NCBI GenBank assembly: GCA_021234155.1
Contig: JAJEKV010000005.1
Coordinates: forward strand, 12,825,787-12,889,786
DNA length: 64,000 nt
Direction of reading: 5' to 3'
Source: Isoetes taiwanensis
Taxonomy: Eukaryota > Streptophyta > Lycopodiopsida > Isoetales > Isoetaceae
A program made the translations under genes and the position numbers. Below are positions 1-64,000 of the stretch, one piece after another. A model generated the notes under the pieces. It had not been told where the DNA came from. It searched no databases and saw only the letters and a list, made by a program, of their open reading frames with translations. Position 1 is the first letter of the stretch, and every line of letters starts with the position of its first letter.

Positions 1-1041
1 TTGTGAGCCCGTTATTAGGTCACATCTTATGCATCCAATCATATGGGCCTCTGTTCGTGGTGCACCCCTGTTGTCTACATGACGTCCTATGATCGTCACT
101 CATATCCATTTCTTGTTTCTGGTCTGACCGTTAGTCGGAGTTGTATAGTGTTGTCGTATGGGAATCCTCCTAGTTGCCAGTTTTCTCAGGCCCTTTATGC
201 CATGGCTGCTTCTTCATATAGAGCGAACGAATTAGGACTGCTTGCATTTTCTTCCACATGCTCATATTCTTCCTACCTCTTTTTGTATTGTCTAATGTTG
301 TATTATTATTGTATGCTCACTGTGTATTATGTTGCTACCATACTCAGGGTTATCCCACTAACTTGCCCTCGTCTGTCAAACTTTATTATTGGTTATGACT
401 TTCCATAGAGATGTTTTAACCTAAGGCCTTTAGCGCAAAATTTCCTATGAAATTTAGTTATCGACAATATTTTATCTAAAATATCTTGAAGTTCTTGAGT
501 ATCTCATAGATTATCACATAGAATTTTAAAAAAAAAAAAAAAAAAAAACAAAATTTGCCATGGGGCATATACATCAAGTAGTGCCATTTCTGGCGGAGCC
601 GATTTGGGTGTAGCCTGCTAAGATCACTTTGGGGCAATAGAGCCATCCTTTCTCGAATGGTTGGGATCAGAAACTGAAGAAGATAAATAAAATAAAACAA
701 ACAAACTAAAACCTAAACTCTAAAAACTGTGACCTGTGGAGTAAGGAGAGGCGCGTAATAGATTGGGCCTGGCCATTATGTATTCTTCACCTTCTTTGCT
801 GAGGACTCGTCTATGTTTCTCATTTTCTCGCTATTTCTTGCCAAAAGTGCCCTGCAAATGTATTCAGTCGGGTCACAACAGTTCATACAAACCTTCCCAA
901 AGTCATCTATGATCAGGTCATATCAGTTTTCAAACTTCTTGATTTCACCCAATAACTGTAGCAAATTGAAGCAGTGAAGTGCCCTCGACTTATTATCATT
1001 TCTGTTTGCATCATTCTTGTCTGCCAATACCCCCGTTATTT
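1..1041. other. Intergenic, no gene seen
   Basis: AT-rich sequence with a run of about 21 A at 528-548. Open frames here have no recognisable domain or codon bias. I see no RNA gene or transposon end. Confidence 0.5.
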
Positions 1042-1335
1042 CTAGGGGAGGTTATATCTTGCATCTTTCATCGGCTGCATGTGATAGATTCTATTGCAAA
1101 ACAAACAGTGTAGCTGGCCACAGCTCAAGCAAGAGACGAGACCTTTCTCTAGACAGAGGCAGTCATTCTCACAAATACACTATGACCCTATGTCTTCCAG
1201 TTCTGGGTTCCACGGGACTATCAAATTTCCAAGAATACCAAATCTATTCCTCTTCCAATGCATTGCCTCATCTCGGAGCTGATCCTTTGTGGCTGGCCTC
1301 TTTTCCTTTATCCACAGCTGGCGCCCGGTGGATTG
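1042..1335 (-). pseudogene. Decayed cysteine-rich (zinc-finger-like) coding fragment
   Basis: The minus strand reads as one frame of 98 codons with a single internal TAG. The first half is charged and coding-like (QLWIKEKRPATKDQLRDEA, then MHWKRNRFGILGNLIVPWN). The second half has eight cysteines spaced C-x-C-x4-C-x-C-x8-C-x2-C-x5-C-x2-C followed by a histidine, which resembles a small zinc-binding domain. I do not recognise the protein. The frame closes at a TAG at 1042 and has no obvious start, so it looks like an internal piece of a dead gene or transposon. The opposite-strand frame over the same bases has no such pattern. What is seen: the cysteine pattern. What is inferred: zinc binding. 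Confidence 0.35.
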
Positions 1336-1818
1336 AATAAATGGATCAAATGAGAGCGCGCCTATCTAGGTATTTGATCTACAAGACTTGCTCTTCGTCC
1401 TCCCCTTCTATATTTCCCCCTTATTGCTCGACATGCAGATTTTCAACCTATCCTTATAGTTCTAAGGTTTCCTCATTTCCTGCTTTTGTCCCTGTCACGC
1501 CACCTTTAATGCTGCAAACTCCCCACTGAATACACTAAATATGCTAACCTTCATGGATTTGTATCTCCTCACTTTATACCTTGTTGCCTCTCAAAGTGAC
1601 ACGTGCCAGGAAATATCCTATCCTTCGTATTCTAGTTTATCCTGTCTTACTTTATCATACGTAGCCTGAATAATACAAATGCCATATTTATGGTAATGCC
1701 ATGTCCTCTGTCCTTCTCGGTCGGGTTACACATATTATATCGGCACACACATTATGTATTACCCATTTTGTTTTATTTCCTGCTTGATTTCCTTGCATTT
1801 TCTATATTATTGTACTTA

Positions 1819-1850
1819 CTAGCAACGGTGCCCGGCGTTGCCAGGCTTAA
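1819..1850 (-). mobile_element. Helitron-type 3' terminus
   Basis: On the minus strand a short GC-rich stem-loop (GCCTGGC, loop AAC, GCCGGGC) is followed 7 bases later by CTAG and then a T. A hairpin shortly before CTRR, with insertion in front of T, is the family signature of Helitron 3' ends. The element body would run to the right (about 1850 to 2.2 kb or beyond). I could not locate its 5' TC end, so the size is unknown and it is presumably non-autonomous. Confidence 0.45.
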
Positions 1851-4800
1851 GTACGATTGTATTTCTACTTGAAGGGATGATAAAGTAATTGGTGTTGTTA
1901 CAAACATAGATAAAATATCGATGCTAGGCTCGTCGAGTTTGCATAACACAAGTAGAGAATCTATTTAATTTAATTTATATATGGAAAGTAATGGGCAAAC
2001 TTCAGAATTGTTTTTGCTTGTAGCACATACTCTACTCTAATCTTTGCAGGTTCGTCATATTAAGAAATACAAGAAATTTATCGCGGCGGCCTTGATTCCA
2101 TAAAGTGCAAAGTTTAATCCATTATTCATGTCTGACATTTTATTTATAGTAGAAAATATACTACCAATTTTGAATGTGAATGGTGCGAAGAAGACGATCT
2201 TGCACATGTGGGATTTGAACCCAAGTTACGCCAAACATACCAAAGTGTAAATACAATGGCCAAGAGGTAGCAACCACGATCCATGAGTATTCATGTCATC
2301 ACAATAAACAAAATGTCAATTCCTTTCCTTGTTTATACGAACATCCCAACAAATATTACATCAAAGACACCCCTAGAATCTAAGGTACACTACTTAGCTA
2401 CATAACTTTATTTGTAAGTTCTATGGCGACTCCAGATATCATAACATATTTAAAAGGCACCGATTTAGATGAAGGGTTTGAAATAATCCCTTACCTATGT
2501 GAAACTGCCTTTTTAATGAATGACCCCATTCGTTCCTTTGAATGACCCCATTTGAATGACCCCATTCCAGGCATGTGTAAATGCATCAGGGAAGATAGAG
2601 ATGGAAGCAGACGAATGGTGTGCCATCAAGGGAAGGGCTGGAATACATAACAATGGGCCTTGCAGGGCACATGCCAGTTGGTAGCTCGTGATAGAGCATT
2701 CTGCCTTACAATGGATATCCATAGGCATTGTTGATTGAATGAGGAAGGCAGCAAAATTGGAAATAAATCAAAGTTCGTTATCTGCATAGTCCTCAAATCA
2801 ATCAAACAACGATATACTCCTCTCACAGATTTGCATCTTGGATGGTTCCATACTTACTCAGAAATGTGCCATAGTTCCTCGTGGCAATCTCACGAAAATG
2901 AGTTTTGTTGTCCAGACAGAACTTAAAGTACCCTTGGAATTTCATGAGGCTTATAAGAATTGACGAACTATATTTGGAAAACGTCCAGTTGGTTACTAAT
3001 TCCCTTCATTGTTCTGTAGTGCAGGAAGCGAGTAGTATTACCCTACAACTGCCAATTCTCTGACGTACTGTCTCCTAAAATGCAATCAAGCCCTGTTATA
3101 GCCATAGACAAACAAAGAGCGTGTTAAACCTGAGCAAAAACCTCAGTGCAATTTAGTTATAAAAGTTCCAAAGTTCCAATGCACAACTTCACAATCTTTC
3201 TGCAAAGGTGTTTGGCCACCAAAGATAGAGAATATTGATAAAGTAAGGGCACACATCTTATTGCATAGAGACATCCCCAAATTCCTCAAGCACTTGGAAT
3301 CTCAAAATAATGGGAAAGAGGTGTAAATGTGCTCAGCTTGCTTGATCACCTTCAAAGAGCCTGATAATAGATGAAAGCATAAAGGGTTCAGCCACCCAGG
3401 AACATGGACTGACCAACGCCAACATTTTCTTCAAAATGCATTAAGAAGGGCATCTGTACACACAGCATTATGAAGCTACTTTTATCACATTCTACCAATA
3501 AAATTGACTAGAGTCTCACAAGGTAGAGGGCTTCCATTTCTAAAATATCCTATCCACTATAAGTGTTACCTTTGCTAAGAACTCGAGGAATGAAAAGATC
3601 CAGCCGCATAAGATGAGAAACCTTTCCTAAAGGAACTGGAGATGTAGCAAGGGATAGATAATATTTCAACCTTTCGCAAACACTGGGCTCTCTTTTTCTT
3701 TAACTCCACAAGTTTGCTGGCATATGCAGAAAAAATACTGTTTGTGCCATTTTCAGCAGCAACCAGCGGCTGAATTGGCTAAGCAACTCTTTTTTAAAAA
3801 ACCCAATCGATGCCTCCTTGGTTGAACCACACCGAAACCAAATGCCGTTATGACTTCTGCCTGCAATTCCTATCCAGCTTCCTGGCAAGATCATCCTGTT
3901 TGAGTTACTGTGAGAATTATGGTAATCTAAGCTGTGATAATGGGCGAAAAACCCTGCTGCGGCCTGCCCTTTGTTCTTAGAAGTCTGCTAATCTGCTGCG
4001 AGGTTGCCCTACCAAAAATGACTGCCATAGCCAATTGATGTAGCACAAGAACACAAAATGTTGTGTTACCTTATGGCCGCGGTGTGCGAGAGCACATGGA
4101 ACAGAGTTACCGGAGAACGCAAGAACCTGGAGAGGATTTGACGGAGCCGATTCCTCCCAAGCGGATAAGAACAAAAACGTGGCATCGTTCGAAATTTTTT
4201 CACAAATATTTTTCCCTTGCGATTTTTTCCCCCACCCAGGAATCTAAGGCATAAAAGAATCGAATCTTGGTGAGTCTCGATTATATATGTCTTGATAAAG
4301 GACATTGCTTAATGGTTACCTAGACTCCTTGATATCAAGCTTGAGCCAGTACAATAATGAGTTCACCCTTATAAAGAATTGCTTGCAGAAAACTCATGCT
4401 TTTAAGTCTTGGATCTCGCATTTCTATGCAAGTAGTGCAAAAATTGAATGAATGCCCTTTCTAGAGGGTAGCTTCTATATTTATTGTCTTTGAATTCAAG
4501 AATGTCCTTCAACCCTATAGCACTTGAAGTATCTCTTGCCACTGCACGCATACACCATCATTAACATAACACTTGTAACATGGGATCATGTATGTGCCAA
4601 AATTAATATTGATAAATCAAAGCCTTTATGATCAAATTTAACTACAAATGGGTTTGTCAAATGGGTTTGATAGGTACCGTAAAAGTCACAGTCATGATAA
4701 AGTTGAGATGTAAATTTCTTCCTTTATCAAGGTTCCTGCTTGATGACTTTGCAATGGCTTCGCTGCACTTACAATACATACAAATGAATGAGAATCACAT

Positions 4801-5518
4801 ATAAAAAAAATGCATGAGCAGGTCATGTGCTTCTACTTTATGTATTTTTTATAATCATAGAAAATCACTTAGAATCAATTCAATTCAAAGTACATCCCTT
4901 TGGTTCCACGCATACAAAAATCATGCCTACATGAAAAGGAAAGGTTTGCATAGTTTGCAATATCATAACCATCTGAATCAAGTCTTTATGGACGATAAAA
5001 ACCCATTAAATTCAATTCTTATAAAATGAACATCATTTTTGTATTATACTAATTGGTGTCTCGACAACTTGTAACTGTCATGCAACCCACAATGCGATAC
5101 CACCATTTTTCACAATAAAACAAAAGAACCTCAAAAAGCATTGGGAGACCTTATCCCATCAAAACATGCCCCTTTACAACCAAAAAAAGAAAAAGGGTAA
5201 ATAAGTTCTACGACAAATAAAGGCACCCAACAATCCCTATACCAACAAAACAAGCTTGGATCCAACGGTTAGGAAGGATTAGAATGTGTGCACGGATGGG
5301 TTACTTAGCAAGTTAATGGTGTTTTAACGAACATATCTTATAGAGCTTGAGATATTAATTGATACAACCTATACAGATTGAAATAAATGGATGTTATTGT
5401 TACCCTGGGCTTGATGTTAATGTTACCCTGGGCCAGTCTGGAGCAGATGCTCTAGAGGAGTAGCATGAAAAGTTAGTTTTGTTCTTGGAGGGTCAGACAC
5501 TGGCTAGTGTTGTGGCTG
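1851..5518. other. Intergenic, no gene seen
   Basis: AT-rich sequence with the shared 25-mer at 2067 and a small triplication of a GAATGACCCCATT unit near 2515-2570. Short frames on both strands (for example 3700-3894 and 3977-4305) show no domain, and I do not regard them as genes. Confidence 0.45.
2067..2091 (+). repeat. 25-bp repeat shared with 27432-27456
   Basis: The string ATACAAGAAATTTATCGCGG and the five bases CGGCC after it recur at 27432-27456 with one mismatch. At 27 kb it continues into a perfect GC palindrome. Both sites lie upstream of a GGGATTTGAACCC motif. This suggests two members of one repeat family, perhaps a Helitron or SINE end. Confidence 0.4.
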
Positions 5519-6226
5519 TTCAAAGGGGAAGCGAGGTGGACTACCTACATGATCAAGCAATGTTCTGACTTTAGCCTTAAAACACTTGCTGTGGTTGATG
5601 GTCTGTTCAGAAGTCCACTGGTGTGATTCTTATTGAAGAACACAAGGCTTCACTGTTTCGAGGGTATGATTGGTTACTGCGTGAAGGATGTGGGGAAGCT
5701 CTACTATCGGGCTCACATGCATAAGATTTCAGACCAGCCAGATTGAGATGGGGTGGGAGATATTAAGAATGTTATTTGTTTGGATAATAGGAACCTGTTG
5801 GATAGAGCCCTCCACTTTGTCAGATACCATGGACATAGGCAACTAAGTGCTACCTTGTATTTACTGTACACAGACGTGTAGGAGTGGGAAGTTCATCTTA
5901 TCTAGCACTTGGATCCTACCGTCCAATAATGCTTTTATTTCGGAACCCAAGGTGAAGGATGCATGGCACTTAACACTAAAACCCCAGGTTGCACTGCCCA
6001 ACGACGTCCATTATGTGCTCTATTGGAACCCGAATGGGATGCAACCCATAGAGCAGGTTGGCAAGACAAGGGGAGGTACTGGGATGACACTTATAGCTCG
6101 GGGGATGATGATGCAAGCTTTGTGGATATTAAGGAGGAAGAATCTCGGCCTAATGCTCCCCCTGATGAAGTGGAGGATGATTTCATTGCATGGGATTTGG
6201 CAGATCACACTATGGATGTGGGTTGA
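5519..6226 (+). pseudogene. Decayed Rep-like coding frame ending in a poly-A retrocopy tail
   Basis: A single plus-strand frame of 236 codons reads as protein from FKGEARWTTYMIKQCSDFSL to an acidic tail (EEESRPNAPPDEVEDDFIAW) and a final stop. It is broken by five in-frame stops (TGA, TGA, TAG, TAG, TAA), each one C-to-T change away from CGA, CAG or CAA. The segment around 5670-5740 reads GMIGYCVKDVGKLYYRAHMH. Its YCxKD core resembles the tyrosine (YxxK) motif of rolling-circle Rep/HUH proteins. A run of 16 A follows 130 bases after the final stop, as in a retroposed transcript. I infer a methylation-decayed, possibly retrocopied, Rep-like transposon gene. The family assignment is weak. The single preserved frame is seen directly. 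Confidence 0.4.
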
Positions 6227-6356
6227 ATTATGTTGTTTTGCTTTTGTTGCTTACTTGGTTGCTCGTGTTGTTAGTGGTTCTTTGCAGGTATAGATTGTGG
6301 GATGGTGGTGATGCCTTGATTGAAGAAGGTTGGACATGGAACTTGAAAATGCCAAC

Positions 6357-6372
6357 AAAAAAAAAAAAAAAA
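6357..6372 (+). other. A16 tract, likely retroposition tail
   Basis: Sixteen consecutive A residues lie 130 bases past the terminal stop of the decayed frame 5519-6226. The position fits a 3' UTR plus poly-A tail of a processed copy, but I found no convincing target duplication. Confidence 0.35.
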
Positions 6373-9300
6373 TCCGGCCTGAACTAGCAAACGCTAGACC
6401 AGCATCTGCCTCGGTCAATCCCTTGGCAGTATTAACATTCTAATATCTAAATTGAGCAAGCCAGTCTAGACTAGTACATCTTCTCCCAAAGCCTAAGTAA
6501 TTTGAAGACCATTATTTATTCCTTAAAACCATAAGAAATAAGAAGTAATCATCTGCTACAGTCATCAATATGAATCCTGAGCCATTTCATATACTATGAA
6601 CTCTGTACAATTGTTTGAAATTTTTGCCCAGAACTTGACTTTAGCTTATCAACTGTTAAGCTATCCAAACATATATAAATTGAGTCAAGAGGACCATACC
6701 ACATGTATCAATGCATCAATTATCTAAAATAATTGTGTTACTTGAATCACTCTGTTTATGTAGGCCACCACTGTTGCAGCCCATATTCCAATATATAGAC
6801 AGCTCCAAACTCCAAGTGGCCTTGTGCATGTCCTTTTCGAAAATTCCACATCCTTCACGCTAAAGCCAACTCTAACAGCAAAAGAAACACAATTGGAGGA
6901 AAGAACCCGTACCTGCAGCCAATCATGCAAACGTTAGCAGTAATCCCCGTTAGCGATGCAAGGGCCAAAAAGGTACATTGGGTCTCGGTTTATCAGCGAT
7001 CACCAATTGTATCTTTTTGCCCCGAAAGTTAGTTTTAACAGAAAGAGAGATGGAAATATAATTTGAGAATCTTTTCAAATCCAAAAGCTGCAGTAGGCAA
7101 CATATTTATATAACATATTTGTTTTATGCACTCTAAGTGCAAACAAGGTGTAGCAATAGCAAATAGTGCAACGATTTTAAAGTGTAATCATCAATTTGAT
7201 CATTACGTGCTTAAAGCATATAATCTTATAGTAACTACATGTTTATGTTTCAAATTACTAGAGCAAACAGACCGCAATAACCTTTTGTAGCACTCCAAAT
7301 ATGTTTTGAAGCTCCATTATCCAAATACTGCAATAACCTTTTGTAGCACTCCAAATATGTTTTGAAGCTCCATTATCCAAATACGAGAGCCAAAGTCCGC
7401 TCGATTATTTGCAGGACCTGTATGAATGTAGTAGTCGTTCATACACATGGAATCTGATTATAATAGCTCCTTTCAAGTAAGCACTTCGTTTTCTCAGATA
7501 ATATTGTCCAGATTGTTTTTCCAGCAACCTGTCCCATGCCATTCAAACCAGGCATCACAAGGTCTATATTAGCAAGGATCCAGAAAAAAGCCATGAAGCA
7601 GCATCATATTAGTATGGCCCTGTATGTAAAGACCTAGAGTTTGTATCAGAATAAGCATAATAGAGCCACATAGAGCCACCATCTGCTGCTATGGTATGGC
7701 AGTAACAACCATGATTTCTACCTTAGCTATTTATGCCAGAGTAAAAAATACCTGTAAAGCTCCAACTCAGAGCAAATCCATGGTAATAACTGCTCCTTAG
7801 AGCAAATCGGCTAGTTCCACCTTTAATAACATGTACGGCTTTCATTTTTTGCTGAATCCGGATCATGAAGCAAGCTCTTCAGACCAAGCTCATGAGGAAT
7901 TTTTTCCAAAATCCAACAGTTGGCAAATCCGAAAATGCCTTTTAGGCTAGTATAAGCAAGTCGCTCACAGTAGCAACAGCATGCCATAGTTGCGACCAGA
8001 AGAAGCTGCCCTAAATTATTTGCTTGTGTAAAATACCAGAGAACAAATGGATTCCATAGCAAAACGGCCTTGCTACAAACACTTCGATTTCCAGTTTTGC
8101 ATCAAACAAATGTCTTTGCATCCAGACCAGGTAAGTCTGCGACCTTATGGGCATCCCATAAATTCGGCCAGCCTATTTTTGGCATGGTACGCCCACTCTT
8201 CATATTTCTTCTGCTATAACATGCAGATTCAATTTGTCTCAGCCCATTTAGGGCGGCCATTCATTTTTAGTGGTTACCATTCTAGATTGGCATCGACACT
8301 TGGGTAAGCTTGGCCCGAGTCAAGGAAAAAATCTGTTTGCTCTAACCAATAACTTTTATTTTTGCCAGAAATAAAGGTCAAATATTCACCATTTGTAAAT
8401 TGCCACACAAGCAACCTCATGTAGCCCGGATGTTAGGTGCAAGGATATTAGGAACTGAATGCTAATTGCCAGTTCATACCTTGTATTTTGTATTTGCAAA
8501 TTTAGTCTCGTATCCTGTATTTGCAAATTTAGTCTTGCAAATTTGTATGAAGCTCAAGTGTTCTTGTGAGATCTCTGGATCACTATTGACTGTCCAAGCA
8601 AAATTGCTTAATTGAAGCAAAATAGCTTAAATAAAAAAAAAAAATCAGTAATTCTTGTTCTTTTTGAATTGTGTTGTGTGTAGACTGTTGTAGTTATGAT
8701 TTTTTGCATTTTCATGCTACATGGGAATAGCACCCAACCCTTTAGGAGGAGGACAAGCCTATGGTTTGCGCTATGCGCGAGGGGTTCAATTCCCCAACCT
8801 AAGTATATGGCTTTCTAATTTATGCTGCAGGTTAGACTCGCCCTCTTCTTCAGCATGGTAAAGGATGCAAGGCTTCAGGAAGAAGGGTCAGGTTGTAGGG
8901 GGAAGAGTATCTGTATATGGGAAGCCAACTGTGTATTTGTTTGTATTCATAAGGTTGCATTGATCCTAACGTTTGACCAAGTCAGACGTTTTGATATGAG
9001 GTCTAATTTTTTAATCTTAGAGCCCAATTCACAAAAACACGCGTCCACCTATAATACAACCATACAACCATAACGAGATTCTTTGGGACAACAAATTACT
9101 GTGGGCATGCAATCTGGGATATAAAACGTGATGCACAAATTTCGAAAACTAAGGGCAAAAGTAAGACATTCGGTGACTTCCTTAAGAATTCTGGATGACT
9201 TGCCAGACTCAATTTCTCTTCACGTGGAGAACCTGGATTCGTATATGGCAACGTCATCCACAAGCACGCGTTGAAGGCACCTTTAAGTTTACGTTCCTTG

Positions 9301-9377
9301 TGCCGAGATTTCACGTTTACATATTTCGTGTAAATACTATCATACATTGATCAAGACAAGGGCAAAACCAAAACATG
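6373..9377. other. Intergenic, no gene seen
   Basis: AT-rich region with one tandem duplication (7274-7385). A tRNA B-box-like GGTTCAATTCC lies near 8772. Frames at 6724-6930 and 7823-8062 (minus) have no recognisable domain. Confidence 0.45.
7274..7385 (+). repeat. Tandem duplication, two 56-bp copies
   Basis: A 56-bp unit beginning GCAATAACCTTTTGTAGCAC is repeated directly head to tail at 7274-7329 and 7330-7385 with almost no differences, so the duplication is recent. Confidence 0.9.
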
Positions 9378-9386
9378 TATAAATAG
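9378..9386 (+). promoter_or_regulatory. TATA box of the 9435-9911 gene
   Basis: TATAAATAG sits 49 bases upstream of the start codon. With a transcription start about 30 bases downstream, the 5' leader would be only about 25 bases. The spacing supports the chosen ATG. Confidence 0.65.
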
Positions 9387-9434
9387 GGAATGAGAACTCG
9401 ATATCATTCAAGGATCTGAGAACTGTCTGAAGAA

Positions 9435-9911
9435 ATGGGTTCAGTTATTTCAGCTATAATTGGCCAAAAGAATGGATGTGAAATACCAGAGTATGGGCCT
9501 GATGAGAAAAATAAGCCATATATCTTCCAAGACAGCTCTGTTTTTGTTGCTAAAGTGGTGATGCCAGATCTGCCCAAAGCATGGGATCAGACATATGAAA
9601 TTGTCCTGGCCATAGATATCCAAGTTCCTGCCAATAAGGTCAGTGGTTTCCAGGCCTTTGTCAATCTGCCAAATGCTGATGAGCATACCTCCATAAACAC
9701 AGTAGAGTTTGTAGGCTCTTTCATACAAATGATTGGTTCACAATCTCAACTGGTATCTCGCGCTGTTCGCTTCGGCATCGGAGATAAAATCAATGCGTTG
9801 GACTTGTCCAAGAAATCCTCTATTCTAGTCTCCATGGTCAGGCCTGGTTACAAGGATTCTCCAATTATCATCAATAACATGAGCATCACTTTAGAATCCT
9901 TGAATGAATGA
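9435..9911 (+). CDS. Stand-alone polyphenol oxidase C-terminal-like domain protein
   Basis: Intact 158-codon single-exon gene. It matches the general pattern of the C-terminal domain of plant polyphenol oxidases (the DUF_B2219/PPO1_KFDV type). In order it shows a strand-rich start, a fluid 'F..FVNLPNADEHTSINTVEF' segment, the hallmark EF-x-GSF (EFVGSFIQM, about residues 88-96), a basic-hydrophobic 'RFGIGDKINALDL' helix, 'SSILVSMVRP' and a final 'IIINNMSITLES' strand. In full-length PPO this domain covers the copper site of the tyrosinase domain. Here the tyrosinase domain with its six copper-binding histidines is absent, so the protein cannot be an oxidase itself. No transit peptide or signal peptide is visible (it starts MGSVISAIIGQ). 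A TATA box 49 bases upstream and a TGA followed by AT-rich sequence make it look like a real expressed gene. Its role is unknown. A divergent PPO shield-domain homologue or a captured fragment are both possible. Confidence 0.72.
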   Translation: MGSVISAIIGQKNGCEIPEYGPDEKNKPYIFQDSSVFVAKVVMPDLPKAWDQTYEIVLAIDIQVPANKVSGFQAFVNLPNADEHTSINTVEFVGSFIQMIGSQSQLVSRAVRFGIGDKINALDLSKKSSILVSMVRPGYKDSPIIINNMSITLESLNE

Positions 9912-12634
9912 ATCTTGTTGTATACATCATTGTAAATAGATGTTATATACATGCCATCTATAGGGAACATATATTCCCTTTATGTTGATTACAGGACGTA
10001 TCTATATTTATATATATTGGATTGTTTCATCTAAAGCTATTGAAGCTCAGAAATCTGCAAAAGCACATGGATATTAATTGTACAAAAACGGGATGGCAAC
10101 TATAAAGCAAAAACATGCAGATAATTAAGCTTTTTTTGCTTTTCAGCTCGCTTATTTCTGCAATCAAGAAGCTCTTTAGACTCCTGCATGCTTCTGGAAG
10201 TGACCACAAAGTTGCACCAAGAAAGTGAGCAAAAAAGCATCGATTTAAGTATTGATACAATAGCTAACAGATGCAAGCGAGAGGGAAGGGGTACAGATTT
10301 TAGCATGTTCCTCTATGAGCTGCTGCCTAGTAATGCATACACCACATATATTCGAACTGCCCCCACGCATGTTATACTGATCTGTGAGTTTGGAACTGTA
10401 GCAAAGCTAGAGGCAGCACATAATACTACTGGATGATTCCATGGTGTAAGACATAATTTCAACAAGTCTAATTACATTGCTATAAGAGCATTTAAGAAGA
10501 CAAATAATTCTCTATATTCTATTTGCTGATGTGCTAGAAATAGAGGCATGAAAATGAGCCTCCTCAGTCTATACCTGGCCAAAATTGATCTAATAGGATA
10601 GCAAATTCGTTGAATAAAATCAATACTCTGCATGTAAATAATCATATTCATTGCAGGTAGCGATTATTCTAATAGATGGAATAACCTTATGCAACAAGCA
10701 GAATCCCTAAAAAATCAACTCAGAATAGAGTGCTTGTTGTGGTTTACCTTGCACTGATACTATGTCACCGCGAATACTATATCACCCAATGCAGATGCTC
10801 CCCAAATTTCTTCTCATCTCTGAATAGTAGCTCTTCAAAAGGCGCCTGCGCTACTCTCGAAAGGCAGTGTCCTCTATGAATCTCCGAGCAAATCAAGCTG
10901 CACTTATTCAGCATTGATCGCCCTTTTAAGCTGTATCTCCAGCAGGAGGAGGCCAATTTCTTGCACAGTCAGAAACACAACCATGGGTGTTGGGTGTGTA
11001 CCCCGTCTATAACATGGTGTTATTTTTGGTCTGTACCTCCTACTGAAAGATCATCTCTTTCCGATTACAAACTGCTAATGTCTTTCCAAGTATGAAATGT
11101 CCACCATGCAAAATACATTTTTTATTGCCCATAAAGTTTGCTGTGCTTGTGGCGTGCAGGCGACATGGAGCGTAGAGATAAGGGTTTCAGTTTCCCAGGT
11201 CTGCTGCCTGCCGTAGTTAGTTCTGAAGGGGTGCCGTTGTGCTATCTCCTCTAGTTCAAGATTAAGGGTTTTGTTGGTTGGGGTTACTCCATCTAGTTTC
11301 TTATGGTCTTGGATTTTAAGTACTCATGACATGCAATATAAGGTGAACTAGGGCATGATTTTGGTGTTGTAGATCTCATTTGTTGGACATTAGAATAATC
11401 AATATGTATATTGTTTATGGGAGATGTTATTAATATGGTTAAAAATAAATAAAAAAGCTAAAAAGCCTTCACAACTTCAAATTATCTTTTGCAATTGTTG
11501 AAAGATTACTTAAGGTTTTATACGGGTTTTGCAAGTATGAGTTTGCCAAAACCGTATAATGCTGATGTCAGAAATATGGTTTTGGGTATACCCCTTAAAA
11601 CATCCAAGGATGCTTCCACAGCCTGCTGGATCTGTAACAGTATTTGAAATGTCAAGCATGATTCCTAAGAGAGTAGAGGAAATGAAAAAGATTACAAACA
11701 CAGATCATCACCTTTGCTGGAGTGGAAGTGACAGCAATAACAAACCATCCGCCTTTGAGACGGTAAAAAAGGCGCAGTTCAAAAGAGACGTCATATGTTA
11801 AACCCAGTGCATCCCTCACAGTGGTAAATAGCCTTTAAATGCATATCATCAGCAATCCAGAAATTACAAATTACAAATAACTTTTAATAAGCAAGTAGCA
11901 TGAGGAAGTTGAAAAGGAAGGAAGCCCCTAATTGTTGCGGAGATTAAATTCAAATCAACCCATGCATTTGAAAGGCACAAATTAATAAAATAAAATGTGA
12001 TTTCCTCATTTAAATTTTCAATACAATATACTACTCTTCTTCGGATACAATATACTACTCTTCTTCGGATACTATATTTAATGCTTAGGTCTAATTTTCA
12101 AAATCGCAAGAAAAATATGCTATTTTTTTTAATGCTAGGATTAAAATACTTAAAAGGAAAAAGGACTATATTGTTTCATGTGTAAGGATTCGAGATCGCG
12201 ACCATCTGATGTGAAGCCCCATCTATTAGGAGCTGGACCAACAATGTAAGAGCAAGCACGCTCATCTGTGTCTTTAAGGAACACCTATCAAGGATATAAG
12301 TGAGTGTATTAGAGACTTCTATGGTGGAAGAATAGAAAACATATTAATTGTAAAATAGGATTGCTTCTATTTAAGAGACGGCAGAAATTATACTCTAATC
12401 ATACTCTTTGTGCTATTGATGGAGATAAATGCCAAAAAGATGCATCTATCGGTTCATTTTTTACAACTGAAAGAATCTAAATCGTTAAGGGTTTCTCTCT
12501 TATGCATTTAGTCATCTACAATGATGGGTTCTAGGATGTTTCTATCATATGTGCACATTTGCATTTATTCAATGACAAATTCTACAATTTCTTTGCTTGT
12601 AACTAACTCAGACAGGAACATGTCTGTCTTTTAG
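9912..12634. other. Intergenic, no gene seen
   Basis: AT-rich. A short direct repeat of AATATACTACTCTTCTTCGG occurs twice near 12022-12070. Minus-strand frames at 10027-10306 and 11510-11701 have no recognisable domain. One stretch at 10830-10960 (minus) is moderately coding-like but unidentifiable. Confidence 0.45.
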
Positions 12635-12757
12635 ACACGTCCTGCAGATGATGTCGTCCATTACCCCAAGTGGTGGTGTTCTACAGTTCATATCGTAACT
12701 ACTATAGTGGGAGCAGGAGTTCTAGCATTGCCTTCAGCTACGGCACAATTGGATTGA
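12635..12757 (+). pseudogene. Amino-acid permease (LHT/AAP-type) exon fragment
   Basis: Following TTTTAG (a plausible splice acceptor), the frame reads HYPKWWCSTVHIVTTIVGAG and then VLALPSATAQLD before a TGA. This matches the first transmembrane helix of plant lysine/histidine transporter-like permeases, whose pattern is KWWYS-x-H-x-VTA-x-VGAGVL-x-LP-x-A-x-x-x-LG. Only this one exon-sized piece remains. The rest of the roughly 440-residue carrier is not nearby, and the truncated chromovirus begins about 280 bp downstream. I infer a dead gene relic or an exon captured by a transposon. Confidence 0.6.
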
Positions 12758-13037
12758 TGAGTTTTGCTAAATGTTCATCTCCTACCCTCTACATGCTCAC
12801 ATAATGATACTCAAATGTTCCTTAAGAATTTAGAGTGATCATGAGTGTCATATAAACAGTTGAACTTGCAAATGGCCTTAGGTCTATGTTCTAGATTGAT
12901 GCTTTATTAGTTTTATTGTGCCAACTAGCAATAGAGTAAAAGTGCTCTAGCCGTTTAAGAACTAGGCTCACTTGATATACTCTTGGAACAATATCTAACA
13001 ACTCTTTTCTTCGGGTGGCTAGGCATGCAATGCTCCA

Positions 13038-13733
13038 ATGCTCCCAGACAAATATGGTGACTTCTCTTATGTTTTTGACAAAGTCAGGGCCAGCAAACTC
13101 CCAGAGCATCGTCCATATGATTGTCCTATTGATTTGCAGCCGAAGACGCCGCCGCCGTATGGTCCGATATATGGTCTATCTCCCGCTGAGTTGAAGGTTT
13201 TGCGGGATTATATTGAAGAGAATCTAGCCACTGGCTTCATTCGACATTATCAGTCCCCTGCTGGAGAGCCTATCTTATTCGTCAAAAAGAAAGATGATTC
13301 GCTGCGTCTGGTCGTTGATTATCGCGATGCTTCTGATTTTGTGCTTGGTGGGATCATGTCACAGGAGGGGGATGACCATGAATTACATCCAATCGCCTAT
13401 CACTCAAAGAAGTTTCAGGCTGCTGAAATCAACTATCCCATTTATGACAAGGAGTTGTTGGCGATAGTGGATTCTTTCGAGGAGTGGAGACGTTTTCCGG
13501 AGGGATCTCCTTATAAGGTCACAGTCTACACAGATCATCGAAATCTAGAATATTTTCAGTCTGCTCACGTGCTCAACCGTCGCCAGGCCCGGTGGCATAC
13601 TCAAGTATTATCCCAGATTGATTTCGTGATCAAGTACCGTCCTAGATCCCTCCAAGGGAAGCCCGATGCCTTGTCTCGACACTCCTACCTTGAGCCCAAG
13701 CTAGGTGATCCTGCATTTTACCAGCAATCATAA
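13038..13733 (+). pseudogene. Chromovirus RT N-terminus fused to RNase H by internal deletion
   Basis: The 231-codon frame begins in the reverse-transcriptase fingers and keeps [20 protein letters not shown] followed by VDYR. It then jumps directly to DASDFVLGGIMSQEGDDHEL, the start of RNase H. RNase H continues with the KELLAIV and YTDHRNLEYF motifs and the linker KPDALSRH. The whole RT palm, including the catalytic F-x-DD box (about 150 residues in relatives), is absent, yet the frame is preserved across the junction. The frame ends at a TAA at 13731-13733 that interrupts the normal pol polyprotein, since the same frame resumes just after it. It cannot encode an active polymerase. Confidence 0.85.
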
Positions 13734-13763
13734 GTTATTCTAGGGCGTGATCGGTTCCAGCTT

Positions 13764-14519
13764 ATGGCCCTCACTTTGTTTGAGAGGCCTCATGATACGG
13801 CCTTGTTGGAGTCTGTTCGAGCATCTCTGCCTCTTGATCCATTGGCTCAAGATGTATTCTCACACCTTGGCTCTGCATCATCTTCTCAGCAAATGCGATC
13901 AGACTATGATCGTTTTGAGGTTCGAGATGGACTCATATTCTATGATGGGCTTCTGTATGTGCCAGATGGTGCTTCTAGGCTTTGGGTTCTCTAGACTTGC
14001 CATGATTCACCTATGGTCGGACACTTTAGAGTAGCCAAGACTCTTGAACTTATTAGTCAAGAGTATTGGTGGCATGGGCTTCGTCGCTCTGTCGAAGCTT
14101 TTATTCGATCCTGTGATATCTGCTGTCGAGCGAAGGTCCCAAGACATCTTCCTCATGGCCTTCTTCAGCCACTGCCGGTACCAGATGGACCTTGGAAGAG
14201 CATTTCTATAGACTTTATTCCGGAGTTGCCAGTCTCTCGGGGTTATGATGCCATCATGGTTGTTGTTGATCGTTTCTCTAAGATGGCTCATTTTATTCCC
14301 TGCAACGTCACCATCACCAGTGAAAGAACAACGGATCTTCTTCTTCGTGAAGTAGTCAGACTTTACGGCTTACCCGATACTATCGTCAGCGATCGTGGAC
14401 CACAGTTCATCGCAGGTTTTTGGAAGTGGCTTTTGGAGTTATTGCATATCGACCGCTTAATGACATCTGGTCATCATCCAGAAAGTAATGGGCAGGTGGA
14501 GCGCACTAATCAGACTTGA
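13764..14519 (+). pseudogene. Chromovirus integrase (zinc finger and DDE core)
   Basis: This continues the same frame as the RT/RNase H piece, with one in-frame TAG just before 14000. It shows the H2C2 zinc finger (HFRVAKTLELISQEYWW, then FIRSCDICCRAK) and an apparently complete DDE triad. The Asp residues lie in SIDFIPELP and VSDRGPQF, and the Glu in [11 protein letters not shown]. The frame ends at 14519, where about 5 extra bases (TGACT) within the NQTLEQYL motif shift the frame. Integrase would insert the cDNA into the genome. Here it is separated from the C-terminal domain by the frameshift. Confidence 0.85.
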
Positions 14520-15180
14520 CTCTGGAGCAATATTTAAGGTGCTTTATCAGTTATCAGCAGGATGATTGGGTCGATTATCTTCCACTAGCTGAGTTTGCCT
14601 ATAATAACTCAGTACATGCTTCCACTGGCCAGGCTCCATTCTTTCTAAACTCTGCTCAGCGTCACTTAAGAAACTCTAGGCCCTTCAATCGGATCTTCAG
14701 CATCATCTTCACCAAGCAGAGGAACGCTATTGGCATTATGCTGATTTGTATCGGCAGGAAGCCCCTAAATTTCACGTTGGTGATCTTGTCTGGCTTCTTC
14801 GTAGGGACCTCCTTACCTCACGTCCCTGCAATAAGCTTGACTAGTATCGCCTTGGTCCTTACCGGATCACGGCTCAGATCAGCAATGTGGCATTCCGGCT
14901 CGAGCTCCCTCCAGTTATTTGGCTTCATCTGGTATTTCATGTTTCTCTATTGGAGCTCTACACAGTCAATACTTTCCCAGATCGCGTTCCTCTGCCGCCA
15001 CCACCAGTAGATATTGATGATCATGAGGAGTTTGAGGTTCGAGAGATTCTGGACTCCAAGTTTCTTCGTCGACGATTGTATTACTTTGTTGATTGGGAAG
15101 GTTACTCGCCAAGTGATAAAACTTGGGAGCCTGCCGAGAATCTGAGTAATGCTCCTGATAAAATTGCGGAGTTCCATTGA
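14516..15180 (+). pseudogene. Integrase C-terminal region and chromodomain
   Basis: After the frameshift the frame reads [20 protein letters not shown] and then [20 protein letters not shown], the end of the integrase core. A second frameshift follows near 14690. From about 15030 a chromodomain is clear in a third frame: FEVREILDSKFLRRRLYYFV, then DWEGYSPSDKTWEPAENL. It has the aromatic residues that hold methyl-lysine in chromodomains (Y/F-V-D-W-x-G-Y and TWEP). In chromoviruses this tail directs integration to marked chromatin. It ends at a TGA at 15178-15180, 75 bases before the LTR. Confidence 0.82.
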
Positions 15181-15255
15181 CGTTACCCGGATAAGCCAAG
15201 TTTGAGTACTCCCGCCCAGCTCTGAGCACTCGTCGCTATTGTAGGAGGGGGATGG

Positions 15256-15821
15256 TGTGATGACCATATGAATATTTGTATCATATGAACATTATACTTG
15301 TATGTACAAAAGACAGTCGTCACACGGATGCAAAAGGATAATTGCACGGAGCAATCGCAACCTTCCAGTTGCGAGTCACACACTCTTGTCAAGTGCCCTA
15401 CCAATATTTGTTAAAGATACTCTCATGTCTTTCTCATATGCGGGGTTGTTTCCAGGAGGTTCTAGAATGTTCTAGAACCTACATGTATGCGCGACACTTG
15501 GCATGATCTCATCCATTGGAGTGGCGCGATCCTGACCGTTGGCCTACATATATAAGGAGGCATCTCCTTCTTGTCGAACCATTCCGGTTCAATGCCAGTC
15601 TTGAGCCTTCTAGGAATATGTCTCGTGTTCCTGCTTGCCTTCGGGCCATTGTACTCTTGATTCCTGTTCATATATCAGATTCTTTGCCGATCTTGGCATA
15701 TTTCTTCCGTATTTCTTGCGTATTTTCCATGTATTTTTCTTGTTTTTGCATAGGTTCATGACAGGCTCCTCAATCTGCATTAGTTCACTCTGTAGCTCCA
15801 ATATCTGCTACGATTGTTACA
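15256..15821 (+). repeat. 3' LTR of the first chromovirus
   Basis: A polypurine tract (AGGAGGGGGATGG, 15243-15255) is followed by TGTGATGACC, a standard LTR start. A TATATAAG box lies at 15549-15556. The most likely end is TGTTACA at 15815-15821, giving about 566 bp. The end is an estimate because no second LTR is present to compare and no target duplication can be checked. Confidence 0.6.
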
Positions 15822-15939
15822 GTGGATGTCCCTGATTCAGTGGCATTGAGACACTAGGGAGTAGATCATGTTGTTGTTAATGATTCCATGGGTGTGGAAG
15901 TTCGACCTAGTTAAAGTGCATTAATGCTGGCGTTTAGGT

Positions 15940-17330
15940 TGCAATATCCAATGTTATGGCCACGTGCCTTGAGCTTTGGAGTATAGTGCAAAGGACAGCA
16001 CAGAATGTTGCCTGATGGTGAACAGACGGGTTTAAAGATGTGGTCGCTAGTTCAAGAAACTTAGTTAAACCCCACGCAACCTGAGTAGGTGTTTTCCAAC
16101 TCCTTTCATTTGGATGTGTTTTGCCAAGGGTTTCAACTTCTTGCCATGCATGTCGACATACAAAATGAGGATCTAAAAGGGATCCTGCTAATGTGGGCAA
16201 GTGTCTAATCGGCATGAACTGACATAGCTTCAGTTGAAAAATGGGATCTCCAATCTATGGTGAGGTATTGACAACATGGAGGGCCCAAGAGAAGCATATG
16301 GGCTATCTTGATCTGTAGGAGGATTTGCAAAAGCTTGGAGAGATGCGGCTCTGAATTCCTCAATTAGAGAAGTATTCAACTATTTGCAAATGTTTTCCCA
16401 TTCGAAATTGAGCATCATTCTTTGTAAAGGAGAAGGTTCCTAGTCCATAGGTACCACATGGTTCTCCAGATAAAATTTTAGAATGTTGAAAGTACCAACG
16501 TGCTGTAAGAAGAGCTGAGCATAGCCAAGATCATCAAGGTCATGCAAATGCTATTGAACGGCATCCAAAGCTTCCTTGATTCAACTAGGAAGAAGTCGAG
16601 CCAATTCTGGCATATAGTCATTTTGAAGAGCATGGGCCCGATCGACATCAGATAGAAATGTCTTGTGCTTCGTGAGAAGGAATTGATCTTCTTCCCGACT
16701 ACTAAAACCAAAGGGCACGATCTTCCTGGAATGCTTTAGTGGAGTGTGCCAAAAAGAAATCATGCATGAAGAAGGCCATCGGCCATACCATGTGGAGAAT
16801 AAAGAATCCAGGATCTTCAAACAGAATCACTTTAAAATTGATGGAAGCACAGAGAAGACCTTTATGTGGAATGGGAAGATTAGGCCAAATGCCCAAAAGA
16901 TCGGTGATCATTAAGGGCGTATCAACCACCAAAGGCTAGCCAATTTACAAGAGTGGTATAGCGTCATGATTTGACATGTGCAAGATAGCCAATGGGCTGA
17001 GGACATTCTATGGCAAAAGCTGCCAAAGATTTGTATCATTCAATGAGTTGGTGTGCACCATTGGCAGACTGAACTACTTGTGCAACCTAAGCCTGCAAAT
17101 CTTATGATTATGTGAAGCTTGTTGATCGTGCATCAAGTCTCCAATGCCAATCCAGGGCTTCATACTTCATGGTGTTGGAGCCACCCGCCTGGTTCTCTTG
17201 TCGACAAGTGTAGATGGAGGAGGATGGCCACTGTATGAGACCATTTCAGATAAGCAAGCCAAGGATGTTACACATCTGAAGCAATTGCACATGACTAAGT
17301 GTATATTATCATCCAATGTACTTGGCTAAG
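15940..17330 (-). pseudogene. Long decayed coding region, unidentified
   Basis: The minus strand reads as diluted protein over about 1.3 kb in two frames. One piece is PLMITDLLGIWPNLPIPHKG onward to HDFFLAHSTKAFQEDRALWF (16932-16702). After a frameshift comes FSSREEDQFLLTKHKTFLSD and DVDRAHALQNDYMPELARLL (16760-16581). The same frame continues through stops to about 15950 with coding-like text such as SLIEEFRAASLQAFANPPTD. Several stops replace likely CGA or CAG codons. The upstream end (DLMHDQQASHNHKI) resembles a gag-type helical protein, but I cannot assign a family. It probably belongs to a decayed retroelement distinct from the chromovirus just upstream. Confidence 0.4.
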
Positions 17331-17647
17331 AAGTCTCTGTCTCGCAGAACTGAATATGTTCTTACCAGGGGCCAAAATTTGTAACTATTATATTCCACTC
17401 GTAACTATTAACAAAGCCTGACGTCCTTTAAAAAAAAATGTATTTTGGTAATTAAGTTTGGTGTGTAGGGGCCAATTGCTAATTTGTTTGTATGTTTATT
17501 TTATATAGTACATTTATTTGAGTCAGGGGCATTTGGTAATTTTGAAACTCATAAGGGCATTTTCGTAATTACATAAACTCGTCGGGGTATTTTGGTAGTT
17601 TTTCCAAACAACTATCGCCAAGGCCCTGCCTTGCATCAACGAAATAG

Positions 17648-17689
17648 GATAGATTGTTGCAAACACTGACATGGAAGGCTGGATTACCA
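17648..17689 (+). repeat. Dispersed direct repeat, second copy at 19150-19191
   Basis: The string GGATAGATTGTTG-AAACACTG and the ACATGGAAGGCTGGATTAC that follows recur about 1.5 kb downstream with two or three mismatches, in the same orientation. It may be the ends of a small dead element or a segmental duplication. Confidence 0.7.
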
Positions 17690-17766
17690 GAAACTAAGAA
17701 GCACTAGAAACTACTAAAGAAAGCTTGTTTTCATAGAAGTTTCTCATTATGCTTTATTATGCCATG

Positions 17767-18120
17767 TTTTAACCCAGTTATGCTAAGCATTTGGAAAATG
17801 TATGCTTAGCATCATTTGTAGACCTTCCAATGATCTTTCCAATCTCTGTTCTTGCACAGGAAATAGAGTTTTCTCTTAAGAGTTATGCCCACATTTCTAC
17901 TCGACTGTAAAACTGTGGCAGCAAAACACTGCCTGATTTGGCACTGTTTTAACCCATTTATGCTAGGAATTTGGAAAATGGACGCCTAACGTCAATTCTA
18001 GACTTCCAATGACCTTTCCGACAGATGTTCTTGCGCAAAAAATAGAGCTTTGATTTGGGAGTTATGGCCATGTTTCTAGTTTTGAGTATAAATTTATGGC
18101 TGCAAACATATTACTTGATG
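17767..18120 (+). repeat. Diverged tandem repeat, two copies of about 180 bp
   Basis: Two successive units start with GTTTTAACCCA(G/T)TTATGCTA and share phrases such as ATTTGGAAAATG, TTCCAATGA-CTTTCC, ATAGAG-TTT and AGTTATG. They are clearly homologous but about 20-25 percent diverged. This is an old duplication, without coding content. Confidence 0.75.
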
Positions 18121-20481
18121 GGGCTTACTTTTGGGATTTGAGCTATGTCACTTGATATTTACATCCCTAACATCGCTTATGGATGTTTATTTACGGGCTC
18201 ATTCATTCTAGTTATGCTTGTCAAAGATTTGTTTGGTACCTCAAGTTAACTTTTCTCTTTGCAACATCTAGTGGCATAGTTACAATAGCAGCCATATCAC
18301 ACATCTAGTAGCATATCATGATGTAAATGTTGAAGTGCACAAATTGCTTCTTCTTCTGCATAGGGAACAAGAAAACCAAGCATCTGATAGCCTTGTGACA
18401 AAGACTACTGCAGCCAAAGGAGCAATGCCATGATGATTTTGACGGCTTACATGTGATACGAAAAGAGTGAAGAGCATGCAAAAATCCATTAATGATTCTT
18501 TAAAGCTCCAGCTAGAGATGCATAAATAACTTTACCTGTAGATTGCCCCGTTTTAGTAATGTGCAACTAGCATGTAGAGCAGGGCTTGCAAAAACTAAGA
18601 AAAAACATCAAGCAACTCCTCTGAACATTTTGTTTCAACCAAGAAGGGTTCTTACATCATAGTTTCCATCTTATACGTTGAGCTAACTGAACCATGCCAT
18701 CTTGTACCTTCTACATACTGAGATAAAGAGCACAAAGAGCAGAGTGCCAGCATCTAGATGAGGAGGAAACAAACTGATATCACAAAGTACCCTTGATATC
18801 ACAAAGTACCCTGCTTTTTGAAGCTACGTAACTTGGCGTCTAAAACTAGTGTAGACTTCCAGCAGCTCTGAATATTTTGAATAATCCAGAGGCAGTCGAT
18901 ACAAACTCGACGCATGCTTCTGGGTGAACTTGAATTAGGCCGACGATATCTGATTAAAGCAAGAAACATGGAGAATGCCCGTGCCAAAGAATAAGTCTAT
19001 GTAACTAAAACAAACAAAATGGCACATGAGCTTACTCCAGATCCAACTGCAACAAATTGCCGACACAACTCTCGGCAAGACTCTGCCTTAGATCAACAAA
19101 ATGGTCAGAATTTTGGCATGTGGCTCATACTAGAACACTCAATGCTAGGATAGATTGTTGAAAACACTGACATGGAAGGCTGGATTACTAGAAAAACCCA
19201 GGCCGAGAAGGATTGTGGCAACTAACTGAGATGATATGTACACTGTGCGCAAGTAATGCTGCACCAAGATTTCTACTGCCTGGTAACTAGAATACTTGCA
19301 TGTTCAAAATAACCTTCAGGCGAGAATACTTAAAAATTCTTCCTTGGTAATGTATTCACACACATGTAGCCTCTTGCTGCTCCAGTTTATAGGGCATTTT
19401 CATCAAGCAAACAAACAAACCACCGTGTTCTGCTTGACAAATAAAACTCTACAATAGTGCTTGTCTGCATTTCAGAGAGAGAATGAGATGAAAGAATTCG
19501 CTCTAGTGCAACTGAAGCACTGTATGATTAAATATGCCAGCGTTATTGTTGTAAGAAACTGAATCACACAAGAGGAGCACTCCAAGCCAAGCAAAAGGAA
19601 TCCTAATTTAGCTAGATTGCAACAAGTATGAAATGCCTCACCAGATATATTTTCCAAAACCCTCAATAATACGCTTGCATTTCAATGATTCAATGAGTAT
19701 GAGAACTTCTATGGAAATTAAAAGATAATGGATTCAAGCACATGGATTAAATTGTATGCAAATAGAGATATGTAAATGGAACACAAGGCTGGCTCCTAAG
19801 GCCCTCCACAAGCATTTATAAAGTCGCCCATGGTGAATTGGTAAGCAAAGAGGTCTGGTTCAAGGCCAACTACCCAATATCTAAAAAGTAAAGCTACAAA
19901 GTTTAGAGGGGATACTGCTACGCAGTTTAAGAAAACATCCTATAGCAAGAATCACCACGCCAAACTCTACGTAAGTCCCTGTAGAAACTACAGTCAATTT
20001 GCAATGAAAGAAGACGCTCACATCACGTTGCTGTTAGAATATTAGGCTCCAAACTAATTCTTACTCTCAATCCACGGATTATAAGCAGTACATCTACATC
20101 AGAGCATAAAGAAGCCTAAACGGCACATATGTGATAAACCGAAATGCATAAGATCAGAATCACATCAATGTTTTATATAACATACCCCTCACGCAAAATT
20201 TCAAACAATCCAAAGTAGATGCCGCACCAGAGATTCAAATTTACCATAGCAAAATGTGTTTTGCTTTAAGCAAGAATGGCAAGAGACATGTTCTATCTTA
20301 AGCAAGAATTTGAATGTTTTCAAAAGCGAAGTAGGGAAGAGGTCTAGAGAGGATGCTGAGCACACCAATTCGCCATAGCCTCCTTCAAGCAGGAAGCACA
20401 GGTTAGCCAGTTTCCACATTGGCTAAACAGCAACGTTTGACCGCCAATTTACAGCCAATAATGGGTTTGGAGCAGTCGTTA

Positions 20482-20521
20482 GCATATTCCGGGCATATAC
20501 TAGCATATGCTTGGAATATGC
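20482..20521 (+). repeat. Inverted repeat (40 bp hairpin)
   Basis: GCATATTCC at 20482-20490 is matched exactly by GGAATATGC at 20513-20521, with further GCATAT/ATATGC pairing inside. This is a strong potential stem-loop in otherwise unremarkable DNA. It could be the core of a small foldback element. Confidence 0.7.
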
Positions 20522-21471
20522 CACAAACCCACATGGCCGAGGGTTTGCCCCCTTAGGGGCAACCCAAAAAGTGAGAGGAAAATGAACACCAAAATAACAT
20601 GCACACTAACGTGTCCAAATCATAACAGACCTCTCTATCGCTTTTGTTCTTAGAAATCCCTCATTGTTTCAAATTAGAATGCATTCGTGAAGGATTTGAT
20701 GATTATGAAAATCTATCATTAAACTTTTGTTTGTTTCTCGATAGCTGTATGAAGCTGAAGTATCATGTACGGTGGAATAGAGATGCTAACAGTGATGCTA
20801 ACATTCGATACATAAATTAAATCATGGTCTAAACCATACATAAACTAAATCATGGTTTAAACCTTTCTATTGAACTAATGCCTTCCTAAGCCCCGCGCTT
20901 CAGATCCTAACTATTCAATTCGTATCATTCTAGCAAGGTAGGATCATTCTATGAGAAAGATGGCACATCACTTTGTACTATCAATGATTGATTCGAATGA
21001 GTTGCACACCTGTATTCCACAGGTCTCCTAATTGAAGCTTTTATGATGCCAAGATGGTGCAACTGTTGCCGAAAGAATAAATTTATTGCCAAAATAATAA
21101 AGAGCTTTTCCTAAGTTTTCTCCGTAGAAAAGTCCGTTCAAAAGTTGGCAATGACAAGTTCTTTTCAATTATGTACTGCAAGCTTATCAAGAATCTTGCC
21201 AATTGCACTGCCTTTGAACAGATGCTTCAGATGAACATACCATTTGTCTAAGGATCAGGCAGTGGAGTTAGCCTCTGAAACTGAAAAACAGTGCTAGCAT
21301 TTGAAACTGAAAAAACCCTTTATTACTTAATCCAATGCAGGTATAATGTTGCCATGGCCCTTATCTCTACCACAGGTGTTTTTATGAAATGACACAGATG
21401 ATAAACAATCTATTGCGGGAGTCAGATTTCAAAAATTTAAAGCTGCATTGTTGGAATTTTGACCACTGCCT

Positions 21472-24400
21472 TCATCCCTTGAGATATTGGCACATCGAAA
21501 CCCCACTGTACTCTGAAAGAGTTTCGTCGCCATCTCCTTGCCCAGGTCTGCTGCTAACATTCTGTTGCCCAATACCTCCTTGGACATTAGTACTGATCAA
21601 TTGTCCAGAGGAATCCTGCCCAAGGTTGCATAATTGACCATATAAAACTAGCATTTGCTTCTCGAGAGTTTTGAGGCACTTAGGGCGGAATTCATACAAT
21701 CGGCCTATAAATTTTATAAGAAAGTAAAGACAGGTTAGTCCACCCACAATGACAACGCTCATCATGTCTGCTTGATATTTCAATGAAGGAAGTGCAAGCA
21801 GGCCCGCTACTGTAAATGCGCCCAACACAAAAAAGATGGATATGGCTAGCAAACCGGCAGCAAACAATACAGCATTCCGAATGCTGGAGAGGGCGGCAGC
21901 TACGTAGAAGTTTGGCATTGGTAACATGGCATCTCCAGCAGCAAGAACAGATGCAATTGCAAAGAAGAATGACAGACTATTAAATATCCAAAATGCCCTC
22001 AATTCCAAGACTTGAACATGTGTGTCAAAAATGCCGTTGTAGGGTTTTGGTGGTTGAAGCCATCCTCCAAACGTAACACTGGCAATTAAAGCAGCACCCA
22101 CCAATATTGCATTGGCTCCATCTTGACGATCTCTATATAGCCCACTTTGATAGGATTGAACATCTGCTCTCTGCATTAGCTCTTTCACCATCTCCATTTT
22201 TGTGGCATAATCAAAGGGAACTTTACCTGCATTGTCTGGAATATTGGCCATTAAATCTTTCTCAAACTCAGCGGTCTTGCAAAGCAAGGATACAATTTTC
22301 CTTTGGTTTAGTATAGTGGCCCAATGCAGTGCTGTTCTACCAGTGATGCGTCCTCTCATATTGAGATTATCTTGTAATACTCTTCCATGCCGTTGAATGA
22401 ACATAGCAGTCCGCTCTTTTCCTGCATGCAGTGCTATATACATAGGTGGAATTTCACGAATGAGCTCCTTAGAGTGGTTATTAGTATGCAGATAATCTTC
22501 TACTATGGATTTAAATGTATCTACCCATCTTTCAATGTCGTCCAACCATTGTTCAGGAGTCAAACTTTGGCCCAAACAATTCATGAGTTTTTCTGCAAAT
22601 TCAAGCTGTTCATGAATGAGAGCAAAGCACAAAGGTGTGATATGCTTATTATCTGTGGCCAATAAATCCATGTTGCTCTTTGCAAGGGTCTCTATAGCAT
22701 CAACATTGCCCCTGATTGCAGCCCAATGCATTGGAGTTCTGCCATTTTGATCTTTCAAGTTCAGGTTGGCCATATGTTTACCGCATATCCGTTCCACGAC
22801 CCATGTGTTATGCTTCTGTGTACCATAAGCAGCGGAATAATGAAGTAAAGTGGCACCATGTTTGTAGGTTGCCATTGGATTGATTGACTTATTTTTAGAG
22901 TTCATCATCCCATAAAAAAATTGCTTCACCACATTACTATTACCATCGGCTAAATCAATGGGCAATTGGCCATTTGTATTGGAAGCACAAACATCTGCCC
23001 CACTTCTTATCAGTCTTGCAATTACATCAGATTGCTTGTCTCTGGTCATGGCACTTTGGGCAGCCAAATGTAGTGGTGTGTCTCCATTAGCCCCGCCTAT
23101 TAAATTCACAGAGGCTTTATTCTGCAGCAAAATACTTACCGTGTTACTGCAACCCTTCTTTGCTGCATAGTGAAGTGCAGTGAACCCATCATTGCTTGTT
23201 TCATCCACATCAACCATTAACTTCTCTATCAAAAACACTTTTGTATATCCTCGACATTTTGCCCCAAAATGAAATGGTGTTAACCCATCTACATCACGAT
23301 ATCGCTTATCAGCTCCATATTTAAGAAGTAAATTGACAGCATCAGAGATCCCCTTACGAGCAGCAAGATGCAAAGGGGTTTGATGCTTATTGTTAAGCAA
23401 ATCCACAGCTTTCTCATTTGGAAATCGGTCGCAAAATTTGTCAAAGAATGCTTGAAAAATTTTGAAGTTGCGATTCATTGCAGCTATGTGCAATGGTGTG
23501 TTACCTTTAAAATCTTTTGTTTGAAGGTCTTCTATGGCATGAGTAGCCAAAAGCTTAGTCACCATAGATATGCTTCCAAAGCTTGCTGCCATGTGCAAGG
23601 CTGTGCTTTTGGTGGGATCCTCTAGACTAGCGTGCACATTAGCATTGCATCTCAGCAATAGTTCGACCAATTTTTCTTCCCCAACAGCGATGGCCTCAAG
23701 CAACGGAGTCAAACCTTCTTCTGCACTTGCTTCTTCAATCCCCCTTGTTAAGATGCCCTTGGCCTTTAGCTTTCCGATTAGCTCCTTCCCCTCAAATTCA
23801 TCAAAAAACCCGTCTCTCTTCTCATTGAATGCAGCATAGTTCAACACCCGAACTCCGAAATGCTTCTTTGCTAACCCAGCCCAGCTGTATCTTGTTTTAT
23901 CGCCAAAGCCTACTCTAAGCTTTTCCTTTAGCATCTCCACCACATTGCTGCTTTGGCACCCACATTCATCTGCATAATCATATGGTGTTGATTCATCCTT
24001 GCTCCGTGCGCTTCTATCAGCACCTTGTTCCAGAAGGAAATCAACAGCATCTGAATTTCCTCTAAGTGCAGCAAGATGCAAGGGAGTTTCTTGAGCACCA
24101 TTGCGCAAATCCACAGGTCTTTTATATGGAAACTGAGTGCAGAATGCTTGAAAGTATGCCCGAAGAATATTGATGTTGCCATGGGAGGCAGCTATGTGCA
24201 ACGGTGTATTCCCTTTATGATCTTTTGAGTCAATGTCTTTCAAAGCCTCAGCCACCATAAGATTATTTAGCATAGATTCCCTCCCATAAAATGCTAGCAT
24301 GTGCAACGCCGTACTTCTAGTAGGATCTGCTGTCCCGGCATGCACCTTAGCATGACATTTGAGCAACAATTCCACTAATTTTTGCTGACCATTTAATATG

Positions 24401-25143
24401 CACTCTAGCAATGGAGTCAAACCATCTATCCCCCTTCCTTCTTCAATTCCTCTCGTTAGCACGCCATGGTAAACCAGCTTCCTTACTAGTTCTTCTCCCT
24501 CTAATTCATCGAACGACACGTCCTCGAGTCTATTCCATCTTTCATAGTTCAACGAATCACCCTTTGCTTCATGAGGACTCACTCTCAATCTCTCCATAAG
24601 CTCCAGTCTGCTTGGGCATTCAATTTGTTTCACATAATCAAATGGTGTTAAACCAGCTATATCACGACTACTCCTATATGCCCCTTCTTGGAGAAGAAAC
24701 ACAACACTGCCAAAATTTCCATTACAGGCAGCTAGATGCAAAGGAGTTTGGAGGTTACCATTGCGCAGATCCACAGGCCTTCTGTCCTGGAATTCATTAT
24801 AGAATGCTTGGAACAATTTTTTGAGAATGTTGACATTGTCATTGGCTGCAGCTAAGTGTAATGGTGTATTCCCACTCGAATCTCCTTTATCGATGTCTTT
24901 GACAGCATCGAACTCCAGAAGCCTAGTAACCACCAATTCAACCCCATGCTTTGATGCAATGTGCAATGCGTGCACATTAGCATGGCACTTGAGAAGTTGT
25001 GCCACTAAATCGTCATTCCCTTGTTCACAAGCTCTGTGCAACTGAGGGAATCCATCCTTATTTAGTTCTTCAATCCCTGGTTTTAGCACGCTATCAGATA
25101 CCAGCTTCTTTATCAGTTCCTCTCTGTCCAGACAAGCCATCAT
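21472..25143 (-). CDS. Ankyrin-repeat protein with C-terminal PGG transmembrane domain
   Basis: Intact single-exon frame of 1223 codons, the only long undamaged gene in the window. The N-terminal 670 residues are three diverged copies of a 200-240 residue module. Each module has a leader (E-L-x-x-K-L...L-x-x-GIEE), ankyrin repeats with TALHM/TPLHLAA motifs, an 'FQAF...RPVDLRNG...TPLHLAA' block and an 'RDVDGLTPF' type end. Residues about 670-1000 are more regular ankyrin repeats. From about residue 1005 the GANAILVGAALIASVTFGGW segment opens a PGG-type domain with about four hydrophobic segments (roughly 1010-1027, 1050-1068, 1082-1115, 1128-1146). A short Gln/Gly/Ser-rich cytosolic tail follows. 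The layout is that of plant ACD6-like membrane ankyrin proteins, several of which act in defence or stress signalling at membranes. The ligand and exact role here are unknown. It is longer than typical ACD6-type proteins (about 550-700 residues) because of the triplicated module. The start codon follows an ATG-ATG pair and a TATA-like box lies about 90 bases upstream. Confidence 0.92.
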   Translation of the reverse strand: MMACLDREELIKKLVSDSVLKPGIEELNKDGFPQLHRACEQGNDDLVAQLLKCHANVHALHIASKHGVELVVTRLLEFDAVKDIDKGDSSGNTPLHLAAANDNVNILKKLFQAFYNEFQDRRPVDLRNGNLQTPLHLAACNGNFGSVVFLLQEGAYRSSRDIAGLTPFDYVKQIECPSRLELMERLRVSPHEAKGDSLNYERWNRLEDVSFDELEGEELVRKLVYHGVLTRGIEEGRGIDGLTPLLECILNGQQKLVELLLKCHAKVHAGTADPTRSTALHMLAFYGRESMLNNLMVAEALKDIDSKDHKGNTPLHIAASHGNINILRAYFQAFCTQFPYKRPVDLRNGAQETPLHLAALRGNSDAVDFLLEQGADRSARSKDESTPYDYADECGCQSSNVVEMLKEKLRVGFGDKTRYSWAGLAKKHFGVRVLNYAAFNEKRDGFFDEFEGKELIGKLKAKGILTRGIEEASAEEGLTPLLEAIAVGEEKLVELLLRCNANVHASLEDPTKSTALHMAASFGSISMVTKLLATHAIEDLQTKDFKGNTPLHIAAMNRNFKIFQAFFDKFCDRFPNEKAVDLLNNKHQTPLHLAARKGISDAVNLLLKYGADKRYRDVDGLTPFHFGAKCRGYTKVFLIEKLMVDVDETSNDGFTALHYAAKKGCSNTVSILLQNKASVNLIGGANGDTPLHLAAQSAMTRDKQSDVIARLIRSGADVCASNTNGQLPIDLADGNSNVVKQFFYGMMNSKNKSINPMATYKHGATLLHYSAAYGTQKHNTWVVERICGKHMANLNLKDQNGRTPMHWAAIRGNVDAIETLAKSNMDLLATDNKHITPLCFALIHEQLEFAEKLMNCLGQSLTPEQWLDDIERWVDTFKSIVEDYLHTNNHSKELIREIPPMYIALHAGKERTAMFIQRHGRVLQDNLNMRGRITGRTALHWATILNQRKIVSLLCKTAEFEKDLMANIPDNAGKVPFDYATKMEMVKELMQRADVQSYQSGLYRDRQDGANAILVGAALIASVTFGGWLQPPKPYNGIFDTHVQVLELRAFWIFNSLSFFFAIASVLAAGDAMLPMPNFYVAAALSSIRNAVLFAAGLLAISIFFVLGAFTVAGLLALPSLKYQADMMSVVIVGGLTCLYFLIKFIGRLYEFRPKCLKTLEKQMLVLYGQLCNLGQDSSGQLISTNVQGGIGQQNVSSRPGQGDGDETLSEYSGVSMCQYLKG

Positions 25144-25232
25144 CAGAGAAATAGGGAGTAAGGCTAAGGGAAAACAATGTCAATACTTTGGTACAGCAGA
25201 GAACGTGCCCAAATGGTAGTGACATTTTTGGC

Positions 25233-25240
25233 TTTAAATA
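25233..25240 (-). promoter_or_regulatory. TATA-like box upstream of the ankyrin-PGG gene
   Basis: TATTTAAA on the minus strand about 90 bases before the ATG, preceded by ATTGG (an inverted CCAAT). Position and composition fit a plant core promoter, but the match to TATAAA is imperfect. Confidence 0.35.
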
Positions 25241-26031
25241 CCAATAGATCCAAACGTGGACCATATACAGCAAATAGCTTATCTTCCACATAAAGAGGAG
25301 GAAAAGGTACTTTTTTCCTAGGCGCACATGGTGTAAACCGCAGGAAGCAACTTTGCCTGTTTTCACCCAGAGAATACATGAAACTACCTCCATTTGATTA
25401 CCTACACAAAACAGCAAATTATGGACCAAGATTGTCCGAAAAGGAAACATGATTGAGGAACTGGTTTCAACAAAGCAATTTCTGCAATTTCTCCTTGCTC
25501 GAGAGGCCCTTACAAGGAGAATTACCTGTTGACTTTCCTTGATAAAAATTATTCGTTGAAGTATTCAAAGGTAGAGCATGTACACCAAGTAGCCCATTTG
25601 CAGAGGGATTATACTTCCACGATACTCTTGGGACAAACTACTTCCACCAAAAAAAACAGGGGCGGACCAAGTAATATCACAAGGAATAGTTATCTGCTAA
25701 CTCGCCGCATCTGTATTTCAAGCACCATTTTTGCAGCAACTCAATCCGTTTCGCCAAATCTCCACCAAGAGTTACAATAAACAGGCAGGAAGGACTCTTA
25801 CATTCAAAAAGCAAAGGAATCCTACATACCAAATACACAGGTTTGTCCGCCATGTCCGCCCAAACTTGGGCGCTGCTTCCAACAGCTTCTTCTCATCGAA
25901 GTGAAGCATTTTTCATACGTTGTACATGATTTGGCTTTAAGGGAAAGAGACTGTTAAAATAGAACCTAGGATCCTGGGAATGGTCTTCATCTCTAGTTTG
26001 GGATGCATATCAAGAGCTCTTGCATTCCCAT

Positions 26032-26160
26032 CAATTGGACAAGATCTTGAATACTGGGCTTATAGCTCTCGTTCCTAGGGTGAAAAAGCCTAGGACTATC
26101 TCCGAATGGAGACCCATCACCTTGGTGCGGGTCGTATAAAAGATTATTGCTACAAGAACT
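26032..26160 (+). pseudogene. LINE reverse transcriptase fragment (N-terminal motif)
   Basis: The frame reads LDKILNTGLIALVPRVKKPR, then TISEWRPITLVRVV, a stop, and KIIAT. This matches the 'G.I.LIPK....P.....RPI.L....YKI.AK' start of L1-type reverse transcriptases. The tyrosine codon of Y-K-I is now TAA. Only this motif is present, so it is a dead fragment. Confidence 0.7.
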
Positions 26161-26257
26161 TGTCATGGCGGTTCAAGACAAAAGAAGCAATGGTCATTGA
26201 TATTTCATTATGCACACTTCTTTCGAATTGTCCAAAACATTGCTTCTGCAGAGTTTG

Positions 26258-26411
26258 TGACAAATGCAAAAACTAAAAAAGATCCTATGTATTGTGACAA
26301 ATGCAAAAAATAAAAAAGATCCTATGTATTTCCACCAGACCGATTCTTATAACGTCCTGTACACCTTTATGTCCCTTACTTATAACGTCCTGTACACCTT
26401 TCTGTCCCTTA
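26258..26411 (+). repeat. Two adjacent short tandem duplications
   Basis: A 37-bp unit starting TGACAAATGCAAAAA is doubled at 26258-26294 and 26295-26331. A 33-bp unit starting CTTATAACGTCCTGTACACC is doubled at 26346-26378 and 26379-26411. Confidence 0.85.
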
Positions 26412-27431
26412 CTCACAGAATGCTTATAAAAGGAAAATCGAGGCATTAGAAAGCTATCCAAATATCTAGGAAGCCAGACTTCAGCTCTCGATTTATGGAA
26501 AAGCTTGAATTGCTTTTAGATAGATTCGTAGTCGTTGGTTGGTTCCACTGCTCCAGGTGTTCCAAATATTTGTTCTTCATATCCTCTCCATCGAAATTAC
26601 TTGCACATGGAGAACACTAAGTTATTCAAATGCTCCCGATTAACTTACCATAAATTTGGTAATAGAAATTTCATTGTTCTAGCTCATTACAATTTTCCAT
26701 TAAATAATTTAATTCAGAATAGAACAACTTTATTTTCAATCTGAGTGCATCAAACTCAGTTGTTTTCAAACATCATACTCATTACAATGTTCCATTCAAT
26801 GATCAACTTTGTTTTCAAACATCATACTCATTACAATTTTCCATTCAATGATTTAATTCGAAATAGAACAGCTTTATTTCAAACATCAAACTCATAATAT
26901 TTCTACTCAAGCCCAACGTAGTAGAGCTTAGAGGTCTTGCAGAGTTTATAGCTTTTCTTTTCTCTGTTCTACCTCAGAACACTTTCGTTTCAATTATCTA
27001 ATTCAGAAAAGAACAGCTTTTTCTACTCACAGTTTAGACCTGAGATCAAATGTTTATGATTGAAATTGAATCGCAAGAAATGCTTTATTAGAGTCGCAAG
27101 TGGGTGACTCTAAATGCTAATAATTACACAAGATCTATATGGGAAAAACATATGCAGATGATATTTTTTAATGTAATGATTCAGCGAAGTCTAGCCTGAC
27201 TAATTGGGCAAAATAAACACTGCCGGAACACTATATCTAAAATTGCAACCCAACATTGCTATGTAGTTATATCAGGCTTCACATGGTAATCACATTTTGT
27301 ATGCTTAAACCAAGGGAGTGTCACCTTGTAGAACCTGTCAAAACCACATGCATTAACGGGAGGGGGCAGTTTTTTATCATTTTCTGTATGTATACTAGGG
27401 GTCATATGGGTTTTTGGATGTTTTTTTAGTT

Positions 27432-27468
27432 ATACAAGAAACTTATCGCGGCGGCCAAGGCCGCCGCG
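27432..27468 (-). repeat. GC palindrome, possible Helitron 3' hairpin
   Basis: A perfect 22-bp palindrome (CGCGGCGGCC, AA, GGCCGCCGCG at 27447-27468) stands in AT-rich DNA. Its left flank repeats the sequence at 2067-2091. On the minus strand the palindrome is followed by AT-rich sequence and, about 48 bases on, CCCCTAG-T at 27394-27401. It lies downstream of the minus-strand Helitron helicase, so it may be that element's 3' hairpin. The spacing to CTAG is longer than usual, which lowers confidence. Confidence 0.4.
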
Positions 27469-28033
27469 AACGTTTCTCTTCCCCAACTCGTCTATACGTG
27501 CTAGAAGACGCACAATTCGAACGTGCATTTATTTGCCTTGTCTTCAGTGCCCTCACGATAGAAGGATGCTGACCGTAATGACTCGTTACGAAAGATGATT
27601 TGTATTAAATCAATAGAATCTAAGTTTCGAACATGGAGAATTATAACCTCTGTAGTTGCCGATATATCTATGCAAAATAGTTATTCAAGATGAATATGAA
27701 TAAAACATGACCCAATAACTCAATAGCTTTCCATAGAGAACAAATTTATGATATGCACCATAGAGATGGTCCTTCATGCCATATTGTCCAACACGTTTGC
27801 TCACTCTACTCAAGGTAGACAGCATATGGTAAGCCTGGATCCCTGCCCCCAAATGTCTCTGCTGTTGTTTTGGACCACGAACACGTGGGATTTGAACCCG
27901 CACTATTGCCTTGTGTTCATGCGCCCATATGATACATGGAAGCTATTTTCAATCACCATGAAATTTCCACTACGTTACCGTAGTACTCTTTGCACTTTAC
28001 CAGTTCTCTTTTAGTATCAACGTTTTTTTTTCA

Positions 28034-28119
28034 ACCATCCGATGGTAGTCAGTGGGTTTTGAGCCTGGGTGGGGGTTGCCCATAACCAATGGCTTAACCA
28101 CTAGGCCACCAGCGCGATG
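28034..28119 (-). repeat. tRNA-derived SINE head, unit 1 of 3
   Basis: On the minus strand, GGTGGCCTAGTGGTTAAG resembles the RNA polymerase III A box of tRNA-derived SINEs. About 40 bases later GGCTCAAAACCCACTG stands at the B-box position (GGTTCRANNCC) with changes. It ends with a poly-A-like stretch (AAAAAAAACG). The first of three similar units in tandem. Confidence 0.6.
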
Positions 28120-28169
28120 TTTTATACACTTTCTTAATTACGTTCATCATCTCATGTTTTTTCATTACC

Positions 28170-28255
28170 ACCATCCAACGGTAGTCAGTGGGTTTTGAGC
28201 CTGGGTGGGGATTTCCCATTACCAATGGCCTGACCACTAGGCCACCGGCGCGATG
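28170..28255 (-). repeat. tRNA-derived SINE head, unit 2 of 3
   Basis: Same unit as at 28034-28119 with about 90 percent similarity: A-box-like GGTGGCCTAGTGGTCAGG, then GGCTCAAAACCCACTG. It is separated from unit 1 by about 50 bases of AT-rich spacer. Confidence 0.6.
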
Positions 28256-28281
28256 GATATCCTTTTCATTCCTTTTTTTTA

Positions 28282-28367
28282 ACCACCCGATGCTAGTCAG
28301 TGGGCTTTGATCCTGGCTGGGGGCCACCCATGACCAATAGATTTACCACTAGACCATCACCGCGGGA
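28282..28367 (-). repeat. tRNA-derived SINE head, unit 3 of 3
   Basis: The most diverged of the three units: ATGGTCTAGTGGTAAATC in the A-box position and GGATCAAAGCCCACTG in the B-box position. It is followed on the minus strand by eight A residues (28273-28280), like a SINE tail. Confidence 0.55.
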
Positions 28368-28640
28368 TTTTATTTGTTCACTTTGATCAAGCATGGAGGG
28401 AGAAAATTTTATGGTAATCAAATAGCATGTCATGTATCATATGGGCAGATAAATAGTACCTGTTAAAGTAAAGGGGATGTACCTTATTTGAAGCACAGTT
28501 GCCTTAATGGTGTCATCTATAGAAGAGGACTGAAGAAGCCGTCTGTACCTGTCTAAATAGTGGCCAGAGAAAACACACGTCAACACAATTTGTGACAAAT
28601 TGTCTGGAGATAAGAGGATCAGCACATCACATGGTACCTG

Positions 28641-28819
28641 TGAAAGGCAGAGGACATACCTTACTTGAAGTTCAACTCCTTGCAGACGATACACTGCTAC
28701 ATCATCTTTTGTGAACTATACAATACAATGTGAAAGACAGAGGACATACCTTACTTGAAGTTCAACTCCTTGCAGACAATACACTGCTACATCATCTTTT
28801 GTGAACTGTACAAAGAAGA
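28641..28819 (+). repeat. Tandem duplication, two 90-bp copies
   Basis: Copies at 28641-28730 and 28731-28819 share the phrase AGGACATACCTTACTTGAAG and the following 60 bases with three or four differences. They lie just downstream of the Helitron helicase stop. The minus-strand text in and next to this region (VLILLSPDNLSQ) echoes the helicase C-terminus (ALILLSPENTSR), so helicase tail sequence may have been duplicated too. Confidence 0.8.
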
Positions 28820-28836
28820 GCTAAAAAGGTACCTTA

Positions 28837-30233
28837 TCAACAGAGAAGCTCCTTATAGACGATATTTTTAGTATGCCTCGATGTATTCTCTGGTGAGAGG
28901 AGGATGAGTGCGTCTTCTCTCTTCCGCATGCGAGTAAGAGCCGTGTATAATTGGCCATGTGCAAATACATCGGTACGCAGGTCAATGACAACGCGATCCA
29001 ATGTCAGCCCCTGGCAGCTATTGAAGGTGGTCGAATAAGATAAACGGAGTGGCAATTGTCATCTGTGAATGGTCCAGGGCCGGTTCTCTGGTTGATAGAA
29101 AAAGTCAGTTCTAGAAATCGGGTATGTATGTGCATCGTCCTGAGATGCCTCGTCTAGTACTTTCACCATGACAAATTTTGCGTGCATTGACACGACCATA
29201 ACTCTTGCATTTTTTTACCAAACCCTTTTCCATATCCAACCGTTTCATAATGCGGCATATGGCCCCCACTTTAAGCTTCAACTCATGGTTGGGTATTCCG
29301 GAATGTGTGAAGTTATTAAGGAAATCAGAGTTTGCAAAAGGGTGGTCGTGTATGATTCCGTCTTGCTCGGTGATGTGGTCATGACTATAATACGATTTGT
29401 CACGACTAGGAACTCTATCAAGAATGCGATCATTGAAGCTATCAACACTCTTATTAATTGTCGACAATGTATTTCGTGTCTTACATGAAATTGGATTTCG
29501 CAGTATATCGGGTGGATATAAAAATTCAATGATATCTTCTATGCTAGTAGTTATATTAAATATATCTAGTGAGACTGTTGACTCCTCCCAATTTTCTTCT
29601 ATGCGATCGACAAAATGCATTAGTTCAGGGTCATCTGTATTACGGATCGGTTCTTCCAATCTCATTACACGAAAAGTCTGCCACAGTGATGAGGATTTTA
29701 TAGATGCATTATATGCTGCATTTCTCCCCCCTCCCTTTACAACAGGCGCCACTTGTCTAAAATCTCCAGAGGCAATGAAATGCTTGCCTCCAAAGGGAAG
29801 ACTGTTCTTGCATAGTCGTTGTAATAGATGATGGGTGCTTTCTATGACAGCTTTATTGGCCATTGGAAATTCATCCCAGATGATGACCTTAGCTGCAATG
29901 AGATCTGCTACTCCAGAATCATGTTCTATCATCGAATGAAGACCTGCATTATTTTCTTCTACGGGAATTTGGAACAACGAGTGGGCTGTTCGTCCTCCCG
30001 GGTATTGGAGACCTGCTAATGCTGTCGTACCGCATGGAAGAACTATACCTTGATTGGTTCGTATCAACAGGCATATGCAATTTAGAAGGAATGTTTTACC
30101 CCTGCCGGCCTTTCCATCGATGAACAAAGGTTGGTTGCTTTCTAGGGATTCAAGCCATTCCCGAACGAAGCTGTATATCTTTTGTTGGTCATTTTTCATT
30201 ATGCTCGTCATTTGCGTTACTTCATCTAAGTAC
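28837..30233 (-). pseudogene. Helitron Pif1-like helicase domain
   Basis: The main frame 29111-30211 shows Walker A (FIDGKAGRGKTFLLN), the DEFPMAN form of Walker B, and SGDFRQVAPVV. Further conserved blocks follow (SLWQTFRVMRLEEPIRN and a degraded region before LKVGAICRIMKRLDMEKGLV). A frameshift near 29115-29170 leads to another frame for the C-terminal motifs (YSTTFNSCQGLTLDRVVIDL, then HGQLYTALTRMRKREDALIL) ending at 28837. This would be the 5'-3' helicase that unwinds DNA during rolling-circle transposition. The open frame extends upstream of the ATG at 30211 to the insertion point at 30233, where it once joined Rep. Confidence 0.9.
30229..30233. repeat. Target-site duplication AGTAC (left)
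   Basis: AGTAC stands immediately before TGTGACGTCC, the first bases of the left LTR, and recurs exactly after the right LTR at 43596-43600. A 5-bp duplication is the norm for Ty3/gypsy integrases. Confidence 0.9.
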
Positions 30234-31901
30234 TGTGACGTCCCCTACTCATATACGGTGCACTCACCGTATACAAACAGGAGTTCATCCCCCATACCAG
30301 CTCCATGCCGATACAGGGCCCTCCACATATCACTGCAACCGTGACGGGTTCCAGTGGGAAGAGTGAAGGGGTCATTTACCCCGTCTCCCTCACGGTCTAC
30401 CTAGCTGCGGAAGCGTAAACATACATGTCAGTATATAACATAAGCACATAGCCACCTCGAAGGGTGGTCCATCACGTCTGCATAAACAAGGTGAGCACAA
30501 TACATATGGGGAGTTCTACCCAAGGCTCAGACTCAAGGGAATGACCTGCCGGCTTGGGTCTCCGGAGATCATTGCGCATTTAATTCATGGCAATGGATTT
30601 GGTGGCATAAGAACATGGCGTGGGGTTGTCCCTCCATCCGCCCCTCCCTGTACACACCTTGCGAGTAGGTTGAAAAGTGTTGGGACCCGATCAGAGCCAG
30701 CCGGATGCATAGCCGAAAGGGCTATTCCTGGGTTCATCCTCCCAGTTCCGATGGGGCAGGTAGGGACCACTCCCTCCAGAGATCTACCTGCTGACTCAAG
30801 GTGACTAGAGGGCCACTGCCCTTATTCAACTGAACCCACTGGAAAGTGAACACCACTTCACGGGTGTCGAGCCCATGCCTTGCCCACACGCAGTGGCAAG
30901 CCATCAGACCTAGTCACAATGATCCCTGGTAGGCTTTACACACCAGAGGGATCGTTCAAGAGTCAGGACGGGAACCTCCTTCTCGGCCCGGCCGGCCCCT
31001 TCACCCACAACCGGTGTGGCTCTCAGACACAAAGGCGAATCTATTGTGTGCTAGAGAGGCTAATCTAGGAGCATCTACTACCAAGCTTTAGGTCTCTACC
31101 CCCCTTCCCAATACAAGGAGTTCATAGAGATACATCATCCACATACATCATAAGAGACTAAAGAACAAGATCTAATCTATGTCATAGAGTTAGGTTCTTT
31201 AGTTAGAGGCTGGTATCTAGGGATCTAGAAGGCTGTTATGGGCAATTTAATAGGCTAAACCTACTGATTCTATGACTGAAATAGGGTTTAGACTATCTAA
31301 CCAACCAAATACCCCGATCCTTGGGTGGCTCCTCCCCGACTGAAGCTCGACCATCCCTTTGAGGACGCCGAATCAAGGAAAACTAAGGATGCAATTCTCC
31401 CAAGCAGAAGTTCTGGGAGGGCGGTTTTTGGCTGTTGAGGCAGCCAAAACAGAGTTCTAAAGCCCTAAAATCGAAAATTGGGCAAGTTAGGGTTTCCCAC
31501 CCTATATAGACAAGGGGTTGGTTAGGGTTTCCAATTATCCTCTTTTGGCATGTGGGATAATTGGAAATGGGCCCACTTGCCTTTAAGGGCTAGGTGGCCA
31601 AATGTGCACACATGGAAATGTGTGCCCACATTAATGTGTACATTGGAAAATGTGCACATTAATTGCACCTATGGGTGTGGCCCACTTGGCATGAAGTGTC
31701 CACTTGGAATGTGTGCCCACATTAATGTGTACATTGGAAAATGTGCACATTAATAGTTGCACCTATTTCTGGCGAGTTGCCCTCTAGGGCTACCCACCTG
31801 GCTACACGCTAGCGCGCATTATCGCCACCCAGTGGGCGTGCGCGATGTGGCAAGGCGATGCGATATACGTCTTGGGGCGTATACGTCTTTGGAACGTCAC
31901 A
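30234..31901 (-). repeat. Left LTR (3' LTR of the element)
   Basis: 1668 bp from TGTGACGTCC to GGAACGTCACA, matching 41917-43595 along its length. It includes a tandem pair of a 48-bp phrase (31617-31664 and 31708-31755) containing ACATTAATGTGTACATTGG. The minus strand immediately outside is a polypurine tract. Confidence 0.92.
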
Positions 31902-31914
31902 TTCTCCCCACCTT
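31902..31914 (-). other. Polypurine tract of the H3-carrying retrotransposon
   Basis: The minus strand reads AAGGTGGGGAGAA directly before the LTR start TGTGACG. This is the plus-strand primer for reverse transcription and confirms the minus orientation. Confidence 0.75.
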
Positions 31915-32777
31915 GAATTGATGCTGTCCGCAGCATCGTGGGTCTCCCCACCTTGGGATCAACCTAATCTGCAATCAACCTGATACATACGATAACTACC
32001 ATAATCCCTACACATTTATTAAGATTACCTTAAGGTAATATTTTTAGGACATTATCACAACATTATATTATGAAATACTTATCACTTCATAACATCATTA
32101 AAACAGGTTACCCCATAATTCACTTAACATGACAATTAAGTTTATCAAAATTAAAATTAACGTTCGAGGTTTCTTCATTCCTTGCAACACATTCAAACAA
32201 AATTTGTGTTGCAAGTCTTAAATAACTTCGACCTCCTTGCCCCTCGGGAGCTCTATTGGCTCGCAGTCGACACTACGTTAGTACCATTTAATTATTAATA
32301 AAAATTTTGGTTATATGGTGACCACCCCACCTATCTACATGGATGCATGGCTAATCTCCCTGGGCCAGGAAGAGGGTGAATCTTCCATTATGGCGTGGAG
32401 ACAGCCCTATATGCCTATATGCCGCTCATGCCTACACCCTAGTTGCAAATGGCGTGGAGGATAGGTCCTTCAGGTATGTGGGGCGTGAAGGCCTGATTCC
32501 TCCTATCAAAGCATATATGGGGCTAGAGGTGCTTTTCCTATCGGTGCATTCCTTCATGACCTCCTTTCTCGAGGTCGTCTACTTCCGTGGGGACGTAAGT
32601 AGACTTTCTAATCTACCTTCCACTCGCCCAAAGCGAAAACGCGGTCATGCCTACATTGACATTGCACCACGCCCTAGAGATCACCGTAGTGGTCCCATCA
32701 TCGGTAACAACGCATGCGACCCTACTCAAAGATAGGTTGCATGCGTGGAGATTAATCTTAATTACACAAGAATTAAC
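31915..32777. other. Non-coding 3' region of the retrotransposon
   Basis: Between the polypurine tract and the chromodomain-like tail. Mostly AT-rich, with no supported gene; the plus-strand frame 32376-32735 has no domain. The length (about 860 bp) is large for a gypsy 3' untranslated region. Confidence 0.5.
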
Positions 32778-33415
32778 CTACACAAATCGACATGCCCGAG
32801 CCGATTTCTTGAGGAGATGACCTTGCCGCCCCATTGCTCCATAAACTGTGGATCTTTGCTTTCCTAAATCTTTCTTAAGTACCCACGTCGCGTCTTCCAC
32901 CGGTAAGTGTTTCCACTTGACCAAATCTTTGGAGGAATTCGATCTCCTCGTTTTTCTTGAAAGCTTTATCAAGAATCATTCGGAACTATTTCCAGCTGCT
33001 CCTCCGTCATTTCCAACAATGTTGGAGAATCCAAGACTTCGTCTGGATTTGGAGTATGCTTCTTCAACAAACTCACGTGGAAGACCTTATGAATCTTTAG
33101 GTGTGCTGGCAAGTCTAGCTTGTAGGATTGATTACCTACTCTCTTGACTATTCTGAAAGGTCCAGCCCACCTTGGAGCAAGCTTCTTGCAATTCCCGATC
33201 CTGAGCTTCGCCTGCTTCACCTTGATCTTGAGCCAAACATCATCTCCAACTTTGAACTCTCTTACTGTTCGATGCTTGTCGGCGATGCTCTTCTGACGAC
33301 TTCTTGCTGCTAGCAGATAACCTCGAACTTCTTCCACAAGCCGCTGCATATCGGCCAACATCTGGCCGAAACTTCCACTTTTGACGGGGTTGTGCCAAGT
33401 ATCCGAGTTAGGCAC
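32778..33415 (-). pseudogene. Integrase C-terminal domain and chromodomain-like tail
   Basis: The frame at 33415-32969 reads ADKHRTVREFKVGDDVWLKI, then APRWAGPFRIVKRVGNQSYK and IHKVFHVSLLKKHTP, the typical gypsy GPY/F integrase C-terminus. After a frameshift, 32972-32778 carries DLVKWKHLPVEDATWVLKKD, the core of a chromodomain (KWKxLPxEDATW). This puts the element in the chromovirus branch. Frameshifts separate the pieces. Confidence 0.85.
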
Positions 33416-33886
33416 TGATAGCCGTAATTGATCATAAACGGCGACATTTGGGATGATTCCTGCTTGGTGCTATTGTATGCAAACTCCACCAAGTGAATAA
33501 ATTCTTCCCACATACTTTGCTTATTCCAGACATAGTTTCGTAGCATGTCCTCTAAAATCCTGTTGGTCCGCTCCGTCTGGCCATCCGTCTGAGGATGATA
33601 TGCCGTGCTCATGGATAGCTTCGTCTGGATTGTCGCAAAGAGGTCTTGCCAAAAGGCGCTCATGAACTTCGGATCCACGGCCGGAGATGATCTCCCTTGG
33701 CATGCCGTGAAGCTGAAGATCTCTTTGGTGAAGAGCTTTCTTTGTATCCATAGCTGTATCTGTGGTCCCGCAAGGCACAAAATGTGCCATCTTAGACAAC
33801 TTGTCGACCACCACTACCATCAAGGCATCCTTCCCTCTTTTGTTCTTGGGAGTCCCGTGATGAAATCCATGCCGATTACCTCCCAC
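33310..33886 (-). pseudogene. Integrase catalytic core
   Basis: Two overlapping frames together cover the core. One reads KNKRGKDALMVVVVDKLSKM, AHFVPCGTTDTAMDTKKALH and LHGMPREIISGRGSEVHE. The other reads FWQDLFATIQTKLSMSTAYH, PQTDGQTERTNRILEDMLRN and VEFAYNSTKQESSQMSPFMI. The second catalytic Asp of the DDE triad (normally in I-S-D-R) is now Gly (IISGRG), and the Glu region is reached only after a frameshift. The protein is therefore inactive. Confidence 0.82.
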
Positions 33887-33899
33887 TTAGCGTTTGGCA

Positions 33900-35540
33900 C
33901 CGCTAATGGCTCCAATGCCCCCGGAATTAAGCTGCTCCGCCTTTGTCTGCCGACATAGCCGGGCATTCCTTGATGTAGCGGGCCACCGCTTCTTCATTCC
34001 TCGGCCAATAATAGCTGGCGCACTTTGAAATATATTTTCATGAATCCCGCATGGCCAGCTATTATTTTGTTAAGCGTGTCGTGGAGGATCAATTTCCTTA
34101 CACCTGATGATTCTGCACGCACAACTTGTTCTTATGGTATAACAGGTTGCCTTCCTTCTTAAAATGCTTAAAGGCCTCCCCGCTCCTTATCCGTTTCTAG
34201 CCTCCTAGAGAGACTTGCCCATACTTCCTTGAAATCCACGTAAATTTGGCAAGGACTCTTCAATCTTTTACCAAAGTCGCTGGAGATCGCCGAAATTGCA
34301 TTGCAATGCACTCTAGTTGTCGGGGATGCCTTGAAAGCGCATCCGCTACCACATTGAGCTTCCCCGCTTGTAGACTATATCAAAGTCGTACTCTTCAAGG
34401 AACTCCATCCACCTTCTCGCGCTCGGGTTGAGGTGTGGTTGCGTGAATACATATTGGAGGCTCGGTGGTCTCAGTATCCAACCGGAACTTCCTTCCCAAA
34501 AGGTAGTGCCTCAAATTCTTAATGCCACGACAACCTTAAGCAATTCTTGATGATGCGTGGGGGGTGGCGTGTTTGGCGTCGTTCATCTTCACGGAATCAT
34601 GCGCTACCACGGCGCTCTTCTTGCATAAGCACTGCACTGCTGTAGCTATCTTACTCGCGTCGGTCATACAAGCTTATCTTTCTGCGGGTCCGGCAGGAGG
34701 GTTAGGACTGGGGCTGTTGTTAAAGCTTCCTTCAACAATTCAAACCACCTTGGGCTTTCTTGTGCCAATGCTCTGCCCAATCTTTCACTTTCTCCGCCCG
34801 CGTCAAGTGCGTTGGCGGGGCTGCTATCTTGGCAAAGTTCTTCACGAACTTCTCAGAGTACCACTAGGGCGAGAAAACCGACTTCATGCACATTCTTGCC
34901 CGACCCTTTGAATGGCGCTTCAATCTTCGGGATCCGTCGAGATGCCTTCTGGCGAGATCATGCCCTAGATACTCTACCTTCTACGTTCTTGAGTGGCGCC
35001 GACAACTTGGCGCATAACCGGTGCCTCTTCAACTTCTCCAAAGACTCTTCTCAAGTGTTGTACATGCTCTTCAAGGGATCTGCTATACACCAAAATGTCA
35101 TCAAAGAAAACAATCACAAAGGTGTCTAAGAACTCCCTCAAGATGTCGTTCATGAGCCCTCATGAACGTTAAGGGGCATTCGATAAGCCGAAGGGCATTA
35201 CCGCGTGAACTCATAGTGCCCATACCGCGTTTCACCAAGGGTCTTATGGATATCTTCTTCCTTTATCCCGATCGATGATAACCCGACCTTAAGTCGATTT
35301 TGGAGAAGATCTTTGCACCTTTGAGCTGATCCATCAAGTCATCTCGATCCGGGGGAGCTGCACTTGTTCTTAATGGTGTGCTTGTTCAACCGCCTATAGT
35401 CTATGCACATCCTTAAATCGCCATCCTTCTTCTTAACGAAGAGAATGGGCGCCCAAATGGCGTAAACACTAGGTCTAATAAAACCTAGGTCAAGCAGCTC
35501 ACGCGAATCGCTTCTTTAGCTCCGGCAATTCTGCGTTGTC
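33900..35540 (-). pseudogene. Reverse transcriptase / RNase H region, heavily indel-damaged
   Basis: Read across several frames, the minus strand near 35480-35280 gives text of the pattern [43 protein letters not shown] and TLGETRYGHYEFT, the conserved fingers and palm of gypsy RT. Downstream phrases (33990-34600) correspond to RNase H and the tether before integrase. No frame stays open for more than about 60 codons, so indels occur roughly every 100 bases. This is a dead polymerase. Confidence 0.75.
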
Positions 35541-36375
35541 ATTCTATATGGAGCCTTGCTCGTTGGCTTTGTTCTGGTTCGAGTGCAATCTCGCACTCAA
35601 CTCCCCTATAGGGAGGAAGCTGCTTGATCTCATCTGGAAAGAGATCATGGAACTCCGTGATCAGCTTAGCTACTTGCTTCGGCAACTTGCTGAGCACCTT
35701 GTTTTCTTTGCTTCCTTCCGATTCCGGCTCACTACTCTCAAGCTTGAAGATGTATGCCATCTGCTCGCTCTTGATGCACTTGAACAGTCTCTTAGAAGAC
35801 ATGCACTGCATGATGGGGACAACTTCTTTACCTGTGATTTCGATGATCTTGCCGTCGGGCGTTGGGAAGGTCACTTTTCGCTTTCCACAGTCGATAATGG
35901 CCCCTGCTGGCCCAAGGTACTCCATTCCTATGATCAAGTCATACTTGCCAATGCCCATTACTTCAGCCCCCATCCGGATATTAATCCGGCAAGTCGATGT
36001 CGGTTAATTCTCTTTGCCCGCCGCGCCTCCATCGCACCACTTGCTAAGACAACGGGTTTTGGCTTTGACTTTAGCGGCTTCAACTTCAACATTTGAACCA
36101 TGCGGGGATGCAAAGTTATGGCTACTTCCCGAGTCTATCAAGACTATGAAGGACTTGGCCTTGGCCTTCCCCTTTGTGGAAATTACCTTATCCGGCTCTC
36201 GCATTGTTCTCGTATCTATTGCGGCAAGGATATGACACTCACCCCGAATGTAGTCGGCGGGCTTCTTCGGGCCGCCGTCGTCGCCGGACAGAAGGCCCCA
36301 ATCTCCCAACTCCGCTAGAGCCGCACTCATGACGTAGGGGCGGTTTGCTGTCCCTATGGCCTCGGCTGGAAGCAC
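35539..36375 (-). pseudogene. Retrotransposon aspartic protease
   Basis: The frame at 36375-36004 contains KAKSFIVLIDSGSSHNFASP with the catalytic D-S-G of pepsin-like retroviral proteases. The frame at 35973-35539 contains YDLIIGMEYLGPAGAIIDCG, the typical second half, and runs on into the linker leading to RT (HDLFPDEIKQLPPYRGVECE). A frameshift near 36000 splits the two halves. Confidence 0.85.
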
Positions 36376-36604
36376 CTCGGCATATTTGCTTTTCTATGCA
36401 CTCCGCCTCTTTTCCTTGGGCATCGCCGCAAAGGATCGTCTTGCTTTGGAGTAGTTTGACCCCTCCCGCTTGTCCTTGAAGGACACCCGCTTCTTCTCCT
36501 GCTTTGCTTCCCCGGTTTCCACCATGTGGGGCTCTAGCTGGGCACGGATTTGGTTGCCCCGGGGCTATAGCTTCCGCCGCCTTGCCTTTATCCCCGAAAA
36601 TCAC

Positions 36605-37500
36605 TGGCTTACGCCCGCTATTCCAGGGTCCGACCCCGCAAGCTTATAGCCTTGGACTCGCCCGATCTTGTCCTAGGGTTTATTGCTCTCACAAGCTTAT
36701 GGATCTCCTCATTCAGCCCCTCGATATAGCTTTCCCTTTGCATGCTTCTCTCCCAACCGGCACATACTGACCTTAGCCTCATGAATTCCCTCGTATATTT
36801 TCTCGACTGATTTGTTTCCTCGTTGGAGCCTATAGAACTCTTTTGCATCATCTTTGGACTTATGTTCCCTTGGGACGTAATGGCTTTGAAGGCTTTTTGC
36901 AAACTTCTTGAACTTACAAGCATCCCTCGCTTAAGCCATGTGCCTTTGCATAACCCTTCCACCAAATCCGTGCGGCTCCCTTCAAGTTGGCTGTTGCCAC
37001 TCTTCCTTTGTCTTTATCCTTCATGCCATAAGCATTGCCGTACTCACTCATCTCGTCCGACCATGCCTCTGCTTCCAATCGACGACCTGTTCTCCCCGAA
37101 GCTGTTCCGATTCAAGGCCTTCCATACATTGCCCGGTCGCGGAATCTACCTTCTTACGGTAGTCGAGGCCCTGGTGTCCCTTTTGTAGATCCATCACGGG
37201 GTGTTTCTACGCCTTCCCTCTTGGTGTTCCTTTGCCTTCCATCCGTTCGGTCACGGGCCTGCTCTTCCTCTTCACCGTCCCGAAGTCACGAAATCGAGCT
37301 TGAGTGAGGAGGAATCCGAGCTGGGGATCTCCTTCTCTTGCTCCTCTTCTTGTCCCTTCCCGTTTCCGAAGCTGATGCTTGTGGCAATTGAGCATTGCCC
37401 ACCAACCCCAACCTCTCCTTGTGCGGCTAATAGAGCCTTTATCGTTCAAGGTCCGTCCTCATCGGGATATCTCCTCCTCTGGGGTCATGGGTTCCATTTC
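36605..37500 (-). pseudogene. Retrotransposon gag
   Basis: A retrotransposon gag-type helical region is clear: SRKYTREFMRLRSVCAGWER followed by QRESYIEGLNEEIHKLVRA, plus an upstream 'FKAITS...' stretch. The likely start is near 37500 (MEPMTPEEEIS). A zinc knuckle is not readable because of frameshifts between 36600 and 36400. Gag would form the virus-like particle. Confidence 0.75.
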
Positions 37501-37778
37501 TTCAAATAAGTTCCTTGTCGGGGGTGGTCTGGGCGGGGTCTGTTCTTCCCTAAGGTCTTGGCGTTGTCGCCTCGCTGAGCCTAGGCCTCTAACTGCATAC
37601 ACAAGTGATTCATGGCTATATGGTTAGTTTTACTTGTTCCCTCGCATTGTTTATGGTTTGTTGGCATAATTGTGGAGTAAAATATATCAACAAAACATTT
37701 AAAGTGCAACAGAGATTATATTCATATATATATTATATAATATTTTAGTACAAAAAGTCTCCGGGATCAAGAGTCTAA

Positions 37779-39324
37779 CTAGTCTTGAAATCCGCAGAAA
37801 GGCGGGTTGTCCTCAAGGAACTTTTTAACTTGGGCCGCCCCTACCGAAAGTGACCCAAGTTCGATGATGCTTGCCGACGAGCCTCCCTGTATGGCTCTCA
37901 CCAGGTCTTCTACCCCGCGGTGGGATGTAAGGGCCGCGATCCGCGCCAATCTCGCCTCGACGCCGGTGGGGTATGGCCGAAGTCGAAGAGGTCAAGTGCC
38001 ATTGTCCTCTTGACTAAGACAAAGATAGTCGGCGTTTGTTGCTATTCGAGCATGCACGCCGAGCACGAGAGTGCAATCGGCATGAACACTCCTTCTTCAC
38101 CTCGGGACTGAACTTGCGGTGTATTACCGCTATTCTCCCCATCCATGCGGCGGCAAGTAGTACTGGCGACACATGTCGTTGTGTGTCGCCAGAAGCTTCT
38201 CCGCTTGTTTGGCCTCCGACTCTGTGCCGCGGCGTATTTCGTCGACCTCAATTTCAGTCAGCTCCTGTAGTCTTCAATTGTCGCGATCCGAGGCTCCTCG
38301 AGGTCGATTCCTTCTCCTTTTGGCGGGGTGGTGTCGAAGGACTTCGGCATTAGGATGCTCGTGGTCTTCCCACCGGATCCCCATCTCGTTCTTGGGCGAG
38401 GAACTCTCCTCCTCGTTGGCGGCTCCATTTCGTCCATCATTTGCACGATGTTCTTTGTAGGCACGGATATGGAGGTCGTCTCCCACGGCCAGGTGTCGGC
38501 CTCCCCTCACTTGAAGCCGGAAAGTCGAGGCTCCCGGACGATGAAGTCGCCCATGCCTGGGTCGGGCCGCAGGTTGGTGGAGCAGATTCGTCCAACTCCG
38601 AGCTCCCTCTCCCCGCATTGGGAAGGTTGCCCGGATGTTTTGGGAGTAGATACTCCTCTCGGTTGATGATGATAGGGGCTAGGCTTGTGATGCCTAGCCA
38701 GAGTGGGGAGCAACTCGATGCCCTGGCCGGCTCGCCGAAATTGATCAGCTCCTGCCTCGCTGGGCGCCGTTCTTAGTCTGAAGTCGATTTCGCGGTATCC
38801 TTTCGTTGTCCGATTCCTCTTCATCCTCTCTTGCTTCTCGTTTCTCGTTGATCGCAAGCACGACATCCCGCTTCTTCCCTTACCTTTGCTATGGGGTCTA
38901 CCTCCATCGGAGGGATAGAGGTTGCCCCCATCGGGTTCTCGTGTGATTGGGATAAGAAGATGGCTAGGGCTGCGGTGTAAGAGAAGTACTTGGTCCTATT
39001 GGTCCGTCGGGGACCATGTAGTCGAGGCGACCCTCGCCTTGTTAGTCAAGTACTTGGCGATGTTGGGGACATCGCCCAAGGTCGCTTGAAGGGATGGGCG
39101 AGGGGAACTTAAGTATCCTATGCAAGGGGGACTTGGACAAGGGAAGGTCCTACCCTAGCTTGAAATTCTGCTAGCACCTGCCTATATGCTTGGGTTGCAT
39201 TTAGCATGGCTTGGATGTCGATTTCTTTCCCAAAGATTTGGAAGATGTCATTGACATCTGCCTCTAAGAAGACATGGGCACCGGCTATTTGTACCATCGC
39301 CCAAGTCGGCCAGAAGTGGGCCAT
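37779..39324 (-). pseudogene. Extra retrotransposon gene A, unidentified, between H3-like gene and gag
   Basis: A gene-like stretch of about 515 nominal codons, broken by frameshifts, with its own TATA box 115 bases upstream of the ATG (39324). It starts MAHFWPTWAMVQIAGAHVFL and continues EADVNDIFQIFGKEIDIQAM, then LNATQAYRQVLAEFQARVGP. Later readable pieces include ATLGDVPNIAKYLTNKARVA, YFSYTAALAIFLSQSHENPM, a charged Arg/Glu/Lys-rich middle, LTEIEVDEIRRGTESEAKQA and a C-terminus SIIELGSLSVGAAQVKKFLE ending at a TAG at 37779. It is rich in helix-forming residues in the first and last parts. I do not recognise a family. A faint likeness of VNDIFQIFGKE to the H2B phrase VNDIFERIAGE is not enough to call it a histone. 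It lies in the sense orientation of the element. Confidence 0.5.
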
Positions 39325-39438
39325 TGATCTAACAAAGAAGGGAGTATCAAACGGATGCAGAAGCGCCTCAGGGAGCTGAAAGATCGCCTAAGCAGTGGAG
39401 AGCAAATTTGCAGGGTGCCAATTGAGAAATGGGGGACT

Positions 39439-39446
39439 TATTTATA
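39439..39446 (-). promoter_or_regulatory. TATA box of extra gene A
   Basis: TATAAATA on the minus strand, followed 7 bases on by CCCCCATTTCTC. The H3-like gene has the same arrangement (TATAAATAG, then CCCCCATTTTTC). The two promoters therefore look like duplicates of one module. Confidence 0.6.
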
Positions 39447-39626
39447 GAAAAGGGGGAAACCCTAATTTTTGGATGACCTAGAATTTACTGAGATTAGGCA
39501 ATTCTGACCTATTAAGGAATGCAATTGCAAGTTTGAAGACTATTTCTAGGGTTTGAGCGCGCTAAGGACAACTACTGAACCTATTGTACAATTTGGAGAT
39601 CATTTGGTGAAGAATGGTATTTGCGA

Positions 39627-39691
39627 GGTCTCACGCGTTCCGCACTCCATTTTGAGAATGTCGAAATCTGTCCTGGCGCGACGTGTGAGAC
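39627..39691. repeat. Palindrome copy A (65 bp)
   Basis: Arms GGTCTCACGCGTT-CGC and GCGCGACGTGTGAGAC flank a centre with GTCGAAATCTGTCCTG. It lies 181 bp upstream of the TATA of gene A and is one of four related imperfect inverted repeats in this element. Confidence 0.8.
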
Positions 39692-39822
39692 ATGGGTCCT
39701 AATTGGGCTAGGCTTACTCAATTTAAGTGATCTAAGGCTGTAATTCCATTAAACTCATCGAGTTAGGCAGAATTGACCCCTTACTTAGTCGATTTGGAGC
39801 TGTTTTGGGCATTTTTGGGCAT

Positions 39823-39890
39823 GGTCTCACCGCGTTGCGCCCGGCCATTTCGAGATTCTAGAAATCTGTCCCCGGCTACGACGCAGAGAC
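39823..39890. repeat. Palindrome copy B (68 bp)
   Basis: Arms GGTCTCACCGCGTTGCGCC and GGCTACGACGCAGAGAC flank the centre CATTTCGAGATTCTAGAAAT. About 130 bp upstream of copy A and related to it. Confidence 0.75.
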
Positions 39891-40033
39891 ATCGTCTCAA
39901 TTTTGCTCAAAGCTCCAATTTAATCAAAACAAAAGCTAGGGATCGATATCTTAACCTATTTAAACAGGGTTTGACACTTTATTTACACAAAAATTTCTTT
40001 ATATTAACAAAATTTTCCAGTTATTTACAAAAT

Positions 40034-41281
40034 TCAAGGGCGTTCTCCCTTGATGTGCCTGGCAAGATACATATCCTGCCTCATGAGGGTAACCCTCTTC
40101 GCGTGCACCGTGCAGGCCGTTGAGTCTTCAAAATGCTTTACTATATTTGCTTCGGCCGCCTCCTGTAAACACAACAAAGATCTCGTTGGGGTCCGCAGCG
40201 CGTACGTGTTATATTCTTACATAACCAGCGGACCAAAGCGTTGAAGCGGTGCGGGGGATCAAGAGTCCGTAGCTCCTCTGGAAGTGCCGGATTTCCTTGA
40301 GGGCTCTGTTCTCCAACTTCTTCTTGCCGGCCCGCTTCTTTCCTGGTGCTCTGGGAGGCTTGGGCTTTGGTGGAGGGGGCTTCAGTGTCTGACTCTTCGT
40401 CGGGTGTCCGCCTTCAATCGTTCTCACCTGGTGCTCCTGGTAATAGGCATTGTAAGCCTCCCACTTCGCCATGTAAGCGTTGTGCTCCTTGATCCTCTTC
40501 GATAGACCTTGGCCGGGGTCTATCACATATGCCTCCCGTTGTGGCCGTGGGGGCCTTGACCCTATCCCCGTCGGCAGGAGCGGTGGGAGCCGCCACCTTG
40601 ACCCTCCTCTGCTCTTGGGGGCATGCGCTCGGGGACCTCTTCCTCCAAAGGGGCTTTGAAGAGCTTGCCCGTCTGCGCCCGGACGCGTAGTCTTGGTCGA
40701 ATTAAATCGTCGATTGGAAGGCGGGGTCTCTTCGCTGATGGTTTGGTTGATTACGGGACCCGTGCGCTCAAACAACAGCCTTCACAACTTTCTGCCCGGC
40801 TGCCTTGATGGCTTTGGCCTTTCTCTTCTTCGGCCCGGCGTAGTGAGGTCGTCTTCCGACTCTTAGGTCCCTGCTCCGTGGCGTTCTTTAGCTTCATACT
40901 TGCTTATAGGCGTGCAAGATCGGCTTCTTCATCCGGGGTGAGCCGGCCGAGCTGGCGCTCTTCTCTCCCTTGCTCCCTCGGTGTGGGTCTCATTGCAGTG
41001 TTGCTCCCGGCTATTGGCTGCCACAATGCGCTCCCTTGGCTCCTCGGTCCTCTCCTCCTCTGCGATGTCCTCTAGGATTTGATGCATGATGTCGGCGGCC
41101 GCCGCCGCCTATGATCTCGGTGTGGTCGCTCCGATCCGATCCCCGCATCTTTCTCGAAGAGGAATCGCCTTCAGGAAAAGGCGTTCTTGTAGGACCCTCG
41201 AAAGAGGCCAGAACAGCTGGGGCTATTTGGATGATTCGCCGCGTGAGGCTTCCTTTGATCATTTTTTGTGCGGGCCATCAT
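40034..41281 (-). pseudogene. Histone H3-like gene carried by the LTR retrotransposon
   Basis: The minus strand begins ATG-ATG-GCC and reads M-A-R-T-K, the invariant start of the H3 tail, 94 bases after a TATA box. A long Arg/Lys/Pro-rich region follows in shifted frames (SETPPSNRRFN, KPPPPKPKPPRAPGKKRAGK). Then comes an H3 alphaN helix, ALKEIRHFQRSYGLLIP (compare ALREIRKYQKSTELLIRK). A shift at a run of five C (40253-40257) leads to LQRF, a TAA at the position of a conserved Gln, and EYNTYALR. The fold then closes with [15 protein letters not shown] and [20 protein letters not shown], ending ERP-stop exactly where H3 ends (RGERA). All H3 core helices are thus represented. The tail/linker is about 300 codons, far longer than the 40-residue H3 tail, and loop 1 has an extra residue, as in divergent or centromeric H3. 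Three or more frameshifts and one nonsense codon make this copy a pseudogene. It would have been a chromatin protein made by the element. Its role is inference only. Confidence 0.82.
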
Positions 41282-41374
41282 TTCTTTGCCGACGGAGCTA
41301 AAGCGCCCGTAAGATCGCCTTGATAGTCGCAGCGAAGTTCTAGGGAAGAACGAGGGAAAAATGGGGGTCTAGGT

Positions 41375-41383
41375 CTATTTATA
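41375..41383 (-). promoter_or_regulatory. TATA box of the H3-like gene
   Basis: TATAAATAG on the minus strand, followed by CCCCCATTTTTCCCTCG and, 94 bases on, the ATG-ATG. It implies transcription of the extra gene separately from the LTR. Confidence 0.62.
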
Positions 41384-41455
41384 GGGTCAAGTTTTAGGTC
41401 AACTGTTACTACCTTTTTGGGTTGTCTAAAGCACCTAAAACACCTAATTAAGCAA

Positions 41456-41523
41456 GGTCTCACACGTTGCGCCCAGCCCGATTTCGAAAATGTCGAAATC
41501 TGTCCTGGCGCGACGTGTGAGAC
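41456..41523. repeat. Palindrome copy C (68 bp, best conserved)
   Basis: Outer arms GGTCTCACACGTTGCGCC and GGCGCGACGTGTGAGAC pair almost fully. The inner arms GATTTCGA and TCGAAATC pair perfectly around AAATG. The whole unit could fold as a long hairpin. It lies 73 bp upstream of the TATA of the H3-like gene. Confidence 0.85.
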
Positions 41524-41640
41524 ATGGTGGGGTCCACTATTAAATTAACATGTAACATGCTAAATCTACTGATTCTTAGCTTAAAATTAGAATTATCAAG
41601 TTATTTTACAGTATTTTACAACTTGTGTCAAAATTTGAAT

Positions 41641-41699
41641 GTCTCACACGCTATACCCGATTTGAGATTCTAGAAATCGTCCCGGCGCCGACGTGAGAC
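41641..41699. repeat. Palindrome copy D (59 bp)
   Basis: Arms GTCTCACACGC and GCGCCGACGTGAGAC flank the centre GATTTGAGATTCTAGAAATC. It lies 118 bp upstream of copy C, so each extra gene has a pair of these units at similar spacing. Confidence 0.75.
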
Positions 41700-41902
41700 C
41701 AACTCCTACTTTTTTGGATGTTGGCTCATCAATTTTTAATCTTTTTACATTTTTATTCATTTTAACTGTTACTAGCTTAGCATACTACAAAAATGAGAAA
41801 AAAAACAAAAAATTTTCTCATTTTTTTTTCGTGGTTTGAGGATCCTATCAAGTTAGTGCTCTCGGGAACATGGCTGCTTTGCTCTTGGTCTCCAAGAACA
41901 TA

Positions 41903-41913
41903 GCTCGATACCA
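41903..41913 (-). other. Primer binding site (initiator tRNA-Met)
   Basis: The minus strand just inside the 5' LTR reads TGGTATCGAGC, close to the plant tRNA-iMet complement TGGTATCAGAGC. It is 3 bases from the LTR end and confirms the direction of reverse transcription. Confidence 0.8.
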
Positions 41914-41916
41914 CCG

Positions 41917-43595
41917 CGTGATGTCCCCTACTCATATACTGGTGCACTCACCGTATACAAACAGGAGTTCATCCCCATACCAGCTCCTCCATGCCGATCT
42001 GAGGGGCCCTCCACATATCACTTTAAAACCGCGGCCGGGTTCCGGTGGGAAGAGTGAAGGGGTCATTTACCCCGATCTCCCTCAGGGTCTACCTAGCTGC
42101 GGAAGCGTAAACATACATGTTAGTATATAACATAAGCACATAGCCACCTCGAAGGGTGGTCCATCACGTCTGCATAAACAAGGTGAGCACAATACATATG
42201 GGGAGTTCTACCCAAGGCTCGGACTCAAAGGGAATGACTAGCACGGCTTGGGTCTCCGTGAGATCATTGCGCATTGAATTCATGGCAATGGATTTGGCTG
42301 GCATAAGAACATGGCGTAGGGTTGTCCACTCCATCCGCCCCTCCTGTGCACACCTTGTAGAGTAGGTTGAAAAGTGTTGGGACCCGACTGTAGCCCGCCG
42401 GATGCATAGCCGAAAGGGCTATTCCTGGGTTCATCCTCCCAGTTCCGATGGGGCAGGTAGGGACCACTCCCTCCAGAGATCTACCTGCTGACTCAAGGTG
42501 ACTAGAGGGCCACTGCCCTTATTCAAGCTGAACCTTTGGAAAGTGAACACCACTTCACGGGTGTCGAGCCCATGCCTTGCCCACACGCAGTGGCAAGCCA
42601 TCAGACCTAGTCACAATGATCCCTGGTAGGCTTTACACACCAGAGGGATCGTTCAAGAGTCAGGACAGGAACCTCCTTCTCAGCCAGTCTGGCCCCTTCA
42701 CCCACAACCCGGTGTGGCTCCTCATTACCAGGCGAATCTATTGTGTGCTAGAGAGGCTAATCTAGGAGCATCTACTACCAAGCTTTGGGTCTCTACCCCC
42801 TTCCCAATACAAGGAGTTCATAGAGATACATCATCCACATACATCATAAGAGACTAAAGAACAAGATCTAATCTATGTCATAGAGTTAGGTTCTTTAGTT
42901 AGAGGCTGGTATCTAGGGATCTAGAAGGCTGTTATGGGCAATTTAATAGGCTAAACCCTCTTGATTCTATGGACCTGAAATAGGGTTTAGACTATCTAAC
43001 CGACCAAATACCTGATCCTTGGGTGGCTCCTCCTGACCTGAGCTCGACCATCCTGCTGAGACGTTCGAATCAAGGAAAACTAAGGATGCAATTCTCCCAA
43101 GCAGAGTCTGGGAGGCGGTTTTGGTTTGTTGAGGCACCAAAACAGAGTTCTAAAGCCCTAAAATCGAAAAATTGGGCAAGTTAGGGTTTCCCACCCTATA
43201 TAGACAAGGGGTTGGTTAGGGTTTCCAATTATCCTCTTTTGGCATGTGGGATAATTGGAAATGGGCCCACTTGCCTTTAAGGGCTAGGTGGCCAAATGTG
43301 CACACATGGAAATGTGTGCCCACATTAATGTGTACATTGGAAAATGTGCACATTAATTGCACCTATGGGTGTGGCCCACTTGGCATGAAGTGTCCACTTG
43401 GAATGTGTGCCCACATTAATGTGTACATTGGAAAATGTGCACATTAATAGTTGCACCTATTTCTGGCGAGTTGCCCCCTAGGGCTACCCCACTGCTACAC
43501 GCGCTAGCGCGTCGGCCCAGTAAAGTGGCGCAGCGCGGCGGTTTGGGATGCGGTATCGTCTTGGGGCGATATACCGTCTTTGGGCGAACGTCACA
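41917..43595 (-). repeat. Right LTR (5' LTR of the element)
   Basis: 1679 bp, homologous to 30234-31901, including the tandem 48-bp phrase at 43311-43358 and 43402-43449. It ends GAACGTCACA before the AGTAC duplication. The other end has drifted (CGTGATG instead of TGTGACG). Confidence 0.92.
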
Positions 43596-43600
43596 AGTAC
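43596..43600. repeat. Target-site duplication AGTAC (right)
   Basis: Exact copy of 30229-30233, immediately outside the right LTR. Confidence 0.9.
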
Positions 43601-43657
43601 AAATCCATGGTCGGAAAATTTTCGCAATTCATGCATGACATCTCTTCCAAGACGAGG

Positions 43658-46445
43658 CTAAAGTTGGAGACCAAATGCCATGATGTTGGTACTATATTGT
43701 GTTAGAATGTTGTTGATTAAATGAAGGGATTCATTAAAAGCGATTGTTTCATCATTTGGGTACTCGTCTAGCAGGTCAACACTCATTGGTACTTTGAACC
43801 TGCTCCATAGCTCAATTGCTGGACCTTGGTCTAGCAGTAACATGGCAAAAAGAAACCGTAGTTGTGTGGGACTCAATGATAAGGAAGCAGCTTCTTCCAT
43901 CACTATTATAGCCTCGTTATGTGCCGCAAGCAACCCTTCTGCCTCGGCAGCTTGCTGGTACGTTTCATATTGTTGTCCATTGACGATTTTCAGCTCATCC
44001 CATGTCCTTGCAGGGCGGTGCAGCAAAATTTGTCTCAAGTAGAATGCCTCTCCCACTCGAGGCAATAACAATCGTATTCTACAAACTATTGGCTGCCTCA
44101 CTCTTTTCTTCACTATGTTGGTCACGAATCCTTCTTGTTCTTGTTCTACATAGTTCCCAGGTACGTTTACCAAGGCAGAATTGAACGCTATCAATGTGTG
44201 TTGTTCGTGATACTGAATGTACGTGAACGTATCAAACCCAGCATCTAAAGGACGTAAAAAGTATCGATCTAACAATGATCGTGTGTTAGATAGTGGTAGA
44301 TGTAATGGTAGACATTTAACAGCAGGACACTTATTAGTTATATCATAGGACATTGTCCTCCATGCCGCCTCCGTTGCGGATAAATACCGTGCCCTCAAAT
44401 AATCCTGTATGTCATCCCTGGGAGGTCTTTTATGAACTTGGTCAGATGAAATGTTCTCTGGTGACCCATTTATGGTATTCTTCGTTACTGATGGTTGACC
44501 TGCGACACGCTCCCCTTCAGTATTGTTTTTCGACGTGCTTTCTGCAGGCTCTTCATGCTGGTTGCTTAATGACGACGGTATGAATGATGAATGCCTCTCT
44601 TGGGTAACTCGAAAGCTGCCGCTGTCGAATCCTTTATATATGTATCCATAAAGGTATGAGAATATATGTACTGTAGATGCTATATCCACCATAATGTGGC
44701 AGTCCAATTCATGGAGCAGAAATGCATTATATGGAACCACCCATACATCATCTATAGTTCTTCTCCTATACTGGACATAACCCTTTGAGTCGAGATATGT
44801 CGTTGGAGTGATATCCTTCGGATATTTGTAGCAACAGGTTGCACCATCCGGCGAGCATCTATGAGTATGCTTATGAATCATAAATTTTTGAACTTGCCCT
44901 CGAAGGATTTGGATCTGCGGAGGTAATTCGGGAGGAGATGATCTCATCGATGCATTCAGCAGTATCTCGGGCTCCGGTTAGCAGGACGAGGTGGGAATGG
45001 GGCAATCGCAGTTTTTGAAATTCTACGACTGTTATTACATATGATATCTGCTGAAAAAACTTATGAAGGAGCTCTTTTAACTGCTGCAATCTTCCATGGA
45101 AACATCGGACAACGAGCATAGGAACATCAGATGCATTTTGTCCGGGCATGAGAATGGCCTTTATTTCTGGCCAATCTGTATTCGTTGTCATGGTGATAAA
45201 CAAAGTTGGGCGGCCTTTTGCTCTAGACAGAGCCAATGCATCAGCAACTTGAATAGAGCACCACCTTTGACCTCCTAAGAAAGAGGATGGCAAGATAACG
45301 TCAGTTCGATCATCATTCTCTCGTTCCGAATAGTCCTCATCATATTGTATTCTCCTATTATGGAATGCCGATGTTCTAAAGTAATTCAATCGTGCATCTT
45401 CGACTCTTGAGTACATGTCAACCAAGTACTCTCCACAAAGACGACCAAGTTGGACAAATCGGTCTTCATGGAGCAACCTAGCCCTGTACCATTGTAACTG
45501 TGTAAGACCGTGTTCATTTCTGAGGCCCCAACCAATTGTGCCATGCGGGAATATGAGAGGGTATTGCAATGGCTCGTACATGGGATCAAGTATATTTACA
45601 AAGGTTGGTTCACCCTCGTTTCGTACCCAAAAGCCAGCAAGTCGAGGTGCAATATAGGCTGTATTGTTAACATCCACGATAGCTGCAATATCATCACTTG
45701 CAGTCGCACCTTGTATAGTTATATATGCCGATGGCATGTGCATGCTTCCCATTGTTCGAAGATTTTGAATAAAAGGGTTTACTTGATTAAGAATTGAGCC
45801 TACGATACTGACCCATTGAAATGGCACACTCTGACCTCTAGCATGTATATATCTCTCTGATTCATCGTACATGTACCAATGTATTGGATGACCTGTTTCT
45901 CCGCTGGCTCGTAGTCGATGATACGTTCGACCTGTTATGGTTACGGACGAAGGAAACTCTAAATCTACGAATTGTCCACTTACTCCAAGAACACTAAAGC
46001 AGAACAATCTATTTACCTTTCTCGCTAACCTTGCAAAGTCTGGTATGTTGTAGAGGTTATACAGTGCCACAGGGAGATGGGGTAAAGGTGGCAATAACCA
46101 TCTTCCATTGTTGCAGCAGAAACCATTTTTTTCAGTATTTAATAATGGAATTTGGCAATACGTGCATCTCTTATTCCATATATACATAGTATATCTACGA
46201 TTTATTGCCGAGTTCATGTGACGCACACGAGCTCGCCAATGCATCGAAGCCCACTCACTCATTGAGCCCTCACGTTGGTTTTTTGGCTGATTAGATATAT
46301 CCGAACGCGGCGTCATAATGGGTATGGAGGTCATGGATGAATCAAGAGAACAGAAGATGGTTGTGTTCACTGATGGGGCATCTACCCTAATATCCGTACA
46401 CGCGACATCTACCTCCATTTGTAAAGTATCCACATTTTCGCACAT
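43658..46445 (-). pseudogene. Helitron Rep (HUH endonuclease) region
   Basis: Two frames cover it. 46445-44871 (524 codons) has a C-x2-C zinc-like start (CTYCQIPLLNTEKNGFCCNN). The Helitron_like_N region follows (LQYPLIFPHGTIGW, YLVDMYSRVEDARLNYFR, IVDVNNTAYIAPRL). Next is the HUH block VVEFQKLRLPHSHLVLL with H-S-H in place of the usual H-A-H. A frameshift near 44900-44945 leads to 44947-43658. That frame holds KFMIHKHTHRCSPDGATCCY, the tyrosine block DVWVVPYNAFLLHELDCHIM and FSYLYGYIYKGFD. A long C-terminal linker (RRPARTWDELKIVNGQQYET, LDEYPNDETIAFNESLHLIN) leads to the helicase. Rep would nick DNA and stay bound through tyrosine. The open frame continued into the helicase before the retrotransposon landed. 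Confidence 0.92.
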
Positions 46446-46483
46446 ACCCCCACACAGGCGTTGTGATGTACATGCCTCCTCTT

Positions 46484-47051
46484 CTAAATTCGTATAACAC
46501 GATGTTTCTCTCTGTTGCTCTCTCTCTCTCTCTCTTGCTCACTTAGATCTTCAGAATGCCCCCTCACTCTCTCACAATTTCTCCCTCTATTTCCCTCATC
46601 ATCTGCTGAGGCCCCTATACTTGGCTCTTCAACATTGGTAAATTTGGTTGCTACTATCTTCTCCTCTACTAAGTTTGAGCTAGGTACCACACTTAGGGAC
46701 ATATAGCTGGCACCATCCACAACCATATTTTGCTCATTTATTCTTCCGGATTGGTGTTGCCTTGCACGTTGCCTCGCATATTCCCTAGCTCTCTCTCTCA
46801 CCCTCTGTCTATTTTCATCTACCAAACTTTCATAACGCTCTCTCTCTCTGTCGAAGTCTCTGTCTATCACCCTCAACTAAATTTGCACGACGCTCTCTTC
46901 GTCTTTGTCGAATTCTCTCCCTTTGTTCCCCAGATAAGTTTGCATAACGCTCCCTTTCTCTCTCTCGTTTCCTCTCTCCTCCTGTTGTCTCTCTAGATCG
47001 TCTAACAATCTGGACTCTATTTGTCCATGTAATTTGACTACTATTCTCCAT
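46484..47051 (-). pseudogene. Arg/Glu-rich N-terminal part of the Helitron gene
   Basis: From an ATG at 47051 the frame reads MENSSQITWTNRVQIVRRSR and then repeated charged units such as RYANLSGEQRERIRQRRRER and RANLVEGDRQRLRQRERA. A frameshift near 46870 continues to YESLVDENRQRVRERAREYA. Repeats of the type Y/R-A-N-L-x-x-x-x-R-x-R are common N-terminal extensions of Helitron Rep proteins. The stretch 46520-46540 contains a CTCTCT microsatellite that encodes the RERE run. It is separated from Rep by a stop or frameshift near 46445-46484. Confidence 0.7.
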
Positions 47052-47450
47052 CACTATCTTTATGTTATCCAAATATAAGTCTATATATAGATACGTATTA
47101 CGCAAGAAAATGAACACAAGTAAATTCTCTCTAATGTTGAAAAATAACTTATCAGAGGAAAAAAACTTATCTGTCGTCTTTTGCTATGTATGTTGAATCT
47201 TGCATCAATTGTCCTCGAATGTCATGCCCATTGGTAGCTGAAATCTTCATCTACTGAATAGAACATTAACTGATTAGGACATTGACACCTTAGATTCTGT
47301 AGACCTAAAAAAAGAAAAAGTTTTTCTACAAATCATCATAATACACAATCTAAAAAGACTATGATTTATGGAAGGAGCAAACTATTTCTTTTGTTTATAG
47401 GTGCAAAGATGGACACATCAATAAAAGTTCTTTTTCTTAAAATGGGCATC

Positions 47451-47576
47451 ATTAAAGACTCATATGGGGCTTAGCCAAGCTGGCACTAACTACAGCCTGG
47501 AAATATTAATATTATTAAAGATTCATATGGGGCTTAGCCAAGTTGACACTAACTATGGCCTGGAAATGTTGATATT
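47451..47576 (+). repeat. Tandem duplication, two 63-bp copies
   Basis: Units at 47451-47513 and 47514-47576 share ATTAAAGA(C/T)TCATATGGGGC and CACTAACTA-GCCTGGAAAT with about 6 differences. Confidence 0.85.
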
Positions 47577-48352
47577 GTAATTGTAATGTGTTGTTGTTTT
47601 CATCCCAACTTGCATGTATAAGCATCTTTGGCTACTTATAAGCACTTGAGGACCTTTTCATTTAGTCTACAATCATTAATGAATCTTGGCTGGAACACGG
47701 ATGGAATCTATTTAGGATTTTAGGAGACGAAAGTTGGATATGGGACATATTGACATGAGAATTATGGTTTTGGAGGTGGACGAAGAATCTGCGGTGGTAT
47801 TACTCGAGCATATCCTACATGGCTAATTGACGGCACCCATTGCTTCCCCTGACACTGACTAAAGCAGCACTTATGAGCATCTGGGCCGTCCAAAAAGCCC
47901 CCAAGGCCAATCTCAGCCGTCCAACTCAAAAAACCCCATCGGACCACCAATGAAAGGGTTGGCTCTTCGAGCAACCCAAAAAGGGGAGAGACGTGACAGA
48001 TAGTGGACGTGAACAGGGAGAAAATACAAAAGGGCAAAAGGCTTTGTTGGGGATAACAATATAAATCATTTCCATTTCTTTTAATTGTTATATAAAGAAT
48101 TTTTTTAATCTTATACGTCATGCCCATCTGAAATGAAGGATCATTGTCAACTTATACAACAGTGAGTATTTAAATAGCTTACGTTTTGTTTAAATACTTG
48201 AAGTAACAAATAATAGTATAGGCTTAAAGTAATATATCAAGGAGAAATTGCAGAGAAAGGGAAATCATAATAGTATAGAGAGAAATTGCATAGAAAGGGA
48301 AATCATAATAGTATGGGCCTACAGTATTGTAACAGAAAGAAAGCGCAAAGAA

Positions 48353-48364
48353 AGAGAAATCTAG
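48353..48364. repeat. 12-bp flank AGAGAAATCTAG (left), repeated at 56792-56803
   Basis: The same 12 bases occur just outside both inverted repeats: 17 bases before the left one and 3 bases after the right one. This could be a target duplication with a short filler, or chance in A/G-rich DNA. Confidence 0.4.
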
Positions 48365-48381
48365 AAATGCAAGAAGGGAGA

Positions 48382-48406
48382 AAGTCGTATTTAATTAAAG
48401 TGGGAC
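48382..48406 (+). repeat. Left terminal inverted repeat (25 bp)
   Basis: Exact inverted match to 56764-56788. Confidence 0.9.
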
Positions 48407-49292
48407 TCATTCCATTCCCATTTTTTTTCGGAACCCTGTTAATTTACATAAAAAGGAGCACCTCGACCCGAAAACTATCCTTAATTCGAATTTTTGAATA
48501 AAACTCTGCATTCCAGCTTTGCTGCAGTTTTCCCTGGTTAGCGAGTCGAGAACAAGAACAATGCAACTGAAACAAAGGAAATTCATTAAAGATTGAAACC
48601 AAAGAACTAGTTGAAAAAGAATTTTTATTAATAAATTGAATAGGTACAATGTATTTTACATCGGACGCAGAGACCATGGCGGTCTTGCTGTCACTACAGT
48701 TACATCATCTTGGTAGGTGGTCCACCTTAGGGGATTAACTAGCGGCGCTTCTTCACGCCGACTGTAAGCCTTGGGGGGCAACTCGAAGAGTGTGGAATGC
48801 CTCACGTGGAGGTGCCTCTGCGCCACCGGGCCGACTGTCCACCCGGACTTCTCCACTTTCGCCTCCCTGACCTTTCATCGAATATGCTCCTTCCCCAACC
48901 TCCGTGGATGTTATGCAATGCTTGCAAGATGCTTTGAGCTTCCTGGACTTTCTCTTTGTTCTTCGCCGTTCTTTATCCCGTGGTGTAGCGAGCAACCTCG
49001 AATTAGCGAGCAACCTTATCCCGGTAGGCGGGCAAGAGTGTAGCGTGGACCGGTCCGTGCCCGAAACGGTATTTCTTTCGCCCTTGAGCGGGATGCGCCG
49101 CCTCGGCGGTCTCGTGATGCCTCGGCGGGACTGTGCTCGTGGTCGGATCGTGCTCGAACCACCGGAGCAAGGAGAGTATGATTAACAATTACGGTGCCAT
49201 TAGTCAAAAGCGAAGAAAAGAATGTTGAAATCAAATTACAATGGAGAACATTCATTCCATACAACCGCATCCAATGGCGTGGGAAGTAGTGT

Positions 49293-49458
49293 CTTTTCGA
49301 CTTCGCGAAGTCGAGAAAGGCCCATAAAAAGTGAAAGTACAACCATTCTCATTAGAATATGGTTGCATCCAATCACACACGGAAGCATACAAATGTTTTC
49401 GTCAACGAGACAACCAAAGGACAAGCATGCCTTTCTCGACTCGTGAGTCGAGAAAGGC
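49293..49458. repeat. Two TCGACT-palindromes in the 3' part of the phosphatase-like gene
   Basis: Near-perfect palindromes lie at 49293-49319 (CTTTTCGACTTCG / CGAAGTCGAGAAAG) and 49429-49458 (perfect 14-base arms GCCTTTCTCGACTC / GAGTCGAGAAAGGC). Confidence 0.9.
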
Positions 49459-50446
49459 GGCAAAACTCAATATACAAGTATATTCATTACAAAATGTTCA
49501 ATACATGTGTTCACGCGTTTGTTTACAATATTCACACAATTTGACTATCGAAAAGCAGAGGTCACTCTTCTTGTTCACCAAAATATTTGTCGTCCATAGC
49601 TTTCATGATCGCCTTGCTCTCTCTGGATCGGGTTCCGTGGAGGCTCGGATAGTTCAGGAAGCACATCGGCGACAAGAATGGCAAAGCGGGATTACGCCAA
49701 GACGGGACCGGTCCGAAGGACAACCACCTATCCGTCTCATATTCTTGGTCGATATGGCTTAGCAATGATTGTATTTTGCGGCGTTATGATAGCACTTGTA
49801 GGCGGAGTCGATCTATGATCGGCGTGTTGTGTTTGCCATAGTCCCGGAATTGCTCATAAACCCTGCCCGACCTTTTCACCATTATATGCTTCCCTTTGTG
49901 ACTTTTGGATCGAGGTCCGACACATGCTTTCGACCCTTTCGTTTCCCAAAGCGAACTTGAACTTCAAAACTGAAATGCGAGAACACCAAGAACATTGACA
50001 ATATTTTTCTTTGCCATACAAGACCATATGCCCACCGAATCCCCATTCCGAGGGGCACCATTCAACAATTTCCTTAGCTCTAGGCCTCTAATACACTATT
50101 TTATGCTCCGCTTTTGGTCCGGGATCTGCGAGGTGTTAATCTCGGGGACGTCTTTATCGTGGTATCTGCGGCTAATACTCCATTGACATCAAATATTACA
50201 AGCTTGGCGGGACCAGGTGGATCCGGTTGGAGTTTGGCTCGACCATATATCCGGTTCATCGGGATCCAAATGCGGGATCATTATCTTTTCAGGTCCTTTT
50301 CGGGGCGCGTGGCGGTGTCTTGCTTTCGGATTGTCTTTGTCCTTTTCATTCTCCTCCTCGCGGCGTGAACCGCTGCCCAATGACAATGATCCGAGTCGTT
50401 GACACGGAATTTCTGAAATGATGACATCCGTCGAAGGAACGAGTTT

Positions 50447-50521
50447 TTCGACTCGCGAGTCGAATGAATGAAAAAGGTATTGAAAGGAAGCGAGTTTTCT
50501 CGACTCATGAAGTCGAGAAAC
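50447..50521. repeat. Two TCGACT-palindromes inside a small intron
   Basis: 50447-50464 (TTCGACTCGCGAGTCGAA, perfect) and 50494-50521 (GTTTTCTCGACTCATGAAGT, then CGAGAAAC) both lie inside the 131-bp intron 50413-50543. Confidence 0.9.
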
Positions 50522-52210
50522 AAATAAACAAAAGTAAACTCACCTCAATCTCGGTTTTCAAGAATGTGTTCGGCAAGCATTCGGGTCCAAACCTTCGACA
50601 TTCTCGTCTCCGTCGCTTTGTCTCCCTCGTCGTCTTTATCGCTTCCATTTGTCTTCCTCCCCTTGAAATGCTCATGAAGCGGATCCGGGTATGACCGAAT
50701 GGTTTCAACCATGTCCTTATTTCCAACCACGGATATAGGTTTCATTCCAAACAAAGATAGCCCCGAGAGAACAGGCCATTCATGTACCACTCGCATACAA
50801 TTTGATCTTCCTCGACCAAAATTTGGTTATGAAGTACTTGATAACTCTTGGCTGGGATAGGAATTCTATGTATAGGACACCGCCGCACCATCTTTGCTGA
50901 CCTTGTCCATCGATGGAACATCCTCCATGAATCTGCCCCCTTCCAAGGTTCCATCGCTCTTGAGAGATCATGAACTTGTCGAGATAATGATGCTCGCTAG
51001 ACCACCACTTATCCAGTCGAATGGCCGATCTTGAAATCAAAACCAAAACTATGTTGGCAAAGCTTGGTGCCGGCAAGCCAAGTCTGCACTCATGATCAAG
51101 TTCGTATATGGAGTGCATGATCTTGTTGGTGAAGTTAATATCAGCTGCCCATTGGGAGACGGCGGTTGTCCGATTGCCGGCATGCAAAAGACAAGGAAAC
51201 CGAAAGTATCCAGGTCGGTCATGTCCGGACACGTCTTGTACCAATCGCTCTATGTCAGCTTTGTCATAAAAAAAGGGTGGGGTCTTCGATCATATTGATG
51301 GCAAATAGTGCCACGGGTCCAGTGCGGTTCGGACCACCAAATCCCTTTGTGTCCCAAAGTTACGAGAAATGGGGAGCTATCGTCGCCTTAAATGGGACCA
51401 CCCCGAATCCAAGCTTCCTCTTGAATTGCCATAGCACGCGTTCGAGGGGAAAGGAAGGGTTTTGACGTTACGCTTCAGCTTGGTGTTGATGTAGGGTTGA
51501 CATAGGCGGTTCAATTCCTTCATGTCTTCCTCATCAAGGGCAGCCTTTTCCTTGTAATAATCAAAATCATGGTATTCATTAGATGCAGCGTTGCGAGAAC
51601 TTCCGTGATGCCTTCTTTCTAACTTATTTGCCGCTTTAGGGCTGTGGCATAATCCTTTCGCCCACGCATTTTAGAACTCCCGGTCTTCCTTAGTAGGATT
51701 GTTCCTTCCAAGATTTTGCCTTGTAGGTCAAGCGTTTCTTTGTCCGTCCGGGCCCTGTATCCTCTTCATGAAGCGCTTGTCAAACAACTTGGGGTCCGGC
51801 ACGCTTGGAAATTCTCCATTCTGTCCTTTGACTTGCCTCTTGTCCATTGAGCCCATATCTCAGTCCATTTCTCCCAAACCGCCTCGGTGCTAAGAATGAG
51901 GTCATATTGGTCCGAGGGAGACTCCCCTGCCTTTCCTTGGTGTTCTCTTCTTCTTCTCCTCTTCTTCCTCTCCCTCATCATCATCTTCTGTCCCTCAGTG
52001 AGAACATATCCGCATAGTTTCTCAAAAGGTCTTCCACTTATCCAGGGAGCCCCTGTTTCCTTTAGGGCCGAGGACAACCCAATGCTTTCCATCTTGTTGC
52101 CTGGCGTGTATGATCCGGTCGGGATAAGGGCGTGATTAGGTCAATGTACCAATGTCGAGCATGAAAGTATCTACAAACACCGGAATAAACGATAAAAATA
52201 GTAGCCCGGG

Positions 52211-52518
52211 TTTTCTCATTCATGAAGTCGAGAAAGTCCCCTTTTACTTATCACGGGTTTTTCGATTCTTGAAGTCAAGAAAGCTCTGCATCCTTTGATT
52301 TTTACGTGTTACCACGGCTTTCGACTCGGGCGAGTCGAAACCCGATGATAATCGGAAAAGCGTTAAGATGGTAGGGCTTTTCGACTCGCTTGAGTCGAAA
52401 GTCCCTTTGAATGTCTAATTTTCTTTTACTTCTGCGGGTTTTTCGACTCGCGAAGTCGAGAAAGCTCGATCCTTTGATTTTACGTGTTACCACGGCTTTC
52501 GACTCGGGCGAGTCGAAA
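52211..52518. repeat. Six TCGACT-palindromes inside one intron
   Basis: Units near 52211-52235, 52258-52282, 52319-52340, 52378-52400, 52440-52464 and 52497-52518, for example TTTCGACTCGGGCGAGTCGA followed by AA. All lie within the 390-bp intron 52171-52560. The stretch containing the phrase TACGTGTTACCACGGCTTTC is itself duplicated with a period of about 180 bp, so part of the array grew by tandem duplication. Confidence 0.9.
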
Positions 52519-53990
52519 CCCGATGATAATCGGCAAATGTTAGGATTGAGAGTTATTTACCTTCGTAGCTTCGCACTTTCGCTGCTATTGTGTTCAGCGG
52601 TGGCTAATGCTGGCGGTTCGGTTCTTTGGCGTCTCCGCCGAAAAGAACTCTGCACTCTGCGCTGGCATATCTATCCTTGATCCTTGCGGCACCTCCTTCT
52701 AAAGTCGCAATACTTTGCGCCCTAAGCGAATGCCGGCCGCCTACAACCCGTAAGCGGGCGCCGCTTCCTTTCCGGATCTTCCTCGGACTTCCGGTGAACA
52801 ACTCACCGGTCGATGCTAAAGGTATGACATCCGCGGGCATTGGATCTCACCAGCGGGGATGTCGCACCATCGGATCGAGAATCTCCAAAGATGTGTCTTT
52901 GGATTAAATTCCGTGGTTGAACAAGGCGGCATCTCAGGCAAACCTTCCGGTAGTCTAATGTCAAAGCGGCGGCTTGTGTGATATTCCCAACGGATATCTT
53001 GAGCCGGCCGCTCCATTTTACGTGCCCCTCTCGTGAAATCGATCCGATCATCCGGATCCATTATTGGGGAGTCGACCATATCTTCGCTCTCTCCTTCGTC
53101 ATCTCGATTCCTCAGGTGTGGTGTCATCTTCCCCATCTTTGTTTTTGGTGGACTTTTTGTGTATGAACCACAACTTCATTCCCCATCGCAGAGTGTTGTA
53201 GAGTCTTCAAAGACAAGAGAAGTGAAGCTCCCCGTATTGAAGCAGTTTTCCCGACCCCGGAAATCTCCATTCCAAGCTCCCGGATGTTAGGGTTCCAGGC
53301 CTCCTTCATCCCTTCGGATCCTTCCACCCAAGGTTCTCGACAATTTAAAGGCGCCTACCTTTTTTGGTGCCCTTCGCCTTGCTCATGGAAGAGTGAGAAT
53401 AATTTGAAACCGCTAATTTTTGGTGTGATAGAACTTACTCTTTCCGGCAGTCCTCGACATGTAGTGTTAAATGCTTCGGAATCAAGGCCGAGGCGGAGAG
53501 CACAACACCGATTTTCTTGTACTTGTCTCCAGGAGCTCTTCTTGTCCCTTTGGTGGAGAAACGGATCTTTCTCCTTCCCACTTGTTGATACCTCGACATA
53601 CCACCAAGAATCTGGCGGTGTGTCAAGAAGCTCGTCTCGGTCCCTCGATGACGAAGAACGGAGTTCGCCGGTGATCACTAGTGAGTCCAGGTGTATGCTG
53701 CAAGAAGAAAGGATGGATCAGTTAAGGTTTTCCGACAAAAGAAAAACCTCAGAGCTCACCTGGGGTGTTAGTCTTCTTCTTCTTGCTGCCGCTAGAACTA
53801 GCATCCCCTCCGGCGCCTCGCTTCTTGGACGGAGTCGTCATGTCTGTATGCCCTCTCATCTTCTTCCTGCTCGAACCCTTGTGTAAATTAAGTTTCCTCC
53901 GCGCGTTGTAGGTTTTAGGACTGCACGTAAAAAAGATCGGGCGTGTTCTTTAATTTGAATTTAAGGACATGCAATCATTTAAGAAAAAAA

Positions 53991-54027
53991 GCGGGCTAAG
54001 GGTACAGCACGGTCGGCTTTAGCCCGC
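53991..54027. promoter_or_regulatory. Hairpin in the divergent promoter
   Basis: GCGGGCTAA at 53991-53999 is inverted as TTAGCCCGC at 54019-54027. It sits in the 309-bp region (53842-54150) between the two divergent transposon genes. It could be a regulatory or transposase-binding site. This is inference from position only. Confidence 0.45.
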
Positions 54028-54150
54028 CCAAACCCCATTTCGAAATTGAATCACATCCACGGACTTCGTGAGCGCAGTGTAGATTATGTTCACTGCGGTA
54101 TTGGCGACTTTGAGTTGGGAGGCGAGCATCGACTGTAAGCGACTTCCGGA

Positions 54151-56592
54151 ATGGCGCCGCGACGCGGTAAGCTCCTCACAGCTCTGTCAGCGCCTTGCTC
54201 TGTGTATTTTTCCTGACCGCGCGTCTTATTGCAAGCAGTTGATTTGATCGATGAGGACGGAGCTAAGGTAGGAAGCGGAGAGGAGCTGCCAGACACGGGA
54301 ACTCTACACTGCTGCGCCATGGAACGGGGATACACGAGAATCGCATTGATACAAGTATTAGATGCGAATGCACTGTTGATGAGACCGACAGAAGAAGCAA
54401 AGACTCTCGGTGAAGCTGCTTGGATTCTTGGGGTGAGCAAGTCTTCATTTTACAGATACTGGGAGCAGGTTAGAAAAGGGCACAGTTTGTTCCAACATGG
54501 TAATGCACTCACTTTGAAACCCAAATACTCTCAAGGCCATTGCAGTCTTCGAGAGCTTTGTGAGATACATGTCTCAATCTATGCCCCACAAGTCGAAGGT
54601 GAACGAGCACGGTGTGCGAGTGGTGCAAAGAGTGTTGCCACAACACTATATCCAAAAGGAGTGCCTTAAGGAGGTCAACTCCATCCCGGAAACTACTGGA
54701 GGTAGGCCTCTTTCTCAATCACATTTCAGCAAAGTTATGGAGCACTCACTTCTCGGGCGTGAGTGTCCTACAACACATGCCATTCTCAAAGTGCAACACT
54801 TGCATTCAACTCAAGGATACACTTGCATCAACTGCAATAGAGAAAGAAAGAATGGCAATTAGGGAGCAATTTGCAGATCACCAAAGGGACCAAATATCAT
54901 GTAGACAGTTGTATTGGCAAAGTGGAGAACATTTTCTCGAGATGCTTGTAGGACAAATTTTTGTGTATAATTCATGATAAGATGGACCAACACAAGACTT
55001 TCTTGCCAAAGCTAGATCCTTTACCCAAGCGTTGTCAAAACGCTTTTCGGATAAAAGTAAGTCGGCGGGTGTATTAACACATGGTCATGGAACTGGAACA
55101 TATGGTCATTTTGTGCTTGATCTATGGAGAGATGATCCAAACTTCCATGTGAGCTCTATTTTCAAGTGCCCGAGAACACTAGAGAAAGGATCGATAGAAG
55201 GGAGGAGGTATTCCCCTTCAAAGCACCCATTTTTGAGGCTTTGATGGATGATCAACCGCTTTGTTACCAAAGGCGGATAAAAACCTCACATCCAAGGTGT
55301 CTAGTGAATCAAGGAGGACTTGGGACGATTTCCCCTTACTTGAGAAATCACTTCACCGAGGAGCTATGTGTTCAGTTGGACAACCTGTTGGAAAAAACAA
55401 GAATAGATGGATGTTTGGGGCAATGTCATACTTGGACAAAGAAAGTGGGAGTATTCAAAGTTGTCAAAGTGGGATTCATGATGGTTGGGCATACGCGATG
55501 ATGATGATATAGATGGATTCTTTGGAACTTTCTCCACCAAGCTCAAGAGAGAAAACGTGACCACTCTCCCCGAACTAATGGATGTGTTTGAGAGCTGCAT
55601 TGACCCCAACCCAATGGCTTTCTTGATGGATGAGGTTGCAGATTGGAAATCATTTGTAGAGGGATACTTGCTAGATGGTAAGGACCAGTTGATGAGGACA
55701 CACAAAGCCACTTGGTTCAAGTTTTGGGTTAGGGATGGAATACCAATCATGCAATATAAGTGGAGACCAGGTGACAAGTTGTGGATGCCTGTACAAGGTA
55801 TCGAAGTTGTGGCAAAGGGGTCTTTGGCGGGTGAAGTTCTCATTCCTAAAGGGCAGCCAAAACCACTACCTCCCTTCAAGGCAGTCAAAGACTCTAGCCA
55901 ACTAGTGAAGGGCATCAAGGATTACATAACGACTTGGGATGATGTTGAAATGGAAAGCACACCTCCACTCTTAAGAAAAATCAAATGGACTCCCTAATCA
56001 AGGCTTGGGAGAAAGTTGTGACATGCTTAGAACCCGAAGCAGCCATGTGGGAGGGAGCTAAGAGGCGGGTTCTTGCCGAGTCAAGATGGGAGGGTTCTCA
56101 AGGTGCAAGCACGCCTAAGAATGCTCACCAGGTCCCAACAAGGGTTCCAAGTGGTTTGTGGGAAGTAAGGCCTCAAAGCCAAAGTGGTTTGATCTTCCTG
56201 AGTGGGATCCCTTTGAGGACATCAAGGAAGGATACTTTGTGCTAGTAAGGCCTGATGATGAGGACTGTCCAATATGGTTAGGGGTGGCACTCTCTGATGT
56301 AACCACCACTATGCCTGATGGAGAGGAGTTGCGTCCGGGATTCCAAATTCAATATTGGGAGCCCATTGGGAGACACAAGAAGGGCAACTTGAAGGAGCAA
56401 TACACTGACTGCTGGGAGAAGAAGTGGAGGGCAAATTATGCTGACCCTCAAAGGAGGGAATTGGTGGAGTGTGTGGTATGGTCATATCCAAGTTCTCACA
56501 TTGCGAAGGACAACACACACAAGATCCCAAGAAGGGAGATGGACAAGGCCATGAGCAACCTCCATGCTTTATCATTGTATGAGGGTAGATAA
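54151..56592 (+). pseudogene. DUF7869-like transposase candidate with HTH start and C-terminal chromatin-type domain
   Basis: A likely first exon (ATG at 54151, MAPRR) has a GTAAGC donor at 54167 and a CAG acceptor before 54239. Pieces in order, over several frameshifts: an HTH-like LGEAAWILGVSKSSFYRYWE; a helical block (MSQSMPHKSKVNEHGVRVVQ); a zinc-like FSKCNTCIQLKDTL; D-K-M-D-Q-H-K-T-F-L-P; GVLTHGHGTGTYGHFVLDLW; QLDN; NKNRWMFGAMSYL; GVFKVVKVGFMMVGHT; DDIDGFFGTFSTKLKREN. This D/N-rich series matches what I recall of the DUF7869 family, whose layout suggests a DDE-type nuclease. The end (56158-56592) is a compact domain, GYFVLVRPDDEDCPIWLGVA to ELVECVVWSYPS, that may be a BAH- or Tudor-like reader. 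It ends 172 bases from the right inverted repeat. Frameshifts make it inactive. The transposase role is inferred from location and motifs. Confidence 0.65.
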
Positions 56593-56763
56593 TATTGAGA
56601 AGTCTGAAAACTTTCTCAACTAGTGGTTTGTAAAATTTATGAGGAAAACAAGTAACCCAATTCTTTGTGTGTCATGTGTAATTCTATTCAAGCAATCAAT
56701 TCAGAAATTTCCTTTTTGGTGTGTGAGTCCCATTTTCAGTCCGAGTCCCAAAATTCAAGATTT

Positions 56764-56788
56764 GTCCCACTTTAATTAAATACGACTT
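56764..56788 (-). repeat. Right terminal inverted repeat (25 bp)
   Basis: Exact reverse complement of 48382-48406. The inner flank has further GGGAC motifs. Confidence 0.9.
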
Positions 56789-56791
56789 GAG

Positions 56792-56803
56792 AGAGAAATC
56801 TAG
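56792..56803. repeat. 12-bp flank AGAGAAATCTAG (right)
   Basis: Identical to 48353-48364. See that entry. Confidence 0.4.
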
Positions 56804-56808
56804 CAAAA

Positions 56809-56831
56809 TAGATAGATAGATAGATAGATAG
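56809..56831 (+). repeat. GATA microsatellite
   Basis: Five to six tandem GATA units just outside the transposon. Confidence 0.95.
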
Positions 56832-56971
56832 TATTTTAACGTCACGCCACTAGGCAGCATCCAACTGGACATGTGACCACACACCACACTACATTGCTCG
56901 GTTGGGCCCTGCCCCCAACCACCTTACATTGCGTCTGTTAGGATTTGACCCCCAACAGTACCAAGTGCGAT

Positions 56972-57041
56972 TCTGGGCGGTCTCGAACTCGAGACCACAT
57001 TGCTAAGGAACTAGTGTGTTACCACTAGACCAAACGCCCAG
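56972..57041 (-). repeat. tRNA-like SINE head
   Basis: On the minus strand GGGCGTTTGGTCTAGTGGTA has the A box. GGTCTCGAGTTCGAGACCGC has a T-arm-like stem and a B box, and the ends GGGCG/CGCCC can pair like an acceptor stem. The anticodon arm is not convincing, so I call it the tRNA-derived head of a SINE rather than a functional tRNA. Confidence 0.6.
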
Positions 57042-57930
57042 AAGGGAGAGAAAACTCGAGAGGACTACCTTGGGAATGCAAGGAGCGCAGAGTCGAGCAC
57101 CTTAAGGAGCTAGAAGTAGAACCGTGCCGAACCATTTGAGAGCACCCTTTATTTATATAGAACTAGATGGGCACGTTTTTTGAATTCATAATAACACAAG
57201 GGCACGTGCTAAAATAATCCGATTTCAAATCTGCCATATATATTCGAATATCTGATGCCATATCTACAATGTAATGGAGTAGAGCACACGTAATATCCAT
57301 CATAAATGCCTCATAAATGCGGACAACCCAGCAGCATAAATGTTGCCTCGTAAATGCGGAGCTATGTCAGGACGAAGATTGGCTTTGGATTAAACAAAAA
57401 AAATTCCAGAAACTTAGAGACGGATGAAGATGCTGCATGCGCTTTAATTATAGATGACAAATCTCTCTCATATCCATTGGAAGATGCTCTCAAGGAGAAA
57501 TTTTTATATTTAGCTGTGAACCGTGCCTCTGTATTATGCTGCCCGAGTCTCTTCGAAGCAGAAAGCTCTGGTTGGTATTCCTTTTTATATTCCTTTGAAG
57601 GCGCATCTGGCATGGCATAGAGCGGCAAGTACAACAAATTGTGTGCGATTTTCCTTACTGGATGCTGTCTAAATCTCTCTTTTTTGTTTCTTCAATACTG
57701 CCAGACACCGGGCTTCTCCCACTTCTTCCGTCACAATCCTAATCCTCCTTTATCTCCTGCTTTGCACTCCGCTGTGCCCAAATGCTCAGCGGCAGCCCAA
57801 ATCGGGCCATTTAGATCGAAACGGCCTTCAATGCTACCGATTTCTGCAGAGTTTTCTGCAATACATGGATGCAAAAGCGGCAGCAGTCCATGCAGAGAAA
57901 TTTGGAGCAGAGTAGTCGGTAAGCCTGGCT
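57042..57930. other. Intergenic, possible promoter region
   Basis: A TATTTATATAG string lies near 57149. Frames 57354-57620 and 57639-58001 have no recognised domain. No clear gene. Confidence 0.4.
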
Positions 57931-58359
57931 ATGGCAGATCCGGCAGAGAAAGCTTACAAAAGGGATTTGAGTGCCATCATCCCTTTGTTATTTTGTGCTG
58001 ACAGAGCCCATTCTATTCCAATCTATTTTTCCTGGAACTGGGATAACGCTATGTACTCCTCTGGTAAAGGTTCTGAGAAAAAGGGAGATTGGGCAGCAGA
58101 AACAGGGGAACTGTTCTTGCAAAACGGTGGAAAAGAGAGCCCGTTTCCTGTCTTAACTTCTTATTCAGATATACCAGGGCTTGCTGCTACCCGAAATGCT
58201 GAGACCGGAGTTGTTTGTAGTTCAAATCAGAAGAAACAACCCACTGATTTACAGATTCAAGCCTTCAAGCTTAGTGGGCAGGCTACACATGGGAAAGCAA
58301 TGTCTCAGAAACATTTGACACGTGAAGCCCATTCCGGGTCTCCGGCAGTGCAGAAGTAG
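57931..58359 (+). CDS. Hypothetical open frame, possible 5' exon of the HD-Zip relic
   Basis: 142 open codons from MADPAEKAYKRDLSAIIPLL to HLTREAHSGSPAVQK. The composition (Ser, Gly, acidic, few hydrophobic runs) could be a transcription-factor N-terminus. The string NQKKQPTDLQIQAFKLS loosely resembles the first homeodomain helix of HD-Zip proteins (KKRRLT..QV..LE.SF). This fits the HD-Zip exons 1.4 kb downstream on the same strand, but the match is weak. It may not be coding. Confidence 0.3.
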   Translation: MADPAEKAYKRDLSAIIPLLFCADRAHSIPIYFSWNWDNAMYSSGKGSEKKGDWAAETGELFLQNGGKESPFPVLTSYSDIPGLAATRNAETGVVCSSNQKKQPTDLQIQAFKLSGQATHGKAMSQKHLTREAHSGSPAVQK

Positions 58360-59711
58360 CAAGCGACAATGCAGAAGTATACAGAAATGTTTCCTGTTTC
58401 AAAAATAGTGTTTCTTTGGCATGCCAAAATGCCATGGCTGTGTGGACGGAGAGGTGAAACGGAAATATTCACACGTGTCGGCCTCGCCTGAGGCAGAACC
58501 CAGAAAAATTAGCAATGAAAAAAATAAAAAATTCAAAATTGGATGTATGTTTATATATGGTTTGAAAACCATACGGAAAGGGGTTAAATTTGCCTTTCAG
58601 AAACACGTATACTAGGGGTTTTTTGGCGACCCTATGCATGCAGGTGGCATATCCTATATAAAGAAGGTGGATTCCCCGGGGCTTAAACAAATGCTACACA
58701 TTGTAGGTAAAGGTAAAACTCCTGGGCTAAATGTACCGTGTATCATCTATCTTTGTTCAACAAGCAATCCATCTTCCAAATAGTCCTTTCTGCTCCAAGC
58801 ATTGCCTGGACTGCCCATATTTGTTGTTAGTTGCATGATTCATGAATTATGCTTCTGTAGATCGTGTTGGAGAATGCAACTTGGTCTTCGAGGTACCAAA
58901 GGAGGATATAGCTCATGTCAGTGGTGATCTGACATGAGCCAATTCGAAGAGGTTATTAAGCCAATTAAATCTAGGATCGTCCACCATGGGCATGAGCATG
59001 TGTTAAGAATATGTTGATCTTCAATCCATGCTTAAAATCATAATAATCAAGTGAAGAGCTGCTAATCATGATAAGCAAGTAAGGGATAATAGAAATGCTT
59101 GTGTGGGGTCAAAAGCTCGACCCTGACAGTTAAGGTAACAGGTAGAGGCGTAACCAGCTCATCCTCTAACCAAGAAAACGACCTGGGAATGCATTGTTGA
59201 ATGCAATAATTGACTGAATAATTGAAGAAAGGAATATCAAATCCAAGCTAAAACCTAAAGAAACAAAGATAGTCATGAAAGACCTGACATATATCGAAAA
59301 ACATAAATTAAAGGCTCTAGGAGCATTAAATCAATACCATGTTTTTTTTCCCAACCATATCCAGTCAAATAAGAGCTGGCTGTGAAGGTTCCACAGAGAA
59401 ACACGAACTAGCATACATAAGCTTATGATGAACTCAAGGAGCATCAATGCCTTGCAAACAGCCTGGTAGTTATAACATTAACTTAACAAAGCGAATTACT
59501 CAAAAATCCAACCATATACCTGATATGTCAAATCCTTGAGCCTGCATTTATTCGTACCCATGTTCCTTACTTGCCTGATCTTTTATCTTTCGCTTATTAG
59601 CCTCCCCAGGAATAACACCAATCAAATTAACACTATGATCGATGCAAAATAGATTATCACGTCCATTAGTCTTCACTTCATTCATTGCCTGCTTCTCCTC
59701 TCCTTTTTCAG
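58360..59711. other. Non-coding stretch, possible intron of HD-Zip relic
   Basis: AT-rich with one perfect hairpin (58911). A TATACTAGGGG motif at 58609 resembles the one near 27392. If 57931-58359 is the first exon, this would be its intron. Confidence 0.35.
58911..58939 (+). repeat. Perfect 11-bp stem hairpin
   Basis: GCTCATGTCAG, loop TGGTGAT, CTGACATGAGC. Perfect pairing but followed by no T-run, so the function is unknown. Confidence 0.85.
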
Positions 59712-60200
59712 ACATGTTGCTGCAGCGTTACTGTTGGGTCGACAAAAACAAACAGAACTTGCACTTTGGCCAAGGCACGTTGCAGTTTGGTTCCAGAATC
59801 GAAGAGCAAGATGGAAAACTAAACAGCTCAAAAGTCTCAAGAGCAAGCCTCGAGGCAGACTTCGAGACTCTGAGTTCTAAAGAAGATCGGTTCCAAGCCG
59901 AGGTATATACCTCGATTTCACCCACCAATTGAATAAAAGAACACTGTTTCCTTTACCAAAGTTATCGTCTTTCCCAGTTTCCTAAAATCTTGATTCCTTT
60001 GAACATTTGCACTTCAGATGGTTAGACTGAAAGGAAAAATCAGGCAGGCAAAAGAGCAGGGAACAGAAGGGGTGCAGGATTTTACTTCCCTTGCCGAACC
60101 CACAACAAAAATTAGGTCTGAGATTGCAGAATTCTCGCCTCAAAAACTTAGAGCCGCTACATTTCCCCGCACTGGGCCTAGAGCCTTTGCCACAAAATAA
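59712..60200 (+). pseudogene. HD-Zip (class I-like) homeodomain-leucine zipper, last two exons
   Basis: After a CTTTTTCAG acceptor, exon 59712-59902 reads [19 protein letters not shown], the DNA-recognition helix of HD-Zip homeodomains. A one-base shift follows, then [19 protein letters not shown]. With a GT donor at 59903 and a CAG acceptor before 60018, exon 2 continues in phase 0 as MVRLKGKIRQAKEQ. Across the junction the heptads L-x6-L-x6-F-x6-L-x6-A form the leucine zipper. The frame ends at 60200 with a Ser/Pro-rich tail. HD-Zip I proteins bind pseudopalindromic CAATNATTG sites as dimers and act in stress and development. The frameshift between helix 3 and the zipper and the eroded first half of the homeodomain suggest a pseudogene. 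A single sequencing error is the alternative. Confidence 0.78.
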
Positions 60201-60819
60201 GCAAATCTAGTCCACGAGATGTTGCTTTATTGCTAAACGCTTCTTGTGCCTCAGGGACTTTGATGCCTGATACTTAAAGGAAGCCTATTATAATTGCTCT
60301 CTGAAAGCAATGATAATTGCTCCTTAAGAAAAACCCAGTATATACCTCTGAAAATCTATCGCAGAACAGGACGATCAACTTTAGAAACATAAGCTCTTTG
60401 TGAAAAACTGAGTATATGCCCTATGCTCAAATCAGGCTACCAAGCTTAAAGACATAAGGGATAGGAAAAACAAAAAATAGGGAGGCTTAGATCAATCGAC
60501 CGTCGCCACAGAAACAGGCCGGGAACCCGCTTGCTTGTTTAACAAATTCTAGAACGAAGAAACAGACACTCAGGCCTTTGCGTCCCTTTATAGGCACACA
60601 AAGATGAAACCATATGCTTCTAGAAGAATCGAAATGCTACAGAATCGCAAGGGCAGTTTCTAAAAAGACCTCCGTCCTTCTTAAATTTTTTGGTGCCTAC
60701 ACGTGTACATTCTTAAACATAGAAATAAATATATGAACTTCATTTAAGTTGCCCCTTTCTCGGCCATATTACAATTATATATTAGAGATAAAACATATGG
60801 TAAGAAGCTCAAGACCATT
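60201..60819. other. Intergenic, nothing recognised
   Basis: AT-rich sequence between the HD-Zip relic and the LINE fragment. Confidence 0.5.
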
Positions 60820-61500
60820 ATAGGCGCTTCAGTTAGTGAGGAACACATAGCTTTCCTACCGGCAGACACATTCTAGATAATGTTGCAACAGCTTATGAGG
60901 AGATGTATTGGGCTCGCGCATCGGGCAGAGTGTGGCTTAGCTGAAACTTGATTTTGCCAAAGCATACGATAGTGTCTCTTGGGAATTTCTTCTTCGAATC
61001 ATGCCTGCGCTTTGAATCATGCCTGCGCTTGGCCTTGGACCATCCTTCTGCAGCAGTTCTCTTTCAAGGAGAGCAGCTCTCCCACATATTTTCAGTCAGG
61101 TGGGGCATTCGGCAAGGATGTCCCTTAGCTCCATTCCTATTTACCATTGTGGCAGAGGGTTGTTGCAGCCCATCTCATTCAGGGCCTACGGTTGGACGAT
61201 GGTTCGCAAATTAATTATTTGTAATCAATTTACTTGCTGATGACAGATTTCTCTTGTTAAGGGCATATGAGAAGAATCTTGACATGGCAAAGAGCTGTTA
61301 GATATCTTTTCGTTGGCCTCGGGGTGTTTGCTTAAATGGCAAAAATGCAGCGCAGTTTGGGCTTTAGGTACTCCACCCCCATCCTGCTTGCAGTGGTACC
61401 ATGGAAAGTGGTACCCATGGAAAGTTGTACCAACTGGGGAGCCAACACATCAGCTCGGGGTCCCCTTTGGCATGGACATCTCTATTTCTGACGCGTGAGA
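60820..61500 (+). pseudogene. LINE (L1-type) reverse transcriptase fragment
   Basis: Readable pieces in several frames: TAYEEMYWARASGQS, LDFAKAYDSVSWEFLLRIMP (the palm Asp motif), SHIFSVRWGIRQGCPLAPFL followed by FTIVAEG, and LLADDRFLLL (the (Y/F)ADD box, here LADD). A 17-bp tandem duplication (AATCATGCCTGCGCTT) interrupts it near 61000. It belongs to the same class as the fragment at 26032 but covers a later part of RT. Confidence 0.82.
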
Positions 61501-62172
61501 TCAGATCTTATTGGGTCTCCAAAGGCACCTTCTCTACTGGAGAGGAGCATCTTCATTGATGGCAGGCATGATACATGTTGCTAAGCCAGTGCTTTGTAGT
61601 ATGCATGTTTTTGTGGTTTTGGCTCTTTTAGCGCCATCCATAAGTTTAAGAATAAGAATAGAATAGAATAGAATAGAATAGTTTTTTTATCGTCCATGGA
61701 GACCAATTGGCCTATGGGACCCAAACAAAAAGAGAGTAGCAAGCGTATTACTGTCAGGATTAAAAAACCCCTGCCCCGAAGGGTTTTCGAGGGAAAAACC
61801 TTAGCAGTAATAAGTATGCTAGCACGCTGTACAATTATATAGGACAGTTCAATACTGTCCCGGAGGACACAACTGAGTCTGTGCATCCATAACCTCCTGG
61901 AGGTTATGGATTTGAAAACATTTTGATATTTGAATTTGAAAAAATGTGGCAGAGACAGTTGTATACGGACCTAGATACGATGGCTTCTTCCTCAACATTC
62001 TTCTCATCGAGCATATAGTCTGCAAATCGATCTCCAGATCTCTTCAGTTTGTCTGTAAAAACAAAAAAGGGGCAGAAACCCTATTTCGTTGGGCAGCCCG
62101 TTCTTTTTTTTACCATTGCCACGTTGGCATCTTTAAGAAGGGCCCTTTTTTTTTAATACTCTCCCTAATGGT
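61501..62172. other. Intergenic, microsatellite only
   Basis: Contains an AGAAT repeat and no recognised gene. Frames 61581-61886 and 61946-62266 lack domains. Confidence 0.5.
61650..61681 (+). repeat. AGAAT microsatellite
   Basis: About six tandem AATAG/AGAAT units. Confidence 0.95.
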
Positions 62173-62998
62173 CTATTCACTCCCCGGATGCTTACTACCA
62201 GAAGCATCAACTCCACGGTTTAGTTCGGACACGTTCTCTTCTATGAAAGCTACCTCAGGGTTTTGATTCCTAACCTCAGTGGTTGAATTTGAGCTTGCAT
62301 GATCATCCTGGCTTATATCAGGAACTACCATAGTCGTACTTCCAAGTGTAACATTACCAGTTAGGATATCACCAAAGCATAGACTCCATATTTTGCTCCA
62401 TGATCTCACGTACCCGCGCTAGCATTGCGGCCTTCTCCTCAGGGGTTGCATTGCATTTTGAACATTCTAGAGTTGTTCTTAGAGGCAATTGTGAAATATT
62501 AGTTTCCCTTTGTAAGGTACCAAAGCAAACGGGTTTTTTATCTTTGACAGGACCCCAATTAGCCGTGGCTAGTACCTTTTCGAAAAACACTTCAAGGAAA
62601 TCCCTGGACTGGTCAACGTTGACGAAACTTAGACATCTTTTTTATGTCTTCAGGGCTTCTCTACCAATGTACCCTCCAACATGAAGTTCACAGCAAGTGG
62701 TATCAAGTAGTGCAAAAGCCTCAACAAGATAGCTTGCCAGATTGATTTGCTTGATTGCAAACCCATGTTTATTCAAAGGCCCCTTTTCTTTTGTCAGCAA
62801 TTCCAGAGTGATGTCTTTCCAGTAAAGGTCAGGAACATCAAATTCCTGGCATTCATTCGCTTCATCCTCATCATCTGCTTTGTAGAATACATTTTTCAAG
62901 CTGGGTTCATCCAAAAGAAAACGCTGTCATGCACCTTTATCTGATGTCCCTTTGCTCTTAGCTACCTCATAGTCATCATCTGGCACAAAGGATATCAT
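62173..62998 (-). pseudogene. Intronless pseudogene of an unidentified acidic protein
   Basis: From MISFVPDDDYEVAKSKGTSD the same frame runs through a TGA to QRFLLDEPSLKNVFYKADDE, then FDVPDLYWKDITLELLTKEK and NLASYLVEAFALLDTTCCEL. It passes a TAA and continues KRCLSFVNVDQSRDFLEVFF and LPLRTTLECSKCNATPEEKA. A frameshift near 62380 leads to GDILTGNVTLGSTTMVVPDI and a final stop at 62173. About 275 codons are thus preserved with two nonsense codons and one shift, and no intron. This suggests a processed or recently dead gene. The C-x2-C in LECSKCNATPEEKAA may be part of a zinc motif. I do not recognise the family. Confidence 0.55.
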
Positions 62999-63512
62999 TA
63001 TGAAGATTATACAAGCGCTTTTAAACTGCATCAACAAGGTTTAAAATGAAACGCACTTATTTAAGAAGTGCGTTTGAAAGATTCCTTTATAAAAATTGAA
63101 AACTTGAAAAAAACACACAAAATAGGGAGCAAAATAGATTGTTGAGCAATTAGCATTCGGGATACCCCAAAAAAAGCAACATTTTTGAAGCATTTTCATT
63201 TTCAAAAGAGGGCAAAAAAAAAAATGCTTGTTTTGAGGAGAGAGACATTAATTTTGATAACTCAGTAAGTATTTATTGTTAAAAACAGAAGGAAATATAG
63301 TTTGTCTTTTTGCAAGCTTAATATAAGTACTAAGAAAGTCAAACATTGGAAAGACAAAGAGTGTGAAATCATGGAGCAAGAAAGAGTTGTTTCAATTAAA
63401 CATTGTTGAAGAGACAAAGCTTTCAGTTTAAAAATCTTCATCAAAATAAATTATAATAATACTTAGCACATAGTTTACAATGGAAGTAGTTAAGAACTCT
63501 GTCTGTATAAAT
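62999..63512. other. Intergenic, nothing recognised
   Basis: AT-rich, with no coding signal on either strand. Confidence 0.5.
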
Positions 63513-63833
63513 TTATACGAGAGGTGGGGGAGGTGGCTCTTCCCAGTCCACAGAACTCTCGTACCCCTTAGGATCTGGCTCTTGCGAGGAGCTTACAACG
63601 GCGAGAGCGCCTCCTTCCGATTCCAAACCTACCGCACGAGGCGATTTCTCGGGCTCGGGCACCACAGGCTCCAAGTCGACAAACTCCACCTCCTCATCTT
63701 TTCTTCCTGTAAGTGGAGGCTGTATTTCTGTGTAAGTGCCCTTAACATCGCTGGCACCGTTCTTTGCTCCCAGTTCCTCGTTTTCATCAGGAAAGGATTC
63801 ACAAGAGCTTATCCCGGTCCCGATGAAAACTTT
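63513..63833 (-). CDS. C-terminal exon of an acidic, proline-rich protein (gene continues off the right edge)
   Basis: The minus strand has 107 open codons: SSCESFPDENEELGAKNGAS, TYTEIQPPLTGRKDEEVEFV, DLEPVVPEPEKSPRAV, SSSQEPDPKGYESSVDWEEP, PPPPLV and a stop at 63513. The acidic/proline-rich text and the terminal WEEPPPPP look like a disordered regulatory tail. The opposite-strand frame (63480-63959) is a shadow. Upstream of 63833 the frame closes at a TAA, where either an intron acceptor or a frameshift must lie; the text DIDPDKKFSSGPG just before is in another frame. I cannot name the protein. Confidence 0.5.
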   Translation of the reverse strand, partial: KVFIGTGISSCESFPDENEELGAKNGASDVKGTYTEIQPPLTGRKDEEVEFVDLEPVVPEPEKSPRAVGLESEGGALAVVSSSQEPDPKGYESSVDWEEPPPPPLV

Positions 63834-64000
63834 TTATCCGGGTCTATGTCGACGGAGCGACATTGCCGCTTTAAGGGCGAAAACGATGTGGTGCCCGATC
63901 CGAAAAGGCATCTAAGATCCAGTCTCCAGGGCGAGAAAACCACTGTATCAAATTATTAATAAGCCGCTGTGGCTTCTGATAATGGGACACCACAGCGCCT

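Follow-up and report, generated by a model that had tools for sequence, protein, structure and literature searches.

The window, meaning the whole stretch of 64,000 nucleotides analysed here, contains a 13.4-kb LTR retrotransposon with a Ty3/gypsy pol, which lies on the minus strand and is inserted within a Helitron helicase gene (Table 1). Self-comparison of the window gave a single long direct repeat pair, the two LTRs, both of which start with TGTGACG, and the 3' LTR terminates with CGTCACA. The 5-bp target-site duplication GTACT was found at both ends of the element, and joining its flanks as an empty site gave an open Helitron helicase frame of 407 aa across the junction, with PIF1 (8.5e-45) and Helitron_like_N (1.7e-31) matched in the flanks, one on each side. 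The LTR pair, the GTACT on both sides and the restored Helitron frame indicate that the element is one complete minus-strand insertion. The Helitron Rep/helicase gene that it splits (43596-47183 and 28900-30233, minus strand) is composed of long frames with a few shifts.

The pol fragments of the element are in the order protease, reverse transcriptase, RNase H and integrase, the protease and RNase H matches being below the cut-off. For gag, no Pfam match was obtained in the element's own broken frames, and the gag-pol of the relative L027 gave matches to Ty3_capsid (1.6e-14), Retrotrans_gag and RVP_2. The stretch TGGTATCGAGC following the 5' LTR resembles what we take to be an initiator-tRNA primer site. 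Elsewhere in the window, a 1235-aa open frame (21475-25179, minus strand) rich in ankyrin repeats and bearing a PGG domain and an RNase H domain from another gypsy-type element (13023-13730, plus strand) were observed, and positions 13326-14153 matched the locus L026 at 91%.

On the sense strand of the element, the 5' LTR is followed by a hairpin pair, a TATA box, MMARTK, the pieces of an H3 fold and AATAAA, with gag lying later. The initial annotation had described a MARTK start, a basic Pro-rich linker, an alpha-N helix and the H3 closing helices on the sense strand between the 5' LTR and gag, and this was confirmed, with MMARTK, the Pro-rich basic stretch containing ALKEIRHFQRSYGLLIP and the closing helices sitting in different frames (minus strand, 41281->40034). 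The coding region had been taken to end at the exact H3 C-terminus; the C-terminal region of H3 is indeed reached, but the ending is GERP and not GERA.

The C-terminal 60 aa matched the Pfam Histone profile (PF00125) at 7.6e-11, above the curated cut-off, which bears out the histone assignment of the initial annotation, and matched H3/CENP-A chains at 3.3e-14. Neither the alpha-N piece (190 aa) nor the N-terminal piece (36 aa) gave a Pfam match up to E 1, and the alpha-N piece reached H3 at just 0.08. In frameshift-tolerant alignments against reference sequences, scores of 189 for Arabidopsis H3.1, 191 for rice CENH3, 168 for Arabidopsis CENH3 and 166 for human CENP-A were obtained, and the maxima for 40 dinucleotide shuffles were 55-67. 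The Pfam, chain and shuffle-controlled alignment scores thus place the histone match far beyond chance. The open-frame statistics of the broken copy are weak by themselves, since its longest frame was matched in 11 and its frame-switch count in 68 of 300 shuffles. Structure prediction from the single sequence of the 60-aa piece gave one long helix (pTM 0.38), and this model was set aside.

Table 1. Features of the LTR retrotransposon in the window, listed along its sense strand
Feature	Position	Strand	Basis
Complete Ty3/gypsy LTR retrotransposon, 13.4 kb	30234..43595	-	LTR pair, GTACT duplication, empty-site join
5' LTR, begins TGTGACG; then TGGTATCGAGC	41918..43595	-	self-comparison
Hairpin (imperfect palindrome), first of pair ahead of H3 unit	41637..41703	-	
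Hairpin, second of pair ahead of H3 unit	41450..41530	-	76-nt core 100% matched upstream of L029
TATAAATA box of H3 unit	41376..41383	-	105 nt ahead of MARTK ATG
Histone H3-like gene (type C), frame-broken here, open in relatives	40034..41281	-	profile match and frameshift-tolerant alignment
N-terminal piece MMARTK...	41174..41281	-	first ATGs (41281, 41278) downstream of TATA box
Linker and alpha-N helix, 190-aa open frame	40212..40781	-	open frame; frameshift-tolerant alignment
H3 alpha2-alpha3 and C-terminus	40037..40216	-	Pfam Histone and H3/CENP-A chain matches; stop at 40034
AATAAA	39978..39983	-	51 nt past H3 stop
Hairpin, first of second pair	39818..39896	-	
Hairpin, second of second pair	39620..39698	-	
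TATAAATA box of next unit	39439..39446	-	
ORF2, 68 codons open in window copy	39121..39324	-	no significant Pfam match
gag core region	36618..37083	-	nucleotide match to relatives' gag region
Reverse transcriptase fragment	35028..35207	-	RVT_1 5.8e-10
RNase H fragment	34470..34667	-	0.0097, below cut-off
Integrase C-terminal SH3-like domain	33056..33247	-	2.1e-21
Chromodomain-like stretch	32856..32924	-	PF00385 E 0.0069, 16.7 bits vs cut-off 25.1; frame-broken copy
3' LTR, TGTGACG...CGTCACA; purine-rich tract AAGGTGGGGAGAA just before	30234..31901	-	self-comparison

Only two TATAAATA boxes (41383 and 39446) are present on the sense strand of the element. A TATA box had been expected near 41350, and one exists, but at 41383. 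Four related hairpins of ~70 nt (41450-41703 and 39620-39896) form two pairs, each ahead of a TATA box, and the strongest of the four is 100% conserved upstream of L029. ORF2 is thus preceded by a second, promoter-like arrangement of a hairpin pair and a TATA box.

Over 1695 aligned columns, the two LTRs of the window element differ by 121 substitutions, of which 69 are transitions and 52 transversions, and by 26 gap events. These differences fall in clusters (variance/mean per 50 bp of 6.0, against a maximum of 1.95 in 5000 random placements) and increase with GC (Spearman 0.48, 42 windows), and a 305-bp identical run persists amid garbled GC-rich patches. The interrupted Helitron is much cleaner than the LTR element, with its left part spread over four long frames and its helicase part contained in a single one, which counts against old decay since the interrupted gene must predate the insertion. 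An old pseudogene as the simple reading is ruled out by the clustered, GC-linked LTR differences, the identical run and the cleaner Helitron. A genome paper consistent with this assembly describes an assembly of Nanopore reads with racon and pilon polishing and LR_Gapcloser gap filling (PMC8566536). Many of the stops and shifts in the window H3 copy may be assembly errors, and some may be real; patchwork assembly error is the best fit to the breaks, short of proof. LTR indel rates were dropped as proof that the gene was intact at insertion, because the LTR differences look like such patchwork error.

The genome searched comprised 1,658,258,908 bases in 1110 contigs, and both copy counts given here are lower bounds. 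With the Pfam histone profile, 8705 first-look candidates were obtained, and the best 150, which were scored, consisted of 15 canonical H3 (set apart by score; the eight of them that were read are all 136 aa) and 135 other non-canonical H3 folds. With the 60-aa piece of the window, 7146 first-look candidates were obtained, and all of the best 150, which were scored, had E <= 2.2e-24 with the window first, so that at least 149 further places encode H3 of the window's type. By hand count, 30 of these 150 are situated in frames of at least 400 codons. In one group of H3-fold copies, the match to query residues 14-68 continues beyond an in-frame TAG close to the end of H3; this resembles a further type or an extension at the C-terminus. 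The locus L057 is a host H3 gene with introns. No relative was found among the viral contigs, prokaryote genomes and plasmids scanned. A set of 5.8 billion proteins was uninformative, as it seems to be without eukaryotic histones (0 candidates shared three words, and H3 is universal).

Thirty-nine element copies were read and assigned to types A to D, 36 of them selected for score or long frames. Open frames of at least 305 codons were present in 31 of the 39, in a sample thus mostly selected for score or length, and the three copies read without such selection (L055, L056 and L058), which the search for host CENH3 turned up, are all broken. Types A and B (20 read, from the 135 non-canonical folds) gave 16 copies with frames of 367-494 codons and four with 108-159, and type D (six read) gave four with 438-471 codons, one with 305 and one with 150. 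The ten type C copies had been selected for their long frames; all have open stretches of 425-488 codons, and eight are open from MARTK to the end, seven beginning MARTKQTARK and one MARTKQTTRK. In seven of these eight, TATAAATA lies 109-111 nt before the MARTK ATG; the eighth has too little upstream sequence.

The type C protein consists of MARTKQTARK, a linker of ~300-340 aa and a diverged H3 fold, encoded by a unit with its own TATA box, and types A, B and D consist of an N-terminal region of ~330 aa and an almost canonical H3 fold. PF00125 was matched at 3.9e-39 to 1.1e-43 in all five type A/B ORFs scanned, and the N-terminal region of the A and B proteins gave no Pfam match when scanned. 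MARTK was found in none of the 26 A, B and D frames read and ARKS, which we take to be the silencing motif of the H3 tail, in one of the same 26 copies (L049, type D), seven of the 26 being cut short; ARKP was found in seven of the eight type C copies open from MARTK. The fold residues HAKRVT..D, presumably important for H3-H3' and DNA contact, are kept in the element H3.

The usual order in types A and B is LTR, H3 ORF at ~3.4-5 kb, gag at ~7.8 kb and then pol, with deletions in a few of the stretches (L021, L026). An LTR pair brackets the H3 gene in seven of the eight other elements tested (two type C and five A/B) and was not found for L017. The LTR matches are 1.0-1.7 kb long in six of these relatives and 245 bp in L033, with K2P values of 0.021-0.053; target-site duplications are exact in four, have 4/5 bases in two and are unread in one (L029). 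Among the H3 matches listed, a same-strand H3 match lies 3-12 kb upstream of 26 of the 150 best matches to the window's integrase piece (median spacing 6.8 kb over the 26 pairs, window included), and just three other pairs lie within 30 kb. These results show that in a Ty3/gypsy family a separate gene, placed between the 5' LTR and gag, encodes histone H3. The proposal that the LTR element itself carries the H3-like gene was therefore upheld by its same position in many copies, inside LTR pairs with target-site duplications, and by the purifying selection described below. The gene is not confined to the window copy, and its shared position within LTR pairs also speaks against a host H3 fragment inserted after integration.

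Several further features of these elements were observed. Two more ORFs of ~470 and ~170 codons lie between H3 and gag in A/B elements (L013:2906-4315(-) and L027:6649-7161(+)), neither with a significant Pfam match. The LTRs and gag-pol of types A and B align as DNA and their H3 ORFs do not (L009 against L010/L012), which suggests module exchange between elements. In L020, LTR-like sequence forms part of a direct repeat of 2.2 kb (95.5%) that lies on either side of the H3 ORF (oriented 1390-3624 and 7173-9424), with no room for gag-pol between the two.

Selection on the H3 gene was estimated as dN/dS by the Nei-Gojobori method. Median values for the fold were 0.044 in type A (36 pairs, 9 sequences), 0.014 in type B (15 pairs, 6 sequences) and 0.024 in type C (45 pairs, 10 sequences), with median dS of 0.6-0.8 behind them. 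For the N-terminal region, 0.110 was obtained in type A (26 of the 36 pairs usable) and 0.145 in type B, and for type C the linker gave 0.206 and tail residues 1-10 a pooled pN/pS of 0.023 (28 pairs, 8 sequences). As the copies share history, the medians describe selection on source elements and are not independent tests. The fold is under strong purifying selection in types A, B and C, the outcome of the dN/dS check between copies that the initial annotation had proposed, and the H3 gene is shown to travel with the element and to be maintained by this selection, measured in these three types. The short tail alignable to host H3 (36 codons) gave 0.50 from 4 usable of 15 pairs, indicating little constraint to keep the host tail. 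Synonymous sites are saturated (pS 0.84-0.96) in every fold comparison of A with B or of an element with the host, and A and B nevertheless keep 81-85 of 98 fold residues, which is counted in favour of an H3 gene that would be old within the element lineage.

A tree built from 38 folds put types A, B and D on one side of a branch (91/82), adjoining canonical H3, and joined type C to the CENH3 sequences of rice and Arabidopsis (95/89). Placing all four types in one clade cost 7.2 log units and was not rejected (p-AU 0.088), so a single capture remains compatible; a grouping that separated CENH3 from A, B, C and canonical H3 was not rejected either (p-AU 0.080). Loop 1 had been read as slightly longer than in canonical H3, a hint at centromeric variants. 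This reading was wrong, as loop 1 of an intact type C relative (L029) aligns to host H3 without a gap and is of canonical length, and a gap of 1-2 residues is required there to align the CENH3 of rice and Arabidopsis or human CENP-A; the tree nonetheless puts type C next to plant CENH3, with the alternative groupings not rejected. Host CENH3 was not found in the genome searches, the matches being element copies, canonical H3 and the intron-bearing H3 gene.

It is proposed that the element H3 pairs with host H4 and would become part of nucleosomes, in the likeliest case those on the DNA of the element itself or at its insertion sites. Because types A, B and D have a replaced tail and the long linker of type C sets its tail apart from the fold, host silencing marks would be poorly carried or displayed on these nucleosomes. 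The most probable advantage would be escaping or shaping silencing, with tethering of the integration complex second. Judged from the encoded proteins, H4 pairing, nucleosome entry and an effect on silencing through replaced or separated tails have about an even chance of being right. Purifying selection on the fold says nothing on where the element H3 acts. Against silencing escape, the type C tail retains two residues open to marking, K4 and K9, and ARKS is present in one D copy. Against the explanation as a whole, the window copy is broken, and most copies read were selected for score or long frames. A fuller version is offered tentatively and seems possible though on balance doubtful: the family may supply its own H3, captured at least twice (from canonical H3 and from a CENH3-like gene), giving nucleosomes that host silencing marks would not be properly written on or read from, and type C might combine a mark-bearing tail with a chromodomain able to read it as a self-contained chromatin-targeting system.

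The fold could instead serve for docking, holding the integration complex to host nucleosomes via H4 or histone chaperones. The H3 tail is the usual ligand of a chromodomain, so type C would offer such a ligand in a Ty3/gypsy element with a chromodomain-like stretch (below cut-off), but the H3 gene is separate from the integrase and has its own TATA box in type C, and we consider this unlikely. Coating or compaction of the element cDNA in the particle or at nuclear entry, with chromatin effects secondary, would agree with the conserved fold and finds a loose parallel in the histones of marseilleviruses and bracoviruses; as H3 alone makes no nucleosome and no other histone match was found among the other element ORFs and frames scanned, it appears improbable. 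Type C might also be a centromeric histone encoded by the element, one that derives from CENH3 and directs the element to centromeric chromatin. The grouping with rice and Arabidopsis CENH3 and the motifs LLIP and RVTLM, which we take to resemble CENH3, point this way, but the canonical length of loop 1, the long branches in the tree, the alternative groupings that were not rejected, the failure of the genome searches to find host CENH3 and the canonical-like types A, B and D make it quite improbable as judged from the sequences.

The gene could also be passive cargo: the element would have acquired a host H3 cDNA on a single occasion and spread it along with itself to no benefit of its own. 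Capture of host cDNAs is known from LTR elements and other transposons. The fungal H3L case is described as transduplication (PMC3538342). The low fold dN/dS (0.014-0.044) at the dS given above, the four diverged types with long open frames and the conserved TATA box and tail of type C nevertheless leave this strongly disfavoured and very unlikely. An assembly artefact, or chance host H3 genes near LTRs, is hardly credible: the garbled patches clustered in GC-rich stretches of the window copy and the LR_Gapcloser step mentioned in PMC8566536 would allow it, but separate open-frame copies, target-site duplications and the tight spacing to integrase stand against it.

Few host proteins are as conserved or as tightly controlled as histones. 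The maintenance of H3 in many copies by a retrotransposon family gives a direct handle on how elements may alter nucleosomes, beyond suffering or reading chromatin marks. The family also represents natural H3 variants under selection with tails detached or replaced, and might give rise to new H3 variants of the host. Counts of histone genes in such genomes may partly include element genes.

Compared with known systems, the family shares the Ty3/gypsy gag-pol with chromoviruses, whose integrase chromodomains read histone marks, and differs from them in also encoding a histone; the chromodomain-like stretch after its integrase is below the cut-off. Plant LTR elements with captured host genes exist, such as maize Bs1, which likewise has host-derived coding sequence inside an LTR element; in Isoetes the gene is separate, conserved, of several types and present in many copies. 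Virus-encoded histones, such as the marseillevirus doublets and bracovirus H4, are also cases of a mobile genome bringing its own histone, with other histones and other replication. Type C groups with plant CENH3 in the tree and has a diverged fold, but its loop 1 is of canonical length and ~300-340 aa separate MARTKQTARK from the fold. Within the text searched of the Isoetes genome papers, the word 'histone' is absent. Among open-licence papers, one precedent for a transposon-borne H3-like gene was found, namely H3L, which a hAT DNA transposon carries in Pyrenophora tritici-repentis and of which 10 long and 16 short copies are reported in the reference genome (PMC3538342). That fungal element, like the Isoetes family, is a transposable element that carries and multiplies an H3-like gene; it is a DNA transposon in a fungus with near-identical copies (PMC3538342), whereas the Isoetes family is a plant LTR retrotransposon with several diverged types, long N-terminal extensions and measured purifying selection.
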